DNA of 64,000 nucleotides. Origin: a virus. The stretch is taken from positions 84,740 to 148,739 of the IMG/VR virus record IMGVR_UViG_3300017769_000001; one strand, written 5' to 3'. A model generated the notes under the pieces. The model ran no database searches. It was not told the origin of the DNA and saw nothing but the letters and a program-made list of their open reading frames with translations. The translations under genes were made by a program, and so were the position numbers. Shown here in pieces: positions 1-64,000 of this stretch (its first letter is position 1; each line of letters opens with the position of its first letter).

Positions 1-115
1 TCTGAGTACGGTGTGGAGCATTATTGAGTTGTATGCAGTCAAGAATGCCATTTGCTGCATTTCTGTTAACTTGTTTGTCATTGCTCTCCCCAAGATTCAT
101 GACGTATCCGTGCAT
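1..115 (-). CDS. Possible partial hypothetical protein running off the left edge
   Basis: An open frame starts with ATG at 115 on the minus strand and stays open to base 1, giving 38 codons. The translation (MHGYVMNLGESND...) is unremarkable, and I recognise no family. It lies just beyond the minus-strand terminator at 131-160. No clear Shine-Dalgarno or late promoter box precedes it, so the true start may lie further in, for example the ATG at 100. The assignment is tentative. Confidence 0.3.
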   Translation of the reverse strand, partial: MHGYVMNLGESNDKQVNRNAANGILDCIQLNNAPHRTQ

Positions 116-130
116 TATGGCACGTAAAGG

Positions 131-160
131 AGAAAAAGAAAACCCTGCCGAAGCAGGGTT
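131..160 (-). terminator. Intrinsic terminator
   Basis: On the minus strand a perfect 8-bp stem (AACCCTGC / GCAGGGTT) with a TTCG loop is followed by a T-rich tract. It lies just past the stop of the gene at 169-585 and ends that transcript. Confidence 0.85.
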
Positions 161-168
161 TGTGTGGG

Positions 169-585
169 TCAGTCTTTTTTCTTCGGTGGTCGACCGGGGC
201 CGCGACGTTTTGGAGCGTCTTCAGAAGATTTGGCTTCAGATTTCTCCGAATCCTCAGAACTTTCAGGCCCACGAAGAATCGGATCTTCTTCCTTTTCTTT
301 CTTTTCAACCGGTTTGTTGTGAACTTGAATCAGATTCTTGTACACAACCAGTGCGTTTCGACCGTTATCCAGCTGGAAGTCCCGCATGGCGGTCAGAAGG
401 TCAACTTCACTTCGGCTGTGCAGGTCTCTCAGCCGATTGTAGTCAACACGAGCAATGCCGTTCAGAGGAATGTGAACAGTTGCAGACTCGTTGTCACTCA
501 AAACGATAACGCGCTTTTTGCGACGACCGGTTACGGTTTCTACGATGATATCCGTCAGAAACGGATTGGGGTTTTTACTAGCCAT
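169..585 (-). CDS. Small structural-like protein with NGR/VY module and AT-hook-like tail
   Basis: This 138-residue protein has ATG at 585 and a late promoter box 31 bases upstream. Residues about 65-90 contain a motif (LLTAMRDF...LDNGRNALVVYKNLI) that recurs in the 112-residue protein at 46,518 and at the C-terminus of the 512-residue adhesin ending at 51,107. After that module comes an acidic, Ser/Glu-rich linker and a basic tail with RRGPGRPPKKK, which resembles an AT-hook minor-groove DNA-binding motif. The other module carriers sit among fibre genes, so a virion role is plausible. The tail could instead bind DNA. No family is recognised, and function is unknown. Confidence 0.8.
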   Translation of the reverse strand: MASKNPNPFLTDIIVETVTGRRKKRVIVLSDNESATVHIPLNGIARVDYNRLRDLHSRSEVDLLTAMRDFQLDNGRNALVVYKNLIQVHNKPVEKKEKEEDPILRGPESSEDSEKSEAKSSEDAPKRRGPGRPPKKKD

Positions 586-616
586 ATGTGCTCCTTTGAT
601 TTGTTGGCTTGAATCT

Positions 617-624
617 CTATTTAG
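617..624 (-). promoter_or_regulatory. T4-like late promoter box CTAAATAG
   Basis: The box lies 31 bases upstream of the ATG at 585 and overlaps the stop codon of the nuclease gene at 621-1499. It matches the (C/G)TAAATA(A/G) box found throughout the window. Confidence 0.7.
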
Positions 625-1499
625 TTCAGAAATTTAGCATTAAACAGCTTTGTGTACTTTCCGCTCATACAACCTTCAATCATCTTCATCAGATTATGGT
701 CTCTGGCGTACTTCATTACAGCTCCCTGATTGTACTTACCCGGAATGTAAGAGGAAATCGAATTTGAGATCGCATCGCGTACATACTGAGGTTGTTTCGA
801 CAGATCGATCAGTAACCGATTCTCAGCGTACCGATCCCCAACCTTGGTTCCATCCTTGTTGATGGTCTCCATCAGGTTCAGCCAAGATAGAGAATCACCA
901 TAGAATGCTTCCTCCAGCTTGGTCTTCCACACTTTCGGGTATGCGGAATAGATGTTGTCAGAAGGATCACCGCGAATGCATTTCAGGAATAACTCAAACT
1001 CTGCATCGTCACAGGTTCTTTCTACGTTCTGCTGTGGAGAGAACAAAGTAACGCCGTCGAATCTGAGAAGCTGAACAAAGTCTTTGTCTGAAGAAATGAT
1101 GACGACTTCTGTGTCAGGGTCTTTCTCTTGACAGACCATAGCAATGACGTCATCTGCTTCGGCGTGTTTTACCGACATCGCATAAATTGACGTATGGGTT
1201 TCAAGAAACTCTCGCAACATGACAATCGCTTCTTGAACATCCTCATAGTAGATGTCATCAATTTCCTTGTTCTTGTAGTCAGAGTAAACCTTCTTCCGCC
1301 AGTTTCCCTTCCCTTCGAACGCACACATAACCCCAGTACACTGATACTTCTTGAACATCGCATTCATTTCATCAATGAATCTGATGAACAGAATCTGAGG
1401 AACATATGCCTCTTTCTTCCGCTTGTTCAGTTTCAGGATATGTCGGGTTTTCCAGAGGACGTTATTGACGTCCATAACCAGATTACGCTTCGTCGTCAT
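621..1499 (-). CDS. rnh: 5'-3' exonuclease / FEN-like nuclease (T4 RNase H type)
   Basis: This 292-residue protein resembles T4 RNase H, a flap/5'-3' nuclease that removes RNA primers from Okazaki fragments. Visible landmarks are an N-terminal VMDVNNVLW acidic motif, a WRKKVYSDYK arch-like basic stretch, AEADDVIAM, IISSDKDFVQLL (the paired aspartates of the metal site) and GDPSDNI of the helix-hairpin region. The length is close to T4 RNase H (305). I chose ATG 1499 because GGAGG lies 9 bases upstream and the motifs begin at once; the longer frame to 1607 overlaps the upstream gene. It overlaps the 3' end of the upstream coiled-coil gene by 17 bases, suggesting translational coupling. Confidence 0.88.
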   Translation of the reverse strand: MTTKRNLVMDVNNVLWKTRHILKLNKRKKEAYVPQILFIRFIDEMNAMFKKYQCTGVMCAFEGKGNWRKKVYSDYKNKEIDDIYYEDVQEAIVMLREFLETHTSIYAMSVKHAEADDVIAMVCQEKDPDTEVVIISSDKDFVQLLRFDGVTLFSPQQNVERTCDDAEFELFLKCIRGDPSDNIYSAYPKVWKTKLEEAFYGDSLSWLNLMETINKDGTKVGDRYAENRLLIDLSKQPQYVRDAISNSISSYIPGKYNQGAVMKYARDHNLMKMIEGCMSGKYTKLFNAKFLN

Positions 1500-1944
1500 C
1501 GCCAGAGCCCTCCATAGCAACACCATCACGTAATGCTTCTTCGAACGTGAATACGAGTTGCTCCATCCCTTCATTAGCAACAAGCAGTGCCGCGAGGTTG
1601 ATTGCAAACTCGTTGTCGCGCTTGTTAAATGGAAGGTAACCGTGCTCTACCAGCTTATTGACCGTCGAAGACTTCACTTTCGTAACTGGCGTGATGCTGG
1701 ACAGATCGTCGGAGATCTTCAGAGTGATAGATGTCGACTCTTGGTCTTTCAAGAGATTAGACTCCAGCTCTTCGGATTTTTTAATTGCGGAGAGCATATC
1801 AGATCTGATAGATTCAACCGCTTCCATGAGTTCTTCGATCTTCTCGTTAGCTTCTACGTTTTTCTCAAGAAGTTCGGTGCACTCTTGGTCGAGTAATTCA
1901 TATTTCCTATGAAGTTCCTCATATGTCCGTTTACGTACGAACAT
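1483..1944 (-). CDS. Coiled-coil hypothetical protein
   Basis: This is a 153-residue protein. Residues 8-70 are strongly heptad-like and charged (RTYEELHRKYELLDQE...), predicting a coiled coil. A mixed C-terminal region ends in an acidic GSGDDDEA. The start at 1944 is set by GGAGG 7 bases upstream; an ATG-free extension to 1980 would run through the promoter box at 1969-1976. It lies between the capsid gene terminator and the FEN nuclease, with which it overlaps. No family is recognised. Confidence 0.8.
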   Translation of the reverse strand: MFVRKRTYEELHRKYELLDQECTELLEKNVEANEKIEELMEAVESIRSDMLSAIKKSEELESNLLKDQESTSITLKISDDLSSITPVTKVKSSTVNKLVEHGYLPFNKRDNEFAINLAALLVANEGMEQLVFTFEEALRDGVAMEGSGDDDEA

Positions 1945-1968
1945 AACAATGCCTCCAATGTTATGAAG

Positions 1969-1976
1969 GTATTTAA
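1969..1976 (-). promoter_or_regulatory. Late promoter box variant TTAAATAC
   Basis: This variant of the common late box lies 24 bases upstream of the ATG at 1944, just after the capsid gene terminator. Confidence 0.5.
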
Positions 1977-2006
1977 TCACTTATCATGGCGGCTGTCAAT
2001 CAGGCA

Positions 2007-2036
2007 ATAAAAAACCCCGCCGAAGCGAGGTTTTTC
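2007..2036 (-). terminator. Intrinsic terminator after major capsid gene
   Basis: The hairpin AAAACC-CGC / GCG-GGTTTT has a CGAA (TTCG on the minus strand) loop, one mismatch, and T tracts on both sides. It lies 17 bases past the capsid gene stop and should give strong termination of that transcript. Confidence 0.85.
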
Positions 2037-2052
2037 ATCAGTTCCGTATCCG

Positions 2053-3282
2053 TTACGGAGTAACTGCGTTGCTGAAGCCAAGCTCCAGATTTGCGATTGT
2101 AGCACGAGCCAGATGGTCGGCAGAATCGGCAAGATCGGTAGCCGGATCTTCGAAAGCAGTCAGGGCGTAGCGAGTACGCAGACCCATACCCTTGTCCAGA
2201 GTCTCTGGGTTCACAACGATACCAGAGCTTGACAGTGGGATGTAGCTGCTGTAGATCAGCGGTGCGTCAACTTCAGAGCCTTTACGACCCATGATCACCT
2301 GATCACCTTCCATGTGCACGTCAACGTAAACGCTGATATTGCCATCGAAAGTACCTACGTACAGGGTTTCAGAAGCGCGGAACGCGTTTGCTTCAGCCGG
2401 TACGAAAGTGCTGTTAGAAGCGTTTTTCAGACCAGTCAGAACGCGAGGGGAAACAACCATCCAAGTTGCACCTGAACGCTTAGTCGCCAGAGCGATGTCA
2501 GAAGACATGTCGCTGAACGCGATAGTCATTGCAGACAGTTTCTCACCAGCGTAACGACCGTCGACGTTAGCGAAGTCCAGAGTACGGACAGAACCAGCCA
2601 GACGAGACAGTTCACCGATCAGTTCGCGATCCAGTTCACGACGGATTTCGTCGGACAGAGTTGCGATCAGTTCGTTTTCCATGCTCAGACCGTCAAGGTT
2701 TTGCAGGTCATCGTCAGATTCCAGAGACCAGCGAGCAGACAGCTTGCGGCTCTTGGTTTCGACTTGCTTCATGGTCACGTCGAGGCTCATCGGCTTACCA
2801 CGGTTGCCTTCCAGATATTGAGTCTGAGCAAACGGATCCATGGCGTCGGTTGCGTTATAATCGGCTTCGCCGTTCTGAAGCAGTGAGTACTTCTCGTACA
2901 GGTTCTGCGCAGATGCTTCGTCGCCAGCTGTTACACTTCCGTTAGTCAGTGCGTCTTCGCTGTAACGCTTACGCAGGGTACGAATTACACCGCGAGGGCC
3001 GGGGATGGTTTGAACACCAACCAGATCCATAGCCAGCAGGTTCGGCATAGTACGACGAATCAGCGGCATGAAGATTTGGTCATAGCGAGTGATGTCGCCG
3101 GTTACTGTTGATCCAGTAGCAGTAGATTCGAAAATCTTTTCCTGCTCCTGCTTACCACTTCCGCTGATGTTAACAGCGTGGGTGTTGTCCATGAACTTTT
3201 CGATCAGCTCACGACGAGATCCTTTCAGACCGTCGAGAAGGCTCTCTTTCAGTTCACTGTATTGCATGTTTTCGGTAGTCAT
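2053..3282 (-). CDS. gp23: Major capsid protein (T4 gp23-like)
   Basis: This 409-residue protein is assigned as the HK97-fold major head protein. Support comes from its position after scaffold, protease and portal genes in the T4 order 20-21-22-23, an isolated strong late promoter (CATAAATAA) and SD (AGGAG), and its own terminator. Sequence features typical of gp23 relatives include MPLIRRTMPNLLAMDLVGVQ near residue 95, a region rich in Gly/Ala that would contact the core, and an RARLELGF-like C-terminal region (ATIANLELGF). It is shorter than T4 gp23 (521), as in several non-enteric relatives. The N-terminal about 60 residues may be cleaved by the gp21-type protease during maturation; this is inferred from the family. 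Confidence 0.9.
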   Translation of the reverse strand: MTTENMQYSELKESLLDGLKGSRRELIEKFMDNTHAVNISGSGKQEQEKIFESTATGSTVTGDITRYDQIFMPLIRRTMPNLLAMDLVGVQTIPGPRGVIRTLRKRYSEDALTNGSVTAGDEASAQNLYEKYSLLQNGEADYNATDAMDPFAQTQYLEGNRGKPMSLDVTMKQVETKSRKLSARWSLESDDDLQNLDGLSMENELIATLSDEIRRELDRELIGELSRLAGSVRTLDFANVDGRYAGEKLSAMTIAFSDMSSDIALATKRSGATWMVVSPRVLTGLKNASNSTFVPAEANAFRASETLYVGTFDGNISVYVDVHMEGDQVIMGRKGSEVDAPLIYSSYIPLSSSGIVVNPETLDKGMGLRTRYALTAFEDPATDLADSADHLARATIANLELGFSNAVTP

Positions 3283-3308
3283 TTGACAAACTCCTGATTT
3301 CTTTCCTG

Positions 3309-3317
3309 TTATTTATG
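3309..3317 (-). promoter_or_regulatory. Late promoter box CATAAATAA (capsid gene)
   Basis: The box lies 26 bases upstream of the capsid ATG. It is the closest match in the window to the T4 consensus TATAAATA. Confidence 0.7.
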
Positions 3318-3332
3318 CTTGAAAAATTTTTA

Positions 3333-4175
3333 TCAATCTTCGACGCCAGCTAGACGACGAGCATGTTTCAGCCAAGCTTTGGTATTTGGCTTTGCATCGC
3401 CATCCTGATCCTGATTTTCAATAACGACGGTTCCTTTCGGAGTTTTGTCGTCGACATTTTCATTCAGGTTGTCCTTATCTTTGCCTTCGCCGTCACCTTC
3501 GTCGTCGCCGGATCCTTCGCCTTCACTCAGAACGACACTTTTAGCCAGTTCTTCGTATCGTGATTCCAGCTTATCCAGAGCAACGCCTTCCAGAAGAGTT
3601 GCCATGATTGCACGCTTACGGCCAGTCAGACCTTCCAGCAGTTCATTGGTTTTCTTCTCGACGCGAAGTGTTTGCAGCTCATTGGTTGCTTCTTCCAGCT
3701 TGGCAGTCAGTTCTTCTGACTTGTCGTCTTCAGCTTTAACAAGACTTGCATATGAAGTCTGGAAAGCTTCAAACATTCGCTGACCAACCAGATTCTTGCG
3801 AGATTCTTCCAGAGACTCTTTCAGCTCTCCGAGTTCTTCCGCAATGATGGCATCGACAGATTCTTTGATCTCTGCGTCTTTCTTCTGAGCGTACTGCTCT
3901 TTGAATTCTTCAAGCTTGGATGCGTAGCGAACATCAAGAGTGCGTGCCTCTACGATTTCGTCTTGCAGAGCTTTGAATTCTTCGGTAACTGCTTCTTCGA
4001 TCATTTCGACCGCAGATTGAGCCAGTTCTTTCTTGCTGTTTTCGAATTTCTCAGCAAGTTCGACTTCACGAGCAGCAACCTTTTCGTTTACTTGTGATTC
4101 GAAAGCTTCTTGCAGTTTGGTTTTAACCTCATCTGTAAGAACAGAGCTTTCAAGGATCTCTTTCAGTTCGTTCAT
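3333..4175 (-). CDS. gp22: Prohead core / scaffolding protein (T4 gp22-like)
   Basis: This 280-residue protein is very rich in Glu, Lys, Ala and Leu, with long predicted helices across residues 1-195 and an acidic Gly/Asp linker (GSGDDEGDGEGKDKDN) near residue 222. That composition and its place between protease and capsid genes match the internal scaffold of T4-like proheads, which is degraded by the gp21 protease. It has its own late box (4212-4219) and an AGGAG SD before ATG 4175. Sequence identity to gp22 cannot be judged by eye; the call rests on composition and synteny. Confidence 0.8.
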   Translation of the reverse strand: MNELKEILESSVLTDEVKTKLQEAFESQVNEKVAAREVELAEKFENSKKELAQSAVEMIEEAVTEEFKALQDEIVEARTLDVRYASKLEEFKEQYAQKKDAEIKESVDAIIAEELGELKESLEESRKNLVGQRMFEAFQTSYASLVKAEDDKSEELTAKLEEATNELQTLRVEKKTNELLEGLTGRKRAIMATLLEGVALDKLESRYEELAKSVVLSEGEGSGDDEGDGEGKDKDNLNENVDDKTPKGTVVIENQDQDGDAKPNTKAWLKHARRLAGVED

Positions 4176-4211
4176 TTCATTTCTCCTGAAATCTTTAACG
4201 ATAGTTTGAAT

Positions 4212-4219
4212 TTATTTAG
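4212..4219 (-). promoter_or_regulatory. Late promoter box CTAAATAA (scaffold gene)
   Basis: The box lies 36 bases upstream of ATG 4175 on the minus strand. Confidence 0.7.
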
Positions 4220-4231
4220 GCTCTGCATCAC

Positions 4232-4849
4232 TTAGCGCAGATTCATTGCCTTGATGAATTTGCACATTTCTTCAAGAAAGTACTTCTGGGCAGCTGCGTC
4301 GTAAATTACCGCTTCCGCCAAGTCATTCACGATCTCGCCGCGCTTATAAGCTTCAAGGGATTCCATGATGCTTTCGGGATACGCGTTCTGAGCAGAAGGC
4401 ATCGCAACGGCATCAATAGTCACCAGATGAAAGTTGGAAACGCCGCCAGACTCATTCAGTTGACCCTTACCACGTGAAGAAACCCCAACACGAACACCAG
4501 AGTCGACAAGACCTTTCAGGATTGACCCGGCTTGTGTCTTCTCAAGAATTTCGGCAGTTCCGATTACTTGGTTGCCCTGCATCTTCAGCTCGGTGATTTT
4601 GTGTGAAACGTTCTTCAGGGAAACATCGAGACGGCCACTCGGGTGGTCAAGTTCGCCAAGCATGTGATTGCCTTGGGCAAACATTGCGTTATGGCGGTCG
4701 ACTTCTTTCTGCATTTCTTCCAGAAGGTAAGTTCTGCCGTTTCGGTTTTTCTTCTCGGCTTCCATGAAGACACCTTTCAGGTAGAGTTTCTTGCCATCTT
4801 GGGCAGATTCTGTGATAATGCCTTCTAAGTTTTGTTCGGTGAGAATCAT
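4232..4849 (-). CDS. gp21: Prohead core protease (T4 gp21-like)
   Basis: This 205-residue serine protease has the herpesvirus/U9 assembly-protease fold and processes scaffold and capsid proteins during head maturation. Visible motifs are GELDHPSGR near residue 65, supplying the catalytic His, and VGVSSRGKG near residue 121, supplying the Ser within the characteristic SSRG motif. Family length is about 210. It overlaps the preceding small gene by four bases (ATGA) and is followed by the scaffold gene, the T4 order. Confidence 0.92.
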   Translation of the reverse strand: MILTEQNLEGIITESAQDGKKLYLKGVFMEAEKKNRNGRTYLLEEMQKEVDRHNAMFAQGNHMLGELDHPSGRLDVSLKNVSHKITELKMQGNQVIGTAEILEKTQAGSILKGLVDSGVRVGVSSRGKGQLNESGGVSNFHLVTIDAVAMPSAQNAYPESIMESLEAYKRGEIVNDLAEAVIYDAAAQKYFLEEMCKFIKAMNLR

Positions 4850-5049
4850 TTGACGATCTCCTTCATCTGTCCGGACTCGGTGATCTCAAACCGAACATCA
4901 GTTCCGGGTTTTTTCGCAATCGGATTGTCGGATTCACCTTCAGTGATTTCCCAATCCATAGAAGCAAGGTCTTTAACAACTCGCTTCTGTTCTTTTGTCA
5001 TCTTTAGAGAGCGGATCTCGCTTTCTACGAGTGTGATAAATGACATCAT
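4846..5049 (-). CDS. Small hypothetical head-module protein
   Basis: A 67-residue protein, with ATG 5049 chosen because AAGGA lies 6 bases upstream; the further open frame to 5067 would need a TTG with no SD. It has a Lys/Glu-rich helical N-terminal half and a beta-like C-terminal half. It sits where T4 has its small core genes 67/68, but no sequence similarity is evident. It overlaps the protease gene by ATGA, so the two are probably coupled. Confidence 0.75.
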   Translation of the reverse strand: MMSFITLVESEIRSLKMTKEQKRVVKDLASMDWEITEGESDNPIAKKPGTDVRFEITESGQMKEIVK

Positions 5050-5072
5050 GAATTCCTTCAATATCAATGACC

Positions 5073-5080
5073 TTATTTAG
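5073..5080 (-). promoter_or_regulatory. Late promoter box CTAAATAA
   Basis: The box lies 23 bases upstream of ATG 5049, directly after the terminator at 5081-5107. Confidence 0.7.
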
Positions 5081-5107
5081 AAATAAAAAAGCCCCTACTT
5101 GAGGGGC
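5081..5107 (-). terminator. Intrinsic terminator
   Basis: On the minus strand the stem GCCCCT...AGGGGC is followed by TTTTTTATTT. It lies 25 bases past the stop of the acidic-repeat gene. Confidence 0.9.
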
Positions 5108-5131
5108 AAGGAGATGTACACGACTATGAAA

Positions 5132-5584
5132 TTACATCTCAACGAGGTTTCCTTGCGGATCTACCGTGTAATCAGTCTCATCGCCGTTGTTCTTCTTGAC
5201 GATCATGTATTCGTATTGACGTGACTTTGCGAGCTTCTTCAGATCAGACATCCGGTTGATCGTGAATTCATCGACGCCTCTTTTAGGCCCACCAGTTCTC
5301 GTAGCGGTAACCTTGATGGCTTCTTCGAGAGCATCGCGATTTCCTTCTTCGGACTCACTGACTTCTTCTTCATTGACATTGTCTTCGTCGTCCTTGTCTT
5401 CGTCGTCCTTGTCTTCGTCGTCCTTGTCTTCGTCGTCCTTGTCTTCGTCGTCCTCGTCAGTACCATACTTTTCTTCGATGGCAGCTTTAGCAGCTTCCTG
5501 AATCTTCTGACGGATCGCTTCCCGAAGGGCCGTAACTCCGTCTTCCTTGCTCATACCTTCATCAAAAATTTTTTCAATGCTCAT
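5132..5584 (-). CDS. Acidic-repeat hypothetical protein (head module)
   Basis: This 150-residue protein has three parts. Residues 1-42 are a helical N-terminus, residues about 43-75 are a run of KDDED repeats encoded by tandem 15-base DNA repeats (5381-5455), and the rest is a basic, folded-looking domain (RTGGPKRGVDEF...YEYMIVKKNNG). It lies between portal and protease genes with its own late box (5608-5615). Acidic head proteins in T4 (gp67, gp68) act in the core, so a head role is plausible by position only. The repeat number is likely variable between relatives. Confidence 0.8.
   Translation of the reverse strand: MSIEKIFDEGMSKEDGVTALREAIRQKIQEAAKAAIEEKYGTDEDDEDKDDEDKDDEDKDDEDKDDEDNVNEEEVSESEEGNRDALEEAIKVTATRTGGPKRGVDEFTINRMSDLKKLAKSRQYEYMIVKKNNGDETDYTVDPQGNLVEM
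5381..5455. repeat. Tandem 15-bp repeat, five copies, coding
   Basis: The unit GTCTTCGTCGTCCTT is repeated five times in frame, the last copy with one change. On the minus strand it encodes the KDDED repeats of the acidic protein. Confidence 0.95.
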
Positions 5585-5607
5585 AGAATTTCTCCAAGCG
5601 TTTTGTT

Positions 5608-5615
5608 CTATTTAC
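5608..5615 (-). promoter_or_regulatory. Late promoter box GTAAATAG
   Basis: The box lies 23 bases upstream of ATG 5584 and overlaps the stop codon of the portal gene. Confidence 0.65.
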
Positions 5616-7156
5616 CACCCGCGACCAAGACCACCTTCTTCAGCTTGTGGTAGCCCATACTCAGAACCAAGCCTACCGTCGCCATAAACGATGTTGGCAA
5701 TTGCCTCTTGTGGCATTTCTGCGATCTGTTCTTCAGTCAAACCCTTCTCCATCAGAATCATGACTTCGTTGTCAACCATTTCTTCTTTCGACAGGTTTAG
5801 ATATTTGGTCAAAGCCAGTTGTTTTGAAATAGTCTTAGCCTGCATTGTGCTCTGGAACAGGTTAAGGAGACTCTGATACGTCTCAATGTTCTTGTACAGC
5901 GCAAAATTATGTGATGGGGTGATTCGAAGTTGCATTTCTTCCGGTACTTCGATATCACGTTCCTCGCAGAACCATTTGAAATGTTTCTCAAATTCACACT
6001 CAACACGACGCTTGTCTCTGTTTACAAATCCAAGATAACGCATCTCTACTTGGTAAACCTGACCAACTCGCATATCAGAATACGTATCTCTGTCGTTCCC
6101 TTCGTTCTGAGTATCAGTCATCGAAGGCGGAACGCGCATCGCTGCTGCAAGTTTCCTTGCAAGGTACGTCATATCATTGAGGTCGCCAGAACTCGGGCTT
6201 CCCTGTACACTCTCAATTCGAGAACTTCTTCCCTGTGACGTAACCGGGAGGTAGAAATCCTCTGTCATCGAATGGGGATCGAACTCAGTGTTGACATCAC
6301 CATCTTTCTTGACGATGGCTTTTTGTTTCATCTGCAAACGGTATTTGTCAATTACTTCTTTGTGCTTCTTCGGAGGAAGACGCCCAACATCAATGTAGAA
6401 TACCCTGCGATCAATACTTCTGGTGAATCGGTGGATGACCACGGCGGTTTCGAGAAGATCGAGTTTTCTCCATATTGGGTATGCACGTTCAAGCAGAGAT
6501 TCCCCAAAAGGAGTATTACCTCGTTTCACAACAACCATATCTTCAACAGAAATGTGATCTATTGAACGTTTCTGGTTGGAGTGGTTAATCGTTTCGATTT
6601 TCCGGAACGTTTCTTTGATATTGAGAAACGGGGCATTCCAATCCACGAGATAGTGAGTTACGATGTTGTCGTCGTCCGGAGAGAGAACGTACCCGACCAA
6701 TTTCTCAGGAGAAATCTTCTTCAAAGACCCATCTGGCTTCTTGACGAAAAATATACCACCATACTTTTCAAGCTCCCGAGAATAGTCGAAAAGCTTGATC
6801 TCTAGGTTGTTCCTACCGAACCACGTATCCATCAAGTAGTTCAAAGACTTGATGTGGGTTTTTCTCAGCTTGCTGTCATCCGGGAATTCCAGAATCATGA
6901 TAGGCTCGTCGTCGGCATTGCAGCTACTGATATCTTCAGCAATAATGTCCAACGCCCGAGAAACTTCGACAGACTGTCGATCCATAATGTCAAGCTTGGT
7001 TAGAATGCTTCTGCGGTCTCCTTCGAGGGATACATAGTTGTTATACCAGCTAAGACCCTCCCCCTTTGTAGATTCCGGAGCAGTGTTGTGGGTGGCATTG
7101 GCACCTAAGCGGACAGTACTCCACTGGTGTTCATAAAGCTTTTGCTCTGTTGCCAT
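5612..7156 (-). CDS. gp20: Portal vertex protein (T4 gp20-like)
   Basis: This 514-residue protein forms the dodecameric DNA gate. Motifs seen in T4-like portals include DRKSVEVSRALDIIAEDI-like residues near the N-terminus, MVVVKRGNTPFGESLLERAYPIWRKL, VIHRFTRSIDRRVFYIDVGRLP (closely matching the gp20 RAPERRVFYIDVG motif) and VEMRYLGFVNRDKRRVECEF in the stem region. T4 gp20 is 524 residues. The start is ATG 7156 with an AGAGG SD; a GTG at 7204 precedes the promoter box. It is first of the head genes. Confidence 0.95.
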   Translation of the reverse strand: MATEQKLYEHQWSTVRLGANATHNTAPESTKGEGLSWYNNYVSLEGDRRSILTKLDIMDRQSVEVSRALDIIAEDISSCNADDEPIMILEFPDDSKLRKTHIKSLNYLMDTWFGRNNLEIKLFDYSRELEKYGGIFFVKKPDGSLKKISPEKLVGYVLSPDDDNIVTHYLVDWNAPFLNIKETFRKIETINHSNQKRSIDHISVEDMVVVKRGNTPFGESLLERAYPIWRKLDLLETAVVIHRFTRSIDRRVFYIDVGRLPPKKHKEVIDKYRLQMKQKAIVKKDGDVNTEFDPHSMTEDFYLPVTSQGRSSRIESVQGSPSSGDLNDMTYLARKLAAAMRVPPSMTDTQNEGNDRDTYSDMRVGQVYQVEMRYLGFVNRDKRRVECEFEKHFKWFCEERDIEVPEEMQLRITPSHNFALYKNIETYQSLLNLFQSTMQAKTISKQLALTKYLNLSKEEMVDNEVMILMEKGLTEEQIAEMPQEAIANIVYGDGRLGSEYGLPQAEEGGLGRGW

Positions 7157-7181
7157 TGTTAAACCTCTTTGATTCGTGCCA

Positions 7182-7189
7182 TTATTTAG
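7182..7189 (-). promoter_or_regulatory. Late promoter box CTAAATAA (portal gene)
   Basis: The box lies 25 bases upstream of ATG 7156. Confidence 0.7.
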
Positions 7190-7200
7190 ACCACCTACAG

Positions 7201-7707
7201 TCACATGAACTTCTTATAGTGATTTGACCACCGATTTGAAGTGGTTTTTGCTTTATCTTCCCACTCCATCAAAGGAACCAACTCGGATACCCGGATCAAT
7301 GGTAGTTTGTAAAGACGGGTGGCTCCTGATACTTTTGGAACCGCTCTTTTGAGAGCGTGCCAATCTACCATGATAGGCAAACCGTCCCTTATCCGGTTCC
7401 TGTTAGACTCAAGAACATACCGGATGACGGCAATGCGATCACGGACTGGAATGTAGTGGAGATTGCAGACGAGCACACAGTTGTAAATGGATACGTGCCT
7501 TAGAGTGATCGCCAATGGATTTGGATCATGCTCAAACCCGGCATAATACAGATCTGCCATCGCCCCAATGTACAACTCCTGTACTTTGGATGCTGCGTAT
7601 GCAGGTGACGCATACATATCCGGATCTGTCCCAGCGCCAACGTTGAGAGTGTTGAATCCTCGATATGTTTGGAAGTATTCTTCGTCTGCTGGTTTTATTA
7701 GTGCCAT
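7201..7707 (-). CDS. Hypothetical protein upstream of portal
   Basis: This 168-residue protein has late box CTAAATAG 23 bases before ATG 7707. It is rich in Tyr, Arg and Leu, with a YRGFNTLN motif near residue 15 and a hydrophobic VSIYNCVLVCNLHYIPVRD segment near 70. Neck or head-completion genes often occur here in T4-like phages. I do not recognise the family and assign no function. Confidence 0.75.
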   Translation of the reverse strand: MALIKPADEEYFQTYRGFNTLNVGAGTDPDMYASPAYAASKVQELYIGAMADLYYAGFEHDPNPLAITLRHVSIYNCVLVCNLHYIPVRDRIAVIRYVLESNRNRIRDGLPIMVDWHALKRAVPKVSGATRLYKLPLIRVSELVPLMEWEDKAKTTSNRWSNHYKKFM

Positions 7708-7730
7708 ACCTTAAACTCTTCAGTATGACT

Positions 7731-7738
7731 CTATTTAG
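7731..7738 (-). promoter_or_regulatory. Late promoter box CTAAATAG
   Basis: The box lies 23 bases upstream of ATG 7707. A second box-like GTAAATAA (7823-7830) lies about 90 bases further upstream, overlapping the preceding stop codon. Confidence 0.65.
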
Positions 7739-7826
7739 AAGGGGTGCCGCCCACGGATGGTAAGTCCCGACGGCTCTTGTGATGATTGGGGTGAGGTGCG
7801 GAGAGAGCCACCACAAGCAAACTTAT

Positions 7827-8375
7827 TTACTCTTCTGGAACTTCGTCATAACCAAGCATAATAGCATTAGTTTCCCGGTCGTCGTAAAGTCCCGATATAT
7901 CGCCAGACGTCGTCAGATATGGAGCGTATCTGTTCAGATGGTAACTCAGATTTTCCAAGTCATGATCACCTTCATAATGGTGTGCTATCACAAGATCAAA
8001 TGAAGGATCGTGATCAACGGCTTCGTAGAGGTCTGCAATCATTTCGAAGTACTTCTCCATTGTCGGAGATTCATACTCGGCGATTAGACACCGCACACCG
8101 TCGACATCCTCAGAACGAAGTTTGAATCCAGAAAGGCGAACTGGCCCTTTGAATATCTTCATCACTCCTTGTGGTTCATTTTCGTACACTTCGTCAACAA
8201 CAGCAACAGGTACAGACAAATATTTGTCTTCTACAACTTCAGTAATCCCGTAATCTTCACAGAAGTTCCTGATAATCTCCTTGTCCTTCGTCTCCAAGTC
8301 CATCCCGTACACCAAGTACACTGGGAACGGGATTGCGTTCTCTTTCTCTGTATTTTTCACGAACTGTCTCCACAT
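7827..8375 (-). CDS. Hypothetical acidic protein
   Basis: This 182-residue acidic protein has a His/Asp-rich stretch (IAHHYEGDHD) near residue 130 that could bind metal. The start at ATG 8375 overlaps the C-terminus of the prim-pol gene by 19 bases; the SD is weak, but a late-type box (GTAAATAA, 8421-8428) lies 45 bases upstream inside that gene. No family is recognised. Confidence 0.7.
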   Translation of the reverse strand: MWRQFVKNTEKENAIPFPVYLVYGMDLETKDKEIIRNFCEDYGITEVVEDKYLSVPVAVVDEVYENEPQGVMKIFKGPVRLSGFKLRSEDVDGVRCLIAEYESPTMEKYFEMIADLYEAVDHDPSFDLVIAHHYEGDHDLENLSYHLNRYAPYLTTSGDISGLYDDRETNAIMLGYDEVPEE

Positions 8376-9952
8376 GATCGTCGCCGAGCCATAACTGGCG
8401 ATACTTTTTCTGATATCCCTTTATTTACTGGGAGTGTTGTATCGGATGGTGATTGTTTTCGACTACCAAGTTTCTTCCGCCCATTGGTGGATTTACGCTT
8501 GGATTCGCTGTTAACCGCAGTAATAAGCTCTCGAATGTTTCTGATCTCTTCGCGCTTAACAACACCAGATCCGAGCCGGAACAAGGGAGTTCGCATCGCA
8601 CCTTCACCATGCATTTCTCCGGTCTTTTCCATAAGCCCAAACTTGATGGCTGCTGCTTTCATCTTGTTAACCGTTTCTGTGGACACTCCAGTCCATGCTG
8701 CTGCAAACTTCTGCGAGTAGCAGGTACAGACTTCCTCCGTAGACCAAGTGGATTTCAAGCCAACCAGATCCAAGAACCCCTGTGCGGCTTTCTTTTGCCC
8801 TTTCGTCATATGAGTTATTTCTGATTTCAGTTCTGGTCTCTCAAAGTCAATGACACCAGCTTCAGACATCAACTTCATAGTCCATACGACAAACTCGGTC
8901 GGAGAAGGCTTTCTGTAGTTCTTTCCGTACCGAACGTTCATAAAGATTCTTGTCAGGTTATAGTCGATCTTCTCGTCTGAGTTATGGTCTGAGAAATCTC
9001 TGACAATGAGACCCCAACCACCACCTTCGCGTCTGACCCAGCGGGATGACATCGAAGGATTGTTGTCAGTGTGGCCGGGGAGTAGTGACCTGAACGGGCG
9101 ACCAAACATTTCCCCGTTCTTCGGTAGCGCGACTCCAACGTAAGATGCCAGTCGCTTCTGAACGTCTTTGTTGAACAGAATACTGTTGAACATCTTTCCA
9201 GTCATTTCTCCACGACCGATGAAGATTGGATCCCCGGTGTATGTGATGTCTTCATAGCCGTGATTGGCTCCAATACCCTCGTACACACGCGAAAGAGAAG
9301 CAGAGGTCTCTGCTTCGATTACAGCAGACACATCGTCACCGGGTTCTTCCGGGATCTCTTCGTTCTTCTTTGCTGTTGATTTTGAACGTTTCGGTGTTGT
9401 CTGTTCCCTGTACTGACTAAGGCTTTCGATTTCCCGGACACCAGTCAAATGATTTTTCAGTTCCGACGGCAGTTCCGGTAATTTGTTGTCTCGTATTTGA
9501 GAAATGAAAGAGTCTAGGGAACCGCGCTGCATGTAGCGATTCCCGTCAGGAAGTATTGCGTACCCCCCAACACCCAGAGAATCTATGGCATAAATGAAAC
9601 CAACTTTTCGAACTACCTCGTTGTCTGGCTTGAAGTAGTAATGATGACCGTTGTTTAACGTTGACGCCGTCGCCTTTGTCTGGCACGTGTACTCATGAAT
9701 TTTCCCAAAAGAAGCAAATGCTTGTTGGCCTTTGCTCAAATCGACATCGATTACGCTAAATTGTCCTTCACAAGGAGCACCAATGAGCGCGTCCGGATTC
9801 TTCTTCCACCATCGCTTGACAAGACCAACATCAGAAGATGCGTTCTTGAAACCGTTCTTCGTTAATGGACTCTTGTCGCTTGGCTTGCACGGAAAAATCT
9901 TGATCCCAGCTTTGGCGTATTTTACTGCTATGTCGATGTATGATTCACTCAC
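8357..9952 (-). CDS. Prim-pol domain replication protein (archaeo-eukaryotic primase superfamily)
   Basis: This 531-residue protein has an N-terminal primase-polymerase domain of the bifunctional DNA primase/polymerase type. It starts AVKYAKAGIKIFPCKP, then SPLTKNGFKNAS, a WWKKNPDALIGAP motif, FSVIDVDLSKG (metal aspartates near residues 69 and 71) and GHHYYFKP near 102. These correspond to the family's hh-DhD-h and sxH motifs. Residues about 175-220 are a charged linker. The C-terminal half holds a region with winged-helix character (CSQKFAAAWTGVSTETVNKMKAAAIKFGL) and a basic tail. No helicase Walker motif is present. GTG 9952 is chosen because it overlaps the upstream TGA (GTGA). It probably primes or initiates replication. 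Confidence 0.8.
   Translation of the reverse strand: MSESYIDIAVKYAKAGIKIFPCKPSDKSPLTKNGFKNASSDVGLVKRWWKKNPDALIGAPCEGQFSVIDVDLSKGQQAFASFGKIHEYTCQTKATASTLNNGHHYYFKPDNEVVRKVGFIYAIDSLGVGGYAILPDGNRYMQRGSLDSFISQIRDNKLPELPSELKNHLTGVREIESLSQYREQTTPKRSKSTAKKNEEIPEEPGDDVSAVIEAETSASLSRVYEGIGANHGYEDITYTGDPIFIGRGEMTGKMFNSILFNKDVQKRLASYVGVALPKNGEMFGRPFRSLLPGHTDNNPSMSSRWVRREGGGWGLIVRDFSDHNSDEKIDYNLTRIFMNVRYGKNYRKPSPTEFVVWTMKLMSEAGVIDFERPELKSEITHMTKGQKKAAQGFLDLVGLKSTWSTEEVCTCYSQKFAAAWTGVSTETVNKMKAAAIKFGLMEKTGEMHGEGAMRTPLFRLGSGVVKREEIRNIRELITAVNSESKRKSTNGRKKLGSRKQSPSDTTLPVNKGISEKVSPVMARRRSCGDSS
8421..8428 (-). promoter_or_regulatory. Late-type promoter box GTAAATAA inside prim-pol gene
   Basis: The box lies 45 bases upstream of ATG 8375, within the 3' end of the prim-pol coding region. 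It could allow separate late expression of the 182-residue gene. Confidence 0.4.
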
Positions 9953-10224
9953 CCCAGATAACCATCCTTCGCATTGTTCCAAGCCTGCTTGTCAGTAAGG
10001 TAATAAAGACAGTTCGTTGACAAAGAACTGCCCACTTTCTTACGAAGCCTGCTCACTTCTACTCTGATTATTTCCCGCGCTTCATTCTTATCTTCATCAC
10101 TCCCGAATCTATAATCGATTGAATGATAAAGATTAATGAGATCGATCATTTTAGCAGTAGCCTGACCTATGGTCAATTTGTTTGATGGCTTCTGTAATCG
10201 ATCTCTCATCCTGTCAGGACGCAT
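9949..10224 (-). CDS. Small hypothetical protein
   Basis: This 91-residue, mainly helical and basic protein (MRPDRMRDRLQKPS...) has ATG 10224, chosen for GAGG 8 bases upstream and overlap with the RuvC-like gene end. Its stop overlaps the GTG start of the prim-pol, so all three genes form one coupled unit. It is probably a replication accessory protein by context only. Confidence 0.7.
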   Translation of the reverse strand: MRPDRMRDRLQKPSNKLTIGQATAKMIDLINLYHSIDYRFGSDEDKNEAREIIRVEVSRLRKKVGSSLSTNCLYYLTDKQAWNNAKDGYLG

Positions 10225-10891
10225 CGCACAACCCTCTAAGTACAAATCCGTACTGACTCAACCAATATGCGTCAGTGAGGTCATACCGGCCTTTCGTCTT
10301 AGGTATCTTCGAGAACTGATCCTTTACTGTCTTGGGGAGTGCGTCGAACATTTCATCTTTCGTCGCTTTTCCGGATCCAGTTGCAAACTTCTTCACGGTT
10401 GTTGGCGTTGCGATATCAACGAACGAGTCTTCAAATTTCACAGTAAACTCATCGTTGATCGCGTTTTTGAAACCATCAATCAGAAGGAACTGAAGCCCCG
10501 CCAATGATCTTGCCGCGTCTCCGGTTGCGCCAAATCCCAATCCTTCCATACAGACGTGCAATGGTGCATTTTCCGACATAGTTAGAGCGTTGGTCTTCAA
10601 ATACAGATTCGTCATGACGTTCCTAACGGCAGCTGCCATGTAATACTGCTGCATCGGTTTGTTCTGTTTAAGCCACTCTTCCCCACCACCAACAAGAACA
10701 TCAAGAGCAGGATGGAGGACAGGTATATCTCTCTTTTTGTTATTCGGATCTGATGCTGGGCTTACTTGCACAAGGTCATATGCAATCAGGTTGCCGTCCA
10801 CATCGGTGATACACCATCCAGTACTTGCAAGTGATTGATCGACCCCGATTATTAACGGCTTTTCATGTCTTACTTGATTGCAAGAATTCAT
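10214..10891 (-). CDS. RuvC-like Holliday junction resolvase / nuclease
   Basis: This 225-residue protein has an RNase H-fold nuclease core of the RuvC type. The N-terminal strand is LIIGVDQSLASTGWCI (Asp18), the second motif VCMEGLGFGATGDAARSLAGL (Glu116), and the C-terminal motif GRYDLTDAYWLSQYG (Asp204, Asp207). These give the four acidic residues expected for two-metal cleavage. In T4-like phages junction resolution is normally by gp49 (endonuclease VII), so this may replace it. It is the first gene after the gap to gp46 and is coupled to the small downstream gene. Confidence 0.88.
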   Translation of the reverse strand: MNSCNQVRHEKPLIIGVDQSLASTGWCITDVDGNLIAYDLVQVSPASDPNNKKRDIPVLHPALDVLVGGGEEWLKQNKPMQQYYMAAAVRNVMTNLYLKTNALTMSENAPLHVCMEGLGFGATGDAARSLAGLQFLLIDGFKNAINDEFTVKFEDSFVDIATPTTVKKFATGSGKATKDEMFDALPKTVKDQFSKIPKTKGRYDLTDAYWLSQYGFVLRGLCDAS

Positions 10892-10904
10892 AATTTACTC
10901 TCTC

Positions 10905-10912
10905 CATAAATA
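10905..10912 (+). promoter_or_regulatory. Late promoter box CATAAATA
   Basis: The box lies 22 bases upstream of the plus-strand ATG 10935, in the 43-base gap between divergent genes. Confidence 0.55.
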
Positions 10913-10934
10913 TAAGGGATTGGAGACTGTATTT

Positions 10935-11117
10935 ATGAGTAAAAAAGCCGTGCCAGTTAAAACCGAAGACCTGAAAGAAGAAGACCGCATTTACTTGTCA
11001 ATGGTCAAAATAAACCGGCTCGTGCAGAACGAGATTCGAAGATGCGAATACTTAGAATCCTGTCTGACGAGCCTTAGTAAGAATATTGACGAGTCTAACC
11101 AAAGGAAATCTGGCTGA
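10935..11117 (+). CDS. Small plus-strand protein inside the minus-strand block
   Basis: This 60-residue protein is charged and helical (MSKKAVPVKTEDLKEEDRIYLSMVKINRL...). It starts at ATG 10935 with GGAG about 10 bases upstream and a late promoter box. It is the only plus-strand gene between 1 and 15,060. It lies between the RuvC-like gene and gp46 and overlaps the 3' end of gp46 by 23 bases tail to tail. No family is recognised. Confidence 0.65.
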   Translation: MSKKAVPVKTEDLKEEDRIYLSMVKINRLVQNEIRRCEYLESCLTSLSKNIDESNQRKSG

Positions 11118-13362
11118 ATCCGTTACTCTTCGTAACAGTCCATACCATATCACACTTATCGTCAAACTCTCCGCTGTGGCTTACCAGCAGCACTTTATCG
11201 AAGCGATCAGAAATCAATCTGAATACGTTTCTCTTCGATTGTCCGTCCAAGGCAGAATCGAATACTTCGTCGACTATCAGGAAATCACTTCTGGTTCCCA
11301 ACATGCCCATTAGATCCCGAAGGGCAACAGCAACACTGATGTCCAGCTTCAGCTTCTCACCAGCAGACAGGTTGTGATAACTGACCGAACGGTTCATGTA
11401 CTCAATAGACACGCTCAGATCGTCTTCAATACTGCAAATATGTGGCGAGTCCAGCTGATCGGCGTACTTATTGATCATCTTATTCAGATACGGTACGTAC
11501 TTGCCGATAATGTTTCTCCGAATGAAACTCTTTGAATCAGTCAGCAGCTTCACAAGATAGTTGCAGTGTCTGATGTCGATGCCAAGATCAGAGATCTTCT
11601 TCTCAAGCTCGTCAGTATCCTTCAGGTTCATCTTTGATTCATCCGGATCATCAAACGGACATTCTTCGGCGTTCAAGCGATGAACCTCTTCCAAGGCAGT
11701 CTTTGCCTTGTTGATGAGATTCTCAAACTCAACTTCGTTTCCTGAGAGATTCATCGCTTTCAGTTCCGCAACAATCTCATTAATCTTGGACTCAGACTCT
11801 GCGACCTTTTGATTCAGAGAATCGAGATTCTTCTCTTTCTGACTGCGAGTACCTTTCAAGTCTTCCAACTTCTTCGAAATCTCAGAGACATCAAGACTCG
11901 CAATTTCGTCCAACTTGCGATTGGTTTCTTCGAGTTGCCTGTCATAGGAGTCGATCAGAGTTTCTGACTTACGGATAGACGCTTCAACGTTCTTGAATTC
12001 TTCACGGATCCGGTCTCCATCGTCAATGACTTCGTCTGGGATGTCAGTGACCTCTTTCTCAATCCGAGACATTTCTTCATTAATCTCGGAGATCTTTTCT
12101 CTAACAGATTGCTTTATTTGATTTTTTTCTTTTATTGCGTCCTCGTATTCTTTGATTTTTTCAACATATTCTTCACCAACCCACTGCTGTCGACACGTCG
12201 GACACTGGCTTTTTGAAAGATGGTCAAGTTTCTTTTGAAGTTCAGCAATCTCACGATCAGTGAGACTAATCACAGATTCTTCAGTCACCAGCTGAGAGTC
12301 CAATTCTTCAAACTCCTTGTTCAAAGAATCAAACTTATCAGCGTGCAACACCTTTGGTTGAAGTTCTTTTAGGTCTGACTTACGAGACTCTATATCCCTT
12401 ACCAGCTCCAAGCGATCCTGCTGTAGTGATTCCAGTCTGGATTCCAGTGAACGCCTGTCTCCTTCTCCGGAGTTCAAAGAAATCTCGGCAGCATGGATCT
12501 CCCGGTCGATCTTTCGGATCTCGTCAATACCGGTATTGATATCCGAGGAAACATTGGATTTGAATGCCTTGAGATCAGAAAGATTGGAGAAGAGTGACCG
12601 GATCTTTTCTTCCGACTCAAGAACAGAAGAAGAACTCTTGATGATATCATTAAGCTCAGAAATCCTCTGTTTTTGGTTTCTGAAGTACTGGTCGTACTTT
12701 TCTTTGTTGTTCTGAAAGATCTGGATCTCGCGAGCATTGATTTCCTCCGCATTCTCAAGATCCTTCCGAACTAACTTCAAATCAACCTCATACTCATCCC
12801 TCAACGCCTTTACAGACTTGGCTCTCTCAGTGAGCTTTGACATGCCAAGGAATTCTTCCATGAAGTTGCGCTGCTCCGCAGGCTTCCTTTTGAGAAGCGG
12901 AGGTACAGACGTTGTCATAAGGAAACTGAATACGAATGTGTCGTAGTTGACACCAATGTATTCTTCGATCAGCTTCGATGTGTTTTGAAGAGAATCACGA
13001 GTCAAATCTACAGAATCCACGACAAACTTCAGTGAGTTTGGCTTTCTTGTTCTGGTGATGACTGCATGTTTACCATCAACCTTCATATGGAGTTCAACGA
13101 ACATTCCCTTGCCGTTTACCATGTTTATGAAGTCGTCCTGCTTGATGTCCGGATCGACACCCTTTCCATAAAGCGCATACGTCAGAGCTTGGTTTATGGT
13201 GCTCTTACCACTGCCGTTGGATGATCCATTCTCTTTCCCGGCATCTACGTCGAGGTTCTTTCCTTTGATGTTGGCAATACCATCTTTGAATTCGATCTCA
13301 GTCTGAACGTTGCCAAACGACAGGAAATTTTTAATCAAAAGTTTTTCAAACTCAAGCTTCAT
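11095..13362 (-). CDS. gp46: Recombination endonuclease subunit, SbcC/Rad50-like (T4 gp46)
   Basis: This 755-residue SMC-like ATPase pairs with gp47 to resect DNA ends for recombination-dependent replication. Visible parts are a Walker A GSSNGSGKST near residue 47, long coiled coils, a zinc hook CPTC at Cys387/Cys390, a second coiled coil, the signature NLSAGEKLKLDISVAVAL and Walker B FLIVDEVFDSALD. The start at ATG 13362 overlaps the end of gp47; the longer frame to 13407 is inside gp47. It is somewhat longer than T4 gp46 (560) because of the coiled coils. Confidence 0.95.
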   Translation of the reverse strand: MKLEFEKLLIKNFLSFGNVQTEIEFKDGIANIKGKNLDVDAGKENGSSNGSGKSTINQALTYALYGKGVDPDIKQDDFINMVNGKGMFVELHMKVDGKHAVITRTRKPNSLKFVVDSVDLTRDSLQNTSKLIEEYIGVNYDTFVFSFLMTTSVPPLLKRKPAEQRNFMEEFLGMSKLTERAKSVKALRDEYEVDLKLVRKDLENAEEINAREIQIFQNNKEKYDQYFRNQKQRISELNDIIKSSSSVLESEEKIRSLFSNLSDLKAFKSNVSSDINTGIDEIRKIDREIHAAEISLNSGEGDRRSLESRLESLQQDRLELVRDIESRKSDLKELQPKVLHADKFDSLNKEFEELDSQLVTEESVISLTDREIAELQKKLDHLSKSQCPTCRQQWVGEEYVEKIKEYEDAIKEKNQIKQSVREKISEINEEMSRIEKEVTDIPDEVIDDGDRIREEFKNVEASIRKSETLIDSYDRQLEETNRKLDEIASLDVSEISKKLEDLKGTRSQKEKNLDSLNQKVAESESKINEIVAELKAMNLSGNEVEFENLINKAKTALEEVHRLNAEECPFDDPDESKMNLKDTDELEKKISDLGIDIRHCNYLVKLLTDSKSFIRRNIIGKYVPYLNKMINKYADQLDSPHICSIEDDLSVSIEYMNRSVSYHNLSAGEKLKLDISVAVALRDLMGMLGTRSDFLIVDEVFDSALDGQSKRNVFRLISDRFDKVLLVSHSGEFDDKCDMVWTVTKSNGFSQISFG

Positions 13363-14395
13363 TGTGGTGCCCTTTGCATTTCTTAAAGATGTCCACCAGA
13401 CGTTCAATTTCTACATCTGCGGGTGGCTCTGTGATGGCTTCGATTGATGCGACGATACTTTCATCGATGTCGTCAACAGCTTCGACGTCTACTGTGGATT
13501 CGATAAGCTCTTTGGCTTTGTTCCCCTTGTAATTTATCTTCGAATTAGTGGTTTCCAGCTGCGCAACCACCTTCGAAGCATCGTCGATCAGTTCATCTGT
13601 CGCGTCATCTGGGAGATTGATTCTGACGCTAGTGTGTTCGTCAATCAACCCCTCGTCGTTGAATTCGATGAAATCTTCGTAAGACAAACTGAAGATTTTG
13701 ACTTTCATCCAATCAACCCACTCGATCTCGTCAGTCTCCAGATCGAGAACCAAGAACCCGCGCTCAAGGTCATTCGCATCGTTGTAATCAAATGGGAACG
13801 GACTGCCAACATAAATCACGTTATCTTTGATCTGACGCTTATGGTAGTGGCCGGTGATGACTCGCTTACAGTGACGAAGTTCCCTATGTGAAAGACCGTG
13901 CTCCATCACATAGTTCTCGTTCATCATGAAATTTTTGAACTCAAAATGTCCAAAAACGTAGTCACAATCTTCAGATTTTTCGATCAATGCATCCCACTGC
14001 TCTCCGTCACATACCCAAGGAGATACCAGAATTCTCTTACCGTTGATAATCTGAACGACATCATCTGCTATCAGATTTGCGTATTGTCCGAGACAACGGG
14101 TCGAACTTACATCCAGCCGATTCTTGTAGAACATGTCATGGTTTCCGGTGAGTACTGAGAACGGGATCCCGGACTTATGTACTCGGTGAGCGCCATCGAT
14201 TGCGTAGTTCAAAGTCTCCACTGATACCTTTGATCGGTTGTCAAAGTAGTCTCCCAGCTGGTAGATGTGAGAGATCCCATTTGACTTGGCGTAGTCTACC
14301 ATAAATTCTATGAAATCAATAAGATACTGATTATGTTTTGGGGAGTCGTTATCACGCCCGAAATGCCAGTCGCCGGTTAAGATGACTTTGCTCAT
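13352..14395 (-). CDS. gp47: Recombination endonuclease subunit, SbcD/Mre11-like (T4 gp47)
   Basis: This 347-residue metallophosphoesterase is the nuclease partner of gp46. The phosphoesterase motifs appear in order: TGDWHFGRD (residue 7), LGDYFDNR (46), TGNHDMFYKN (82) and GHYHKRQ (about 180). T4 gp47 is 339 residues. Its ATG overlaps the stop of the sigma-factor gene (TAATG), so translation is coupled. Confidence 0.95.
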   Translation of the reverse strand: MSKVILTGDWHFGRDNDSPKHNQYLIDFIEFMVDYAKSNGISHIYQLGDYFDNRSKVSVETLNYAIDGAHRVHKSGIPFSVLTGNHDMFYKNRLDVSSTRCLGQYANLIADDVVQIINGKRILVSPWVCDGEQWDALIEKSEDCDYVFGHFEFKNFMMNENYVMEHGLSHRELRHCKRVITGHYHKRQIKDNVIYVGSPFPFDYNDANDLERGFLVLDLETDEIEWVDWMKVKIFSLSYEDFIEFNDEGLIDEHTSVRINLPDDATDELIDDASKVVAQLETTNSKINYKGNKAKELIESTVDVEAVDDIDESIVASIEAITEPPADVEIERLVDIFKKCKGHHNEA

Positions 14396-15060
14396 TATTT
14401 CACTCCGAATGTTTTTCCGATGTAATCATTGAAACTGATTTCGGATTTATTTTCCTCTTCTTCGTCGCCCCAGAGAGTCATATGTTCAAGGTGGTCGTAA
14501 ACTACCCTCGATGATTTCTTCTGTGGCGTAGTGTCAGATTCAGAGCCGTCTTCCATTCCGAATTCGTCCGTATCGCGACCTTCTTCATCCTCATCATCGT
14601 CTTCGTCACGAGCGGCTATCGCTTCTTCGGCAATGGCTTCCTCGTCCTCGACTTTCTGTGCCTCTTCCTGTTCCTTGATCATTTCTTCGTATCCGTAATC
14701 GCCACGAAGACCTTGATCTACCTTCAGGGCGTTCTTGGTGTTCATGTATCCGTATTCTTTCTTCAGGTAACCGATATAAGCTCGAAACAGACAGGTAGTG
14801 AAATAACCGAAAGGATTATCCGACTCTTCTGGATTGAACTTGGGGGCTGCTTTGATGCAAGCATGGAGACCTGTTGCGATCAGATCTTCTTTGAAGGCAC
14901 GTCCGTATCGTCGTTCGTATTCACGGAACTTCCGGTCGTGGGAGTAGTTCTCTGCCAATGTCATGAACATCTGGCCTAGCTTTTCAGTGACCCGTCCTTG
15001 CTCTCTTGTCTTGATCACTTCTTCGTACATTTCTTTCTTGTCGATGTAGTGTTTGCTCAT
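14395..15060 (-). CDS. gp55: Late-transcription sigma factor (T4 gp55-like)
   Basis: This 221-residue protein redirects host RNA polymerase to TATAAATA-type late promoters. The region FREYERRYGRAFKEDLIATGLHACIKAAPKFNPEESDNPFGYFTTCLFRAYIGYLKKEYG matches sigma region 2 as kept in gp55. An acidic stretch (EAIAARDEDDDEDEEGRDTDE) follows, and the C-terminal tail with FNDYIGKTFGV could be the clamp-binding end, since T4 gp55 also ends in a hydrophobic clamp-binding motif. The more than twenty late boxes in the window support this role. It is the first gene of the minus-strand operon from a sigma70-like promoter. Confidence 0.92.
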   Translation of the reverse strand: MSKHYIDKKEMYEEVIKTREQGRVTEKLGQMFMTLAENYSHDRKFREYERRYGRAFKEDLIATGLHACIKAAPKFNPEESDNPFGYFTTCLFRAYIGYLKKEYGYMNTKNALKVDQGLRGDYGYEEMIKEQEEAQKVEDEEAIAEEAIAARDEDDDEDEEGRDTDEFGMEDGSESDTTPQKKSSRVVYDHLEHMTLWGDEEEENKSEISFNDYIGKTFGVK

Positions 15061-15086
15061 ACTGCCTCTGTTTCTACGATATTGAC

Positions 15087-15115
15087 ATTCTATACCATTT
15101 ACGTTATGTGGTCAA
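15087..15115 (-). promoter_or_regulatory. Sigma70-like promoter for gp55-gp47-gp46 operon
   Basis: On the minus strand, -35 TTGACC (15110-15115) and -10 TAGAAT (15087-15092) are separated by 17 bases, with the ATG of gp55 27 bases downstream. It is expected to be read by unmodified host polymerase early in infection. Confidence 0.7.
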
Positions 15116-15189
15116 GTTTGTAAACACCAACCAAGCAATATTTCTCAATCCCCCTGCAACCCCCGTCATCACTGCATTCCACTTCAAAA

Positions 15190-15279
15190 CAAGCCATTTC
15201 CTACACAGGAATATATATCTGTGTAGGCGAGCGTGGTTAAACTTAAAGGTGCATGAGAATAAATTTCATTTGAGAATTG
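15190..15279 (+). repeat. Structured repeat element, copy 1
   Basis: It contains the palindrome CCTACACAG-N10-CTGTGTAGG (15200-15227), then the conserved block GCGTGGTTAAACTTAAAGGT (15231-15250) and a degenerate TGAGA...TTTGAGAA region. Copies 2 and 3 are at 15331-15410 and, inverted, at 53052-53134. Confidence 0.95.
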
Positions 15280-15330
15280 TTTCTAAGGATAATCCGGATC
15301 CTTCTGGAGCCCAGTAATAGCAAGGAATGT

Positions 15331-15410
15331 GGCGTTTCCTACACAGGAATATATATCTGTGTAGAGAGCGTGGTTAAACTTAAAGGTTGTTGAGATAGAT
15401 TCTCAAATGA
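15331..15410 (+). repeat. Structured repeat element, copy 2
   Basis: The palindrome CTACACAG-N10-CTGTGTAG (15339-15364) is followed by the same GCGTGGTTAAAC block and a second small inverted repeat TGAGA-TAGAT-TCTCA. It has the same orientation as copy 1, reading toward the tail genes. Confidence 0.95.
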
Positions 15411-15448
15411 CATCAGAACATCCGTTTAGCTTCGATGGTAGGTTTTTG

Positions 15449-15456
15449 CTAAATAA
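15449..15456 (+). promoter_or_regulatory. Late promoter box CTAAATAA
   Basis: The box lies 31 bases upstream of ATG 15488 and opens the plus-strand tail module. Confidence 0.7.
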
Positions 15457-15487
15457 GATAAAACCGTAAGTACATGGGAGTTAACGA

Positions 15488-15703
15488 ATGAAAACTTATG
15501 TTAACAAGACACGTACCATGAAGCGTCTCGTTCTCGTAACTGACAAAAAGTCAGGGAAAACTGAGACTAAGTTTCTTGGTAAAGGTCAAGAAGTAACCAC
15601 TTCAAGCGAAGCATCTTTCGTTGAAGATGGAATCAAGATTCGGGAAACAGCGTCAAAGCAGCCTGCGTCTAAAAAAGCCGAAACCAAAGAAGATAAGGAG
15701 TAA
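15488..15703 (+). CDS. Small basic hypothetical protein before tail sheath
   Basis: This 71-residue Lys-rich protein (MKTYVNKTRTMKRLVLVTDKK...) has a beta-like N-terminal half and a disordered Lys/Glu tail. GGGAG lies 7 bases upstream of ATG 15488. It is six bases from the sheath gene and surely cotranscribed. No family is recognised. Confidence 0.78.
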   Translation: MKTYVNKTRTMKRLVLVTDKKSGKTETKFLGKGQEVTTSSEASFVEDGIKIRETASKQPASKKAETKEDKE

Positions 15704-15709
15704 TAACCA

Positions 15710-17155
15710 ATGACTTTTCCTATTTCCGCTGGGGTTTACGGTCGTGAGATTCTCGGTGATGCTGTTGCAGCACCACAGATCGGCTTCACTGGTGCTGCTG
15801 TAATCAGTGCGCTTAAAGGGCCAGTCGAACCGACCCTTATTACCTCTGAACGCCAATTCTATGAGCTGTATGGCAAGCCTACAATGGATCGTCCATCAAT
15901 GCACTGTGTTGCTCGATTCCTGCGTCAAGGTAATGCGGCAACCGTTCGTCGGGTGATTGTTGATGCTACTGCTGCTTCTGGCGAGATCGCTGGTGCAGTG
16001 GATCCGTACATCACCATCGAAGCAGCCAACCCCGGTGCTTGGGGTAATGACCTGACCGTCACTTTCAATGAAAACGAAGACAACACTTCACTTTGGGATC
16101 TGACGGTGACTTATGATGGTGAGGTTGTTGAAACCTTCACTGTTTCTATGGTCGAAGGTGCTGTTGACGGATTCGGTCAGCCTCAGTACATCGAAGACCG
16201 CGTCAATGAGCGCAGCCAGTACGTTCGCATTACTGTGGACGAAACCGAAACAGCAACCATCACTGATGGTGATGACGTTGTTCTTGGTGCTGGTACAGAC
16301 GACAGCACACCGGTTGGTGACGCTGAAATCGTTCTGGCTCTTGAAGACTTCCGCAACACCGACGAAGTTGAAGCAAACTACATGATCAACGCAGGTTGGA
16401 TCTCAGCCGCTGTTCACGCAGCTATGGTTGATGTGATGGAAGACCGTAAAGACGGTATCGTCATCCTTGATATGCCAGACTCCAAAGTTGCAGCTGATCT
16501 GGTTACTTTCCGTAAAACAGAAAGCAACATCAACTCATCTTTCGCAGCGTACTACGCTGGTTGGGTTCGCATCATTGAAACCGAAACTGGCAAGGAAGTA
16601 TCTATCCCGGCATCTGGTGATGTAGCAGCGATCTTCTCTGCTTCTCAGCAAGGAACCGTTTGGGATGCTCCTGCTGGTCTTCGTCGCGGTGTGATCAACG
16701 GCATTCTGGGAACCAACAAGATCTGGTCTGAACTTGAGCGCGATGCCCTGTACAAGGCAGGTATCAACCCAATCCAGACATTCGCAGGTCAAGGTACTGT
16801 GATCTGGGGTCAGAAGACTGCATACGCAATTGCTTCTTCATTCGACCGCATCAACGTAAGATTCCTGCTGAACTATGTTCGCACAACTGCGATTGCTTCC
16901 CTGAAGCCATTCGTATTCCAAGCGAACACTGAGTTCACTCGAAACTCGATCTTCACTCTGCTTGACAACTTCATGGCAGGTGTTCAGGCGAATGATGGTG
17001 TGTACGGATACAAGATTGAAATCGGAACTGATCTGAACACTGCTCAGGTTATTTCGAACAACCAGCTGCTGGTTAACATTCTTGTTCAACCGACTCGCAC
17101 TGCCGAGTTCATCCGTGTTGACACAATCACAGTTCCACTTTCTCAGGATCTGTGA
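15710..17155 (+). CDS. gp18: Contractile tail sheath protein (T4 gp18-like)
   Basis: This 481-residue protein is the contractile sheath subunit. The N-terminus has the family pattern (GVYGREI...GFTGAAVISALKGPVEPTLITSERQFYELYGKP...FLRQGNAATVRRV). The C-terminal domain contains WGQKTAYAIASSFDRINVRFLLNYVRT and ends with LLVNILVQPTRTAEFIRVDTI, typical of the conserved sheath C-terminal fold (subtilisin-resistant domain). Length is shorter than T4 gp18 (659) but normal for T4-like phages lacking the extra outer domains. The gene is followed by a strong terminator and then the tube gene. Confidence 0.95.
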   Translation: MTFPISAGVYGREILGDAVAAPQIGFTGAAVISALKGPVEPTLITSERQFYELYGKPTMDRPSMHCVARFLRQGNAATVRRVIVDATAASGEIAGAVDPYITIEAANPGAWGNDLTVTFNENEDNTSLWDLTVTYDGEVVETFTVSMVEGAVDGFGQPQYIEDRVNERSQYVRITVDETETATITDGDDVVLGAGTDDSTPVGDAEIVLALEDFRNTDEVEANYMINAGWISAAVHAAMVDVMEDRKDGIVILDMPDSKVAADLVTFRKTESNINSSFAAYYAGWVRIIETETGKEVSIPASGDVAAIFSASQQGTVWDAPAGLRRGVINGILGTNKIWSELERDALYKAGINPIQTFAGQGTVIWGQKTAYAIASSFDRINVRFLLNYVRTTAIASLKPFVFQANTEFTRNSIFTLLDNFMAGVQANDGVYGYKIEIGTDLNTAQVISNNQLLVNILVQPTRTAEFIRVDTITVPLSQDL

Positions 17156-17197
17156 TAACCGGTTAAAACGACAAGAAATTTCGCTACCAAATATTCA

Positions 17198-17220
17198 GCC
17201 CCTTTCGAGGGGCTTTTTTA
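17198..17220 (+). terminator. Intrinsic terminator after sheath gene
   Basis: Stem GCCCC / GGGGC, loop TTTCGA, then TTTTTTTA. It lies 43 bases past the sheath stop and would reduce readthrough into the tube gene, which has its own late box. Confidence 0.9.
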
Positions 17221-17238
17221 TTCTTGGTCAATAAGTTC

Positions 17239-17246
17239 CTAAATAA
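17239..17246 (+). promoter_or_regulatory. Late promoter box CTAAATAA (tube gene)
   Basis: The box lies 37 bases upstream of ATG 17284. Confidence 0.7.
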
Positions 17247-17283
17247 TGGAACAGAAACATCCTTTGCAATGGAGAAATAAAAC

Positions 17284-17781
17284 ATGAGTATTGAACAAAC
17301 CCGCGCAATCGACCGTCCACAGAAGTCATACGAGTGGGAAATCGAAATCGTCGGCCCATCTACCGGCGGTCTTGAAGGTCTAAAGGCGTATGCCCAGACA
17401 GCGAACATTCCTGAAGAAAGCATTGAAGAAATCGTGATCAACCACAAGTCTGAACGTTCTGTTCATGCTGGCCGTGTTGCTTCTGCCCGAACTTCAACGA
17501 TTAACTTCATGGATGACGAAGCACTTACCGTATTCCGGTATATCCGTCAGTGGCAGGAAATCATCAAGAACTCGCAAACCGGTGGTGGTGTTCCTCGTTC
17601 ACTGTACGTTGCTGATATCATCGTCCGCCAGTTCAACTCTGACAGTCAGACTGTAAGCGCAGAGCATCGCCTGCGTGGTGCCTTCCCGACTTCTCGTGGG
17701 GAGATCAGCATGTCTTATGACGCGTCAGAAGTAATGAACTTCGATGTGACATTCAGTTACGAACGCCTTGATCTGGAATAA
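17284..17781 (+). CDS. gp19: Tail tube protein (T4 gp19-like)
   Basis: This 165-residue protein (T4 gp19 is 163) follows the sheath gene. It has the tube-fold pattern: YEWEIEIVGPSTGGLEGLKAYAQTANIPEESIEEIVINHKSERSVHAGR, a central WQEIIKN, and a C-terminal LRGAFPTSRGEISMSYDASEVMNFDVTFSYERLDL, close to tube proteins of many myophages. It stacks as hexamers to form the inner tail channel. Confidence 0.93.
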   Translation: MSIEQTRAIDRPQKSYEWEIEIVGPSTGGLEGLKAYAQTANIPEESIEEIVINHKSERSVHAGRVASARTSTINFMDDEALTVFRYIRQWQEIIKNSQTGGGVPRSLYVADIIVRQFNSDSQTVSAEHRLRGAFPTSRGEISMSYDASEVMNFDVTFSYERLDLE

Positions 17782-17787
17782 TAACTG

Positions 17788-18474
17788 ATGATTAACACCC
17801 GACTGAAAGACTTGGTTCCAGCTGGCGGTGAGCTGTTAGGTGACATCATCACCAATCAGCTCGATCCCCAACTCGGATACATGTGGGAGGTTCGGGTAGA
17901 AAGTGCGGATGCTCCGAGAGACTACGAACGGAGCATTCAGCTTTTCGCGAGAAACGTGACTCTCCCCCAACGATCAGTTGAACCGATTCGCCGTGAGTAC
18001 ATGGGAGAGTCTGTTGTCCATGCCGGATACTCTTCGGATCCAAAACAGATTCGAGTGACTTTCTGGGATGACAAGCGACTTATCGGCTACCGATATTTCA
18101 ACGACTGGATAAACCAGTTGTCGGATCCGATGTATGGTCGTCAAGGACGCCAGACAATGACTCGGAAGAAAGTCGTAATGAAACTCAAAGACAGGACTGA
18201 CTTCTTCGTGGGTGTTGAGATTGAGTTCACTGGGGCATTCGTTTTCAACATTGGGGATGTTACTCTGAGTTACGATGAAAGTATTCCTTTCTTGTTTAAC
18301 GTCGGTATCCAATACGATGACATGTTGATGAACGGAACTCGTTACAGCATGGAAGAAATTAAGAATGCTTCTGGTAATTCTGATTTCTTTTCTAAGATAA
18401 ACAAACAGTTAAACGACAGAATCAGCGCAGCGAAAAACAAGGCATCCGATTTCATTGGCGGGTTAGGAGACTGA
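17788..18474 (+). CDS. Second tail-tube-like protein
   Basis: This 228-residue protein begins six bases after the tube gene. Residues about 25-180 follow the tube pattern (GYMWEVRVE...SIQLFARNVTLPQRSVEPIRREYMGESVVHAG...ITVTFWDDK-like...FTGAFVFNIGDVTLSYDES...FNVGIQYDDM). A C-terminal helical, basic tail of about 45 residues follows. In T4, gp48 and gp54 are tube-fold proteins that start the tube on the baseplate, so this is probably a tube initiator or terminator rather than the bulk tube. The exact equivalent is not settled. Confidence 0.8.
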   Translation: MINTRLKDLVPAGGELLGDIITNQLDPQLGYMWEVRVESADAPRDYERSIQLFARNVTLPQRSVEPIRREYMGESVVHAGYSSDPKQIRVTFWDDKRLIGYRYFNDWINQLSDPMYGRQGRQTMTRKKVVMKLKDRTDFFVGVEIEFTGAFVFNIGDVTLSYDESIPFLFNVGIQYDDMLMNGTRYSMEEIKNASGNSDFFSKINKQLNDRISAAKNKASDFIGGLGD

Positions 18475-18475
18475 A

Positions 18476-19219
18476 TTGAGCTACGAACAATTTGAAACGT
18501 ATGAGAAGAATCTACACAAGCGCAGGGTTTCAGAACCTGCTCGCGCTTATCTGTGGGCGGTCGAACTTCCTGACCTGACTGTCGATCCTTCTAACGGGTC
18601 AAAGTCTGAAAGCTTCTCTAAAGCATCCTCGGATCTAAAAAGCAGATTCCTCCCCGTTGATATGCAGTTGGTGAATACGCTTGTGACATCAATCACCACG
18701 CCGTTCTTCACATTTGATACTGACAAGGTAACGAGTGGTAGTACGTTCTGGTACAAAGCCACACATAACGACATTTCAAACATCTCCATGACTCTCGAAG
18801 AGCAGGAGAATGGTGTTGTCTGGAATTACATCAACAACTGGAAGAATCTGATGCTTGCTTCAAACGGCGGACAAAACCCTCCGGCGTTCTACAAGCGAGA
18901 TATTACTTTTCTTCGTCTCGACCTGATGAAGATGCAGTTTCAAAAATTTGTTTACAGCAACTATTTTATCAGTGAAGTATCTCAGATCACAAATGACTAT
19001 ACATCAAATGCAGCAGTGCAGTATAATCTGACGTTTACTGGTGATAGTCTACTTCCGGTATATACCCTTGAAGGTGCTGCGCTTGAGGCTAGATTGGAGA
19101 GAGCATCTCAGCTTCTTGGCGGTGTCGAGATTCCTTACGATCCATTTGCGTACTCCGGAGTTCCTGCACCGGCAATTTCCAATTTACTTGGAACCATCGC
19201 CTCAAGGGCTCTGACTTAA
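18476..19219 (+). CDS. Third tail-tube-like protein, TTG start
   Basis: This 247-residue protein starts at TTG 18476, with AGGAG 7 bases upstream; the next in-frame ATG is 63 codons in and would cut the domain. The pattern YLWAVELPDLTVD...LVTSITTPFFTFDTDKVTSG...ISMTLEEQENGVVWNYINNWK...TSNAAVQYNLTFTGDSL again resembles the tube/baseplate-cap fold. A C-terminal segment of about 50 residues is unlike the others. It is probably a tube-end or hub-proximal protein. The run of three tube-like genes is noted under findings. Confidence 0.75.
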   Translation: MSYEQFETYEKNLHKRRVSEPARAYLWAVELPDLTVDPSNGSKSESFSKASSDLKSRFLPVDMQLVNTLVTSITTPFFTFDTDKVTSGSTFWYKATHNDISNISMTLEEQENGVVWNYINNWKNLMLASNGGQNPPAFYKRDITFLRLDLMKMQFQKFVYSNYFISEVSQITNDYTSNAAVQYNLTFTGDSLLPVYTLEGAALEARLERASQLLGGVEIPYDPFAYSGVPAPAISNLLGTIASRALT

Positions 19220-19222
19220 CGC

Positions 19223-19230
19223 GTAAATAG
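19223..19230 (+). promoter_or_regulatory. Late promoter box GTAAATAG
   Basis: The box lies 23 bases upstream of ATG 19254. Confidence 0.65.
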
Positions 19231-19253
19231 TAATATCAAAAAGGAGCGGAACA

Positions 19254-20117
19254 ATGGGAAACCCTACCCCTGATAAGATGTTCATGGATAATCCCCCTGA
19301 ACAGCCAAAAGAAAAAGTCGACCTATCACCAAAGGTATATGAGCCAGTCGAACAACCAATTGATGCACACGTGGATTCCCCCGTTGGCAACGTTGTAGAT
19401 CTTCCTTCAAAGGGTCTGCTTGGTTACCCGGCTTCGATCACCCACCGTGAGATTATGGCTGGCGACGAAGAGATTCTGAAATCTTCGACGAACAAAAACT
19501 TCAGTCGAACCGTCAACAAAGTTCTGAAGTCCATCTGCAACAACGCAGAATTCTTCGATGACATGTATGTTGGCGACCGGGATTATGTGATGATCCATAT
19601 CTGGGCAAACACATACGACTCTGAGAAAGAGTTTGAAGTGAAGTGTCGCCACTGCCAACACAAAGACGACATGAAGATCGATATCTTCAGATTGGATTCA
19701 ATCGACCCGAAAGATAACATGCCGTCAAGACTTCCGATGCGAGTATCAAAAACCGGTGACACAATCAAACTTCGATTGGTTACTGTTCGCGATGACAACA
19801 ACGCAGAAGAGTACATGGCGAAGAACCCGAACGCCGAAGTTTCTACGGAGACCCTGCACTACGCTCTGGCGATTGAGTTTGGGCGTCCGATGAGCATTGC
19901 TGAACGGATTCAATATGTCCATGAGAACATCACGGCGAAAGAACTGGCGACGATTCGGGAATTCCATCGTCATTTCAGCTTTGGTCTGGATACAAGCTTT
20001 GAACATACGTGCTCAGAGTGTCAGGGGGTCACTCGTGGAAATATTCCCTTTCTCCCCGAGGACATTATCAATCCTCAAGTACGAACAGATCTTGAGCAGC
20101 TACTACGATCTCAGTAA
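19254..20117 (+). CDS. gp26: Baseplate hub assembly protein / tail chaperone (T4 gp26-like)
   Basis: This 287-residue protein has a disordered Pro-rich N-terminus (1-45), then NVVDLPSKGLLGYPASITHREIMAGDEEIL, the opening pattern of T4-like gp26/gp51 baseplate hub proteins. Two cysteine pairs, CRHC (131/134) and CSEC (253/256), probably bind one zinc. AAGGAG precedes ATG 19254. It lies just before the long structural genes that include the tape measure, the position where many phages keep tail-assembly chaperones. A second open frame overlaps its 3' end (see next entry). Confidence 0.78.
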   Translation: MGNPTPDKMFMDNPPEQPKEKVDLSPKVYEPVEQPIDAHVDSPVGNVVDLPSKGLLGYPASITHREIMAGDEEILKSSTNKNFSRTVNKVLKSICNNAEFFDDMYVGDRDYVMIHIWANTYDSEKEFEVKCRHCQHKDDMKIDIFRLDSIDPKDNMPSRLPMRVSKTGDTIKLRLVTVRDDNNAEEYMAKNPNAEVSTETLHYALAIEFGRPMSIAERIQYVHENITAKELATIREFHRHFSFGLDTSFEHTCSECQGVTRGNIPFLPEDIINPQVRTDLEQLLRSQ

Positions 20118-20250
20118 GGTTCTTGGCGGGGATCCTGTGAGCTATAGACAAATGCCTATGGCTCATATGATTTACTTTAACCGAAGGTTGAGTAAAGATA
20201 TCAAAGATAAAGATCCGTTTATCTATCCACACCCTCCGATATCCCTCTGA
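20092..20250 (+). CDS. Overlapping +1-frame ORF after gp26-like gene, possible frameshift extension
   Basis: A frame shifted +1 from the gp26-like gene stays open past its stop and encodes a protein-like 50-60 residues (YDLSKVLGGDPVSYRQ, then MAHMIYFNRRLSKDIKDKDP). No good independent start is seen. TTG 20092 lacks an SD; GTG 20137 has GGGG five bases upstream but would give only 37 residues. The arrangement looks like the G/GT chaperones made by programmed frameshifting before tape measure genes. Whether it is a frameshift product or a separate small gene is open. The coordinates given are from the first plausible start. Confidence 0.5.
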   Translation: MSSYYDLSKVLGGDPVSYRQMPMAHMIYFNRRLSKDIKDKDPFIYPHPPISL

Positions 20251-20265
20251 CTGACATGGCAAGCC

Positions 20266-20273
20266 CTAAATAA
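20266..20273 (+). promoter_or_regulatory. Late promoter box CTAAATAA
   Basis: The box lies 36 bases upstream of ATG 20310. Confidence 0.7.
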
Positions 20274-20309
20274 CCTCATATCTACAAAAGGTTTATTTGG
20301 AGCTTGCCA

Positions 20310-22577
20310 ATGTCTAATCGCAACTACCGTCCAATCGAAAGTATCAGACTTGAAGCTGAACTGTCACTAGCAGATTTTCTTTTCGATCAAGAAATTATTT
20401 CAGAAAGTGCCTATGCAATTGAGTACATGGGAACCAAAACTTTCGACCTGATGGAGTCTGCGTCTCGAAGCAATTCTCCCGGTTACTACTACGGAAAGGG
20501 AAAGGACGCAATTTACTATGTTGATTTCAGAAACATCTGGAACAACGTAAAAGACTATCCGTCAACAGAAGACGTTTATCGAGTATTTCACCCATCTGTC
20601 CAAAACGTAGAGGCGAATACAGCCACTACATGGTCGTCAAGGGTTCTTAACAAGTTTCTGGGCGGAAATAAAGGCGATCCCGGAGTACCGGAGGCTCGAA
20701 CTGAACTCGTCGCTAAGACGACCAGAGAGCGCACAGATCTCGAAAAGAAAATCCGTGCTGGTGAAGCAGAAGAGCTTGCCGATGACTTTGGCGAATATTC
20801 AATTGACGGTGGGTATCAGCGAAAGTCGTCTCGTTCTGGAAACATTGAACGAGCATCTACCCTGTTCCCCGGTGAGCTTTACAGCGACCAGTCTCGGATT
20901 CCGAAGCGTCGTTGGGGTTCATGGTGGAAGCGGTTCCTGAGAGCAAGAACCAGCGTAGCAGACCCAGAAAGCGGATTGCTGGCTATGCGCAAATGGTCGA
21001 AGCACTTCATTATGGGGTATCAGATCACTCCGAATCTTTTATTCGAAATCTGGTACAACAACATGGACAGTACATTCAGCGTCCATGACAAATACGGGAA
21101 CGTGGTTCAGCGTGGCGACAGTATTCCTTTGATTCGCGATGCTCTTAACGTTCTGTTCCATAATGTGGCAGATGCAAGTCCCAAAGACGCAGAAATCCTC
21201 AACATGAGAACTCCGAGCCTGCGTCGTGTGAATCAGGACATTGAAGCAGCACTGTCTGGCAGCGTTGATTCCGCACGGTCATACGCGGAACGTGTTCGTG
21301 ATCGTAAAGAAAAGACAATCCAACAACAGGAAGCTGAACGCAAACGTCGTCAGGAAAAGGAAGAGCGCGGTATTGAGCTTGGTGCTGACATCCGAGGCGA
21401 AGAAACTCGCAAATCTGAAGAAGAGACAGTTCAAAGTTTCCGTGACCGCGTGAAGAACGCTGTGAAAGACAAAGCGAAAGAAGCTGCAAAACAGGCTGCT
21501 GACAACTATAAGCAATCTACTCAATCTGGTGTTGCTTCTCCTTCCTATGCGAAGAACACAAAGCAGACAGATGATGTTTCTGATGAAGCTGCTCGTCGCC
21601 GTGAGGCTCGTCAGGCAGAAGCCATGCGTCGTGAAGAAACACGTGATGCTGAACGCAAGCGTAAGATGGAGACCGAAAAACTGAAAGCCCAGAGTGAGCT
21701 TGCAGCGAAAATCGACGATCTGTCTCAAGAGCTTGAAGACATGCGTTCTGATCCTGCTTACTTCGACGATGAAGCTACTCGTCAGGAAGAGATCAGAAAG
21801 GCTGAACAGGAACTTGCTGATGTCCAGAAAGCTGTTGCTGAATATGAAGACGACGATTTCGATTCTCGTCTGAAGGCCGAGTTTGAAAAGCTGAACAAAA
21901 AGATCGAAGCAAGTAACAAGCGTCGTGAGAAAAAGAAATCAGATGATTCACCTTCACTGGATGACTATGTGAACTCCGGGAAGAACAAGAAAAAGAAATC
22001 TGTGAATGAGTCTGCGATTGATGACCTCCTTGGCGGTCAAGCCGACAATGATGCTGAGTTCGATCTTCAGGATTACGATATGAATCCTCTGTACCGTCCA
22101 GAGGTTAATCGAGAAGTCGAACAAACCAGACAGAAGGCTGAGAACAGTCCGTTCACAAAGCAGCTGATCAATAGCATGTTCTTGGAAGGGTTCGTTCAGG
22201 TATACGATCAGACTCGTGTGAAAGACAACCGTACGTTCATTCGTCGTATTTTCGACCGACTGAAGATCTTCCGTGGAAGGGTTGAACCTATCGCACTCCC
22301 GTCTCGAATCGTTTCCAGCTACATGAAAGTGAAAGGATTTTTTGCTGGGGCGCAGGCGCGTGCGGATTTCATCATCGGCTACACCATAAATGATGTTGCC
22401 AACTTTGAGATCTGGTATGTGCAGGAGATCAGCGCGGATGGAACCCAGCAGTATGCGAGTTTCTATCTGTATGATGTCACTGCAATGAAAATCATTCAGA
22501 AGAACATCCCGCATTACAGAAACGCAGTTCAACTTCTGATCCTGAAGATCGGATCTGAGGATACAAAGGGAGCTTAA
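20310..22577 (+). CDS. Long structural protein with repeated end domains and central charged coiled coil
   Basis: This 755-residue protein has ATG 20310 with GGAG 7 bases upstream. Three segments share a GY-x(n)-(F/Y)EIWY-like pattern: residues about 57-95 (GYYYGKGKDAIYYVDF), 222-290 (IMGYQITPNLLFEIWYNN) and 665-755 (IIGYTINDVANFEIWYVQE). Between the second and third is about 270 residues of highly charged, Arg/Glu/Lys-rich helix (307-565), then a flexible acidic part. It lies between the gp26-like gene and the probable tape measure and is likely a tail-interior or baseplate structural protein. No family is recognised. Confidence 0.75.
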   Translation: MSNRNYRPIESIRLEAELSLADFLFDQEIISESAYAIEYMGTKTFDLMESASRSNSPGYYYGKGKDAIYYVDFRNIWNNVKDYPSTEDVYRVFHPSVQNVEANTATTWSSRVLNKFLGGNKGDPGVPEARTELVAKTTRERTDLEKKIRAGEAEELADDFGEYSIDGGYQRKSSRSGNIERASTLFPGELYSDQSRIPKRRWGSWWKRFLRARTSVADPESGLLAMRKWSKHFIMGYQITPNLLFEIWYNNMDSTFSVHDKYGNVVQRGDSIPLIRDALNVLFHNVADASPKDAEILNMRTPSLRRVNQDIEAALSGSVDSARSYAERVRDRKEKTIQQQEAERKRRQEKEERGIELGADIRGEETRKSEEETVQSFRDRVKNAVKDKAKEAAKQAADNYKQSTQSGVASPSYAKNTKQTDDVSDEAARRREARQAEAMRREETRDAERKRKMETEKLKAQSELAAKIDDLSQELEDMRSDPAYFDDEATRQEEIRKAEQELADVQKAVAEYEDDDFDSRLKAEFEKLNKKIEASNKRREKKKSDDSPSLDDYVNSGKNKKKKSVNESAIDDLLGGQADNDAEFDLQDYDMNPLYRPEVNREVEQTRQKAENSPFTKQLINSMFLEGFVQVYDQTRVKDNRTFIRRIFDRLKIFRGRVEPIALPSRIVSSYMKVKGFFAGAQARADFIIGYTINDVANFEIWYVQEISADGTQQYASFYLYDVTAMKIIQKNIPHYRNAVQLLILKIGSEDTKGA

Positions 22578-22580
22578 TAG

Positions 22581-24995
22581 ATGCTCATTGAAAGAGAAGC
22601 AATTGACAATTGGGATCCATCCGAGCCACGAACCAACGGAAGACCTGCTGGTTCTGGTCTTGATATCGTTTCTCTGTCAAAAATCGGGATTGATGTAAAT
22701 GTAAAGGAAATTGAAGACTCGACTGTCAATAATCTGACGATGGCGATGACTCAGAACCAGTTCAAAGTTCGTGTCATGAACCTGAAGTCTGGAATTATCA
22801 CACCGTTGACGGATTACTTCAACTTCCGATTCCAGCAGCAGGATTCTGTGGAGACCCAACGCCATAAAGAGTCTATTCTTTATAGTGCAGACTTAAAGCG
22901 TACAATCGAGCGAGTGAACGCCCGTAGCGATTTCGCTCTCGTGAACAGTTTCCGAGAAACGTATTATGGCTTGACAAAATCAATCACGTCCGCCATTGGG
23001 ACGGTGATTACCCCTGTTCTGAAAGGGATCGGATTCGTTCTCTTCGGGACAAAGGATAAGGGGAAGACGGTCGTTCAGGCGATTGAAGAACAAACTCAGT
23101 TCCTGAGAACTGGCAAAATCTTCGAAAGCAGCAACATGTTCTCTCGCTTCATGCGACGTGGTCTTGTTGGTAGTGCTGTTGCAGGTGCTGCTGATCTTGT
23201 TGGATTGGGGAGACAAGCAGCCCAGAGAGCAGAAAGAAAGCGTGCTGCTGGAGAAGACCGCACAATTCGTGAGAATATTGTCACACAGATGGGCATCTGG
23301 TGGGGTACGTTTGGGGATATTGAGAAATTCGACACCAGACGGAACTTCGCCCCGGATTCTTCTGAGTTCCGACAGGAGTCTCTGTTGGATCGCATTCGCT
23401 TGTCATCTGAGGCGTTCTTAGAGTTCTTCCGGGACTACAGTGGTAAGATGTTTGATGAAGTTCGAATGATTAACATCAACCTTGCCAATTACTTGAAGAA
23501 ATCTCCGGATACATCTGAAGCTGCGAACGAAGAAAATTACGAAGTTGAAGAGAAGCTCTTCAGTCGGGTGACCCAAGCAATCCATCAAGCAAACGATAGC
23601 TCAATCGTTGCCATGGCTGCTGGGTACGATAACATCGTCAGAAATGACAACGAGAACATGCGGGAATCAATACGCATGTCTTCTTTTGACAACTTCAGAA
23701 ATTCTCAAATCCTCAGAAATATCAACGAGGAAATGAAGCAAACAAACAGTCCGGTTCTGACTCCGTTCGAGAACCGTATGCTCGAATCAAGCAATGCACA
23801 GTACGAGCAGCTGCTTGAAGCAAATGAGCTGGCTCGTATTCGTGAAGAAAGAAGAAAAGAATCAATCGAAGGTTCCGGTGGTCTTCTCGGTGCTATTACT
23901 GGGCTTCTGTCTGGTGCCGCTGGGCCTCTTGCTTCCCTTGGTAAGAAGTTCATTATTACACCTATTATGGGTGCTATTAAAGCAGGCGGTGCTTGGATTG
24001 CCAAGAACGGATTTAAAGTATTGCTTCGTGCTCCATTCGCCAAGGTGTTTGCCGTTGGTATGGTTTCAAAACTGTTATACGACCATATTCTTCGCCCTAC
24101 TGTATCTTGGTTCGATAACACATTCGATACTGAAATTGGAGCGAAGCTTGATTCGATTACTGGGTGGTTCTCTGAAAAATTCGGAAACATGGTCGATTGG
24201 ATTAAAGAAAAACTCCAAGGCGTTCCTGTGATCGGAAGACTGTTCAAGGAAGATAATGTCTCTGTTCCTGAAGTAGAAGAACCAGCAAAACGAAAAGAAG
24301 ATTCAGTCAGCGCAGTAGACACCGCGAAGAATTTCGGTAAATGGTATGGAAAGCAGTTTACTGAAATGGTTAGAACTGGTTCTACTGCCCTTGGTGGTAT
24401 TCTGGATCGCGGTCGTGGATTTGTTCGGGATTGGTTCAGTTCTGATGAGAGCAATGTTAATGGGGTCGTAAAAAGACCTTCATCATCAGATGTCTTTAGC
24501 TTTGCGAGGGACACTGCAAACAGAGCGTATTCCGGAATCACTACAGCCGCAAAGAATACTCTGAAGATCAGTCAGGCGTTTGTTGGAGAACTGTCAGATT
24601 CAATTCCGAAAGCGATTGAAGAAGGTATCGACAGGCTTCGTGGATATGACTACGACGCATTTGAGAAAATGCGAGCATTAGGACTATCGCCGCTGTCTAT
24701 TGCAGATAGTGCGATGAGTTCAGTAATAAATCCTCTGTCTCCAAATACGTCAGATCTGGTTTCTGAACAGATGGTACTCGCTGCGTCCGAAAGTAAGCGA
24801 ATGGCGTTCGAACAGGTTGAACTAATGAAACGCCAGAGAGAAGAAGCAGCCGCATTCAATCGCAGGTTTCTTGAAGTTATGCAGGCCGTTGCCGGGAATA
24901 CTGAAGCGACTGCTGGTGCAACCATGGCTGGCGTTCGTGCGACAACCGAAATGCAGCGAAGAAAAGACACATTAGACGTACCGAAGGATATGTAA
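22581..24995 (+). CDS. Probable tape measure / tail length protein
   Basis: This 804-residue protein has long helical stretches and three or more hydrophobic segments (ITSAIGTVITPVLKGIGFVLFG near 137; SGGLLGAITGLLSGAAGPLASLGKK near 430; FIITPIMGAIKAGGAWIAKNG near 455; FAKVFAVGMVSKLLYDHI near 485). This is the usual make-up of tape measure proteins, whose hydrophobic parts interact with the host membrane during DNA entry. In T4-like phages the role belongs to gp29. Its length is the largest in the tail block, and it lies between the gp26-like gene and the baseplate cap gene. Its stop overlaps the next ATG. Confidence 0.72.
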   Translation: MLIEREAIDNWDPSEPRTNGRPAGSGLDIVSLSKIGIDVNVKEIEDSTVNNLTMAMTQNQFKVRVMNLKSGIITPLTDYFNFRFQQQDSVETQRHKESILYSADLKRTIERVNARSDFALVNSFRETYYGLTKSITSAIGTVITPVLKGIGFVLFGTKDKGKTVVQAIEEQTQFLRTGKIFESSNMFSRFMRRGLVGSAVAGAADLVGLGRQAAQRAERKRAAGEDRTIRENIVTQMGIWWGTFGDIEKFDTRRNFAPDSSEFRQESLLDRIRLSSEAFLEFFRDYSGKMFDEVRMININLANYLKKSPDTSEAANEENYEVEEKLFSRVTQAIHQANDSSIVAMAAGYDNIVRNDNENMRESIRMSSFDNFRNSQILRNINEEMKQTNSPVLTPFENRMLESSNAQYEQLLEANELARIREERRKESIEGSGGLLGAITGLLSGAAGPLASLGKKFIITPIMGAIKAGGAWIAKNGFKVLLRAPFAKVFAVGMVSKLLYDHILRPTVSWFDNTFDTEIGAKLDSITGWFSEKFGNMVDWIKEKLQGVPVIGRLFKEDNVSVPEVEEPAKRKEDSVSAVDTAKNFGKWYGKQFTEMVRTGSTALGGILDRGRGFVRDWFSSDESNVNGVVKRPSSSDVFSFARDTANRAYSGITTAAKNTLKISQAFVGELSDSIPKAIEEGIDRLRGYDYDAFEKMRALGLSPLSIADSAMSSVINPLSPNTSDLVSEQMVLAASESKRMAFEQVELMKRQREEAAAFNRRFLEVMQAVAGNTEATAGATMAGVRATTEMQRRKDTLDVPKDM

Positions 24996-25714
24996 TGTCA
25001 ACAACACTCAATAAAATCGAAGAGCTTTATCTTAGCAACCCGGAGTCGGTGCTGACAATTATCCAGAAGGATGATGAGGGAAGATATCTGAGGAAAGTGA
25101 GGGCACCACTTCCAGACGGGTTTGGTATGTCTGTTGGGTCGGCTTTCACTGACCCTCAGAATATTGACCTTGCAGCACACACAGGAGCTGGCAGATTCGG
25201 CCAAATCCTTTCTGTGGCAATGCGTGGTGCTTCTGCTTTAACAGGTTTCTCTACACGAGCGGTTCAGAACAGTAACACATTCTATGCTGGGCCTGAACCT
25301 ACTGAAATTTCATTTGAGATCCGATTTGATTCTTTCTACTCTGCGTACCACGAAGTCGTGGTTCCCGCTGCTCGTCTTATGATGATGAGCGTTGGTACAG
25401 AAAGAACCCTGAAAGATCTCAATGAAGTCGTTAAGGGAGAACTGAAAACAGAAGAGCTGGCAGCAACGAATGAGGAAGTCGATTCAATCATGACTAATTT
25501 CGGTTTGATCAAGTCTGCTGGGGAATGCATCATAAAATTCGGGAAGACGATGACAATACCTCGTGCGTATGTCTCTAGTGTTGGGACTAAATTTTCGAAC
25601 GTCGTCGATAACCAAGGCTACCCGATTTCATGTGATTGTTCTGTAACCATCAAAGTGATCAGAAACCCAACCCAGACAGAGGTTGGTGCCAAGTACTTTG
25701 GAGGTATAAGATAA
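24995..25714 (+). CDS. Baseplate tail-tube cap protein (T4 gp48-like)
   Basis: This 239-residue protein has the pattern of gp48/gp54 proteins: RKVRAPLPDGFGMSVGSAF, TEISFEIRFDSFYSAYHEVVVPAARLMMMSVG and IIKFGKTMTIPRAYVSSVGTKFSNVVDNQGYPISCDCSVTIKV. It probably joins the hub to the tail tube. It is coupled to the tape measure gene (ATG overlaps stop) and followed by a gp53-like gene through TAATG. gp48 versus gp54 cannot be told apart by eye. Confidence 0.7.
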   Translation: MSTTLNKIEELYLSNPESVLTIIQKDDEGRYLRKVRAPLPDGFGMSVGSAFTDPQNIDLAAHTGAGRFGQILSVAMRGASALTGFSTRAVQNSNTFYAGPEPTEISFEIRFDSFYSAYHEVVVPAARLMMMSVGTERTLKDLNEVVKGELKTEELAATNEEVDSIMTNFGLIKSAGECIIKFGKTMTIPRAYVSSVGTKFSNVVDNQGYPISCDCSVTIKVIRNPTQTEVGAKYFGGIR

Positions 25715-26040
25715 TGATTTATAAGAGAAAATTCCTCTACAAACGTGAGACGGTCGGGGGAATTCGAGAGCTTGACTACCTACAGACTGAGTTATTCAAC
25801 CAGCAAATGGATACTGCTTTCGAGTTCACTATCACAGCATCAACTGCGTTTCGTCCGGATCTGATATCGAAACAAACCCTGAGCAGCTATCATTATGGAT
25901 GGTTGATTATGGATTACAACGACATTCTGGATCCGTACGAAGAGCTTTATGTTGGTCGTGTCTTGAGAATTCCTAAATTAGACGACTACTTCCAGTTTTA
26001 TAATGAAAACAGTGTCGTCAATAAGGAAGACCGTCAATGA
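25714..26040 (+). CDS. gp53: Baseplate wedge protein with LysM-like fold (T4 gp53-like)
   Basis: This 108-residue protein has GGAGG 9 bases upstream of ATG 25714. The C-terminal stretch YHYGWLIMDYNDILDPYEELYVGRVLRIPKLDDYFQF matches the LysM-like pattern of T4 gp53 (W-x-I...N-x-DP...L-x-VG-x-x-L-x-IP). T4 gp53 is longer (196), so this is a compact version. It lies between the tube cap and hub genes, and its end overlaps the hub start (ATGA). Confidence 0.75.
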   Translation: MIYKRKFLYKRETVGGIRELDYLQTELFNQQMDTAFEFTITASTAFRPDLISKQTLSSYHYGWLIMDYNDILDPYEELYVGRVLRIPKLDDYFQFYNENSVVNKEDRQ

Positions 26041-27317
26041 GTGAACTTGTTCTGATCGATGAAATTACTCTCCAAAATGGTGAGTCGGATCCTGCGTACT
26101 CTACGTATTTTGTCCGACTGACCGCAGAGAGTTCTTCAGAAATTACACTTGGTGCATTTAAACCGATATCTCTCATAATCGAAGAGGGGTTTGGTAAGAC
26201 TGTTGTTGATTGTAAAATTGTTCTGGAGGATTTGGTTGGAACATTCGTCAATGTGAAACCAGTCGAAGGTAGTTTCATTTTCAATCTGTATATCGGTCGG
26301 TCTCCCGAATCTACCGTGAATTACAAAATGAGATTGAAAGCAGTAAGAAACGAAAACATGCAGCTGGGAGAATCTGCTGGATATCGTGTAGAGCTTCACC
26401 TGACATCCAGTCACTGGCAGTCAACCACTCATGACAGGCAATTTAAATCATGGCGTAATGTTCCTTATTCCCAAGCAGTTACCGATATGATCAATGATTC
26501 TGGTTTGGTTCCTATTTTTGTTTCTCCTACTGAGGGAAGCAAAAGACACATCATGAATCCGAACTGGACTCGCAAGCAGATGATGGACTGGATCCGGGAA
26601 CGTTGCAAAGGAACCAATGGGGATACGTTCTTTACGTACGCAGCACTTCCGAACAACATGTTCTTTTATTCGACATTCAGTGATCTGATAAAGGGAAACA
26701 TCAACAACACTATCGATTTTGAGCCACTGGATCCGAGGGAATTTGTCGTTTCTGGGGAAGGGATCAATGGTGATAATTCTCGACGTCGCTTGTATGACTT
26801 CAAAGTCGAGTCGAACTACGTTCAGGAACTCCGTAGCGGAGCTTCTGGGGTGTCTTACGGATACTACGACTATGACACCAGATCGTATGTGAAAGGCTCG
26901 CACACGTTCTCTGAGAGCCAAGAAGCACAATTATCTGACTGGGCGATGATCTCAGAGGATCAGGAAACGGTTGGAACGTTCCATTTCGGACATAGAAATA
27001 AGGAAGAAACTGAACAAATTGCAAAGGCAAAGGTTAGCTTGGAAATAAACAAGATCCACGACGTCATTACTTCAACGATGGGCTACTGTGATGTTCAGGT
27101 TGGTGAGCTTGTTGATGTACTAATCCCCATCAATCCAGAATTCCTTGATACGAAATTCAATGAATTTTTCTCTGGGGAATACGTTGTCTCATACAAGCGA
27201 ACCTATTGCAACCTCGAATCTTCAATGGCGAATACCGTATTTCGTATGACCCGTCAGGGAATTAATAGTCCCAACGTAAATACGCTGGCACAAAGCCAAA
27301 GGGGGAAAGTAGTTTGA
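26037..27317 (+). CDS. gp27: Baseplate hub protein (T4 gp27 / gpD-like)
   Basis: This 426-residue protein belongs to the ring-forming hub fold that holds the spike. It has YFVRLTAESSSEITLGAFKPISLIIEEGFGKTVVDCKIVLEDLVG at the N-terminus, a mid-region (SQAVTDMINDSGL...WTRKQMMDWIRERCKG) common to gpD-like hub proteins, and a C-terminal VQVGELVDVLIPIN-x(n)-FFSGEYVVSYKRT that matches the tail-spike docking region. Directly downstream is the spike gene. Confidence 0.83.
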   Translation: MSELVLIDEITLQNGESDPAYSTYFVRLTAESSSEITLGAFKPISLIIEEGFGKTVVDCKIVLEDLVGTFVNVKPVEGSFIFNLYIGRSPESTVNYKMRLKAVRNENMQLGESAGYRVELHLTSSHWQSTTHDRQFKSWRNVPYSQAVTDMINDSGLVPIFVSPTEGSKRHIMNPNWTRKQMMDWIRERCKGTNGDTFFTYAALPNNMFFYSTFSDLIKGNINNTIDFEPLDPREFVVSGEGINGDNSRRRLYDFKVESNYVQELRSGASGVSYGYYDYDTRSYVKGSHTFSESQEAQLSDWAMISEDQETVGTFHFGHRNKEETEQIAKAKVSLEINKIHDVITSTMGYCDVQVGELVDVLIPINPEFLDTKFNEFFSGEYVVSYKRTYCNLESSMANTVFRMTRQGINSPNVNTLAQSQRGKVV

Positions 27318-28015
27318 ATCAATTTTTTGGAAATTATCGCGGCGAGGTAATTCGCACCGACGATCCTCTTAAAGCTGGCCGTGTGAAAGTCAATATTTTC
27401 GGTGTTTATGATGGTTTCAAGGAAGAAGACATTCCATGGGCAATATACGCAGATTCTTTTATGGGAGGATCGACAAAGGCTGGTGGAATTATTGTTCCGG
27501 AAGTAGGAGCGCATATCTGGTGTTTCTTTGAAGGCGGAAATCATCATTACCCTGTTTACTGGGCTGGTGCTCCCGCAATGAAAGATAAAACTCCTGATAT
27601 CCCTGCTGAAAGTAGCGCCAAGGAAAATCAATACCCGTTCAATAAGGTATTCAAGACGGGTGCCGGGTTTGTTGTTGAAGTTGATGATATGGCAGGCGAC
27701 ACGCGGTTCAGATTCTACCAACCATCCGGAAATGAATTGATTGTTGACCATGGAGGTAATGTTCAGGAAACTGTTGTCGGGACTACTGAACAAACAAAAA
27801 CCGGTGACGTAACAGAGAATTACGAAGCAAACCATACAACGAATACTGGCGGAAATAAAACAGAGGACGTTGCTGGCGATATAACTATCACTTCAGGAGG
27901 CACTATCACAATAGATTCAGGTGGTAGTACCATTACAATATCAAACGGGGGCGATATTGAGATTGTTTCGGCTGGACAGGTTAATGTCACCGGAGTGATG
28001 ATCAATCTGAACTGA
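27314..28015 (+). CDS. gp5: Central spike protein without lysozyme domain (T4 gp5-like), TTG start
   Basis: This 233-residue protein has an N-terminal OB-fold (FFGNYRGEVIRTDDPLKAGRVKVNIFGVYDG...VPEVGAHIWCFFEGG-x-HHYPVYWAG) like gpV/gp5. A trimeric beta-helix needle follows, with Gly/Thr/Asn repeats (VVGTTEQTKTGDVTENYEANH, TSGGTITIDSGGSTITISNGG). There is no lysozyme insertion as in T4 gp5. The TTG at 27314 has GGGGG 8 bases upstream and overlaps the hub gene end; no nearby ATG exists. Confidence 0.88.
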   Translation: MNQFFGNYRGEVIRTDDPLKAGRVKVNIFGVYDGFKEEDIPWAIYADSFMGGSTKAGGIIVPEVGAHIWCFFEGGNHHYPVYWAGAPAMKDKTPDIPAESSAKENQYPFNKVFKTGAGFVVEVDDMAGDTRFRFYQPSGNELIVDHGGNVQETVVGTTEQTKTGDVTENYEANHTTNTGGNKTEDVAGDITITSGGTITIDSGGSTITISNGGDIEIVSAGQVNVTGVMINLN

Positions 28016-28017
28016 TT

Positions 28018-28683
28018 ATGAAAGTATTCGAATATCAAACATGGCGTGCGGCTGCTGTTGCATACTGGGAAGCAAAAATCGATCAAGAAGTTGATGACGC
28101 AGGTCATACTGGACTTGGGTTTAAGGATCAGCTAAAGACTGAGCTTTATGCCTTTATGGATACTCTGGATCCAGTATTCAACGCATATGCGAATGATGAC
28201 ACTCGTCGTGGGCCTTTCATCGACGTTTTGCTGGCTCTCTACAATTATGCTGTGTCTGCGTATCTGATGGTAACCCCGGAAGTTCCGGTTCCTAGCCTGT
28301 CAATACTCCCCAACGGGGTTGTGACTGACTTGTTCGCATGGTTTACGGAAGATCTACCTCCGTATGAAAACTTGTTTGAGGTCGTGTTTACGGAAGATCC
28401 AATGGCGGTTCCTCCTACAGTAACAGCAGAACTGGTTGACGTGGAGTTCTCCGGAGTGGTCGCCACCGTCGGAAATTACCTGTCGGATGATATGGCTAAT
28501 ATCGAGGGGATAACTAATCAGATCGTTGCTGCGGTTCGCGAACGAGCTGCATACATTGTATTTGCCGATGATGCAAACATTGTTCGAAATGATGGGACTG
28601 CAAAAGAAATCCTGCTGAATGATTTCCGTCTATTAGACGTCTTGAATGAGTTCGGATGGACTGTTAAAGGGATAAACGCGTAA
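28018..28683 (+). CDS. Hypothetical baseplate-module protein
   Basis: This 221-residue acidic protein lies between the spike and PAAR genes and is coupled to PAAR by TAATG. It is helical at both ends, with a Pro-rich middle (TPEVPVPSLSILPNG). It may be a small hub or spike accessory protein; the function call is by position only. No family is recognised. Confidence 0.75.
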   Translation: MKVFEYQTWRAAAVAYWEAKIDQEVDDAGHTGLGFKDQLKTELYAFMDTLDPVFNAYANDDTRRGPFIDVLLALYNYAVSAYLMVTPEVPVPSLSILPNGVVTDLFAWFTEDLPPYENLFEVVFTEDPMAVPPTVTAELVDVEFSGVVATVGNYLSDDMANIEGITNQIVAAVRERAAYIVFADDANIVRNDGTAKEILLNDFRLLDVLNEFGWTVKGINA

Positions 28684-28985
28684 TGCCACAAGTAGCAAAC
28701 CTGAATCAACTGTGTGTCGGAATTTGTTGTGCCCACCCACCAGTACCATGCATTCCAATGACCGGATTAATATCAACTGGAGCTGCGACTGTCAACGCAG
28801 AGGGGCTTCCTGTTGCTCGCATCGGTGATCTTGTCGTGTTGGCGTGTGGGCATACGTCGATTGTCATAAGCGGATCTCCTACGGTGACTGCTGAAAAGAT
28901 CCCGCTATCCCGCGTCGGAGATCTTGTCGGTGGCGTATTCACTGGTTCGATTGCAACCGGAACACCGACAGTCAATTCAAACTGA
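28683..28985 (+). CDS. PAAR-domain spike tip protein
   Basis: This 100-residue protein has the PAAR composition: Pro/Gly/Thr-rich turns with ARIGDLVV, HTSIVISGSPTVTAEKIPLSRVGDLVG and ISTGAATVNAEGLPVARIGD repeats, plus Cys/His (CCAHPP, CGH) that would bind iron or zinc at the point. Such proteins cap the gp5-type needle and pierce the host envelope. It lies two genes after the spike gene. Confidence 0.92.
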   Translation: MPQVANLNQLCVGICCAHPPVPCIPMTGLISTGAATVNAEGLPVARIGDLVVLACGHTSIVISGSPTVTAEKIPLSRVGDLVGGVFTGSIATGTPTVNSN

Positions 28986-29000
28986 TCCCTATAGACCTTC

Positions 29001-29008
29001 CTAAATAA
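29001..29008 (+). promoter_or_regulatory. Late promoter box CTAAATAA
   Basis: The box lies 25 bases upstream of ATG 29034. Confidence 0.7.
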
Positions 29009-29033
29009 TCACCAAGAATTAACGGAAGGTCTC

Positions 29034-29423
29034 ATGTCAAAATTCGTCGATTGGTCTGACATTGATTTCCGGTTTACAAAATCAAAAACCGGGAACATCA
29101 AAATCGTTGAAGGCGAAGACGCCATCAATCAGTCAATAAAACTCATTCTCTCCATTATGCGTGGTGAGAAAGTCCGTTCTGATATGGGGAGCAGCCTGTA
29201 TGCTCTTCTTTTCAACCCGATTTCCGATGAGACCGCTGAAGAAATCCAGAGCGTTATCCAGACAAACATTTCGAGATTCGATAATCGGATCTTTGTCGAA
29301 GAGGTTAGCGTTATACCGAATCTGAATCAGAAGTACTACGAAATTGTTATCTCATACAGAATCAGACCCTCTATGAGTAAGAAGAATCTGACGACATACA
29401 TGCCAGCCATGGGAGGTTTGTGA
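29034..29423 (+). CDS. gp25: Baseplate wedge protein, gp25-like
   Basis: This 129-residue protein (T4 gp25 is 132) matches the gp25/GpW family: WSDIDFRFTKSKTGNIKIVEGEDAINQSIKLILSIMRGEKVRSDMGSSLYALLFNPISDETAEEI, then a paired-strand end. It contains the conserved E-x-A-I-x-Q-S-I and G-E-k-x-x-x-P/S-x-x-G pattern. It nucleates sheath polymerisation on the baseplate. Confidence 0.94.
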   Translation: MSKFVDWSDIDFRFTKSKTGNIKIVEGEDAINQSIKLILSIMRGEKVRSDMGSSLYALLFNPISDETAEEIQSVIQTNISRFDNRIFVEEVSVIPNLNQKYYEIVISYRIRPSMSKKNLTTYMPAMGGL

Positions 29424-29424
29424 A

Positions 29425-31632
29425 GTGGCAACAAATAACGTAACAAATTATGATTATCAAGACCTGAGATCAAGAATTCAGGAAAAGCTGAAAAATAAAC
29501 AGGGCTGGGGTGATGGTTATGAGTCTACTGTTGGTCAGATCCTGATCGATACACTCGCAGATGCGGCTGATAACCTCTCATATATGCTTGAGCGTCGTTC
29601 TCAGGAGAGTTTTCAGACAACCGCACGCCTCCGTTCCTCTGTTGCTTCACGTGCCTCTGAGCTTGGCTACAGAAGCCGTAGAGCATCAGCAGCAAACGGG
29701 TATGTCACACTTCGTCTTGTTGACGAAAGCGGTGTTGCCAAGCCTGTAGCCGCTGGTGGTGAGGTTGTTATACCCGAAGGCACTCCGATGACATTCGATG
29801 ATGAAGCATTTTATACGACTGCTGAATATATCATCGAAGAAGGCATGTCAGAAATTGAGATGGCTGTTTCTCAGGGTGTTGTTGAGACATTGACATTCAA
29901 CCCGGCTACTGAAGAAACGTTCACTTCCAGTCAGTACATTCTGATTCCGGATTATGAATACATCGACGAAAACAGCATTGTGGTTATTTCCGAGGGTATT
30001 GAATACCGGGACGTAAAAGAACTCGACCAGCAGGATGGTATTGGGATTGGTGCTTTGTCGTTCGCCGGGGTTCGCACCCAAGACGGATCCAGTGCTTACT
30101 ATGACATCCGATACGCACATGACGGTATGCGTATCCAATTTGGTGATGATCTCTTCGGTAGAACACCGGAAGCCGCCATCACAGTAACCATCGTTCGTAC
30201 GAAGGGTGAGCAGGTTCGTGTTCTGTCGGTCAACAACGAATTCAGATTCGGGTTTGACACATTCAGTGATGGTATTAACGTAACACCACCGAACGAATAC
30301 GAATACCTGATGACTAACAACACACAGATTGTTGGTGGTCGTGCTCCAGAGACGCTGGAAGAGATTCGTACGAATGCTCCGCTGTTCATCACAACCAACA
30401 ACCGAGCTGTTTCACTTGATGGTTACGGTTACTGGGCACGTCGTTCGAATATCGGTGGTATTATCGACTCACGTGCGTTCGCAGAGAGTGAAATTGATAC
30501 CCTGCTGTACAATATCAACAACGTTTACATCGCATACCTAACAGAAACCGGTGTTGAACTTTCTGTCCAACAGAAACAGGATCTGATTGATTTCATCAAA
30601 GAGCGCGACGTTGCACTGGCGCATATCGTCCCTCGCCCTGCTTCTGAAATTCAGCTGGGGATGGATTTATCTGTAAAAAGAAATGCAGAGCTTCAAATTG
30701 CACCGGAAGATCTCTACCTGATTATCCGTGCATATATCATGGAGTACTACAAGCGTCGTGAAGGATCCATCGGTATCGAATACCAGAAGTCCGATTTTAT
30801 CAGGGATGCATATAATTTGCAGACTCGGGTTGCCGGTGTTGATTATAACGTCGTCGATTTTATTGACGTCGATATTTTCGCGTACCAGATTGCCGAATAC
30901 CCACTGGAAGTGAACGACTGCTTGATTCGTCTGAGAAACGACGGAGCTACTGCGCAGGTTGGTGATGAATTCACTCTGCTGATTGATAACACCCCATACA
31001 CAGTAACCGTTGAAGCAGATGACCTCAACACCGGGGAATTCTACGTAAACATGCTGTTCAAAATGCGCGATTACCTGTACACGGTAACCGAGCTGATCTC
31101 TGCGGTTAATGTGACCACTGATGGTGTGAATAACGAATTCATTCTTCAGATCAAAACTCGTGATGGTCTGGGTGGATTCAGAATTGATACAAACGCCGGG
31201 GATTTTGCAGCAGACACCATCGTAAACTTCAAGCTGCAAATCCATCCGAAGATCTTCAACAACGAGTTTGAGGATATTCTTCTCCGTAACGGTGTGTACA
31301 TCACAGATTCCAATGGCGATGTTCTGTATTACGACAACGGGGAAGGTTTCTGGGTTGATGCAGATACTGGCGACATTATCAATCTCGATCCTCAGAATAC
31401 CGGTGGTGGTTCTGGTGGTGAAGCAGAAATCCCAACTCAGATGATCGACTACATTACTGCGAACCTTACTCTGCCGACATTGCCTACTGGCACGTATTAC
31501 GTGAAATACCGTCAGGATAAGTATGAGAACTTCAAAGCAAACAGTGCGACGGCGGTTACACTGATTCCACCGAAGGAAGAATACGATGATGTTGCAGAGA
31601 CATTCACGAAAATCAATCTGATTCCGGTGTAA
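29425..31632 (+). CDS. gp6: Baseplate wedge protein, gp6/gpJ-like, GTG start
   Basis: This 735-residue protein begins at GTG 29425 with GGGAGG 8 bases upstream. The N-terminal part has the baseplate J pattern: DYQDLRSRIQEKLKNKQGWGDGYESTVGQILIDTLADAADNLSYMLERRSQESFQTTARLRSSVASRASELGYRSRRASAANGYV. The core includes GFDTFSDGINVTPPNEYEYL and RAVSLDGYGYWARRSNIGGI. It forms the wedge dimer ring that holds gp25 and gp53. T4 gp6 is 660 residues. Confidence 0.92.
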   Translation: MATNNVTNYDYQDLRSRIQEKLKNKQGWGDGYESTVGQILIDTLADAADNLSYMLERRSQESFQTTARLRSSVASRASELGYRSRRASAANGYVTLRLVDESGVAKPVAAGGEVVIPEGTPMTFDDEAFYTTAEYIIEEGMSEIEMAVSQGVVETLTFNPATEETFTSSQYILIPDYEYIDENSIVVISEGIEYRDVKELDQQDGIGIGALSFAGVRTQDGSSAYYDIRYAHDGMRIQFGDDLFGRTPEAAITVTIVRTKGEQVRVLSVNNEFRFGFDTFSDGINVTPPNEYEYLMTNNTQIVGGRAPETLEEIRTNAPLFITTNNRAVSLDGYGYWARRSNIGGIIDSRAFAESEIDTLLYNINNVYIAYLTETGVELSVQQKQDLIDFIKERDVALAHIVPRPASEIQLGMDLSVKRNAELQIAPEDLYLIIRAYIMEYYKRREGSIGIEYQKSDFIRDAYNLQTRVAGVDYNVVDFIDVDIFAYQIAEYPLEVNDCLIRLRNDGATAQVGDEFTLLIDNTPYTVTVEADDLNTGEFYVNMLFKMRDYLYTVTELISAVNVTTDGVNNEFILQIKTRDGLGGFRIDTNAGDFAADTIVNFKLQIHPKIFNNEFEDILLRNGVYITDSNGDVLYYDNGEGFWVDADTGDIINLDPQNTGGGSGGEAEIPTQMIDYITANLTLPTLPTGTYYVKYRQDKYENFKANSATAVTLIPPKEEYDDVAETFTKINLIPV

Positions 31633-31641
31633 GGATAGGTT

Positions 31642-33135
31642 ATGGCTGAAGAAACAAAAGACATGATTGAGGCGGTTAAGGATAACACGCCTGCTGCCTT
31701 GAAGAATAATGATCTGATCGATCAATATCTCGATGTGGTGGGTGAGGTATTCGAAGAAATCCGTCAAGATATCAGGTACAAGTCATTCGAGACTGATTAT
31801 GCGAATGCCAAGCCTGAGACACTCGTTCGGGTTGCTGCTGACCTTGGGTTCAATCTATCCCCAAAACTCCGCCCATCTGTCCTGAGACGGATTATACGGG
31901 ACGCTCAGGAAGTGTTCAGTCGAATGGGTACAAGGGAGTCTCTTGTATGGGCTTTGAAGACTGTAGGCTACCGAAGCTACGATATCGACGAAGTCTGGAT
32001 CCCTAACCCGGATCTACTTCGAATTGGTTACTTCCGTGAACTGAATTCAACTTCAGACCCCCGTCGATATGAAGTTCGGAAGGGTAGCTATAGTGATTTT
32101 GTCGTCGGTGAAGAATATGTAACTGCCCAAGGTACATTCTTCCAAGGGTATGTTTACAACGACTTCGAAAAAGGAGAACCGATCAACAATATTCCGATTT
32201 ACGGTGAGCGGTATTCCACTTACACTGGGCTATCTTTCAAGGATATGGTTAGTAAAACCCCGTATATCCTCGTTCGCTTGTATGATCCCCCAGAGTATGA
32301 CGACGTTATTGCTGACACTGATCCGGTGACTGGTGATCCTGTATTTGTTGATATTCAGGAAAAACAGAGAATCGTAATTAACACGATCAGAACTCTGATT
32401 CAGGAATTACAGAGAACGGCAACCACAAAGGTAATTCTGGTTACAGACCTACTTATTTTTGATGATCTGATTACTCGGGTTATTGATCAAATCGAATTCA
32501 CAACATCCACATTTGGATTTGAGTGGGTTGATGAAATTCCTTCTGTGTCTGACACACTGTCATTCACCTCCGTTGGCGATCCTCTGAATTTCGTTGATGT
32601 TGTTGATGAAATTCTGGATAACTTCCAGCTGACATCCCAGTACGGGGATATTAACTGGTCAGATGCCGTTGATGTGACGCTTGACAATTATCTGCAAGAC
32701 GGATCGATCATTTCGGCATACGATTCCCCGTATCTGACTGTTGGCAATAAACTGCCAATCGGATCTGGATACCCTGTACCTGCAACTGGAGAATACACCG
32801 GGTATTTCAAGGTTGGGATTGTTGATAGCTCTGTCAGAGAAATAAATGATGGTGTCCGTGGTGTTAACGAATCCCATGAAGTTGTTAAACCACCTGCCGG
32901 ATATGAACACATCGTTTATCTGGACTACAATGCAAATGTCCAATTCACAGCACCATCAGACTCGGCTGTTGTTGTGAGAAGAGTCGACAATTACCAATAC
33001 AGTACGGGTAGTACGACGATAACTACTGTTAACGCAGGTTCGTCGTTCAACCAGAATATCACCGACAGTCACGCGCTGATTCTGGAATTCCAGAGTGAGA
33101 GTGTTGAAAAGACGGCAATCACAGTTTCTTACTAA
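31642..33135 (+). CDS. Baseplate wedge / tail protein I-like
   Basis: This 497-residue protein has an N-terminal about 120 residues resembling the gpI family that follows gpJ in simpler myophages (YLDVVGEVFEEIRQDIR...TLVRVAADLGFNLSPKLRPSVLRRIIRDAQEVFSRMGTRESLVWALKTVGY). The rest is beta-rich with Asp/Val-rich repeats (IDQIEFTTSTFGFEWVDEIPSVSD). By position it takes the place of T4 gp7, linking the wedge to outer fibres. Exact equivalence is uncertain. Confidence 0.75.
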   Translation: MAEETKDMIEAVKDNTPAALKNNDLIDQYLDVVGEVFEEIRQDIRYKSFETDYANAKPETLVRVAADLGFNLSPKLRPSVLRRIIRDAQEVFSRMGTRESLVWALKTVGYRSYDIDEVWIPNPDLLRIGYFRELNSTSDPRRYEVRKGSYSDFVVGEEYVTAQGTFFQGYVYNDFEKGEPINNIPIYGERYSTYTGLSFKDMVSKTPYILVRLYDPPEYDDVIADTDPVTGDPVFVDIQEKQRIVINTIRTLIQELQRTATTKVILVTDLLIFDDLITRVIDQIEFTTSTFGFEWVDEIPSVSDTLSFTSVGDPLNFVDVVDEILDNFQLTSQYGDINWSDAVDVTLDNYLQDGSIISAYDSPYLTVGNKLPIGSGYPVPATGEYTGYFKVGIVDSSVREINDGVRGVNESHEVVKPPAGYEHIVYLDYNANVQFTAPSDSAVVVRRVDNYQYSTGSTTITTVNAGSSFNQNITDSHALILEFQSESVEKTAITVSY

Positions 33136-33147
33136 GAGAGTAACGCA

Positions 33148-33678
33148 ATGAGCAAATTTGACGAAACAATGAAACCGATGAAAGGCAAGCTTCAGCTTAT
33201 TTTCAGAGATCGAAACACTGGTGAAATTCTTGACGTGGAAGACGACAATAACATCTTCCTGAACCTCGGAATGTCTCAGATGCTTCGTGCAATTACCACA
33301 CCGGCTCCTTCTGGTGGCGCGGTTCAATACATTCTTCAGGAATTTTCAATCGGTGATGATATCGGTAGTGGTTCGCTTCTGAACCCTGAACCAGCACAAG
33401 CAACATACACCGCTGCGAACCAGAACGTAGTATATACTGTTCCTTATGCTGATCTGACGATCAACTACCCGAACTACTACACTACTGAGATTTCTCTGGT
33501 TCTGGATGGTAACGCTGTGATGGCACAATATCCTTCACAAGTCGATCTTCGATTCTCAAGTGCTGCACTGTACAGCGGTGGTGGCGATCCATTCGCATAT
33601 CGTCGTTTCCAAACACGTACGATAACTCGTGAGATCACCATCGACGTTAAATGGACACTGTACTTCGACGGTCAGTAA
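33148..33678 (+). CDS. Hypothetical structural protein at end of tail module
   Basis: This 176-residue beta-rich protein (KLQLIFRDRNTGEILDVEDDNNIFLNLGMSQMLRAI...) is likely a baseplate outer or fibre-connector protein because it is last in the baseplate operon. A hairpin terminator follows. No family is recognised. Confidence 0.78.
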   Translation: MSKFDETMKPMKGKLQLIFRDRNTGEILDVEDDNNIFLNLGMSQMLRAITTPAPSGGAVQYILQEFSIGDDIGSGSLLNPEPAQATYTAANQNVVYTVPYADLTINYPNYYTTEISLVLDGNAVMAQYPSQVDLRFSSAALYSGGGDPFAYRRFQTRTITREITIDVKWTLYFDGQ

Positions 33679-33687
33679 ACCAAACGA

Positions 33688-35214
33688 TCAGACAAAGATG
33701 CCTACCTCGTAGGCATCTTGTTCTTGATCATAGCTCACTTCACTCATCTTTTCGTACGCACTTTCTTCATAGTCGCCAATCTGTTCAAGCAACAGCATCA
33801 TCAGAACAGCAGCCATACACAAGTCATCCGTTTTACCGGATTCAGCGGCAAAGCTCCCTTTGTTCTTCACGAAGAATTTCAGCTCGTTTATCAGGTATGA
33901 ACTTTTAATTGTGTATTTCTCAAGCTCAACCATATCCTTCAGACGCTGACACCCGTGTGGTTTTGTTTTGGTATTGGTTGGCATACCGAGCTTATTCGGA
34001 TAATCAACGTGAGAAATAAACGTGGCACTGTCCAGAGCTTCTGAATCTGTGTTCTGAAGCAGGTTGATGACACCCATACCGATACTGTTATTCTCAACCG
34101 TGTAATAAACTTCAGCTGCACCCATACGGAAGCAGAGGTCGATTACGCTGATGATTGCTTTCACATAATGAGTTTGCGTCAGTGTGTTATTCCGATATTC
34201 GCCAACCTGAACGAAATTATCAACGTCGGTTATATGCATTGCGTGGTAGTCTTTACCAATACCTTCGGATACGTCGATACTGATCGCAATATTCTTCCCT
34301 TTGAGATCCTTTTCCCACATGTAAAGGGAATCGTCAGGATAGAATATCGGGTCTTCTGATTTCATATCCTCCAGTATCTGGGAATTAATCAGAGTTCCCT
34401 TGTCGGAAATAAAATGGTTGCAGAATTCCTGAAGGAATTTCGTTAAACCGAATTTGGAAATCATATCCTTTTTGAATTTTTCTGTACGTCCGGGAACTTC
34501 GTCGTATTTCACTTCAACAGGGAAGAAACCGTTTGTACCAGCCACAGCACCAAACCAGATAGACGAGAACAGGTCTCCAGAACCGTTCGGGGTTGATGTG
34601 ATGATCAGTTTTACGTCGGCATCCTCACCTTCGGCAGTCAACGATGGCAACAGACCACCCCAGAACTCTTCAGCAACAGAAGGCTTTACGAACGCAAGCT
34701 CGTCGATGTAGATGATCTTTGGTGTGTTACCACGGAAGGTATTTTCTCGGGTCACCTGAGCTTCGATAGAACTGCCGTTCGTAAATGCCACAGAATACCT
34801 GTTGTACTCGATTACAGGAGGTTTTAGCCAGAAGGGAAGGTTCTCATAGGCAAACTTAAAACGAGCCATGAGGTCTTTACAGTTAGCCAGCTTGTACGAA
34901 GTCACACCAACCTTCATATCCTGATTGAAGATCATTTCATGCAGCAGGTAACCAACCGTACTGGTCGACTTACCAGTCTGACGCCCAGAAAGCAGACAGA
35001 CGAAATCGTTGTTCTCGATCCCACGATAGAATCTCTTCTGGTATGGGCGGGGGTTAAATAAAACACGGCCACGCTGACCTTGCGTGTAAACGTAAGTCTT
35101 CAGGAAGTAATCAAGGTTATCTGCACAGCGAATCCATTCTTTCTCTTGGTCTTCTGTCAGATCTTGATCGTCCTTCGGCTTCTTCACCGATAGTTGTTCG
35201 TGATCGTAATTCAT
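33688..35214 (-). CDS. gp17: Terminase large subunit (T4 gp17-like)
   Basis: This 508-residue DNA-packaging motor has Walker A LLSGRQTGKSTS (76-83), Walker B IIYIDELAFV (Asp171/Glu172), motif III LIITSTPNGSGDLF, and an RNase H-fold nuclease beginning IAISIDVSEGIGKDYHAMHI, with later VYYTVENNSIG and KTDDLCMAAVL aspartates. ATG 35214 is preceded by GGAGG at 10 bases and a late box; the TTG at 35238 falls inside the promoter. It is on the opposite strand to the tail genes on both sides. Confidence 0.95.
   Translation of the reverse strand: MNYDHEQLSVKKPKDDQDLTEDQEKEWIRCADNLDYFLKTYVYTQGQRGRVLFNPRPYQKRFYRGIENNDFVCLLSGRQTGKSTSTVGYLLHEMIFNQDMKVGVTSYKLANCKDLMARFKFAYENLPFWLKPPVIEYNRYSVAFTNGSSIEAQVTRENTFRGNTPKIIYIDELAFVKPSVAEEFWGGLLPSLTAEGEDADVKLIITSTPNGSGDLFSSIWFGAVAGTNGFFPVEVKYDEVPGRTEKFKKDMISKFGLTKFLQEFCNHFISDKGTLINSQILEDMKSEDPIFYPDDSLYMWEKDLKGKNIAISIDVSEGIGKDYHAMHITDVDNFVQVGEYRNNTLTQTHYVKAIISVIDLCFRMGAAEVYYTVENNSIGMGVINLLQNTDSEALDSATFISHVDYPNKLGMPTNTKTKPHGCQRLKDMVELEKYTIKSSYLINELKFFVKNKGSFAAESGKTDDLCMAAVLMMLLLEQIGDYEESAYEKMSEVSYDQEQDAYEVGIFV
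33695..33719. terminator. Bidirectional terminator at convergent tail/terminase ends
   Basis: An 11-bp stem (AAGATGCCTAC / GTAGGCATCTT) with a CTC loop lies within the last codons of the terminase and 17 bases after the tail gene stop. It can stop transcription from both sides; the U tract is moderate. Confidence 0.7.
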
Positions 35215-35238
35215 TTTCTTATAGCCTCCGATAAACAA

Positions 35239-35246
35239 TATTTATC
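35239..35246 (-). promoter_or_regulatory. Late promoter box GATAAATA (terminase)
   Basis: The box lies 24 bases upstream of ATG 35214. It forms a back-to-back pair with the fibre promoter at 35260-35267. Confidence 0.6.
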
Positions 35247-35259
35247 GTCAGATCAGGGG

Positions 35260-35267
35260 CTAAATAA
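35260..35267 (+). promoter_or_regulatory. Late promoter box CTAAATAA (fibre)
   Basis: The box lies 39 bases upstream of ATG 35307 and is divergent from the terminase promoter. Confidence 0.65.
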
Positions 35268-35306
35268 AGGCACAATAATCCAGTCAAAATTTCACAGGAT
35301 AGGTAT

Positions 35307-37442
35307 ATGAGCGTTTCAGACAACATTGATTACATTCAGAACGGCGAAAACATTGATGAGGTTGTTCTGAATCGTCCTTCACAGCAACTAGCGGAGGCAC
35401 TTGACAGTCTTTCTCTGGCAGATGCCATCAAGAAAGAATCCACTATGATGTTGGACTTCGCAAACAATGAATATCGTTTGTACGAAGGTGATGATGGGCA
35501 GACGTGGCTACCGTTTGAAGAAGTCATGGAAGTTAACCGTGCTTCAGTGGCAACTTATATCGATGGTACTGGGAGACTACGGTATGCAGGCATCAATGAG
35601 AAACGCATTGCTTATGACGGTAAAGATCCGGTTGGCATTCTTGCTGAAGAGCAGCGTACGAATTATCTGAGAAACTCCGAAAACTTTCTCGCCAATTGGG
35701 GTGCTGGACGCGCATCAATTGAACCATACGCAGCTATCGCGCCAGATGGTCGAAAAACTGCTGCAAAAATTACCGCAACCGAAAATAACGCATCTGGTTA
35801 CTATATCTACCAATCTGTGTCATCTCCAAGCCCCGGATCCGACTTCTGTTTTTCTTTCTTTGTTAAGCCGCAACCGTCTTCAAATTATTGCTTGGCGATT
35901 GTTTATGATGGTGGTTCAAATGGTTGCCGTCAGTGGTTTGATCTTGAAAATGGAGTTCCAGCCACCACAAACGTTTTTGGTGCAGGGTTTTCTGTTATTT
36001 CTTCAGACGTTGAATCACTTGATGACGGGTGGTATCGATGCAGTATGGTTGTTACTACAAGCGGCAGTACAATTCGCCCCCAAATATATCCAACTTCTGG
36101 TACATCTCAAGGGCAATATAACGCAGTTGCTGGGGATTATGGTTATGTATGGGGTGCTCAGTTGGAAGCCGGATCCATCCCAACCAGCTACATCCCATCA
36201 ACTGATACATTCACCAGCAGGGCATCAGCAGCGACGTATTTTGATTCTGAAGGCATTCTTCGTACTGCTGGGTACAATGTCGCTCGTGATAATGCTTACG
36301 GATTTGATAACCGTGGTCGTATTGTTCCTATTGGACTATTGCTGGAGCCACAAAGAGCTAACTTGTTTACGTGGAGTGAAGATGCCACCACCGGCACTGG
36401 TACTGTAACCACAATCAATACAAACTCTGCAATAGCTCCAGACGGAACCATGACTGCTGACGATATCGTCGACAATTCGACTGGAGAATCTCTATACTGG
36501 CAGAAAACACGGTTCGGTGCTACGGCTACAGAATATGCTGCTGGTTCTTATTCTGGATCTCTTTTCCTCAAAAAGAAAGATGAGAGATATGTTCGGGTAA
36601 ACTTCCAGATTTATGGGACATCAACTTTCGCCGCAAACCTTGATATTGACTTCGACGAAAAAACAGTAACTCCAATCGCCGATGCCAAGATCGACTACGA
36701 ATGGCTTCCGGGTGATTGGGTTCGGGTGTCATTGTTAGTAACAACTACGACAACAAACCAATATTGTCGTTTGCTTGTATACCCGGCAATGTCATCTGGA
36801 GGATATAACGCGGCTCTGACAGGAGGGGTTTATGTCTGGGGTGCACAGTTTGAAGCTGGAGAATATGCAACTTCTTACATTCCAACCGAAGATGCCGAGA
36901 CTACTCGGTCTGCCGACATCGCGAACTCGGCACAGAGCACTCGTATTGTTGATGATGTGAAGCGTAAACTGACTTCCGAATTTTCTGATAGTTCTGATGC
37001 TACCATTATTCTGGAGTTCAAATATTACGGAGTTGATGCTGGTTCATCAGCTTATGGTATTTTCACTATCGGCGGCGAAGACCCATCTGTAGCCGATGAC
37101 AGATTCTTCGAAGTTATTGTTGCCGGTAATACGAAACTTCTGAGAATTCAAATGCCCGGTGCAACACCAGCTTCATACGACATCAGAAATATTCTGTTTG
37201 GAGAAACGGTTCGTCTTGCGGTTACTTGGAATTCTCAGGGGTCTGCTGTTTCTATAAACGGCGAACCAGTGATTACATCAACCGCAACTCCACAATCAAT
37301 TCAGAAATCGAAATACACTTACATGCGGTTTACTGATCTGATCGGAGAGGCGATTCGTCGTACAAACATCGGAATGAAGACTGTGATGTACACTCCAAAG
37401 TATACGGATCCTTCAAAACTGAGTGGACTATCGGCGGTGTAA
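35307..37442 (+). CDS. Tail fibre / adhesin with two tandem carbohydrate-binding-like units
   Basis: This 711-residue protein has a short N-terminal helix that may be an attachment, then two copies of a unit. Each begins R-x-S-x-ATY-x-D/S-x-G-x-LR-x-AG-x-N (residues about 77 and 309), continues with GIL-E-QRTNYL-SEN and APDG, and ends YVWGAQLEAG...TSYIPT (about 282-300 and 510-530). This motif set occurs in phage head-spike/fibre domains. The last about 165 residues look like a laminin-G/concanavalin-type sandwich. The same units appear once in the protein at 43405. It probably binds host surface glycans. Confidence 0.8.
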   Translation: MSVSDNIDYIQNGENIDEVVLNRPSQQLAEALDSLSLADAIKKESTMMLDFANNEYRLYEGDDGQTWLPFEEVMEVNRASVATYIDGTGRLRYAGINEKRIAYDGKDPVGILAEEQRTNYLRNSENFLANWGAGRASIEPYAAIAPDGRKTAAKITATENNASGYYIYQSVSSPSPGSDFCFSFFVKPQPSSNYCLAIVYDGGSNGCRQWFDLENGVPATTNVFGAGFSVISSDVESLDDGWYRCSMVVTTSGSTIRPQIYPTSGTSQGQYNAVAGDYGYVWGAQLEAGSIPTSYIPSTDTFTSRASAATYFDSEGILRTAGYNVARDNAYGFDNRGRIVPIGLLLEPQRANLFTWSEDATTGTGTVTTINTNSAIAPDGTMTADDIVDNSTGESLYWQKTRFGATATEYAAGSYSGSLFLKKKDERYVRVNFQIYGTSTFAANLDIDFDEKTVTPIADAKIDYEWLPGDWVRVSLLVTTTTTNQYCRLLVYPAMSSGGYNAALTGGVYVWGAQFEAGEYATSYIPTEDAETTRSADIANSAQSTRIVDDVKRKLTSEFSDSSDATIILEFKYYGVDAGSSAYGIFTIGGEDPSVADDRFFEVIVAGNTKLLRIQMPGATPASYDIRNILFGETVRLAVTWNSQGSAVSINGEPVITSTATPQSIQKSKYTYMRFTDLIGEAIRRTNIGMKTVMYTPKYTDPSKLSGLSAV

Positions 37443-37445
37443 TCT

Positions 37446-37583
37446 ATGAAATACGTAGCAGCAGAAATCTCAAAAAAGAGTAAGGCAACGGTTCAGGATA
37501 TCATTGATAAGGTTCCTGACAAATATGTTGATGCTAAAACGCTTTACGAATATCTCGAACTGAAGCGTACAGGGCAAATCTAA
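37446..37583 (+). CDS. 45-residue micro-protein, stand-alone fibre cap module
   Basis: It begins with ATG 37446 three bases after the fibre stop and ends at TAA 37583. Its sequence (KYVAAEISKKSKATVQDIID, then VPDKYVDAKTLYEYL) matches the first 45 residues of the next two proteins (AKYIVHKLSKNIKATTQDIE...KFADASVIGAYF and TKYIGSDLTEKIKATTEDVQ...KYPDASVVLDYF). There is no strong SD, so it may be translated by coupling. It could be a trimming remnant or a genuine small adaptor. Confidence 0.65.
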   Translation: MKYVAAEISKKSKATVQDIIDKVPDKYVDAKTLYEYLELKRTGQI

Positions 37584-37587
37584 ATAG
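37580..37587 (+). promoter_or_regulatory. Late promoter box CTAAATAG
   Basis: The box lies 31 bases upstream of ATG 37619 and overlaps the stop of the micro-protein gene. Confidence 0.65.
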
Positions 37588-37618
37588 CTGAGAATCAAAA
37601 AAAGGCACCAGTAGCATT

Positions 37619-38914
37619 ATGGCAAAGTATATCGTTCACAAGTTATCGAAGAATATCAAGGCAACAACTCAGGACATCGAAAATGGTGTTTCTGGTAAGT
37701 TTGCTGATGCTTCTGTTATTGGTGCCTATTTTGAAAATGTTTCAACAGCTGCTCTCGAAGGCATTGGCGATATTGTCATGCTACGAACAAATCAGAATGC
37801 AACGGGTTATCTGAAATGCGATGGTTCCTTATTTCTTGACTCCGAGTACCCGGAACTTGCAGATCTCTTGAAGAGTAGAGTTGAACAAGGCGTCCACAAT
37901 CCTTTCACAAGCCAATTGGTATCTGTATCGAATGCAACTGCATCCGACGCTGGAAAGCATATTGCAATATCCCGAAACGACGAGTTTGTCGCAGTGACCA
38001 ACGCGTTTGGCGGCGACCTTCTAGTTTATCAGACATCGGATTGGACATTGTTAAGTTCTACGTTAGAGCCTGTTAATGCTGCTGTCAACGCCGTCGAGTT
38101 TTCTCCCACGCAGGATATCATGGTGTCAACCAGAAATGGACAGGACGTCACAACTTCAGGATTCGCTGTTTACGACACAAACACATGGGCGAGAACCGTC
38201 TATAACTTCCCATCGGGATACGAAACAGCTGTTCCTATATATTCGTCGTTCAGTGGCGATGGTCGCTATCTTGCAATCACCATGGCACTTAACGATACCC
38301 TGATCTATGAGACTGAAAATTGGACGTTGGTTCACACATTAACGTCTGGCATCGTATCCCAGAGAGAATGTTCATACTCTCCAAATGGAATTTATCTGGC
38401 AGTCTGCGGCACTAACCCTAACTCCGTAGAAATATACGAAACCTCAGAGTGGACTTTGGTGGCTTCCGAGACTTACGCCAACGCGGTCGATGCTATTTCA
38501 TTCTCTCCTGACGGAAGGGAGATCTTCGTATGCTATGGTAACTTACTACAACAATACAGGATGGATGAGGGGGCATTTATTCCAGCAAGAATTTACACGG
38601 GGAATTACCCAAATTCCGTATCATACGCTCCGGATTCTTCGTATGTATTCACGTCATCAACCACAGCACCTTATCTCAATGTGCTGTCGAATCAGGAATA
38701 CTCCAATTCACTGCCGCAACCGCCAGCCGCTGCTCGTTATGTGAGGGTGTCTCCGAAAGGAAAGTACGTTGCTTATATCGAGAGTAATTACGGATTGCGA
38801 GTTCGTATGATTCAAGAAGACGTTCCTGCTGGTTATACCCGACTGCCAGACTTCCCGATACAGAAGCAAGGAACAATAACATTACATCCGATGATCAAAG
38901 CCTCCCTGCAATAG
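37619..38914 (+). CDS. Tail-collar protein with inserted beta-propeller, paralogue 1
   Basis: This 431-residue protein has a cap module (1-45), then GDIVMLRTNQNATGYLKCDGSLFLDSEYPELADLL, the start of a phage tail-collar domain (GW/L-x-CDG...YPEL). About 300 residues of WD40/YVTN-like repeats follow (FSPTQDIMVSTR..., YSPNGIYLAVCGTNPNSVEIYETSEWTLV, FSPDGREIFVCY). The end, PAGYTRLPDFPIQKQGTITLHPMI, looks like the closing half of the collar domain. The propeller is probably the receptor-contacting part. It is the first of four tandem paralogues. Confidence 0.78.
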   Translation: MAKYIVHKLSKNIKATTQDIENGVSGKFADASVIGAYFENVSTAALEGIGDIVMLRTNQNATGYLKCDGSLFLDSEYPELADLLKSRVEQGVHNPFTSQLVSVSNATASDAGKHIAISRNDEFVAVTNAFGGDLLVYQTSDWTLLSSTLEPVNAAVNAVEFSPTQDIMVSTRNGQDVTTSGFAVYDTNTWARTVYNFPSGYETAVPIYSSFSGDGRYLAITMALNDTLIYETENWTLVHTLTSGIVSQRECSYSPNGIYLAVCGTNPNSVEIYETSEWTLVASETYANAVDAISFSPDGREIFVCYGNLLQQYRMDEGAFIPARIYTGNYPNSVSYAPDSSYVFTSSTTAPYLNVLSNQEYSNSLPQPPAAARYVRVSPKGKYVAYIESNYGLRVRMIQEDVPAGYTRLPDFPIQKQGTITLHPMIKASLQ

Positions 38915-38916
38915 GA

Positions 38917-38924
38917 GTAAATAG
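38917..38924 (+). promoter_or_regulatory. Late promoter box GTAAATAG
   Basis: The box lies 26 bases upstream of ATG 38951. Confidence 0.6.
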
Positions 38925-38950
38925 TTTCGTCACGATAAAGTAATGGTGTT

Positions 38951-40288
38951 ATGACGAAATATATTGGTTCTGATTTAACCGAAAAAATCAAAGCAACAAC
39001 AGAAGACGTTCAAAACGCCGTTGAGGATAAATACCCGGACGCTTCTGTTGTTCTTGATTATTTCAACAGCGTTCCGAAGAGTCGCCCTGAACAGGTGGGC
39101 GATATATTCCTGAATCGGCTTGATAAGTCGACTCCGGGCATGATGCCTTGCGATGGCCGACTGCTTCAGAAAAGTCAATACCCGGAACTTGCAGAAATTC
39201 TCAAGGACAAGACTCAGACATCATTCCAGTTCAATAACCTAGATGCAATCGCAGGATCATCCTCTGTGAACGCAGAGGTTCTTTCTATCTCCGAGCGCAG
39301 CAACGGTGAATTGGTTGTCTTGTACTCAGCATCTCCGTATATCCGAGTCTTTACTGGTTTTAACGGGACTGATCTGAACGTTCCTTCACTTCCGGGTATC
39401 GGCAGAGGTGGTGCATTCTCTCCAGACGAGAGTATCTTCATTGCTGTTCATAGCGGGTCTCCTTTCATGACTGTTTATGAAACAGAGAACTGGACAAAGC
39501 TAACAGGAACTCCGACACTCCCGCTAACCGGGTACAACGTTTCATTCAATCCAGACGGGAGTAAGGTCGCAATCGGACATGCCGGTTCCGCTCGAAGAAT
39601 GTCCGTTTACCTGACAGACAGCTGGACTCTTGATCCGGATGCTCCCATTGTAACCGCTGGTACGACTGGGTGGTGTGCCGAATTCTCACCAAATGGTAAG
39701 TATCTGGTGGTTGGTTTTGCTGGATCCCCATATTCAGCACTTTATGACGCAGAGACTTGGGAATTGAAGAGCGAATACACACCGCCTAACGTTGGGTTCG
39801 CCGTTTACACTGCAAAATTCAGTAATGATTCTAATGTCCTTTACCTTGGATCCAATTCCGGAACGAGAGAAGTATTGACAAGACATCTTAAAAATGGTGA
39901 CCGTCAGGTGACTGGATCTTCGGACGAAGTTTACAGTATTTCTATACACCCGAACGGAGAGGGGTTTTCATATGGTACTAACTCGGCTCCTTTTACGGCG
40001 ACCAGATTGTCGTACATGAAAGTTTACGAATTATCGTCGTTGACCCAATCATTTGATGGCCCAGCACTACCAGACTCGGCTAACATCAACTGGGTTAAGG
40101 CAGTAACTGTAAGTAAGGACGGAAATTACCTTTATTACGGACTGTCGAATACTGCTACTGGGCCTTTCTTCGGAAGGATTACGCTTTACACACCACCTCC
40201 GATTGGCACATTCGCGTTGCCGAGGCTACCGGCGGTTCGGTATGGCGACATTTTAGTACAGCCTATGATCAGAGTGGAGCCTATTTAA
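38951..40288 (+). CDS. Tail-collar protein with inserted beta-propeller, paralogue 2
   Basis: This 445-residue protein has the same layout as its upstream neighbour: cap module (1-45), collar start GDIFLNRLDKSTPGMMPCDGRLLQKSQYPELAEIL, propeller repeats (FSPDESIFIAVHSGSPFMTVYETENWTKL, FNPDGSKVAIGHAG, FSPNGKYLVVGFAGSPYSALYDAETWEL) and collar end PIGTFALPRLPAVRYGDILVQPMI. Its stop overlaps the next gene start by TAATG, so paralogues 2-4 are translated as a chain. Confidence 0.78.
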   Translation: MTKYIGSDLTEKIKATTEDVQNAVEDKYPDASVVLDYFNSVPKSRPEQVGDIFLNRLDKSTPGMMPCDGRLLQKSQYPELAEILKDKTQTSFQFNNLDAIAGSSSVNAEVLSISERSNGELVVLYSASPYIRVFTGFNGTDLNVPSLPGIGRGGAFSPDESIFIAVHSGSPFMTVYETENWTKLTGTPTLPLTGYNVSFNPDGSKVAIGHAGSARRMSVYLTDSWTLDPDAPIVTAGTTGWCAEFSPNGKYLVVGFAGSPYSALYDAETWELKSEYTPPNVGFAVYTAKFSNDSNVLYLGSNSGTREVLTRHLKNGDRQVTGSSDEVYSISIHPNGEGFSYGTNSAPFTATRLSYMKVYELSSLTQSFDGPALPDSANINWVKAVTVSKDGNYLYYGLSNTATGPFFGRITLYTPPPIGTFALPRLPAVRYGDILVQPMIRVEPI

Positions 40289-41490
40289 TGATTGGCGATA
40301 TTGTATATAATAGTTTAAACACAAAGAACCGTCTGAAGTGTGATGGTTCTTTACATCGGATTTCGGACTACCCGGAACTGGCGTCTTATTTGAGCGACGT
40401 AAAGTCATCTTCAATTGATGTGAGTTTTAATGACACCCCGTCTTCTCTATCGCCGAATATCGGGGTTCCATGGTGTATTGAATTCTCTCCAGATGGAAGT
40501 CTTATGGCTGTCGGGGGTGATGCGAACTCAAACTTGAAGATTTATGACACGGCGACTTGGTCAGTTGTCTCCGGAACTCCAACGCTGGCAAGTGAAGTCC
40601 GTGATATTTCTTTCTCCCCCGATGGGAAATATATGGCCGTTGCCATGTATTACTCGCCGTTCCTTTTCGTGTGCGACACTGAAACTTGGACGGAGATTGA
40701 CGTAAAGGAGCTATCAAATCAACCAGCATACGTTAGGGGCGAAGGGGTGAACTTCTCTCCGGATGGCAAATGGTTGATTTACATAGATATAGATTACGTC
40801 TTTCAAATCAGAACAGATACATGGACGCATCATGGACTGCTTTCATTGGGGGCAGCTGGTGATACATATCGAGGCGCGTTTAGTAATGATGGAAAGAAGT
40901 TCGCCGTGTGCGGTAGAAGTACCGCATTGGATCAAGCAGTAATTCACATGTACGACTACATTGAAGATGGCGGTTATTTGGAATTCACCCATATGAAAAC
41001 AAGTTCTACTACCATTCCATTTTGGGGTGACGTCTGCTTTGCGAATGATGACCTTCGCGTCATGGCAGTTTACGACAAGTACATCGGTTTTTATGAAACC
41101 ACGAAACTCACTTACGCTGATGTTGTCGAGGCATTAGGTGCCGTTACATTTGCCAGATTGGCTCCATTGAATGAAACGATGGTTGCTGTTTCTGCTGCTG
41201 TTGATGCGACCGATGATAACTCTGCGGTCATAGCATCAACGATTTCATATTTTGGTGATTCGTTAGGTCTATCAGAATCCCAGATATCGAACTCTGGGTC
41301 TGTAAGAACAATCGCAATCGCATCACCACCGGATAGGAGTATTCTCGTTTATGGTCTGGGTAATAATTTAGCCGTACGGACGATGAAAAAAGATCCACCT
41401 GCTGGATACTTCCATACACCGACGATAGAATCAAGACAACCGGGCAACGTCTTTAACTACCCGGTACTAATACAGGCTAAGGAGGATTGA
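40288..41490 (+). CDS. Tail-collar protein with inserted beta-propeller, paralogue 3
   Basis: This 400-residue paralogue lacks the 45-residue cap and starts directly with the collar half GDIVYNSLNTKNRLKCDGSLHRISDYPELASYL. Propeller repeats include FSPDGSLMAVGGDANSNLKIYDTATWSVV and FSPDGKYMAVAMYYSPFLFVCDTETWTEI. It ends PAGYFHTPTIESRQPGNVFNYPVLI. It may bind to a capped neighbour to attach to the virion. Confidence 0.78.
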   Translation: MIGDIVYNSLNTKNRLKCDGSLHRISDYPELASYLSDVKSSSIDVSFNDTPSSLSPNIGVPWCIEFSPDGSLMAVGGDANSNLKIYDTATWSVVSGTPTLASEVRDISFSPDGKYMAVAMYYSPFLFVCDTETWTEIDVKELSNQPAYVRGEGVNFSPDGKWLIYIDIDYVFQIRTDTWTHHGLLSLGAAGDTYRGAFSNDGKKFAVCGRSTALDQAVIHMYDYIEDGGYLEFTHMKTSSTTIPFWGDVCFANDDLRVMAVYDKYIGFYETTKLTYADVVEALGAVTFARLAPLNETMVAVSAAVDATDDNSAVIASTISYFGDSLGLSESQISNSGSVRTIAIASPPDRSILVYGLGNNLAVRTMKKDPPAGYFHTPTIESRQPGNVFNYPVLIQAKED

Positions 41491-41491
41491 A

Positions 41492-42655
41492 ATGATCGGA
41501 GATCTGTATTTCGACAGTCTTAATACACAGGGTAAATTGCCTTGTGATGGAGCTATGTATCCGGTTAGTGACTATCCTGAGTTGGCCGAAGTTTGTAAGA
41601 AACTCCATCAGGATAGGATTGAAATCAATCAAACTCCGTTTTATTCCTATACTGCGAACATGCCAGCGGAAGAGTATTTGAAAATACATCCAAGTGGAGA
41701 GTACCTTGTCCACAACATAAATGTGTCGCCATACTTGGTGAGGGTAAATCTAACTACAGCTGCTACCAGCACCCCAGTGTCACTACCAACAGTGCCAATT
41801 TGGTTTGACTTCTCTCCTGACGGAGGATTTCTTGCTGTCGGGTATAACGGGTCGCCTTTTATGGAGATTTATAGAACATCCGACTGGAGTAAATTGGATT
41901 TTTCTCCTGTTGGGGCGAGTATGAATTTCTCGTCTCGTCAGGGTAAGTTTTCTCCCGATGGGACGCGACTTGCACTGTGTAATTATGACGATAATGCCTT
42001 TGTAGTCGTAAACATGCGAAACATGAATGCCCGTAGGGTTTCCACCACAGACCCGTTGGACTTTACAGAAGCACTGGATTTTTCTCCGGATGGTAGATAT
42101 ATAGCGGTTGCTTACGACCTGAGTCCGAACCTGAAAATATTCGATGTAGAAACTCTACAAGAAGTCACCGGGCTATCGGTGAATGCTATAACGGATGTTA
42201 AGTTTTCTCCGGATGGGCGTCATCTGGCAGTAGCACATAACGGAGGAGGAGGAGGATCCTATTTCTCCATAATCAGTACAGCTAATTGGGGCGAATTAGC
42301 CATAGGGGATGTGCTCAGTCCGACGGCTGCCGTTGAATGGACAGTTGACGGGAATCATATTGTTCTAGGAACGCAGTCAGCAACTCCATATCGATTGTTT
42401 GATGTTTATCAGTGGGAGTATAACGACATTGCGACTATAGGCGAAATGTTCCCTGCGTATGACGGGCCTGCTCAAAGTGGGTTGCAAATATCTCCAGACG
42501 GCTCTTTACTTGCGTTTAACGTATTCGGAGACGGATTTAAAGTTCATGAAATCAAGAAGAAAGCACCTGCTGGGTATTTCTACGTTCCGAATATCCCGCA
42601 CCAACAGTCTTCAAATATTTCGAAATACCCAGTACTAATACAGGCAGAAGAGTAA
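41492..42655 (+). CDS. Tail-collar protein with inserted beta-propeller, paralogue 4
   Basis: This 387-residue paralogue also lacks the cap and starts GDLYFDSLNTQGKLPCDGAMYPVSDYPELAEV. Repeats include FSPDGGFLAVGYNGSPFMEIYRTSDWSKL, FSPDGRYIAVAYDLSPNLKIFDVETL and FSPDGRHLAVAHN. It ends PAGYFYVPNIPHQQSSNISKYPVLI. GGAGG precedes ATG 41492. Its stop overlaps the next gene (TAATG). Confidence 0.78.
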   Translation: MIGDLYFDSLNTQGKLPCDGAMYPVSDYPELAEVCKKLHQDRIEINQTPFYSYTANMPAEEYLKIHPSGEYLVHNINVSPYLVRVNLTTAATSTPVSLPTVPIWFDFSPDGGFLAVGYNGSPFMEIYRTSDWSKLDFSPVGASMNFSSRQGKFSPDGTRLALCNYDDNAFVVVNMRNMNARRVSTTDPLDFTEALDFSPDGRYIAVAYDLSPNLKIFDVETLQEVTGLSVNAITDVKFSPDGRHLAVAHNGGGGGSYFSIISTANWGELAIGDVLSPTAAVEWTVDGNHIVLGTQSATPYRLFDVYQWEYNDIATIGEMFPAYDGPAQSGLQISPDGSLLAFNVFGDGFKVHEIKKKAPAGYFYVPNIPHQQSSNISKYPVLIQAEE

Positions 42656-43116
42656 TGATTAAAGTTCACTTGTACAAAACCAAAGGAAGAATCATCCCAC
42701 AGATAATTCGTTTCATGACGTTCTCACGTTGGAACCACGTCGGCATCACAGTTGATGGTGTTTATTACGAGTCCGAATACGGTCGTGGTGTTACAGTAGA
42801 CAGGAATAAGCATGAAGCCTTCTACGAGGACGAATACGTGATTTATTTGAACGTGGGAGCCCATCAGCTGGAGGCAGTCAAAAGGTTCCTCAGAGACCAA
42901 GTAGGGAAGCCATACGATATCTTTGCGATATTCGCACTACCATTCAGATCACGTTGGCAGAGTCCGGGCAAATGGTTCTGCTCGGAACTGGTTGCTGCTG
43001 CTTTGAAAGAGGGGGATATCGCACACTTCCCATATGAAGCAAGCAGAATAACCCCGAGAGACCTTTACATCGGTCTAAATAACAACAAATTCAAGAAAGC
43101 AGAATTTCCACTATAG
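42655..43116 (+). CDS. Papain-like (NlpC/P60 superfamily, YiiX-like) peptidase
   Basis: This 153-residue protein has the circularly permuted NlpC/P60 pattern: RWNHVGITVDGVYYESE (His28) near the N-terminus and GKWFCSELVAAALKEG (Cys109) near the C-terminus, with GKPYDIFAIFALPF between. Enzymes of this group hydrolyse peptidoglycan stem peptides or lipid/peptide amides. It is set among fibre genes, coupled to propeller paralogue 4, with no signal peptide. It could be a virion-associated hydrolase acting at the host surface. Confidence 0.8.
   Translation: MIKVHLYKTKGRIIPQIIRFMTFSRWNHVGITVDGVYYESEYGRGVTVDRNKHEAFYEDEYVIYLNVGAHQLEAVKRFLRDQVGKPYDIFAIFALPFRSRWQSPGKWFCSELVAAALKEGDIAHFPYEASRITPRDLYIGLNNNKFKKAEFPL
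43075..43082 (+). promoter_or_regulatory. Late promoter box CTAAATAA
   Basis: The box lies 44 bases upstream of ATG 43127, inside the 3' end of the peptidase gene. Confidence 0.5.
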
Positions 43117-43126
43117 GAGAGTGTTA

Positions 43127-43405
43127 ATGAATCACGATGTGATTGGAACAATTTATGAAACTCAGCCGGTTTATGACGAAGAAGGAAATGTAGTGACAGA
43201 GGGCGTGCTCGCCGAAGGCTTCCATGTGAACTTCCCGAGCCCTGTACCAGAGTTTGAGGAATACCGCGTGTACCCGGCAACCCCAATTCGTGTTTATGCT
43301 GGTGGTGTCACTCCGGCATGTTACACGTTTGCCGATGAAGCTGAATGGGAAGTAAAGAAGGAAGAAGTATTCGGAAATCCGAATGAAGTAGAAGGTAACG
43401 TGTAA
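43127..43405 (+). CDS. Small acidic hypothetical protein, fibre module
   Basis: This 92-residue protein has ATG 43127 with AGGAG 7 bases upstream. It is mostly beta with an acidic C-terminus (DEAEWEVKKEEVFGNPNE). The GVLAEGFHVNF...FEEYRVYPATPIRVYAGG pattern resembles small proteins encoded near phage tail fibres, but no family is assigned. Its stop overlaps the next fibre start. Confidence 0.72.
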   Translation: MNHDVIGTIYETQPVYDEEGNVVTEGVLAEGFHVNFPSPVPEFEEYRVYPATPIRVYAGGVTPACYTFADEAEWEVKKEEVFGNPNEVEGNV

Positions 43406-44709
43406 TGAGAATGATTGGCGACGGTCTTTCGAAGAAAGGCAGAAGTGGTACTGTCGATGACATCCGACGGCGCAATGATGAAAAGCGTGAGGTCGTCGGC
43501 AATTCTGGTTTGGATGATGCGTTAAAGCGTATCGATCCTTCATGGGGTCTTGATGTCAAACCTACTCTGGATTTCGATTTCGTTCGTAATGAGTATGGGG
43601 TATATGACGGTGAGGATATTGTTAAAGGTCAATTTATTGATCACGCGACAGTATCACGAAACTCTGTTGCCACATATTTCGATGCGACCGGAAAAATGCG
43701 AACTGCTGGTGTGAATGAACCTCGATTTGCATATGATCCCGAAACTGGTGAGCCTATGGGCCTTTTGATTGAGGAACAAAAAACTAATCTAATTTTACAA
43801 TCTGAAAACCTTACTTCAGGAAACTGGACTCTCGCAGCAAATTTAACACTTGATGCAGATGTTCTTGTGGCACCAGATGGAACTTTAACAGGCGATAGAC
43901 TTACGTTAATAGGGTCTTCAGGGCATAACGTAGTTCAATCGTTTTCTCAAATAGACGGCACTACTTATACTGTATCTGTTTATGCAAAAAACGTTTCTAA
44001 TTTCAGCGACTTTTTTCAGATCGCTTATTATGACGGGCCTTCTTCTGTTGAATCAAAAACTGTTAAGATTACTGATAATTGGGAAAGGTATAGTTTTACT
44101 TTTACTGCGCAGGCAGGTGTTGCATCTCCGCAAATAAGATTGCTTGGTTTTGGTTTTGGTGGTGACGGAGATCAAGTTGGTATTTGGGGCGTCCAACTAG
44201 AGGTTGGATCTTTTGAATCTAGCTACATCAAAACAGAAGGATCTCAGGTTACTAGAGCTGCTGATAACTACACCAGAATGTTTTCTGAAGAATTTAATTC
44301 GGATGAATTCACCGTGGTAATCGATTTTGATCCACTTAGATCTCCATCTGACACAAATTTTAGACCTATTATGTTATCAGATGGTAACACAACAAACCGA
44401 ATTGGGACGGCAGGAAACTTTACGATAGTTTCAGTTGATGGAGTGACATCATTAGGAGGGCTGTCTCCTTCTTTAACCGCACCCGGAAGACTGGCAATAT
44501 CCGCAAAAGAAGGAAACATCCAGTACTGGTTTTTGGGTGAAAAGGCTTCAGAGTATATCGGGAATACCGATATCAAGAAACTAACCACGATGTTATTGGG
44601 ACATGCAGAAGCAAATTTGGTTGGCACTGTTCCAGAGATGCTGCTTAAACGGTGCACACTATACCCAATTTCGATAAATGAAGTTTATTTGAAATCAATC
44701 ACATCATGA
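43405..44709 (+). CDS. Tail fibre / adhesin with one carbohydrate-binding-like unit
   Basis: This 434-residue protein has an Arg/Lys-rich N-terminus (MRMIGDGLSKKGRSGTVDD...) that may attach it, then one copy of the unit found twice in the 711-residue fibre: RNSVATYFDATGKMRTAGVNEPRF, MGLLIEEQKTNLILQSEN, APDGTLTGDRL and GIWGVQLEVGSFESSYIKTEG. A laminin-G-like C-terminal domain follows (FTVVIDFDPLRS...LLGHAEAN). Its A/T-rich codon use after position 43,780 differs slightly from its neighbours, suggesting a recently acquired receptor-binding part. Confidence 0.78.
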   Translation: MRMIGDGLSKKGRSGTVDDIRRRNDEKREVVGNSGLDDALKRIDPSWGLDVKPTLDFDFVRNEYGVYDGEDIVKGQFIDHATVSRNSVATYFDATGKMRTAGVNEPRFAYDPETGEPMGLLIEEQKTNLILQSENLTSGNWTLAANLTLDADVLVAPDGTLTGDRLTLIGSSGHNVVQSFSQIDGTTYTVSVYAKNVSNFSDFFQIAYYDGPSSVESKTVKITDNWERYSFTFTAQAGVASPQIRLLGFGFGGDGDQVGIWGVQLEVGSFESSYIKTEGSQVTRAADNYTRMFSEEFNSDEFTVVIDFDPLRSPSDTNFRPIMLSDGNTTNRIGTAGNFTIVSVDGVTSLGGLSPSLTAPGRLAISAKEGNIQYWFLGEKASEYIGNTDIKKLTTMLLGHAEANLVGTVPEMLLKRCTLYPISINEVYLKSITS

Positions 44710-44710
44710 T

Positions 44711-44738
44711 AAACCCCCGCTTCGGCGGGGTTTTTTAT
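44711..44738. terminator. Bidirectional intrinsic terminator
   Basis: Stem CCCCGC / GCGGGG with a TTCG loop, then TTTTTT on the plus strand and AAA before it. It separates the plus-strand fibre gene from the convergent zinc-ribbon island. Confidence 0.92.
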
Positions 44739-45010
44739 AAAACTTCCAACTCAAGAGCCGTCTGAAATTCAACTATTTTACGTTGGTCTCCTTTAAACGT
44801 TGTCTGGCTCATGTAATCACTCCAGTGGTAGAAACCCCCGTTCGGAATATACGATTTAATGATCTCAGACTCTCCCCCACACCCATAACAAATGTCAGGA
44901 TCCCCCATCAGACTTTTGCGAGATAAATCAATGAGCCACCCGCAATGTTTACATTCCACACAGTAGACGTATCTCACAGGCTTTGTACGATTGTAAGCCA
45001 ATTCCGCCAC
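44735..45010 (-). CDS. Zinc-ribbon small protein 6 of the island
   Basis: This 91-residue protein has Cys pairs CVECKHCGW and CYGCGG spaced about 22 residues apart, a classic zinc ribbon. A mixed tail ends in VEFQTALELEVL. The start is GTG 45010 with AAGGA about 10 bases upstream; it overlaps the previous gene by 37 bases. It is last in the six-gene minus-strand operon. Function unknown. Confidence 0.7.
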   Translation of the reverse strand: MAELAYNRTKPVRYVYCVECKHCGWLIDLSRKSLMGDPDICYGCGGESEIIKSYIPNGGFYHWSDYMSQTTFKGDQRKIVEFQTALELEVL

Positions 45011-45306
45011 AATTCAAGCTTCCTTATCAGATGGTGTGCGTAAGAGTCTTCGTTGTTGGATATTAAGACTTCGTTGTGATGAATCCAATCAGATTGATCT
45101 GTGACTCTCTCAAAATCATGAGAATTAGTTCTTTCTCTCATGATTGATGAAGCATTCCCGCACATCATACATTCGACCTTTCCATCGGTCAACTCCCCCA
45201 TCACAGGCGTCTTCCACCCACAACGACAACACGTAATATGTCTGAAATTCCAAACATACCAATCATTAATCTCCATGTGCTCAAGAAACAAAGAAGCATT
45301 ATTCAT
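44974..45306 (-). CDS. Zinc-ribbon small protein 5 of the island
   Basis: This 110-residue protein has pairs CCRCGWKTP and CMMCGN about 20 residues apart. A helical, His/Trp-rich C-terminal region follows (HHLIRKLELWRNWL). ATG 45306 overlaps the previous stop (ATGA), so the two are coupled. Function unknown. Confidence 0.75.
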   Translation of the reverse strand: MNNASLFLEHMEINDWYVWNFRHITCCRCGWKTPVMGELTDGKVECMMCGNASSIMRERTNSHDFERVTDQSDWIHHNEVLISNNEDSYAHHLIRKLELWRNWLTIVQSL

Positions 45307-45542
45307 AGCAACATATCCAAAACTTTTTCTTCGATGATATCCATTATCTTTTCCTCATCCATGCCGACCGATTTCATACTGACGTAGAACATCCCCTGAT
45401 ATATCAGGTCATCTTCGGTCAGCGGAGACCCGTTCTGTGATTCGGTTATTCCGTGAAATGGGGTAGCACTACAACCAAAGCACCGTGGGTGCTTTCCGGA
45501 TGGCTGAACCCAGTCACATTGAGCACATCTTAGAAGAGCCAT
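45303..45542 (-). CDS. Zinc-ribbon small protein 4 of the island
   Basis: This 79-residue protein has a short ribbon CAQCDWVQPSGKHPRCFGC at residues 6-24. An acidic helical C-terminus follows (EEKIMDIIEEKVLDMLL). GAGG lies 7 bases upstream of ATG 45542. Function unknown. Confidence 0.75.
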   Translation of the reverse strand: MALLRCAQCDWVQPSGKHPRCFGCSATPFHGITESQNGSPLTEDDLIYQGMFYVSMKSVGMDEEKIMDIIEEKVLDMLL

Positions 45543-45551
45543 AAACTATCC

Positions 45552-45806
45552 TCAAAATAGCCAGAGTGAAATTTTTTCGTCCCAGTTTATACTTTTGAGA
45601 TACTCGTCGGGATCGGAAACAGACCCCAGATCTCTCCATAAAGGCTGTCTTCTTATATGCCTTTCCATATACGAGAATGATGGAGCGATATATCCACACA
45701 ACTGACACCCCGGACACGCACCAGTGAACATAGGATCTTTAGGGATTATGAACGCACAATTAATACATTTCACACATTCGTATAGATCATCACTTATGTC
45801 TTCCAC
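45552..45806 (-). CDS. Zinc-ribbon small protein 3 of the island
   Basis: This 84-residue protein has Cys pairs CVKCINCAF and CPGCQLCG. The end DEYLKSINWDEKISLWL is almost identical to that of the next gene upstream (DEYLKSINWDEKVSLWL), showing gene duplication. GTG 45806 is chosen because GGAGG lies five bases upstream; a TTG at 45818 precedes the SD. Confidence 0.72.
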   Translation of the reverse strand: MEDISDDLYECVKCINCAFIIPKDPMFTGACPGCQLCGYIAPSFSYMERHIRRQPLWRDLGSVSDPDEYLKSINWDEKISLWLF

Positions 45807-45840
45807 TGTCACCTCCAACCCCCACTTTTCTTAAAGACTA

Positions 45841-46089
45841 TCACAAATGCAACCAAAGCGAAACTTTCTCGTCCCAGTTTATACTTTTGAGGTACTCATC
45901 ATCACCCCCAAGTCTCCGTGCTCTCCAGAACAGCTGGTATCGAATGTACCTTTCAGTGCTATCAGTCCGCATAACCAATAATGGTCTATCGCAACCCGGA
46001 CAATCATCAAACATTTCATGAACAGGGACTAAAAACGCGCAGTTAAGGCATTTCATACACGCGTACTGTTTGCCACTATCCGGTTCCAT
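45841..46089 (-). CDS. Zinc-ribbon small protein 2 of the island
   Basis: This 82-residue paralogue of the preceding protein has CMKCLNCAFLVPVHEMFDDCPGC at residues 11-33 and the shared C-terminal DEYLKSINWDEKVSLWL. ATG 46089 has AGGA close upstream and GAGG at 7 bases. Function unknown. Confidence 0.75.
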   Translation of the reverse strand: MEPDSGKQYACMKCLNCAFLVPVHEMFDDCPGCDRPLLVMRTDSTERYIRYQLFWRARRLGGDDEYLKSINWDEKVSLWLHL

Positions 46090-46137
46090 TCCTATACCTC
46101 AAATCAATATTTTAACGAGACTATCCTACATCCCCAA

Positions 46138-46461
46138 TCATAAATCCACCAACGCCACCCAAGCCTCGAATTCCTTTATTTTGGCTTCAAGGTGTTCTCT
46201 CGTAACTCTGCCTTCAAAGTGTTTGACGGTGTTCTCAACCCAGTCTTTGCTGAAGTGATGAACCTGAAATGAGTAATGCTCAATGTCGTCGAATATGACA
46301 CTGCCAATTGACGTATCATCACAACCACAAACATCACAGTAATCCGGGTTTGGTTTTAGATCTATAGGATCCCTCCACCCACAAAGCGGACAATGGATGA
46401 AATAGAATTGATATTCGCTGCCCTCGTGATCACGGGCTTTCGATTTTTTCATCATTACCAT
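46138..46461 (-). CDS. Zinc-ribbon small protein 1 of the island
   Basis: This 107-residue protein has pairs CPLCGWRDP and CDVCGCDD about 15 residues apart. A helical C-terminal part follows (LEAKIKEFEAWVALVDL). The start could be ATG 46461 or 46455; GAGG lies 3 or 9 bases upstream. It is first in the operon and divergent from the gene at 46518. No late box is visible before it, so it may be expressed at another time. Confidence 0.72.
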   Translation of the reverse strand: MVMMKKSKARDHEGSEYQFYFIHCPLCGWRDPIDLKPNPDYCDVCGCDDTSIGSVIFDDIEHYSFQVHHFSKDWVENTVKHFEGRVTREHLEAKIKEFEAWVALVDL

Positions 46462-46477
46462 CTACCTCAAACATCCG

Positions 46478-46485
46478 CTAAATAA
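46478..46485 (+). promoter_or_regulatory. Late promoter box CTAAATAA
   Basis: The box lies 32 bases upstream of ATG 46518. Confidence 0.7.
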
Positions 46486-46517
46486 AGAAAAACCAAACTC
46501 ACTAAGGAGTCTAACAC

Positions 46518-46856
46518 ATGGCACTAACAGAAACAACTCGCGATGTTAAAGGTAAAACCCTGACTTTCATCGAAACTGACGCAGCTGGTAACGGCATCTA
46601 CAAAGAAGGACTGTCGGATTACGATTACAACATTTTCGTAACCGTTGACGCTGATGGCACTGGCGCTACCCTGAAAGACAAGATGGATGCGTACACCCTG
46701 AAGAACGGACGTACTGCTACCGAAGTTTACGGTTCTCTTATCGTTGACATCGACGCATATGCTGCTCTGGCTCTGAAGAAGTACTTCGAACAGAATGAAG
46801 CAGAATCTCTGATTGATCATGAAAACCGCATCGCAACTCTTGAAGCTGCTCCGTAA
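46518..46856 (+). CDS. Stand-alone NGR/VY module protein
   Basis: This 112-residue protein has AAGGAG, a late box and its own terminator, so it is probably abundant. It aligns along its length with the last about 105 residues of the adhesin ending at 51,107: GKTLTFIETDAAGNGIYKEGL / GRVLTFIDIGDGFGILKDAL, then TLKDKMD...KNGRTATEVYGSLIVDI and a C-terminal coiled segment (LIDHENRIATLE). The NGR...VY part is also in the protein at 169-585. It may be a trimeric virion decoration or an attachment module. Confidence 0.8.
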   Translation: MALTETTRDVKGKTLTFIETDAAGNGIYKEGLSDYDYNIFVTVDADGTGATLKDKMDAYTLKNGRTATEVYGSLIVDIDAYAALALKKYFEQNEAESLIDHENRIATLEAAP

Positions 46857-46870
46857 GGGCAGCTTTTCTA
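46843..46870 (+). terminator. Intrinsic terminator
   Basis: A 7-bp stem AAGCTGC / GCAGCTT encloses the stop codon of the 112-residue gene and is followed by TTTCTATT. Confidence 0.65.
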
Positions 46871-46880
46871 TTACTGATTG

Positions 46881-46961
46881 ACATCAGTGAAGTTGTGCAG
46901 TCTCTCTGATGTTCCGATAAACGTATCATGAAGGAAACGATATGGCGAGTACATCAGAGAG
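46881..46961 (+). promoter_or_regulatory. Candidate alternating RNA hairpins over the start of the 46942 gene
   Basis: CTCTCTGATGT (46902-46912) is perfectly complementary to ACATCAGAGAG (46951-46961), which lies in codons 4-7. The loop holds the AAGGA SD and the ATG. A competing stem pairs ACATCAG (46881-46887) with CTGATGT (46906-46912). The two are mutually exclusive, as in a translational switch. This is structural inference only. Confidence 0.4.
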
Positions 46962-48231
46962 CCCACAAAGCATAACTCAGAATTACACGATTCCTGTTAT
47001 AAAACAAGAATCACTTTCTATCACCGGAGATCGTACTCACGGCAGTCTTCTAACGGTGCAGGATCCTCAAAGCAGGTTCGGATCCCGTGAAACTCAACTA
47101 TTCCGGCACTGGCAAGTCGGTAGTGAGATATTGCTTAACGGAACGGCGTCATCTGCTGAGAACGGAGTCTCCGTTCCAGACACAGTTGAAGTCTGGAGTG
47201 GTATTTCTGACAATGTAGAAATCACCTCGGCAAACCTCAGACATGCGAGAATTGACCAACAATACCGTGCATTCGGTAAAGGCTCTCTGGTTAATTCTAA
47301 AGCATTCGATAATATTGGTGCTGGCGATAAATTCTATTTCGCAAAATGGGCAAATGCTGGTTGTAACTTCCAAAGAGCATACGTTCTCGGATTTTTAAAT
47401 CTAACTGGCACATTCAACACCAGTGCAGATCGTTCTCGCGGAGAACCTGTAACACTTTCCCTTGTTGGTGGTGGTACTAAGACTGGCTACATCACATCAA
47501 TCATCAATTCTGTTCTCACTCTGGAAATCGACGGTGGTTCTGGCGGGGCTGCGACTATCGAAGGTGCTACTGTAACAGGTGCCCAATCCGGAGCAACACT
47601 GGTTATCGACACATCGACAATTTACGGAAGTACAGCAGCAACCAAGATCGCCCGAATTTACAGTGGCGGTATTCCTAGTGGTCTTGGTATTAGTGTAGTG
47701 ACAAGTCACAACGGCGGTCTTATCGATGTTGATGAGTATGGAGATACTGGATACGTTGGATCGTCTGCAAACGACTACTCCAATCAGCTGTATTCCACAG
47801 ATCCCGGCAACTTCCACTTGTACGAACTTGAGATCGATTTCAGTGGCGCTACTGGATCTGTTCGACAAAGAATCGACAACAAGGTTGTTTATGAAGTGTC
47901 CGGATTGAGTAAGACATACCTATCCGCAGTGAAGGGGTTCTTCCTTTCGAATGTTGGGATGGATACATCGGGACTCCCTGTTGATGTTAATGATATCGGT
48001 TTGACTGAGTACTGGGGTGAAATAATCGCAGACAACTCATTGAAACGGTTGGTGATTGGCGACTCTAACACATTGGACACCTGCAATCACATCGAGATCC
48101 AAAAGCATACTTCTTGGGGTGAAGGAATCGTTCAATTCCAACTCAACCAAGGGTCGTTTTCTGATCTAACCGGGAAATATTTGTTCTTGGTTGATGCAGG
48201 TTTCAGCGAAGTATTTTCGGCAGCACTGTAA
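46942..48231 (+). CDS. Beta-rich adhesin-like protein A
   Basis: This 429-residue protein has an N-terminus ASTSESPQSITQNYTIPV nearly the same as the next protein (ANTSQSPLSVTQNYTIPV), suggesting a shared attachment peptide. The rest is Gly/Ser/Thr-rich beta structure, including TGYITSIINSVLTLEIDGGSGGAATIEGATVTGAQSGATL, typical of fibre shafts. A jelly-roll-like section follows (YELEIDFSGATGSVRQRIDNKVVYEV). No family is recognised; it is probably a virion surface protein. Confidence 0.75.
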   Translation: MASTSESPQSITQNYTIPVIKQESLSITGDRTHGSLLTVQDPQSRFGSRETQLFRHWQVGSEILLNGTASSAENGVSVPDTVEVWSGISDNVEITSANLRHARIDQQYRAFGKGSLVNSKAFDNIGAGDKFYFAKWANAGCNFQRAYVLGFLNLTGTFNTSADRSRGEPVTLSLVGGGTKTGYITSIINSVLTLEIDGGSGGAATIEGATVTGAQSGATLVIDTSTIYGSTAATKIARIYSGGIPSGLGISVVTSHNGGLIDVDEYGDTGYVGSSANDYSNQLYSTDPGNFHLYELEIDFSGATGSVRQRIDNKVVYEVSGLSKTYLSAVKGFFLSNVGMDTSGLPVDVNDIGLTEYWGEIIADNSLKRLVIGDSNTLDTCNHIEIQKHTSWGEGIVQFQLNQGSFSDLTGKYLFLVDAGFSEVFSAAL

Positions 48232-48235
48232 ATAG
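48228..48235 (+). promoter_or_regulatory. Late promoter box GTAAATAG
   Basis: The box lies 20 bases upstream of ATG 48256 and overlaps the preceding stop codon. Confidence 0.6.
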
Positions 48236-48255
48236 AATGAGAACTGGAAAATAAC

Positions 48256-49569
48256 ATGGCGAATACATCACAAAGTCCATTAAGCGTTACTCAGAATTAC
48301 ACCATCCCCGTTGTACTTGGCGATGGTCTCGGTATTCCGGTGATTAATAGCGCAGCAAGCAATGGCGATGGAACCATTACTCTGTCAGGAACGAATTTCG
48401 GAGTTAAGCCGCAAGCTGCACCGATTCTCTGGGCATTCGGTACTGACCGAAGAAACAATGGTGTTCCTCAACCTGCAATCGATTTCACCCCCGGTGTAGA
48501 CGTTAACGATCCGACTGTATGGTCGACTTACGTACACAACCCGGTAAAATTCTCCGATACAACCCGATATCCGGGACTTGGGGTTTCTTACTGGTCAGCT
48601 AATGGTGGTTCGTTGAGTAACCCGTTGGCGCATTTTGATGGCAATCCTTATCCGAAATACTCGGATGAAATTTACGCATCTGCTCGATTCAAGTTACTTA
48701 CAGACTGGCATAATGCTAGGGCAATTCGGGTATCAGGAATCACTGGAACGTTCGACCAAGGCCCAAGTAAGTATGAATATGGCGAAACTCTGACATTCAC
48801 TAACAATGGCGACACATGGTCAGCTCAACTTGTAGCTATAACCGGAGACGTTGCAACCATCGTTTCTGACAGTGGATTCGATTATGTGAATGCTACGGCT
48901 ACTGGCGACACGTCTGGGGCAACATTCACTTCAACAGAATATCTGGCTTCCTCTGGCGGATCCAAGTACTTCCGCATGTGGGCAGGCGGTGTTGCTGGGC
49001 CTTTCAACTCAATCACGACAAACCGTTTGATTGGTGGTTACAAGGATGAAAACGGGACGCTCATCGCATCGTACAAAAACGAAGATGGGTCTGACGATCT
49101 TGGGTATGGGACTCAGGATATGACGGCAGTTCCGGGATGGAGATTCGCGGAAGTTTATATCAACCAGAAAGGCAACCAGAGTTACCAGTACTTCGATATA
49201 GACAACCTCGGACGTCGGTACGTTCGAAATCTAACCATCCCCGAAGGACAAAAGTTTAATGATCGGGCGATGACACTGTCTCAGGTCGGTTATGACGCTG
49301 CCGGTGGAACACAGATAATCGACACTGCTTTCTACTGGGGTGAAATATATCTGGACAGTACGCCAAAACGCGTTGTTCTAAGCAACAAGCCTAACCTTGC
49401 GGATATAGGACAGGAACAGGAATTACAATTCTTGACCGCATGGACTCCCAATGGGATTACATTCGAGGAAAGAATTGGGGCACTACAGGGCATGGGGTCT
49501 GTTTATGCGTATGTGTTCACTGAAGAAGATAAAGCAAATGACGTTGGATTTTATATAGGAGACTACTAA
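48256..49569 (+). CDS. Beta-rich adhesin-like protein B
   Basis: This 437-residue paralogue of protein A has the same N-terminal peptide and a similar layout: a TGTFDQGPSKYEYGETLTFTNNGDTWSAQLVAITGDVATI middle and a sandwich-like later part (FAEVYINQKGNQSYQYFDIDNLG). An IPT/TIG-like start (INSAASNGDGTITLSGTNFG) follows the attachment peptide. The stop overlaps the next gene (TAATG). Confidence 0.75.
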   Translation: MANTSQSPLSVTQNYTIPVVLGDGLGIPVINSAASNGDGTITLSGTNFGVKPQAAPILWAFGTDRRNNGVPQPAIDFTPGVDVNDPTVWSTYVHNPVKFSDTTRYPGLGVSYWSANGGSLSNPLAHFDGNPYPKYSDEIYASARFKLLTDWHNARAIRVSGITGTFDQGPSKYEYGETLTFTNNGDTWSAQLVAITGDVATIVSDSGFDYVNATATGDTSGATFTSTEYLASSGGSKYFRMWAGGVAGPFNSITTNRLIGGYKDENGTLIASYKNEDGSDDLGYGTQDMTAVPGWRFAEVYINQKGNQSYQYFDIDNLGRRYVRNLTIPEGQKFNDRAMTLSQVGYDAAGGTQIIDTAFYWGEIYLDSTPKRVVLSNKPNLADIGQEQELQFLTAWTPNGITFEERIGALQGMGSVYAYVFTEEDKANDVGFYIGDY

Positions 49570-51107
49570 TGGGCGTTAGATTTGATGGGAATGGACACAT
49601 TGCGTTTGCGTCTCCATGGACACCCACTAATCTCGGAAACTTCGAGATTGAATTTGTTGTTACTGTGGCTGAAGTCGCCGGGCAGCACTTTCTAACAGGA
49701 CGCAGTAACAAAGTAACCCACCGGTTTTTCGGAAGTAACTTGTACTTTGGATGGGAAGTTGATGGTGGTGGCACTCGCTTCAAATATGCAACAGCAGCAA
49801 ATCCAGAAGCTGGGGTACAGGCACGTATCAAATATGTGTTCACATCTACAACCACTGTTGACGTATACAAAGACGGCACACTTGTCGAGGCAATAACAAT
49901 CGATCCGGCAGATGCCATCTTGATTTATGAATTGGATGCCATCGGATCGCGTGTAACCGGCACGTTGCTTGACGGTACAGTAATGCACGAGGTTCGTCTT
50001 ACCGACTTAGAAACTCCGGCAAATTCAAGTATCTATCTGTTGGATGAAGGGTCTGGTACTGTCGCAAACGACACTGGAGCACTAGGCAACAACGGTACGC
50101 TGACCGGGTTCACAGACGCAGAAGCCTCGTGGACTACACCACCGAAGCCTACGATCATGTCTGCATCTGATATCGCAGATGAAAGTCAGACTTCAAGTTT
50201 TGTTCTGAAATTCAACAGCGCAGATCCAACCGCCGTGACCGTAAACGGTGTTGCGGCAACGAATCTGCAAATGGTTTCTGAGGATGTTGGTGCCGGGACT
50301 CAAACTTGGAGTTACACACCGCCATTGATAGCGGACGATGCAACCGCAGACTTGGTTGTTACTGTTGACGGTGCTGATACAACTGCGTTTCAGATTGCGT
50401 ACGAGAACAGCTACGACCGCTCTCAAACAGCACATGGAGAACCGGCTGCAACTTCTGTTAACTTCGGAAACACGTATGCATCTGCAAATCCGTACGAGTG
50501 GAAAGTAATTACAGACACGAATCCGACAATTGCAATCGTCGATTGGAACCTGATGGAATCTTCAGATGGGATGAACCTCGGTATTGAGAACTTCATCACC
50601 ACGGTTGCAGAAGGAATCACATCTGCTGAGATCGGTGTTTTCATCCCTGAGACTGGTCAGACTGCGACGTTCACCAGAACATTCGAAATATCTACAGACG
50701 GAAGTATCTCTAACCCAGATCCCGAACCAGAACCAGAACCAGAACCGGATCCCGAACCAGAGCCAACGCTTCCGACTACTCTTGACGAAGTTCAGGTAAA
50801 CGTTAGAGGGCGTGTTCTGACCTTCATCGATATTGGTGATGGGTTTGGTATTCTGAAAGATGCCTTGTCTGCTGTTGATCTTCGAACAATGGAAGACGTC
50901 AGCGACAATGGTGTTGGGTCTACCCTGAAGAGCAAGATCGAAAACCACCGTATGGGCAACGGTCGGAAGGTAACAGACGTTTACAAAAATGCCATAGTAA
51001 ATATCAGTGGGTACGGTGATCAGATTGAGAAGAAGGTTCTGACTTCCAAGAAAGCAGAAACAATCTCAAGCCATGCATCACGTCTGGATTCACTCGAAAA
51101 TCCGTAA
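49569..51107 (+). CDS. Multi-domain adhesin: laminin-G-like, Ig-like, Pro-Glu linker, NGR/VY module
   Basis: This 512-residue protein has a concanavalin/laminin-G-like sandwich at residues 1-190 (VRFDGNGHIAFASPWTP..., SSIYLLDEGSGTVANDTG, LGNNGTLTGF). An Ig-like segment at 195-285 and a beta region follow. A Pro-Glu/Pro-Asp linker (about 378-398) leads into the NGR/VY module shared with the protein at 46518, ending in a coiled IS-x-HASRLDSLE. The layout suggests a receptor-binding or decoration protein attached by its C-terminus. Confidence 0.78.
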   Translation: MGVRFDGNGHIAFASPWTPTNLGNFEIEFVVTVAEVAGQHFLTGRSNKVTHRFFGSNLYFGWEVDGGGTRFKYATAANPEAGVQARIKYVFTSTTTVDVYKDGTLVEAITIDPADAILIYELDAIGSRVTGTLLDGTVMHEVRLTDLETPANSSIYLLDEGSGTVANDTGALGNNGTLTGFTDAEASWTTPPKPTIMSASDIADESQTSSFVLKFNSADPTAVTVNGVAATNLQMVSEDVGAGTQTWSYTPPLIADDATADLVVTVDGADTTAFQIAYENSYDRSQTAHGEPAATSVNFGNTYASANPYEWKVITDTNPTIAIVDWNLMESSDGMNLGIENFITTVAEGITSAEIGVFIPETGQTATFTRTFEISTDGSISNPDPEPEPEPEPDPEPEPTLPTTLDEVQVNVRGRVLTFIDIGDGFGILKDALSAVDLRTMEDVSDNGVGSTLKSKIENHRMGNGRKVTDVYKNAIVNISGYGDQIEKKVLTSKKAETISSHASRLDSLENP

Positions 51108-51128
51108 GGATGATCGAAAGGAGGCAGC

Positions 51129-51350
51129 ATGAAATCAGAGTTAAAATTGACACTGATAATCATCGAGAAAGTCGTCAACATTATGACGTACTTTCTCGAT
51201 AAGAAAAGGCGAAAGGAGCGGGAAAATGAAACTCAGAAAATTCAGGAAGACCCTGTTGACTGGTTTAATGATCGTTACTCTAAGCGGGTGTCAGATGATG
51301 GGACTGACGAACCAACAAGCGATCCCGACGGTGACGAAACCAAGCGTTGA
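51129..51350 (+). CDS. Probable inner-membrane spanin subunit (Rz-like, short)
   Basis: This 73-residue protein has GGAGG four bases before ATG 51129. An N-terminal hydrophobic stretch (LKLTLIIIEKVVNIMTYFL) could be a membrane segment, then a charged helix (DKKRRKERENETQKIQED). The next gene, a small lipoprotein, starts inside it in another frame, the nested Rz/Rz1 arrangement. It is shorter than usual i-spanins, so the call is moderate. Confidence 0.55.
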   Translation: MKSELKLTLIIIEKVVNIMTYFLDKKRRKERENETQKIQEDPVDWFNDRYSKRVSDDGTDEPTSDPDGDETKR

Positions 51351-51453
51351 TGCCTTCTACCAAGAAGGCAATGTTTGCTTTACTCGCGAAGACGCAGTCG
51401 TTTACTTTGACTACGTGTATGAACTGGAGACAGTTATGGAGGATCTAAAATGA
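51226..51453 (+). CDS. Probable outer-membrane spanin lipoprotein (Rz1-like)
   Basis: This 75-residue protein has AGGAG 7 bases before ATG 51226. The N-terminal signal LRKFRKTLLTGLMIVTLSGC ends in a lipobox (LSGC, Cys22), giving a lipid-anchored mature protein. It overlaps the upstream gene out of frame by about 125 bases, and its end overlaps the endolysin start (ATGA). This order fits disruption of the outer membrane in Gram-negative hosts. Confidence 0.7.
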   Translation: MKLRKFRKTLLTGLMIVTLSGCQMMGLTNQQAIPTVTKPSVDAFYQEGNVCFTREDAVVYFDYVYELETVMEDLK

Positions 51454-52253
51454 ATCGACTTCTCGTTGAAGGAATGCGAGGCAACGACGTCAAACAAGTC
51501 CAACAGCTTCTCATAAAACACAACTTACTCCCAGCCGGATCTGATGATGGGATCTTCGGAGACAATACGGAACGTGCCGTTAAAGCCTTCCAGAAGTCTT
51601 CTGGAGACGTTGTTGATGGTATTGTGGGAAAACGTACGTGGGACAGCTTAAACGAGCTTATAGGTGACGTATGGAAGCTTCAGGAAAGCGACTACATCAA
51701 AGCCGCAAAAGAACTGCAATGTGAAGTAGCAGCGATCAAAGCGGTCTCTGAAGTCGAGAGTGCTGGAGACGGATTCATCCAACCCCACATGCCGAAGATT
51801 CTCTTTGAACGACACTGGATGTACAGGAAGTTGAAGGAGTATGGACTTGGAACGGCGCTTGTCCTTGCAAAAGAACATCTCCCAAACATCGTTGCTACAA
51901 CGCCGGGTGGTTACAAAGGCGGCGTGCGTGAATGGGGTCGATACAACGAAGCGTATGGGCTGAACAAAGAATGCGCAATCGAGGCTACTTCTTGGGGTCG
52001 TTTTCAGATAATGGGATTCCATTATGAGGATCTCGGATATAAGTCACAGAAAGACTTCGCGGAACAAATGTCCACATCGGAGTCAGAACATCTTGAAGCA
52101 TTTGTGAAGTTCATCAAGAAAAATCCGTCTCTGCTTGACGCTATACGTAGCAAAGATTGGGCTAAGTTTGCCTACCATTACAACGGAAGATCGTACAGAA
52201 AAAACGAGTATGATGTCAGGATGGAAAAGGCATACAAACGGATCACTAAATAA
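51450..52253 (+). CDS. Endolysin: peptidoglycan-binding domain plus N-acetylmuramidase
   Basis: This 267-residue protein has residues 1-68 forming a PG_binding_1 domain (GMRGNDVKQVQQLL...DDGIFGDNTERAVKAFQKSSG...DGIVGKRTWDSL). Residues 78-267 match the N-acetylmuramidase family: CEVAAIKAVSEVESAGDGFIQPHMPKILFERHWMYRKL, with the likely catalytic Glu in EVES (101-103), and ATSWGRFQIMGFHYEDLGY. No signal peptide is seen, so it would need a holin. It hydrolyses the glycan strand at lysis. Confidence 0.93.
   Translation: MNRLLVEGMRGNDVKQVQQLLIKHNLLPAGSDDGIFGDNTERAVKAFQKSSGDVVDGIVGKRTWDSLNELIGDVWKLQESDYIKAAKELQCEVAAIKAVSEVESAGDGFIQPHMPKILFERHWMYRKLKEYGLGTALVLAKEHLPNIVATTPGGYKGGVREWGRYNEAYGLNKECAIEATSWGRFQIMGFHYEDLGYKSQKDFAEQMSTSESEHLEAFVKFIKKNPSLLDAIRSKDWAKFAYHYNGRSYRKNEYDVRMEKAYKRITK
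52246..52253 (+). promoter_or_regulatory. Late promoter box CTAAATAA
   Basis: The box lies 31 bases upstream of ATG 52285 and overlaps the endolysin stop. Confidence 0.65.
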
Positions 52254-52284
52254 CCACACCACAGAAATACAGGAGGCACCTAAC

Positions 52285-52572
52285 ATGTGGCAGAAAATTC
52301 TAGTTAAAATTGGTTTCTTTCTTTTCGAATTCGGAATTCAGGTTCTGATCCAAACACTATTTGGGAAAGAGAATCGTCAACGTCTGGAAGCGGTGATCGA
52401 CGCGCTGTCTAAGGACGGAGAATTGACGGCCAAGCAGAAGTACAACCGTGCGAAGAAATTCATCGATGAGCTTGGTGGAGATCTGCCGGATACCATTAAA
52501 AACCTTGCCATTGAAGCAGTCGTTGCGAAGATCAATGACAAGTATGGTGAAGTGCTGAAGAAAGTCAAATAA
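52285..52572 (+). CDS. Small membrane-associated hypothetical protein, possible lysis accessory
   Basis: This 95-residue protein has AGGAGG 8 bases before ATG 52285. The N-terminal segment VKIGFFLFEFGIQVLIQTLF could be an amphipathic or membrane helix, followed by a soluble helical region (RQRLEAVIDALSKDGELTAKQKYNRAKKFIDEL). Its position next to the endolysin suggests a holin or holin partner, but the single segment makes this uncertain. Confidence 0.6.
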   Translation: MWQKILVKIGFFLFEFGIQVLIQTLFGKENRQRLEAVIDALSKDGELTAKQKYNRAKKFIDELGGDLPDTIKNLAIEAVVAKINDKYGEVLKKVK

Positions 52573-52623
52573 AGCTAACTAAGAGGTGGAAGCAAGAGTT
52601 TCCCGCCTCCTTTCCTCTAGCTT

Positions 52624-53043
52624 CTAAGTCCCGTTAACGCGGGACTTTTTTTTGGCTCTTTGGGCAACAAGTTCATCGCGAGAGATTCTCTTTTGACCGC
52701 TGTTGCCTTCAGAATCGTCCGACGTACTTTCAATCGCCTTCGCGCCTTTCTGACGAGAACGAATCTCAGCATTCTTGTGCTTGATTTGAAGATCAGATTC
52801 CTTGTACATAGTATCTTTTGCAAGATCGAGGTACTGCTTCGCAAGCTCAAGCTGTGGGATTCTTTGCTCCGGCTCCAGTAGCTTAGACTCATTAACGAGT
52901 TCTTTATACTGCTCAAGGGCAAACAATACCACGTCCCTCATGGTAGGATCCTCTGGAATTTTCAGATCCATTCCAAATACCTTTTTCACTTCTTCTGACG
53001 CTTCAACACCCAGTGCGTCGTCCAATGGATGGCTCCCGCTCAT
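52624..53043 (-). CDS. Probable terminase small subunit (T4 gp16-like)
   Basis: This 139-residue, mostly helical protein begins with a HPLDDALGV motif, which resembles the start of T4-like gp16 proteins. A central coiled region (FALEQYKELVNESKLLEPEQRIPQLELAKQYLDLAKDTM) resembles the oligomerising part of gp16 relatives. A basic tail follows. GGAGG precedes ATG 53043. It lies 17 kb from the large subunit gene, on the minus strand, and directly follows repeat copy 3. The call is from pattern only. Confidence 0.55.
   Translation of the reverse strand: MSGSHPLDDALGVEASEEVKKVFGMDLKIPEDPTMRDVVLFALEQYKELVNESKLLEPEQRIPQLELAKQYLDLAKDTMYKESDLQIKHKNAEIRSRQKGAKAIESTSDDSEGNSGQKRISRDELVAQRAKKKSRVNGT
52626..52654. 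terminator. Bidirectional intrinsic terminator
   Basis: An 8-bp stem AAGTCCCG / CGGGACTT is followed by eight T residues on the plus strand. It lies at the convergence of the lysis operon and the small terminase gene and overlaps the stop of the latter. Confidence 0.92.
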
Positions 53044-53051
53044 ACTTCCTC

Positions 53052-53134
53052 CATTTGAGAATCTATATCAACAACCTTTAAGTTTAACCACGCCCTACTA
53101 CACAGATATATATTCCTGTGTAGGAAATGGCTTG
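53052..53134 (-). repeat. Structured repeat element, copy 3 (inverted)
   Basis: On the minus strand the order is CTACACAG-N10-CTGTGTAG (53098-53123), then GCGTGGTTAAACTTAAAGGT and TTGATATAGATTCTCAA. It ends directly at the GGAGG of the 139-residue gene. Its flank GCCATTTC is shared with copy 1, and TAGATTCTCAAATG is shared with copy 2. Confidence 0.95.
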
Positions 53135-53163
53135 TTTATTGTATTTACTGGGATTTTCGGATG

Positions 53164-53219
53164 TCTCCAGAATCTGGTTGACATTTGTACTTACAAGAGG
53201 CATAACTAATTTCTGGAGA
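53164..53219 (+). promoter_or_regulatory. Sigma70-like promoter framed by a 9-bp inverted repeat (PhoH operon)
   Basis: -35 TTGACA (53178-53183), a 17-base spacer and -10 CATAAC (53201-53206). Perfect arms TCTCCAGAA (53164-53172) and TTCTGGAGA (53211-53219) frame it, the right arm falling at the expected start site. This looks like a two-site operator or a repressor-looping site. Confidence 0.6.
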
Positions 53220-53256
53220 GAGTGTACCCAATGACTTTCCAACACAGGAGCCTTTC

Positions 53257-54003
53257 ATGGCTAAGAAGAAACCGAAGTTTGACACCCGCAACGAATCAAG
53301 TGCTGTGGTTCGTGAAATTGGAAATCGTAAGAGATTCCATCCCAAAGACCTCTGTAACCTCCAACCGTATCCCGGAAATCAAGAACACTTCTTCGACCTT
53401 TACCGCGCAGGTAAGCCAATCATTTCGATGGTAGGCCCAGCAGGTACAGGTAAGAGTTTCTTGGCTCTCTACGCAGCTCTGGGCGACGTTTTCGATGACT
53501 CGACCGAGTATGACAAGGTAATCATCATTCGGTCTGCTGTTGAGACGAGAAAGCAGGGGTTCATCCCCGGTGATCAGGATGAGAAGAACGCACCGTATGA
53601 AACTCCATACATCGGTGCGGCATCCAAGATGATCCCAGCGTACAATGATGCTTACGCACATCTGAAGAGCCTCGGATACCTCGAATTCCATACAACCGGA
53701 TATCTCCGTGGAGATACATTCGACCGATCTATCATATTGGTTGATGAAATCCAGAACATGGACTACGACGAGCTGGCGACGGTGATCACCAGATGTGGAG
53801 AGCATAGTCGGATTATGCTTATGGGTGACCACAAGCAATGTGACCTTGGAAGGTTCCGACAGGAGTCTGGCTTCGACAAGCTTCAGCGTGTTTTCAGAAA
53901 CATGGATGAAAGTATGATCGGTATGGTAGTTTTTGAACTGGAGGACATCGTGCGTTCCGGACTCGTTAGGGAGTTCCTGATCGCAGATTACAAAACAGAA
54001 TGA
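53257..54003 (+). CDS. phoH: PhoH-like ATPase
   Basis: This 248-residue P-loop protein of the PhoH family is common in marine phages. Walker A is MVGPAGTGKSFLALYAAL (residues 58-75), followed by VIIIRSAVETRKQGFIPGDQDEK, SIILVDEIQNMDYDEL (Walker B) and SRIMLMGDHKQCDL. PhoH proteins are linked to RNA handling or RNase activity, but their phage role is unsettled. AGGAG lies 6 bases before ATG 53257. It is first in the plus-strand recombination/replication operon. Confidence 0.93.
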   Translation: MAKKKPKFDTRNESSAVVREIGNRKRFHPKDLCNLQPYPGNQEHFFDLYRAGKPIISMVGPAGTGKSFLALYAALGDVFDDSTEYDKVIIIRSAVETRKQGFIPGDQDEKNAPYETPYIGAASKMIPAYNDAYAHLKSLGYLEFHTTGYLRGDTFDRSIILVDEIQNMDYDELATVITRCGEHSRIMLMGDHKQCDLGRFRQESGFDKLQRVFRNMDESMIGMVVFELEDIVRSGLVREFLIADYKTE

Positions 54004-54007
54004 TATG

Positions 54008-54049
54008 AGAAAAGGGCCGGTGGATTTAATCATCGGCTCTTTACTTTTT
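54008..54049 (+). terminator. Probable terminator after phoH
   Basis: A 12-13 bp stem with G-U pairs (AAAGGGCCGGTG / CATCGGCTCTTT) is followed by ACTTTTTG. Confidence 0.65.
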
Positions 54050-54093
54050 GAACTCTCTATGCTAAATTACCACCATAGCATTAGAGTTTCTTT

Positions 54094-54327
54094 ATGAGCG
54101 ACAACAAATCAACACAGATCACGCCGGTCTGCTCCATCGAATTCTACTACGACCCCCTCACCGAAGTTCCTAAATATCGTATCCGAAGAGCTGACGGAAC
54201 CTTTATGGATCCCCTGTCGGTCTACGCTATGGCATGTGTCGAAGTTCTGGACGAACAACATCCAGATATCATCAGGCGCGTGGAACAGTTGGCTGGGGAT
54301 TCCAGAGTTTCATTAAAAGTCCATTAA
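54094..54327 (+). CDS. Small hypothetical protein
   Basis: This 77-residue protein (MSDNKSTQITPVCSIEFYYDPLTEVPKYRIRRADG...) has a beta-like first half and a helical second half. No obvious SD precedes ATG 54094. It lies between phoH and the uvsX group. No family is recognised. Confidence 0.65.
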   Translation: MSDNKSTQITPVCSIEFYYDPLTEVPKYRIRRADGTFMDPLSVYAMACVEVLDEQHPDIIRRVEQLAGDSRVSLKVH

Positions 54328-54338
54328 GGAGGCAACCA

Positions 54339-54575
54339 ATGGAAGATTACCCAGATTACCTACAGCGTCTTATTGACGAGACAAATGATCTCAGAGAGAA
54401 GATCGACAATCTGTCCAATTTTCTCAGAGGCCCAAAGAGTCACGAAATCGGTTATGTGAGGACGCGTCTTCTTCAGGAGCAATACACGCACATGCAGAAA
54501 TACTATGATGTTCTGGTTGAGCGTGTTGATTTGGAGAAGACTATCCACAACGCCAGAAGAGAGGGGATTAAATGA
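54339..54575 (+). CDS. Small coiled-coil protein of a widespread phage type
   Basis: This 78-residue protein has AGGAGG 6 bases before ATG 54339. The pattern YLQRLIDETNDLREKIDNLSNFL...LLQEQYTHMQKYYDVLVERVDL is that of short helical proteins found in many unrelated phages (DUF7681-like); their role is unknown. Its stop overlaps the uvsX start (ATGA). Confidence 0.75.
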   Translation: MEDYPDYLQRLIDETNDLREKIDNLSNFLRGPKSHEIGYVRTRLLQEQYTHMQKYYDVLVERVDLEKTIHNARREGIK

Positions 54576-56512
54576 GCAAGCTTGGAAAACTGAGAAAGTC
54601 TTTCGATAAGAAGGGCATCATCACTGAAATGAATGAGCCTACAGAATGGATCAGCACCGGGAATGCTGCCATGAATTATCGTCTGACTGGCCGTTATGAT
54701 GTCGGAATCCCAAACCGCCGAACGATGTTGCTGTGGGGTGAGAGTGGCTGTGTAGACGCAGACACTGAGTTTCTGACTCCTACTGGCTGGAAGCGTATTT
54801 CGGAATATGAGGAAGGAGACTTTGTGGCACAGTTTGATAAAGAAACGTGCCAAATGTCTTTTGTTGAGCCGAACGAGTACATTAAGAAACCGTGCGAGGA
54901 ATTTTATCATCTGAAAACGAAGTATGGGATTGATCAGATGTTAACTCCAGAGCACCGTGTATTGTACCGCAGCCCAAAAGGAAAGCTCCAGGTTAAGTCT
55001 GCTGAAGAAGTGGTTCAAGCACATAACTCCGATACTGTAAATGGATTTCGTGGTAAGATTCTGACAACATTCGAACCACCAACTACCGCCGGTATTGATA
55101 TCAGCGACGACAGCCTGCGTCTTCAAGTTGCAGTGATGGCCGATGGAAGCTTCAACCCCAAGAGAACCACATGGGACAATTTCGTTCGGATTAGTGTAAA
55201 GAAAGACCGAAAGAAAGAACGGATTGTGAAACTTTTGGACGCCGCTAATGTGGAATACACCCGAATAGATCGTGATGATGGATTTTCTCGATTTGAGTTT
55301 GGTGCTCCTATGAACACCAAGGTTTTTGGTTCTGAGTTCTACCAATGCACCAAAGAGCAATTAGAACTGATTGCTGACGAATGTCTGCAATGGGACGGGT
55401 CTGAAAACAGGGGAGAGTTTTTCACAACCAGCAAACAGTGTGCGGACTTCATCCAGTACTGTTTTTCAGCGACAGGCAGACGGGCAACAATCTCTGAGGA
55501 TGTGAGAGAAGGAAGAACAACTTCCTATGTTGTACATGCCACTACAACGAATGAAGTCTCCATGGCAGGTGCAACTCGAACTCCAATTGAGAAGGTTAAG
55601 GCTGGAGACGGATTCAAGTATTGTTTCGCTGTTGAGAAGACATTCTTGGTTCTGCGTCGTAATGGTCGGGTGTTTGTCACAGGTAACACTGGCAAGACCT
55701 TCCTGACTTCAAACGCTGCAAAGAACGCACAGGACAAAGGTTATTCGATCATCTATCTGGATTCTGAAGACAGTATCTCGGAAGACTACATGACGAAGAT
55801 TGGGATCGATCTCGACGAAGATAAGTTCGTCCCAGTCCTTATCGATACCATCGAAGAAGCGACTGCCGCCATTGCAGAAATCTTTTCAACGATGGAACCG
55901 GATGATAAGTTCATTCTGATCATCGACTCGCTGGCTGGTATGCTTTCTGAGAAAGAAGAAGGTGAGTTCGAGAAAGGTGTCTCAAAGGGTGACCAAGGTC
56001 AGATGGCGAAGAAGTTGAAGCTCTTCGTGAAGAACATCAACAAGAAAATCTCAGAATATGATGCATTCTGTATTATGGTGACGCACGCGTACCAGAACCA
56101 AGACCCGTACTCCACTGAAGGAAAGTGGATCTGTACTGGAGGTAAAGGTATGCAGTTCTTCCCATCATTCTCCGTGCGTCTGGATAAAGCCAAGCTGAAA
56201 GAAGGCATGAAGGTGGTTAACGGTGTTCGTATCCGTGGCGAAGTAACCAAGACTCGTTTCACTGCACCATTCCAGAAGTTTGAGCTGAAGGTTCCGTACA
56301 CTGAGGGTCTGGATTTTACAGACGGTCTTCTGGATATTCTCGAAGAAGAAGGCGTTGTTTCCAAGAATGGTGCATGGTACAACTACGAGTTCGAAGGTGA
56401 GATTGTTAAGTTCCAAGGTTCAAATTTCCTTGAACACTACGAAGCGATCATGAGTAATTACCAGAAAGAACTCGAAGAAAGCTTTGATAACAAAGAAATC
56501 GAACCAGCGTAA
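54572..56512 (+). CDS. uvsX: UvsX RecA-like recombinase interrupted by an intein
   Basis: The 646-residue precursor has a 333-residue recombinase after removal of a 313-residue intein (residues 60-372). Joined ends restore a Walker A LLWGESG-TGKTFLTS. Other recombinase marks are YLDSEDSISEDYMTKIGID, FILIIDSLAGMLS (Walker B) and MAKKLKLFVKNI. The C-terminal FEGEIVKFQGSNFLEHYEAI is normal for UvsX. It promotes strand exchange with UvsY and UvsW and starts recombination-dependent replication. Activity needs splicing, as the P-loop is split. Confidence 0.95.
   Translation: MSKLGKLRKSFDKKGIITEMNEPTEWISTGNAAMNYRLTGRYDVGIPNRRTMLLWGESGCVDADTEFLTPTGWKRISEYEEGDFVAQFDKETCQMSFVEPNEYIKKPCEEFYHLKTKYGIDQMLTPEHRVLYRSPKGKLQVKSAEEVVQAHNSDTVNGFRGKILTTFEPPTTAGIDISDDSLRLQVAVMADGSFNPKRTTWDNFVRISVKKDRKKERIVKLLDAANVEYTRIDRDDGFSRFEFGAPMNTKVFGSEFYQCTKEQLELIADECLQWDGSENRGEFFTTSKQCADFIQYCFSATGRRATISEDVREGRTTSYVVHATTTNEVSMAGATRTPIEKVKAGDGFKYCFAVEKTFLVLRRNGRVFVTGNTGKTFLTSNAAKNAQDKGYSIIYLDSEDSISEDYMTKIGIDLDEDKFVPVLIDTIEEATAAIAEIFSTMEPDDKFILIIDSLAGMLSEKEEGEFEKGVSKGDQGQMAKKLKLFVKNINKKISEYDAFCIMVTHAYQNQDPYSTEGKWICTGGKGMQFFPSFSVRLDKAKLKEGMKVVNGVRIRGEVTKTRFTAPFQKFELKVPYTEGLDFTDGLLDILEEEGVVSKNGAWYNYEFEGEIVKFQGSNFLEHYEAIMSNYQKELEESFDNKEIEPA
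54749..55687 (+). mobile_element. Intein with LAGLIDADG-type homing endonuclease domain in UvsX Walker A
   Basis: It starts Cys60 (CVDADTEFLTPTGWKRI, splicing block A), has block B LTPEHRVLYR with the TxxH pattern, and ends FLVLRRNGRVFVTGN (blocks F/G), followed by Thr373 as +1 nucleophile. The middle holds two endonuclease-like motifs, LQVAVMADGSF (184-194) and LIADECLQWDGS (266-277). The penultimate residue is Gly, not the usual His. Confidence 0.93.
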
Positions 56513-56517
56513 GTATA

Positions 56518-56533
56518 TGGGGCGAAAGCCCCA
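56518..56533 (+). terminator. Hairpin after uvsX, possible terminator
   Basis: GGGGC / GCCCC with a GAAA tetraloop, then ATTTCATT. The T tract is weak, so it may act as attenuator or RNA end. Confidence 0.55.
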
Positions 56534-56555
56534 TTTCATTACATAGGAGGTTGTG

Positions 56556-56768
56556 ATGGATTCTGATGAAGTTGCTGAGATTAACGCAGAGATCGCGATT
56601 ATGTCTCGTCAGATCGAAAATTTCAATCGAAAAATGTCGAGAAGAAAGATGAATCTGACTGATGGTCAGATCGACTCTATTCAACGGCAGATCGCGTTAG
56701 CTCGAAGCAGTATTGAGCAACTAAGAGCGATCATCAACAGCAAACGACAGGTGATTCTGCATGGATGA
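56556..56768 (+). CDS. Small coiled-coil hypothetical protein
   Basis: This 70-residue protein is almost wholly helical (EINAEIAIMSRQIENFNRKMSRRKMNL...). AGGAGG lies 5 bases before ATG 56556. It overlaps the next gene by 8 bases. No family is recognised. Confidence 0.7.
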   Translation: MDSDEVAEINAEIAIMSRQIENFNRKMSRRKMNLTDGQIDSIQRQIALARSSIEQLRAIINSKRQVILHG

Positions 56769-57219
56769 CGTCGATATTCTCGACCAGATAAATTCCAGAC
56801 TGAAGGAGCTTCAACAGATCTACGATCAGCAGTTGGAGGAAGACCTGTCCCGGATTGATATTCGGGACAGAGTCCTTTCGGACTGCGTTCGGGATCAGAT
56901 CGAACTTCAGATGTCATGGGAAGAAATCAGTAAAGAGGTAGGGTTTTTGTGTGCCGAACTATCCGATGAATGTGATAAGATGTTCTCCGTTGCATTCAGG
57001 GAACTTTCATCGAATAGCCACAAAGCACTGTCTTTCAATGAAGCAAAGATCTATGCGCAATCTGATCCGGATTACATTGACACGAAGCGGGTACTCAACC
57101 GTGCAAGAACGCTGGAAGCCAAATGTGAAGCTGTGATCGACTCCATAAAATCGAGGAAGTTTCTTCTGAAGAATATCTGCGATATGCTTCGAGACGGAAA
57201 CGACTCATACATCATATAG
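56761..57219 (+). CDS. uvsY: UvsY-like recombination mediator
   Basis: This 152-residue protein (T4 UvsY is 137) loads UvsX onto ssDNA coated with gp32. The C-terminal AKCEAVIDSIKSRKFLLKNICDML matches the T4 UvsY end (LDAIKSRGFAIKHIQDM). The middle (SFNEAKIYAQSDPDYIDTKRVLNRA) fits the UvsY helix pattern. It lies directly between uvsX and uvsW. The first 60 residues are divergent. Confidence 0.72.
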   Translation: MDDVDILDQINSRLKELQQIYDQQLEEDLSRIDIRDRVLSDCVRDQIELQMSWEEISKEVGFLCAELSDECDKMFSVAFRELSSNSHKALSFNEAKIYAQSDPDYIDTKRVLNRARTLEAKCEAVIDSIKSRKFLLKNICDMLRDGNDSYII

Positions 57220-57226
57220 GTGAATC

Positions 57227-57454
57227 ATGAGTGAACAACTGAGAACCCATATCCCGGATGAGTATGTGGCAGCGTGGAACAAGATGTCTCTGGATGAACT
57301 GATGGCTAAGAGTGAACGTCTTCTAATCCATTTGAATAACCTACCATCCAACAGCGAGCAGTTCAAAACCATGAAGCAAATGTGGGAGTGGTTGAACGAG
57401 TACATCGAAAGCAGCATCAAGAAAACAGACATAGACCTCAATACTTTCCTTTGA
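57227..57454 (+). CDS. Small hypothetical protein between uvsY and uvsW
   Basis: This 75-residue helical, acidic/aromatic protein (IPDEYVAAWNKMSLDELMAKSERLLIHL...) starts at ATG 57227, seven bases after the uvsY-like stop. It sits in the position of small uvsW-linked genes but is not recognised as one. Function unknown. Confidence 0.68.
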   Translation: MSEQLRTHIPDEYVAAWNKMSLDELMAKSERLLIHLNNLPSNSEQFKTMKQMWEWLNEYIESSIKKTDIDLNTFL

Positions 57455-57470
57455 GGTAAAAGGACAACGG

Positions 57471-58940
57471 ATGAAACTGAAACTCTACATCATTGACGAG
57501 GTAAATGCCAAACTTGAAGGTCTCGGTGTTGACGACGCGATTGACATCGTTGAAGCCATGAAGCTTCCTATCAAAGGAGCGTATTCAACACCGGCTGTAC
57601 AGCTTGGCATTAGTGATGGTAAGGAACCTCTTTTTACGGAGGACGGATTCTTCTACCTGAACCAGCTTGATGAAGTCATTGGCCTTCTCGAAGAGCTTGG
57701 TTACAAAGAAGACGACATCCAAATAGAGGATATTCGCGAGGCAATCCAACACCCGGTAGAAGAATCTGAACTTCCAGAAATCCATCGTGATATGTTCTCC
57801 GAATATGGTGTAGAGCTTTGGGATCATCAGATTGAATTTTTTGAGAAGTTCATTCGTGTCGATAAAGGCATTTACGACGCAAGTACTTCCTCTGGGAAGA
57901 CGCTTTGTCTTGCGGGCACAGCAAAACTTTATGAACCGTACTACCCGTCTCTGTCCATAACCATCAACGAGAAGCTTGTCAACGACGCCGCTAAGATGAT
58001 GGATAAGCTGGGAATGGACTATGTGGTGATCGATTCAAAAGTTCCTCCTAAGAAGCGTGGGGAGCTTATAAAGAAACATCGGCACGTCATAACAACGAGA
58101 AAACTCGCCATAAACATGGCAAAACATTTGGAGGGATTCTTTGGAGTTCTGATTGTCGACGAGACGCATATCCTTGGCGATTCTTTCTTTGACTTTGGAA
58201 CTAAAACATTGGCGGAATGTCCGATACGTCTCGGTCTCACCGGTTCGCTGCCAGAAAAGTCTCAAGACCCGCTGAAACGCATGAAGATCATGAACATGAT
58301 CGGCGGTGGAATCTTTGCAGAAGTACTCCCGTCATATTTGATGGAGAAGGGGTATGCAGCAACTCTCGATGTTCGTGTTGTGAAACTTCAGGACAACATA
58401 GGGTTGCATAAGCAAACAGAAGCTGGTAAACTATGGGATTGGGAAATGGAAGAAGCCCATTATAATCGATGCCCTGAGAGGATCGAGGCGATAGGCGATT
58501 TCATAATCAACAACTGCCCAAGGAACACCTTGATCATCTGCCGCCCAGAAATGGGTAAAGCTCTCGCAGAATACATAGGGTGTGATTTTGTTGATGGCGA
58601 CACTCCCGTAGAAGAACGTGAGTCGTATTATGCGATGTTCGATGAACGGGACGACTATACGTTAGCCGCGTCCTTCGGGACTTCTGGGACAGGCCTTTCC
58701 ATCGATCTGATTCACTATGGTGTCCTCATCGATGTAGGATCGAATCCAGCCAGAGCCGGACAGAGTATTGGTCGTTTCCTTCGTAAAGACAACGAAGGCG
58801 ATTTGAAAGATTCTGCTGTTGTTTGGGATATTTACTCTAATACCAAATACGGAGAGAAGCAAAAGAGAGAGCGAATGAAGTACTTCAAGAAACGCGGGTT
58901 CAGCGTTCGGGATAAGTACGAAACAATCAACGTGTGGTGA
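57471..58940 (+). CDS. uvsW: UvsW-like SF2 DNA helicase
   Basis: This 489-residue protein (T4 UvsW 503) unwinds R-loops and branched DNA during the switch to recombination-dependent replication. It has ELWDHQIEFFEKFI (Q-like motif, about 115), YDASTSSGKT (Walker A, 135-144), VDETHILGD (DETH box, 229-237), LGLTGSLPEK (motif III), FGTSGTGLSIDLIHYGVLIDVG and GQSIGRFLRKDN (motif VI). The N-terminal about 100 residues are a UvsW-type substrate-binding domain. Confidence 0.94.
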   Translation: MKLKLYIIDEVNAKLEGLGVDDAIDIVEAMKLPIKGAYSTPAVQLGISDGKEPLFTEDGFFYLNQLDEVIGLLEELGYKEDDIQIEDIREAIQHPVEESELPEIHRDMFSEYGVELWDHQIEFFEKFIRVDKGIYDASTSSGKTLCLAGTAKLYEPYYPSLSITINEKLVNDAAKMMDKLGMDYVVIDSKVPPKKRGELIKKHRHVITTRKLAINMAKHLEGFFGVLIVDETHILGDSFFDFGTKTLAECPIRLGLTGSLPEKSQDPLKRMKIMNMIGGGIFAEVLPSYLMEKGYAATLDVRVVKLQDNIGLHKQTEAGKLWDWEMEEAHYNRCPERIEAIGDFIINNCPRNTLIICRPEMGKALAEYIGCDFVDGDTPVEERESYYAMFDERDDYTLAASFGTSGTGLSIDLIHYGVLIDVGSNPARAGQSIGRFLRKDNEGDLKDSAVVWDIYSNTKYGEKQKRERMKYFKKRGFSVRDKYETINVW

Positions 58941-58942
58941 GA

Positions 58943-59428
58943 ATGCAACTTATAGATGAAAATTATCAACCTCTTGATATCACTACCGAAGAAGGACTGA
59001 GACAGTACTTCTTCGAGTATATCGTAAAACCAGCCGACTTCCAGTTGAAACTCAGTAACATGTGGGATATGACTGAGGAAGACGTCCATTGGTATCGTCT
59101 GAAGATTGGAAAGTGGGAGATTTCTCTTCCTTCCAATGTCTACATGATGCTCGCTGATGTTCATAGTAATTCTGTGGACTGGGTTCGTGTTGACGAAATT
59201 AACGGTCGAACATTGACAACAGCTCTGTACTACTCTGACCTAAAAGCAGACAAGTACTCAATCGAGAAGATCTCGATCCTTTCTGTTGATCGCGAGAAGA
59301 AGCCGTGTATCCTCCCGAACACAAAAAACCTTTTGCCAGTTTACGTCGATGGTGGTAGAATGATTCTGTGCAGTGACAGAGATTCATTTGTCAAGACCAA
59401 GGCGCTAAACTTCACATGTTTGTATTAA
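58943..59428 (+). CDS. Hypothetical protein upstream of polymerase fragment A
   Basis: This 161-residue protein contains ISLPSNVYMMLADVHSNSVDWVRVDEINGRTLTTALY, a motif-rich beta part that looks like an RNA-polymerase or DNA-polymerase accessory, but I do not recognise a family. ATG 58943 is two bases after the uvsW stop, and its end overlaps the start of polymerase fragment A by 13 bases, showing tight coupling. Confidence 0.72.
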   Translation: MQLIDENYQPLDITTEEGLRQYFFEYIVKPADFQLKLSNMWDMTEEDVHWYRLKIGKWEISLPSNVYMMLADVHSNSVDWVRVDEINGRTLTTALYYSDLKADKYSIEKISILSVDREKKPCILPNTKNLLPVYVDGGRMILCSDRDSFVKTKALNFTCLY

Positions 59429-59922
59429 AAGACAGGATCCTTCTACCATCTGGAATCTCATTACTGACTCCAGAACAAGCAGCAAAAAAGATTGTGGCTC
59501 AGGGAAATCTTGAGCCACATTTCCGTGTTGAACAATGTTTTGCTGCGAAGGAATACGAACTGATAACCGGAAACCGTGTTCTTGAGAACACCATGGAGGA
59601 CATTCCACCTTCACCGGATCTCCAACACACCAACCAAGACTATGACCGTCTTGTTGACGTGATCGTAAATTCTGAACGATATTCCCCATCAATGGATGAT
59701 AGAATTGCCCTTGAAATGGAGTTCTTCGACAGAACCATGAACGTGAAGTTTCTTTTGAAGCTTCATGATCTCGTGACCCAATTCAAAAAAGAGGGCGTTG
59801 TCTGGGGTGTTGGGAGAGGTAGTGCGATTGCTTCTTTGGTGTTGTATCTACTTGAACTGCATGACATCAATCCATGTGAATACGGAGTTCCGTTTCACGA
59901 ATTATCAAAAGAGAGGCTTTGA
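59416..59922 (+). CDS. C-family DNA polymerase (Pol III alpha-like) fragment A, GRGS part
   Basis: This 168-residue protein has residues 107-168 (NVKFLLKLHDLVTQFKKEGVVWGVGRGSAIASLVLYLLELHDINPCEYGVPFHELSKERL) that align with the DnaE palm segment around the GRGS nucleotide-binding motif (PGRGS...LV-Y-L-ITDIDPL-F-L-FERF). It stops exactly where DnaE proteins continue into PDFDVDF. There is no PHP nuclease domain. The missing catalytic aspartates are in fragment B, 2.6 kb downstream. No intein-like end is seen. It probably pairs with B to form a small polymerase. Confidence 0.85.
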   Translation: MFVLKDRILLPSGISLLTPEQAAKKIVAQGNLEPHFRVEQCFAAKEYELITGNRVLENTMEDIPPSPDLQHTNQDYDRLVDVIVNSERYSPSMDDRIALEMEFFDRTMNVKFLLKLHDLVTQFKKEGVVWGVGRGSAIASLVLYLLELHDINPCEYGVPFHELSKERL

Positions 59923-59923
59923 T

Positions 59924-60205
59924 ATGAGTAAGAAAATTCGACCGCTTGGGAATGACGTTCTTCTGAAGTTCCGAACCACTGAAGGTTCAAACTTTACGGA
60001 AGGTGGCATCTATGTCCCGGATAACGACAAGAACACAGACTTCGAGTATTATGATGTGGTTGAGGTCGGCCCAGACGTGACTTCAGTATCCCCCGGAGAG
60101 GTTGTTCTTATCTCTTGGGCGAAAATTACCCCACCTTTCGATCACGACGGAGCTAAGTACGGAATCACTTCAGAGTACGAGATCCTCGCCGTTCTGGAGA
60201 CTTGA
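59924..60205 (+). CDS. GroES-like co-chaperonin
   Basis: This 93-residue protein (GroES 97) begins RPLGNDVLLKFRTTEGSNFTEGGIYVPDN, matching the GroES roof and mobile-loop entry, with VVEVGPDVTSVSPGEVVLISWAKITPPFDHDGAKYGITSEYEILAVLE. The Cpn10 pattern (V-x-GPG/D...V-x-x-GD/E-x-V) is clear. T4 uses gp31 for capsid folding with GroEL, so a similar role is likely. It starts at ATG 59924, one base after the fragment A stop. Confidence 0.88.
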   Translation: MSKKIRPLGNDVLLKFRTTEGSNFTEGGIYVPDNDKNTDFEYYDVVEVGPDVTSVSPGEVVLISWAKITPPFDHDGAKYGITSEYEILAVLET

Positions 60206-60206
60206 T

Positions 60207-60515
60207 ATGTTTTTCGAACACGGAGCAAAGATCTGTATCTCGAAAGTGGTTGTCGATGGCAAGCTTTACGAAGTCCCTTTGGCTATCGCTGAGAGTGAGG
60301 GTAAACTCATACTTCGATCAAACGGCGTGCCACTACCACTTCCAGAAGTAAAGGGCGACGAAGCGGTGATAGCGTTTGGAGACGGAAACGTCTATACTGT
60401 GCCTTTGGTTGGGGAAAACCTCCACTCGGAGGATTCCGCTGTTTCTTATGTCGTTATGAAGAAGATCGACGGAATGACAGAGAAACAACTCGATTCATTC
60501 ATCAAGGAGCTTTAA
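60207..60515 (+). CDS. Small hypothetical protein
   Basis: This 102-residue protein is beta-rich (ICISKVVVDGKLYEVPLAIAESEGKLILRS...) with a helical end (MTEKQLDSFIKEL). ATG 60207 follows the GroES-like stop after one base. No family is recognised. It lies between the GroES-like gene and the clamp loader. Confidence 0.72.
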   Translation: MFFEHGAKICISKVVVDGKLYEVPLAIAESEGKLILRSNGVPLPLPEVKGDEAVIAFGDGNVYTVPLVGENLHSEDSAVSYVVMKKIDGMTEKQLDSFIKEL

Positions 60516-61469
60516 ATGGCTATTGATATCAGCAACAAAGTATGGGCGGAACTGTACCGCCCAACGACATTGTCCCAGTACATATTCGCAGACCCCGGAC
60601 TGGAAATGAGAGCGAAGGACTGGGTCTCCAAGGGAGTATTCCCGAATCTGATTCTCGCTGGCATTCAAGGAACCGGGAAGAGCACACTTGCCCGAGTTCT
60701 GATCAACGATTGCAACGTGACTGCAAGTGATGTTCTCTTCATCGACGGCTCTGTCTACAATAAAGTGGACGACATTCGAGACAAAGTTGTCATGTTTGCA
60801 GAGATCTCCCCACTCGGAGATTACAAAGTAGTCGTAATTGAAGAAGCCCACCGACTGACGAAAGACGCTCAAAGTGCTCTGTTCGAAACTGTCGAGAGGA
60901 CGAGTGATTATGTCCGGTTCATCTTCACTACCAACTACCCGAAGAAGTTGCTGCCCCCACTTCTCAGTCGGTGTGAACTCTTTACCTTCGACGGCTTCAA
61001 TGAAGACGCGGTTCTCGACCTGATTGCCGACATCATTGAAATGGAGCAAATCGAACTGAGCGACGAATCTGCGGTCAATGTGGAACGCCACATCGCAGCT
61101 CACAAGCCGGACATCCGTTCGATAATCTCCAGCATCCAGTATTCGTACTTTGATGGCGCTATCCATCCGCCGAGTTCTTCAATCAAATCATCGTCTATCG
61201 ATGACTGGACTGCGATATGGTCTGCGGATAAGCTGGACTTCGAAGCTGCTCGGGAAATGGTTTATCTGGCTGATCAGACAAACTACGAGTTGTTCTATAC
61301 CGCCATCTATGAAAACGGACTCCACCATTTCGAGGATCCGGGGATGGCAGTTGTTCAGATCAGTGAGTACCTTCACAGGGCAATGAATGTCAACACCCAA
61401 GGAATCCAGTCAATCCACCTCGAAGCTCTTCTGGTGATTCTGGATTCCGAGGTTGGTATCAAGGAATGA
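60516..61469 (+). CDS. gp44: Sliding clamp loader large subunit (T4 gp44-like)
   Basis: This 317-residue AAA+ ATPase (T4 gp44 319) has WAELYRPTTLSQYIF at the N-terminus, Walker A LAGIQGTGKST (47-57), Walker B VVVIEEAHRL (105-114), FIFTTNYPKK sensor I and LLSRCELFTF (SRC arginine finger, 151-153). It opens the clamp for the polymerase. Its stop overlaps the gp62-like start (ATGA). Confidence 0.95.
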   Translation: MAIDISNKVWAELYRPTTLSQYIFADPGLEMRAKDWVSKGVFPNLILAGIQGTGKSTLARVLINDCNVTASDVLFIDGSVYNKVDDIRDKVVMFAEISPLGDYKVVVIEEAHRLTKDAQSALFETVERTSDYVRFIFTTNYPKKLLPPLLSRCELFTFDGFNEDAVLDLIADIIEMEQIELSDESAVNVERHIAAHKPDIRSIISSIQYSYFDGAIHPPSSSIKSSSIDDWTAIWSADKLDFEAAREMVYLADQTNYELFYTAIYENGLHHFEDPGMAVVQISEYLHRAMNVNTQGIQSIHLEALLVILDSEVGIKE

Positions 61470-61882
61470 ACATACAACACGTTCTTTCGAGAGTAACCGC
61501 TGGAGACTGCGACTTCTTCCTCAATATGACTGAGGAAGAAGTTAAAGAGTTATCCCCGTATGTTTTGACGCTTTGGCTTCGAGGGGCGAATGAAAATCGG
61601 GATGCTCATGTTTTGCTGACTGATGCGGTTGTGAACAGTAAGTTGTTTTCCCTGTCACGCCATCCGAAGTTACTCTATCTCCTATGCTGCTACGCAAATT
61701 CTGGTATGGGGAGAACTCGGTACTCATTCATCAACGACAAGAAAGAAACAACCGGCAATAAACACAAGGTTGTCATGAGAGAGTTCCAATGCAGCGAGGC
61801 TGTTGCTAAAATGTACCTGAACTTTCTCGATGGCGACGATATCAAGCAACTTGAGAAGAAATACGAAGAGGTTGACAAATAA
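61466..61882 (+). CDS. gp62: Probable clamp loader small subunit (T4 gp62-like)
   Basis: This 138-residue protein is coupled to gp44 by a four-base overlap. The helical pattern SPYVLTLWLRGANENRDAHVLLTDAVVNSKLFSLSRHPKLLYLLCCYANSGMGRTRY...EFQCSEAVAKMYLNFLDGDDIKQL resembles gp62 proteins of T4 relatives (187 in T4). Position is strong evidence; sequence evidence is moderate. Confidence 0.7.
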   Translation: MNIQHVLSRVTAGDCDFFLNMTEEEVKELSPYVLTLWLRGANENRDAHVLLTDAVVNSKLFSLSRHPKLLYLLCCYANSGMGRTRYSFINDKKETTGNKHKVVMREFQCSEAVAKMYLNFLDGDDIKQLEKKYEEVDK

Positions 61883-62538
61883 TGCCAGAATACTATAACG
61901 ACGTAAGTCATATGTACCAAGAACCGGCCAAGGAACTGAAGAACGGGAAGTTTCAATGCCCTGTCTGTGGTGCTGAGTATGCCACGAGATCCGGGGTGTT
62001 CAAGCACATGCAGAAACAAGACTGCGCCCCAGCATCCTTGATGTTTGAAGGTACGATTACAGAGGATGTGGCTCACAGCCTTTTCTGTGATACGGTCGGA
62101 CATTACAGCAAACACCAGCGGAAGTCTCTCTCCAGCTTTCGGAAGAGCAAGCACTATCGCGGCGTATTGCAAGCAACTCTCCACTGCATGAACAACAAGA
62201 TTGATTCTGTATTGTTCATGGAATGGATCCGGATGTCGAAGAAACCCCGATACTACAACCACTTGATGAGTCTGGCTGTCAAGGATTCTACTCTGGTTGA
62301 TTTCAGGAATCACCTGATCAAGAACGAAGAGTTGATCGACTCCAGTTACTTCTTCGAGAGGAACGAAGAACAGATCCTGAAAAGTGACTCTTTCCTGATT
62401 CGCTCTCTGCAACGTGGTGATATTGGGCTGGACTACTGCATGAACCACAAGGATATCGATCTGATGTCTCGAATTGATGGAATGTGTGAAGCAAATCGCA
62501 TCCACCTTCTGTCTGTAGTGAAAGTGAAAGAGGGCTGA
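61882..62538 (+). CDS. C2H2-like zinc-finger protein
   Basis: This 218-residue protein has one zinc-finger-like motif at residues about 26-48 (CPVCGAEYATRSGVFKHMQKQDC), followed by a helical region rich in Ser, Arg and Asp. Its position between gp62-like and polymerase fragment B suggests a replication or DNA-binding role. Its start overlaps the gp62-like stop (TAATG) and its end overlaps fragment B. No family is recognised. Confidence 0.75.
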   Translation: MPEYYNDVSHMYQEPAKELKNGKFQCPVCGAEYATRSGVFKHMQKQDCAPASLMFEGTITEDVAHSLFCDTVGHYSKHQRKSLSSFRKSKHYRGVLQATLHCMNNKIDSVLFMEWIRMSKKPRYYNHLMSLAVKDSTLVDFRNHLIKNEELIDSSYFFERNEEQILKSDSFLIRSLQRGDIGLDYCMNHKDIDLMSRIDGMCEANRIHLLSVVKVKEG

Positions 62539-63155
62539 TGATGAGACGGGCGTTTGACGTTGACCTCGATGTGAAGAGCGGGACGAACAAAGACAAGTTT
62601 GGTTTGCGTTCCTTTGTTTACAACGAAGAGAAGCAAACGCTCGTCCCACACCCATCTGGATATTTCCTTCGGAGTGCCGATTTGACAGGAGAAGACGTTC
62701 CTGTTGATCCTGAAAGCGGTTTATCTGCTCTCAGTTCAGACGAAGGTGAACAGCTTGGATTCTTCAAAGTCGACTTACTGACAAACACATCTTACGACAA
62801 GTTTCGTACGAAACAGGAAGTCTTGGATGCGATGAGTACAGAAGGATTTGACTGGGGCGTCTTCCTTGATAAGGAAATCGTCGAATCACTCCCCCATATC
62901 AACAAGAGCTATTCCCTGATTCGACAACTCCAACCTCAAAGCGTTGAAGACCTTGCAGATGCGCTTGCTTTGATTAGGCCGGGGAAAATTGAGTTGTTTG
63001 ATGATTACCTGAAGAACAAAGCGAAGACTCGACTGAGATTGTATAAGCGCCCTTCAAATGGCGGCATGTACTTCAAGAAGAGTCACGCGGTCGCGTATGC
63101 GGTTATGATCATAGTAGTTATCAATGGTAGAAAAGATAATGATTTCTTTTCTTAA
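62538..63155 (+). CDS. C-family DNA polymerase (Pol III alpha-like) fragment B, catalytic aspartate part
   Basis: This 205-residue protein begins RRAFDVDLDV (Asp7/Asp9), the match to DnaE PDFDVDF, which carries two catalytic Asp residues. HPSGYFLRS (38-46) matches H-x-x-G-VVI. LGFFKVDLLTN (Asp79) matches KFDFLGL, the third catalytic Asp. LQPQSVEDLADALALIRPGK matches FDDLVALNALYRPGP, and FKKSHAVAYAVM matches NKSHSAAYAL. Only about 65 residues lie between the first and third Asp, against about 150 in DnaE, so the thumb is missing. It ends early in the fingers. Confidence 0.85.
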   Translation: MMRRAFDVDLDVKSGTNKDKFGLRSFVYNEEKQTLVPHPSGYFLRSADLTGEDVPVDPESGLSALSSDEGEQLGFFKVDLLTNTSYDKFRTKQEVLDAMSTEGFDWGVFLDKEIVESLPHINKSYSLIRQLQPQSVEDLADALALIRPGKIELFDDYLKNKAKTRLRLYKRPSNGGMYFKKSHAVAYAVMIIVVINGRKDNDFFS

Positions 63156-63476
63156 TCATGCAACATTGAGGCGCACTTTTTTGATTGATTGTGGTTTCTT
63201 CTTTGCCTGAGAAGAATCCACCACCCCACGCTTGTTGATAAGATTGACTTGGGGTAACTTGATCCTCGGGAAGTAAGTAGAACAGAACACAGAGAAACGG
63301 ATATCGTTATACTTAGCTTTCCAAATGATTGCTGCGAGTATTAGAGTAGGATCATCTTCTATGATGTCAAAATTAAAAAAGTGAATGAATCTGTCGGACT
63401 GATAGTCAAACACTCCGGTGAACGTGACGCCATTTGACATCTTCACCCAATCAAGTACATAATGGTCGTTACTCAA
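63156..63476 (-). CDS. Minus-strand hypothetical protein, TTG start
   Basis: This 106-residue protein (SNDHYVLDWVKMSNGVTFTGVFDYQSDRFIHFFNF...) starts at TTG 63476 with AGGAG 8 bases upstream. A basic C-terminus follows (QAKKKPQSIKKVRLNVA). It is convergent with polymerase fragment B and the only minus-strand gene in the replication block. No family is recognised. Confidence 0.65.
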   Translation of the reverse strand: MSNDHYVLDWVKMSNGVTFTGVFDYQSDRFIHFFNFDIIEDDPTLILAAIIWKAKYNDIRFSVFCSTYFPRIKLPQVNLINKRGVVDSSQAKKKPQSIKKVRLNVA

Positions 63477-63505
63477 AACAATCTCTCCTTTGGTTAGGTG
63501 TATTT

Positions 63506-63940
63506 ATGCTTTGCAAAATCGTGTACGAAGACGGATCATCAACCGATGAAAATATGAACATTGGCGTCAATTGCGATGGGTATCTTATATACCCGGAAAG
63601 CCCCGGTATGTTTTACGAAGGTGATAAGTTTGTACCGAAGATTGCTGGATGTCTTATCCCGAATTATGGATATGGGAATCTAACTCCAGTATCTATCCCA
63701 TTTACTCAATCTGGAAAAATTATAACAGAGTCCATGCTTGCTACGGAAATCCAGAATGTCTTTTCCAAAAGAACCGGAGGCACTCTGATGTTGATCGACC
63801 ATTTCGGTGATAAGGAGCATTGGAGTGATCTGGTGGCGAACTTAATCGTCTGTGATTTGGATTTAGCTCCGAGTGTAAACTCTTTGATGAACAACCGCTC
63901 ACAGCTCAGAAGCGTCGTTCTATCCATGATGAGTTTGTGA
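63506..63940 (+). CDS. Hypothetical protein
   Basis: This 144-residue beta-rich protein (MLCKIVYEDGSSTDENMNIGVNCDGYLIYPESPGMFYEG...) has ATG 63506 with a weak SD (TTAGGTG). It is divergent from the minus-strand gene, with only 29 bases between starts. No family is recognised. Confidence 0.68.
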   Translation: MLCKIVYEDGSSTDENMNIGVNCDGYLIYPESPGMFYEGDKFVPKIAGCLIPNYGYGNLTPVSIPFTQSGKIITESMLATEIQNVFSKRTGGTLMLIDHFGDKEHWSDLVANLIVCDLDLAPSVNSLMNNRSQLRSVVLSMMSL

Positions 63941-63946
63941 GGTTTT

Positions 63947-64000
63947 ATGATTTCAAAGATAACCGACTATTACATAAACGATGGAGACTTCCAAACTTAT
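63947..64000 (+). CDS. Partial CDS running off the right edge
   Basis: ATG 63947 has GAGG four bases upstream. Eighteen codons (MISKITDYYINDGDFQTY) are open to the end of the window. There is too little to identify. Confidence 0.5.
   Translation, partial: MISKITDYYINDGDFQTY

Follow-up and report, generated by a model that had tools for sequence, protein, structure and literature searches.

In phage T4, the asiA-arn-motA region consists of non-late genes that lie on the opposite strand and adjoin the late genes for the distal tail fiber and lysis, and it includes an anti-restriction protein and an RNA polymerase (RNAP)-binding protein. Classic morons mostly occur singly, in temperate phages, and have a recognizable promoter. 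Variable regions of large phages are known to be rich in counter-defense genes (PMC12373910; PMC12028318), which serves here as a prior only and not as evidence in the present case: Silas et al. screened accessory-gene islands from highly variable phage regions (PMC12373910), and the Schizotequatroviruses have exchanged anti-defense islands (PMC12028318).

The locus described here, six small genes that we call Z1 to Z6, resembles each of these systems in part. Like the T4 region, the island appears to be non-late and lies on the opposite strand by fiber genes; the T4 proteins AsiA and Arn, however, are not zinc ribbons (their sequence relation to the Z proteins was checked through family libraries only). 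Like the islands of Silas et al. and of the Schizotequatroviruses, it has genes that are small and lineage-restricted and that sit where an otherwise collinear large genome differs in content between relatives, but here one family fills the island through tandem duplication, counter-defense homologs are known for none of its members, and the island sits inside the fiber locus. Like phage morons, the Z genes are accessory genes between late genes, apparently transcribed separately and with a putative terminator; unlike classic morons, they number six, their candidate promoter is at chance level, and their composition matches that of the phage. FmdB, RpoM, and rubredoxin-type ribbons also have two CxxC knuckles, on a small beta scaffold such as low-confidence models suggest for the Z proteins, and come up as weak, non-significant matches, whereas the Z proteins carry a predicted C-terminal helical tail after the ribbon and have no significant sequence or fold match to them. 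The Z family is thus an orphan: the initial annotation knew of no described system with this layout, and neither a known family nor such a layout was found in the databases and literature searched. We propose, with a probability of about 0.5, that the island is a non-late accessory operon whose six zinc-ribbon proteins arose by tandem duplication, are restricted to this lineage, and act as binders in host takeover or counter-defense.

The phage and its relatives

The record analyzed is an IMG/VR virus record of 148,739 bases, of which bases 84740-148739 (64,000 nucleotides) form the window to which all positions refer. The products encoded in the window include a contractile-tail sheath, a baseplate wedge protein, and a large terminase, along with a helicase and with proteins that resemble PhoH and UvsX; the virus is a large, contractile-tailed phage. 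By terminase, its nearest named relatives are the Alishewanella phages Slickus01 and Slicko01 (42-45% identity), whose source paper appears to be a Baltic Sea slick study (PMC10507051), and IMG/VR contains two further terminase relatives, G003 (157,856 bases, 44% identical) and G004 (101,610 bases, 47% identical). The large terminase gene (33688-35238) stands alone on the minus strand between plus-strand tail and fiber genes, and that of G003 lies on the plus strand within the same terminase/fiber interval, so its orientation varies between relatives. Elsewhere in the window, a 646-aa protein (54572-56512) matches two PHROGs, one PhoH-like (first half) and the other of UvsX-like recombinases (second half); the Slickus01 counterpart, at 340 aa, matches only part of it.

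A six-gene island on the opposite strand

The initial annotation described six adjacent minus-strand genes, mostly overlapped or tightly spaced, each encoding 79-110 residues with two CxxC pairs, and all of these ORFs were found (Table 1). Z1 and Z2 overlap by 37 bp and Z2 and Z3 by 4 bp; the remaining gaps are 9 bp (Z3/Z4), 22-34 bp (Z4/Z5), and 48 bp (Z5/Z6). The range for Z4/Z5 reflects two possible starts of Z4, of which the GTG is more likely than the TTG (which would give 88 aa), because a predicted ribosome site, GGAGGTGA, lies just upstream of it and it aligns with the start of Z5. Clear ribosome sites also precede Z3, Z5, and Z6, the Z2 start sits in its overlap with Z3, and the Z1 start has GGAAG eight bases upstream. 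No credible competing plus-strand gene was found within the island, where no plus-strand ORF among those that reach 40 aa is longer than 65 aa.

Table 1. Positions of the Z genes and of neighboring transcription-related features in the window.
Feature	Positions	Strand	Length (aa)	Description
Z1	44735-45010	-	91	GTG start; predicted zinc ribbon (CxxCxxC...CxxC) and C-terminal helix motif; ORF, family profile match
Z2	44974-45306	-	110	Predicted zinc ribbon (CCRCGW...CMMCG) and C-terminal helix; ORF, profile match
Z3	45303-45542	-	79	Shortest of the six and the most diverged; overlaps Z2 at ATGA
Z4	45552-45806	-	84	From GTG 45806 (listed ORF reaches TTG 45818); Z5 paralog, 52% identity
Z5	45841-46089	-	82	Z4 paralog; C-terminal 17 residues common to both
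Z6	46138-46461	-	107	First gene of the putative operon; modeled N-terminal zinc-ribbon hairpin and two C-terminal helices
Putative late box CTAAATA	46478-46484	+		Directed at gene 46518 (divergent, virion), facing outward from the island
GC-rich hairpin	44715-44730			Between convergent fiber gene (43405-44709, +) and Z1; stem with 6 GC pairs, reported for both strands
Candidate host-type promoter	46508-46536	-		TTGTTT-N17-TAGACT, extended TG; 47 bp before Z6; weak

The GC content (41-46%) and GC3 (39-49%) of the island are like those of the phage, so the island has probably been resident for a long time; recent horizontal acquisition, judged by composition, is unsupported. The word GATAGTCT occurs on the minus strand before Z4 and Z5 (45835-45842 and 46118-46125) and five times in the window against 1.85 expected, and no enrichment of it was seen upstream of other genes.

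The Z proteins as one diverged family

All six Z proteins contain CxxC...CxxC, and the offset from first to last knuckle, 15-24 residues, fits the spacing of a ribbon. A six-frame scan of the whole 148.7-kb record gave 930 ORFs with a length of 45 aa or more; among the short ones (<200 aa), the pattern CxxC-x(5-40)-CxxC/H appeared only in the six Z genes and in one unrelated, low-quality frame. The chance that six marked genes among the 215 called would be consecutive is ~2e-9, and the motif arises in 0.1-1.4% of residue shuffles of each protein. These results support the assignment of Z1 to Z6 as zinc-ribbon proteins, with predicted zinc binding.

The initial annotation had called these zinc proteins diverse, which the leave-one-out profiles contradict if it is taken to mean unrelated: they appear to form one tandemly duplicated family. 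With a profile built from the other five members, none of 2000 full shuffles matched the real score of any of the six; when the cysteines were held fixed, the real score was beaten by 0-4 of 2000 shuffles in five members (one of 2000 for Z1, at 18.8 bits) and by 17 of 2000 in Z3, which scores 10.6 bits. Since the real proteins thus outscore 99.8-100% of Cys-fixed shuffles in five cases and ~99.2% in Z3, descent of one diverged paralogous family from a common ancestor, with likeness extending beyond the cysteines, is the better reading, weakest for Z3. The layout common to the six is an N-terminal ribbon, a variable middle, a D-x-[aromatic/L]-[hydrophobic] site, and a terminal helix with an invariant lysine; near the C-terminus the common positions read D-x-[W/Y/L]-[I/V/M/L] and K-[I/V/L]-x-x-[F/W/L/I].

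The terminase/fiber interval in related phages

Comparison of presence and number in relatives placed the Z family in this phage only. A profile search of whole records found it absent from three large relatives, Slickus01 and Slicko01 (both titled complete genomes) and G003, and also from G004 and shorter fragments, where absence from a fragment proves little and the set searched may not include near-identical records. G003 is collinear with our phage on both sides of the fiber interval, the order of window genes 17284-33148 and 52624-60516 being kept, and in the same interval it has a different array: five minus-strand ORFs (L041:11344-13583; G003:C1:55344-57583), namely a 67-aa membrane-like ORF and four genes of 154-168 aa, tightly packed, two of the junctions being 4-bp overlaps. 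Beside the terminase, a terminator-like hairpin closes the array, and no TAAATA box was seen there on its strand. The array has no relation to the zinc family, and the four of its ORFs that were searched have no match in PHROGs. A similar D-x-L tail ends each of the four larger genes, and at least two of these are paralogous above shuffles (0/2000 and 10/2000); paralogy is not supported for the other two. The interval is therefore variable among collinear relatives, with the Z island missing from three and another array present in one of these. This one case hints, without proving it, that opposite-strand arrays recur at this site. A search for the empty site through the flanking gene 46518 found no relatives of that gene.

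The fiber locus around the island is itself rich in tandem duplicates. Four consecutive fiber-region genes, 37619, 38951, 40288, and 41492 (37619-42655), match phrog_19311, indicating tandem duplication, and two genes of the locus match phrog_5939. Within the last of the four (41492-42655, 387 aa), a repeated 'FSPDG' pattern resembles a beta-propeller. The adjacent genes 46942 and 48256 (46942-49569), neither of which matches a PHROG, begin with a near-identical N-terminus (MA.TS.SP.S.TQNYTIPV), this common N-terminal part being joined to two different distal parts.

Searches for families and folds

Searches of Pfam, PHROGs, NCBIfam, and PADLOC gave nothing significant for any Z protein, and no structural, transcription, or metabolic family explains any of them; the best sub-threshold matches had E-values of 0.0057 (PHROG, 21 residues), 0.099 (Pfam), 0.025 (NCBIfam), and 0.019 (PADLOC). 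The Pfam match, of Z6 to Imm53, was set aside as a single sub-threshold match without backing from the paralogs. A tblastn search of 50,697 phage records with all six proteins at relaxed limits gave no significant match, nor did a search of plasmids with Z6, and a search against Rfam found nothing. Scans of INPHARED, IMG/VR, and GTDB likewise did not find the family, although pattern seeding, as used for IMG/VR, is insensitive to distant relatives. In IMG/VR, two pattern matches to Z6 were set aside: the first, L002, has no such gene at that locus and no profile match in its record, and the second, L003, is the same short 32-residue match. The one match in GTDB genomes, L045, covers 33 residues among ordinary metabolic genes without such an ORF and was rejected as well.

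The main rival to host-directed binders is that the Z proteins are transcription regulators, ribbons that bind RNAP (like small RNAP-binding phage proteins, of RpoM/TFIIS type) or nucleic acid and time phage genes. The zinc ribbon is a common RNAP and ribosome accessory fold, and the closest PDB sequence matches were archaeal RpoM-2 (E 0.12), followed by ribosomal eS27/eL37 and T7 primase, but none of these is significant. AlphaFold models place strands around the N-terminal knuckles and helices at the C-terminus at low confidence (pLDDT about 61; Z6 mean 61), and Foldseek searches with them yielded weak matches, including rubredoxin, FmdB, and RNAP-subunit ribbons, none significant and none with E <0.3. 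All six proteins, moreover, are acidic (computed pI 4.6-5.7), which argues against a general nucleic-acid binder, and six paralogs exceed what a regulator would need. Because the family is missing from relatives with the same gene order, it is not part of core regulation. Taken together, we regard a regulatory role as unlikely, though it outranks the other alternatives, and favor protein binders directed at the host.

Transcriptional setting

In an unsupervised count over all genes, CTAAATA and forms overlapping it are the top heptamers upstream of genes (25-31-fold; CTAAATA itself, 26-fold), and CTAAATA precedes many tail, baseplate, and fiber genes; we take it to be the late box of the phage. 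As the initial annotation held, none stands before the island: CTAAATA has no minus-strand copy near it, and the sole nearby copy is the plus-strand one in Table 1. That its strand lacks a late box supports the view that the island is not transcribed as late genes, and it is probably transcribed early or middle, before the late virion genes, as we infer from this setting. At its downstream end, the terminator-like hairpin may end transcription from both sides, given the T-run on its plus side and the weaker T tract (GTTTAT) on its minus side. The best candidate for a host-type promoter scores 9.0, which is not above chance: 129 of 500 random 250-nt windows reach at least 9.0.

This setting bears on two further explanations. 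The Z proteins could exclude superinfection or mask receptors, in a functional link with the neighboring tail fibers, as the position of the island inside the fiber locus and its opposite strand without a late box might suggest; yet neither a signal peptide nor a membrane segment is evident from reading the sequences by eye, and the CxxC knuckles suggest an intracellular protein, making this improbable. The Z proteins could also be late products that belong to the virion or help to assemble the fibers (as minor virion components or chaperones), encoded on the other strand by chance. This would account for the fiber genes on all sides, but the island strand lacks a late box, no structural family matches, and relatives with fibers do without the Z family, so we consider this explanation more improbable still.

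Divergence and selection

The C-terminus common to Z4 and Z5, whose 17 residues were first noted as near-identical, is DEYLKSINWDEK[I/V]SLWL. The two genes have a dN of 0.41 against a dS of about 2.2, a saturated and approximate value that gives a dN/dS of about 0.19, so the duplication is old; over the C-terminal 22 codons dN is 0.14 and six codon differences are purely synonymous, a pattern that marks the C-terminus as under purifying selection. Recent duplication or recombination as the source of the identical C-termini was rejected because of these six synonymous-only codons and the saturated dS. Neutral or selfish duplicates with no phage-level function, as might be expected of a lineage-restricted set in a locus rich in tandem duplicates, are very improbable, as all six frames are open and Z4 and Z5 keep their zinc ligands and C-terminus despite saturated synonymous sites.

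A possible role for the island

Host takeover or anti-defense can reasonably be inferred from the position, strand, acidic charge, and lineage restriction of the Z genes, and protein-binding host interaction or counter-defense is the best fit because the proteins are acidic, combine a conserved helix with a variable middle, and are lineage-restricted, non-late, and encoded in a variable locus; accessory position alone is no proof of counter-defense. Under this proposal, the island would occupy the variable terminase/tail-fiber interval on the opposite strand, with transcription separate from that of the late genes and probably of early or middle timing. In each Z protein, an acidic zinc-ribbon scaffold would carry a conserved helix at the C-terminus and a middle part that varies between copies, and the proteins would most likely act by protein-protein binding. 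The conserved helix, common to all copies along with the zinc scaffold, may be a partner or dimer contact, and the diverged central part may give each copy its own host target, so that duplication would have produced a small set of host-takeover or counter-defense binders.

A more far-reaching version, which we offer tentatively and think unlikely, is that the interval is a dedicated site at which each lineage of this phage group keeps its own tandemly duplicated, opposite-strand operon of small proteins; the one here would be a diversifying, multi-target counter-defense array of six acidic zinc-ribbon binders that have a helix in common and differ in their targets.

As it stands, the island defines an orphan family with good boundaries. 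If the Z proteins are host binders that arose through duplication, they would offer a compact case, open to testing, in which a phage has diversified a single scaffold to act on several host proteins, and the locus would be marked as a place to find similar arrays in related phages.
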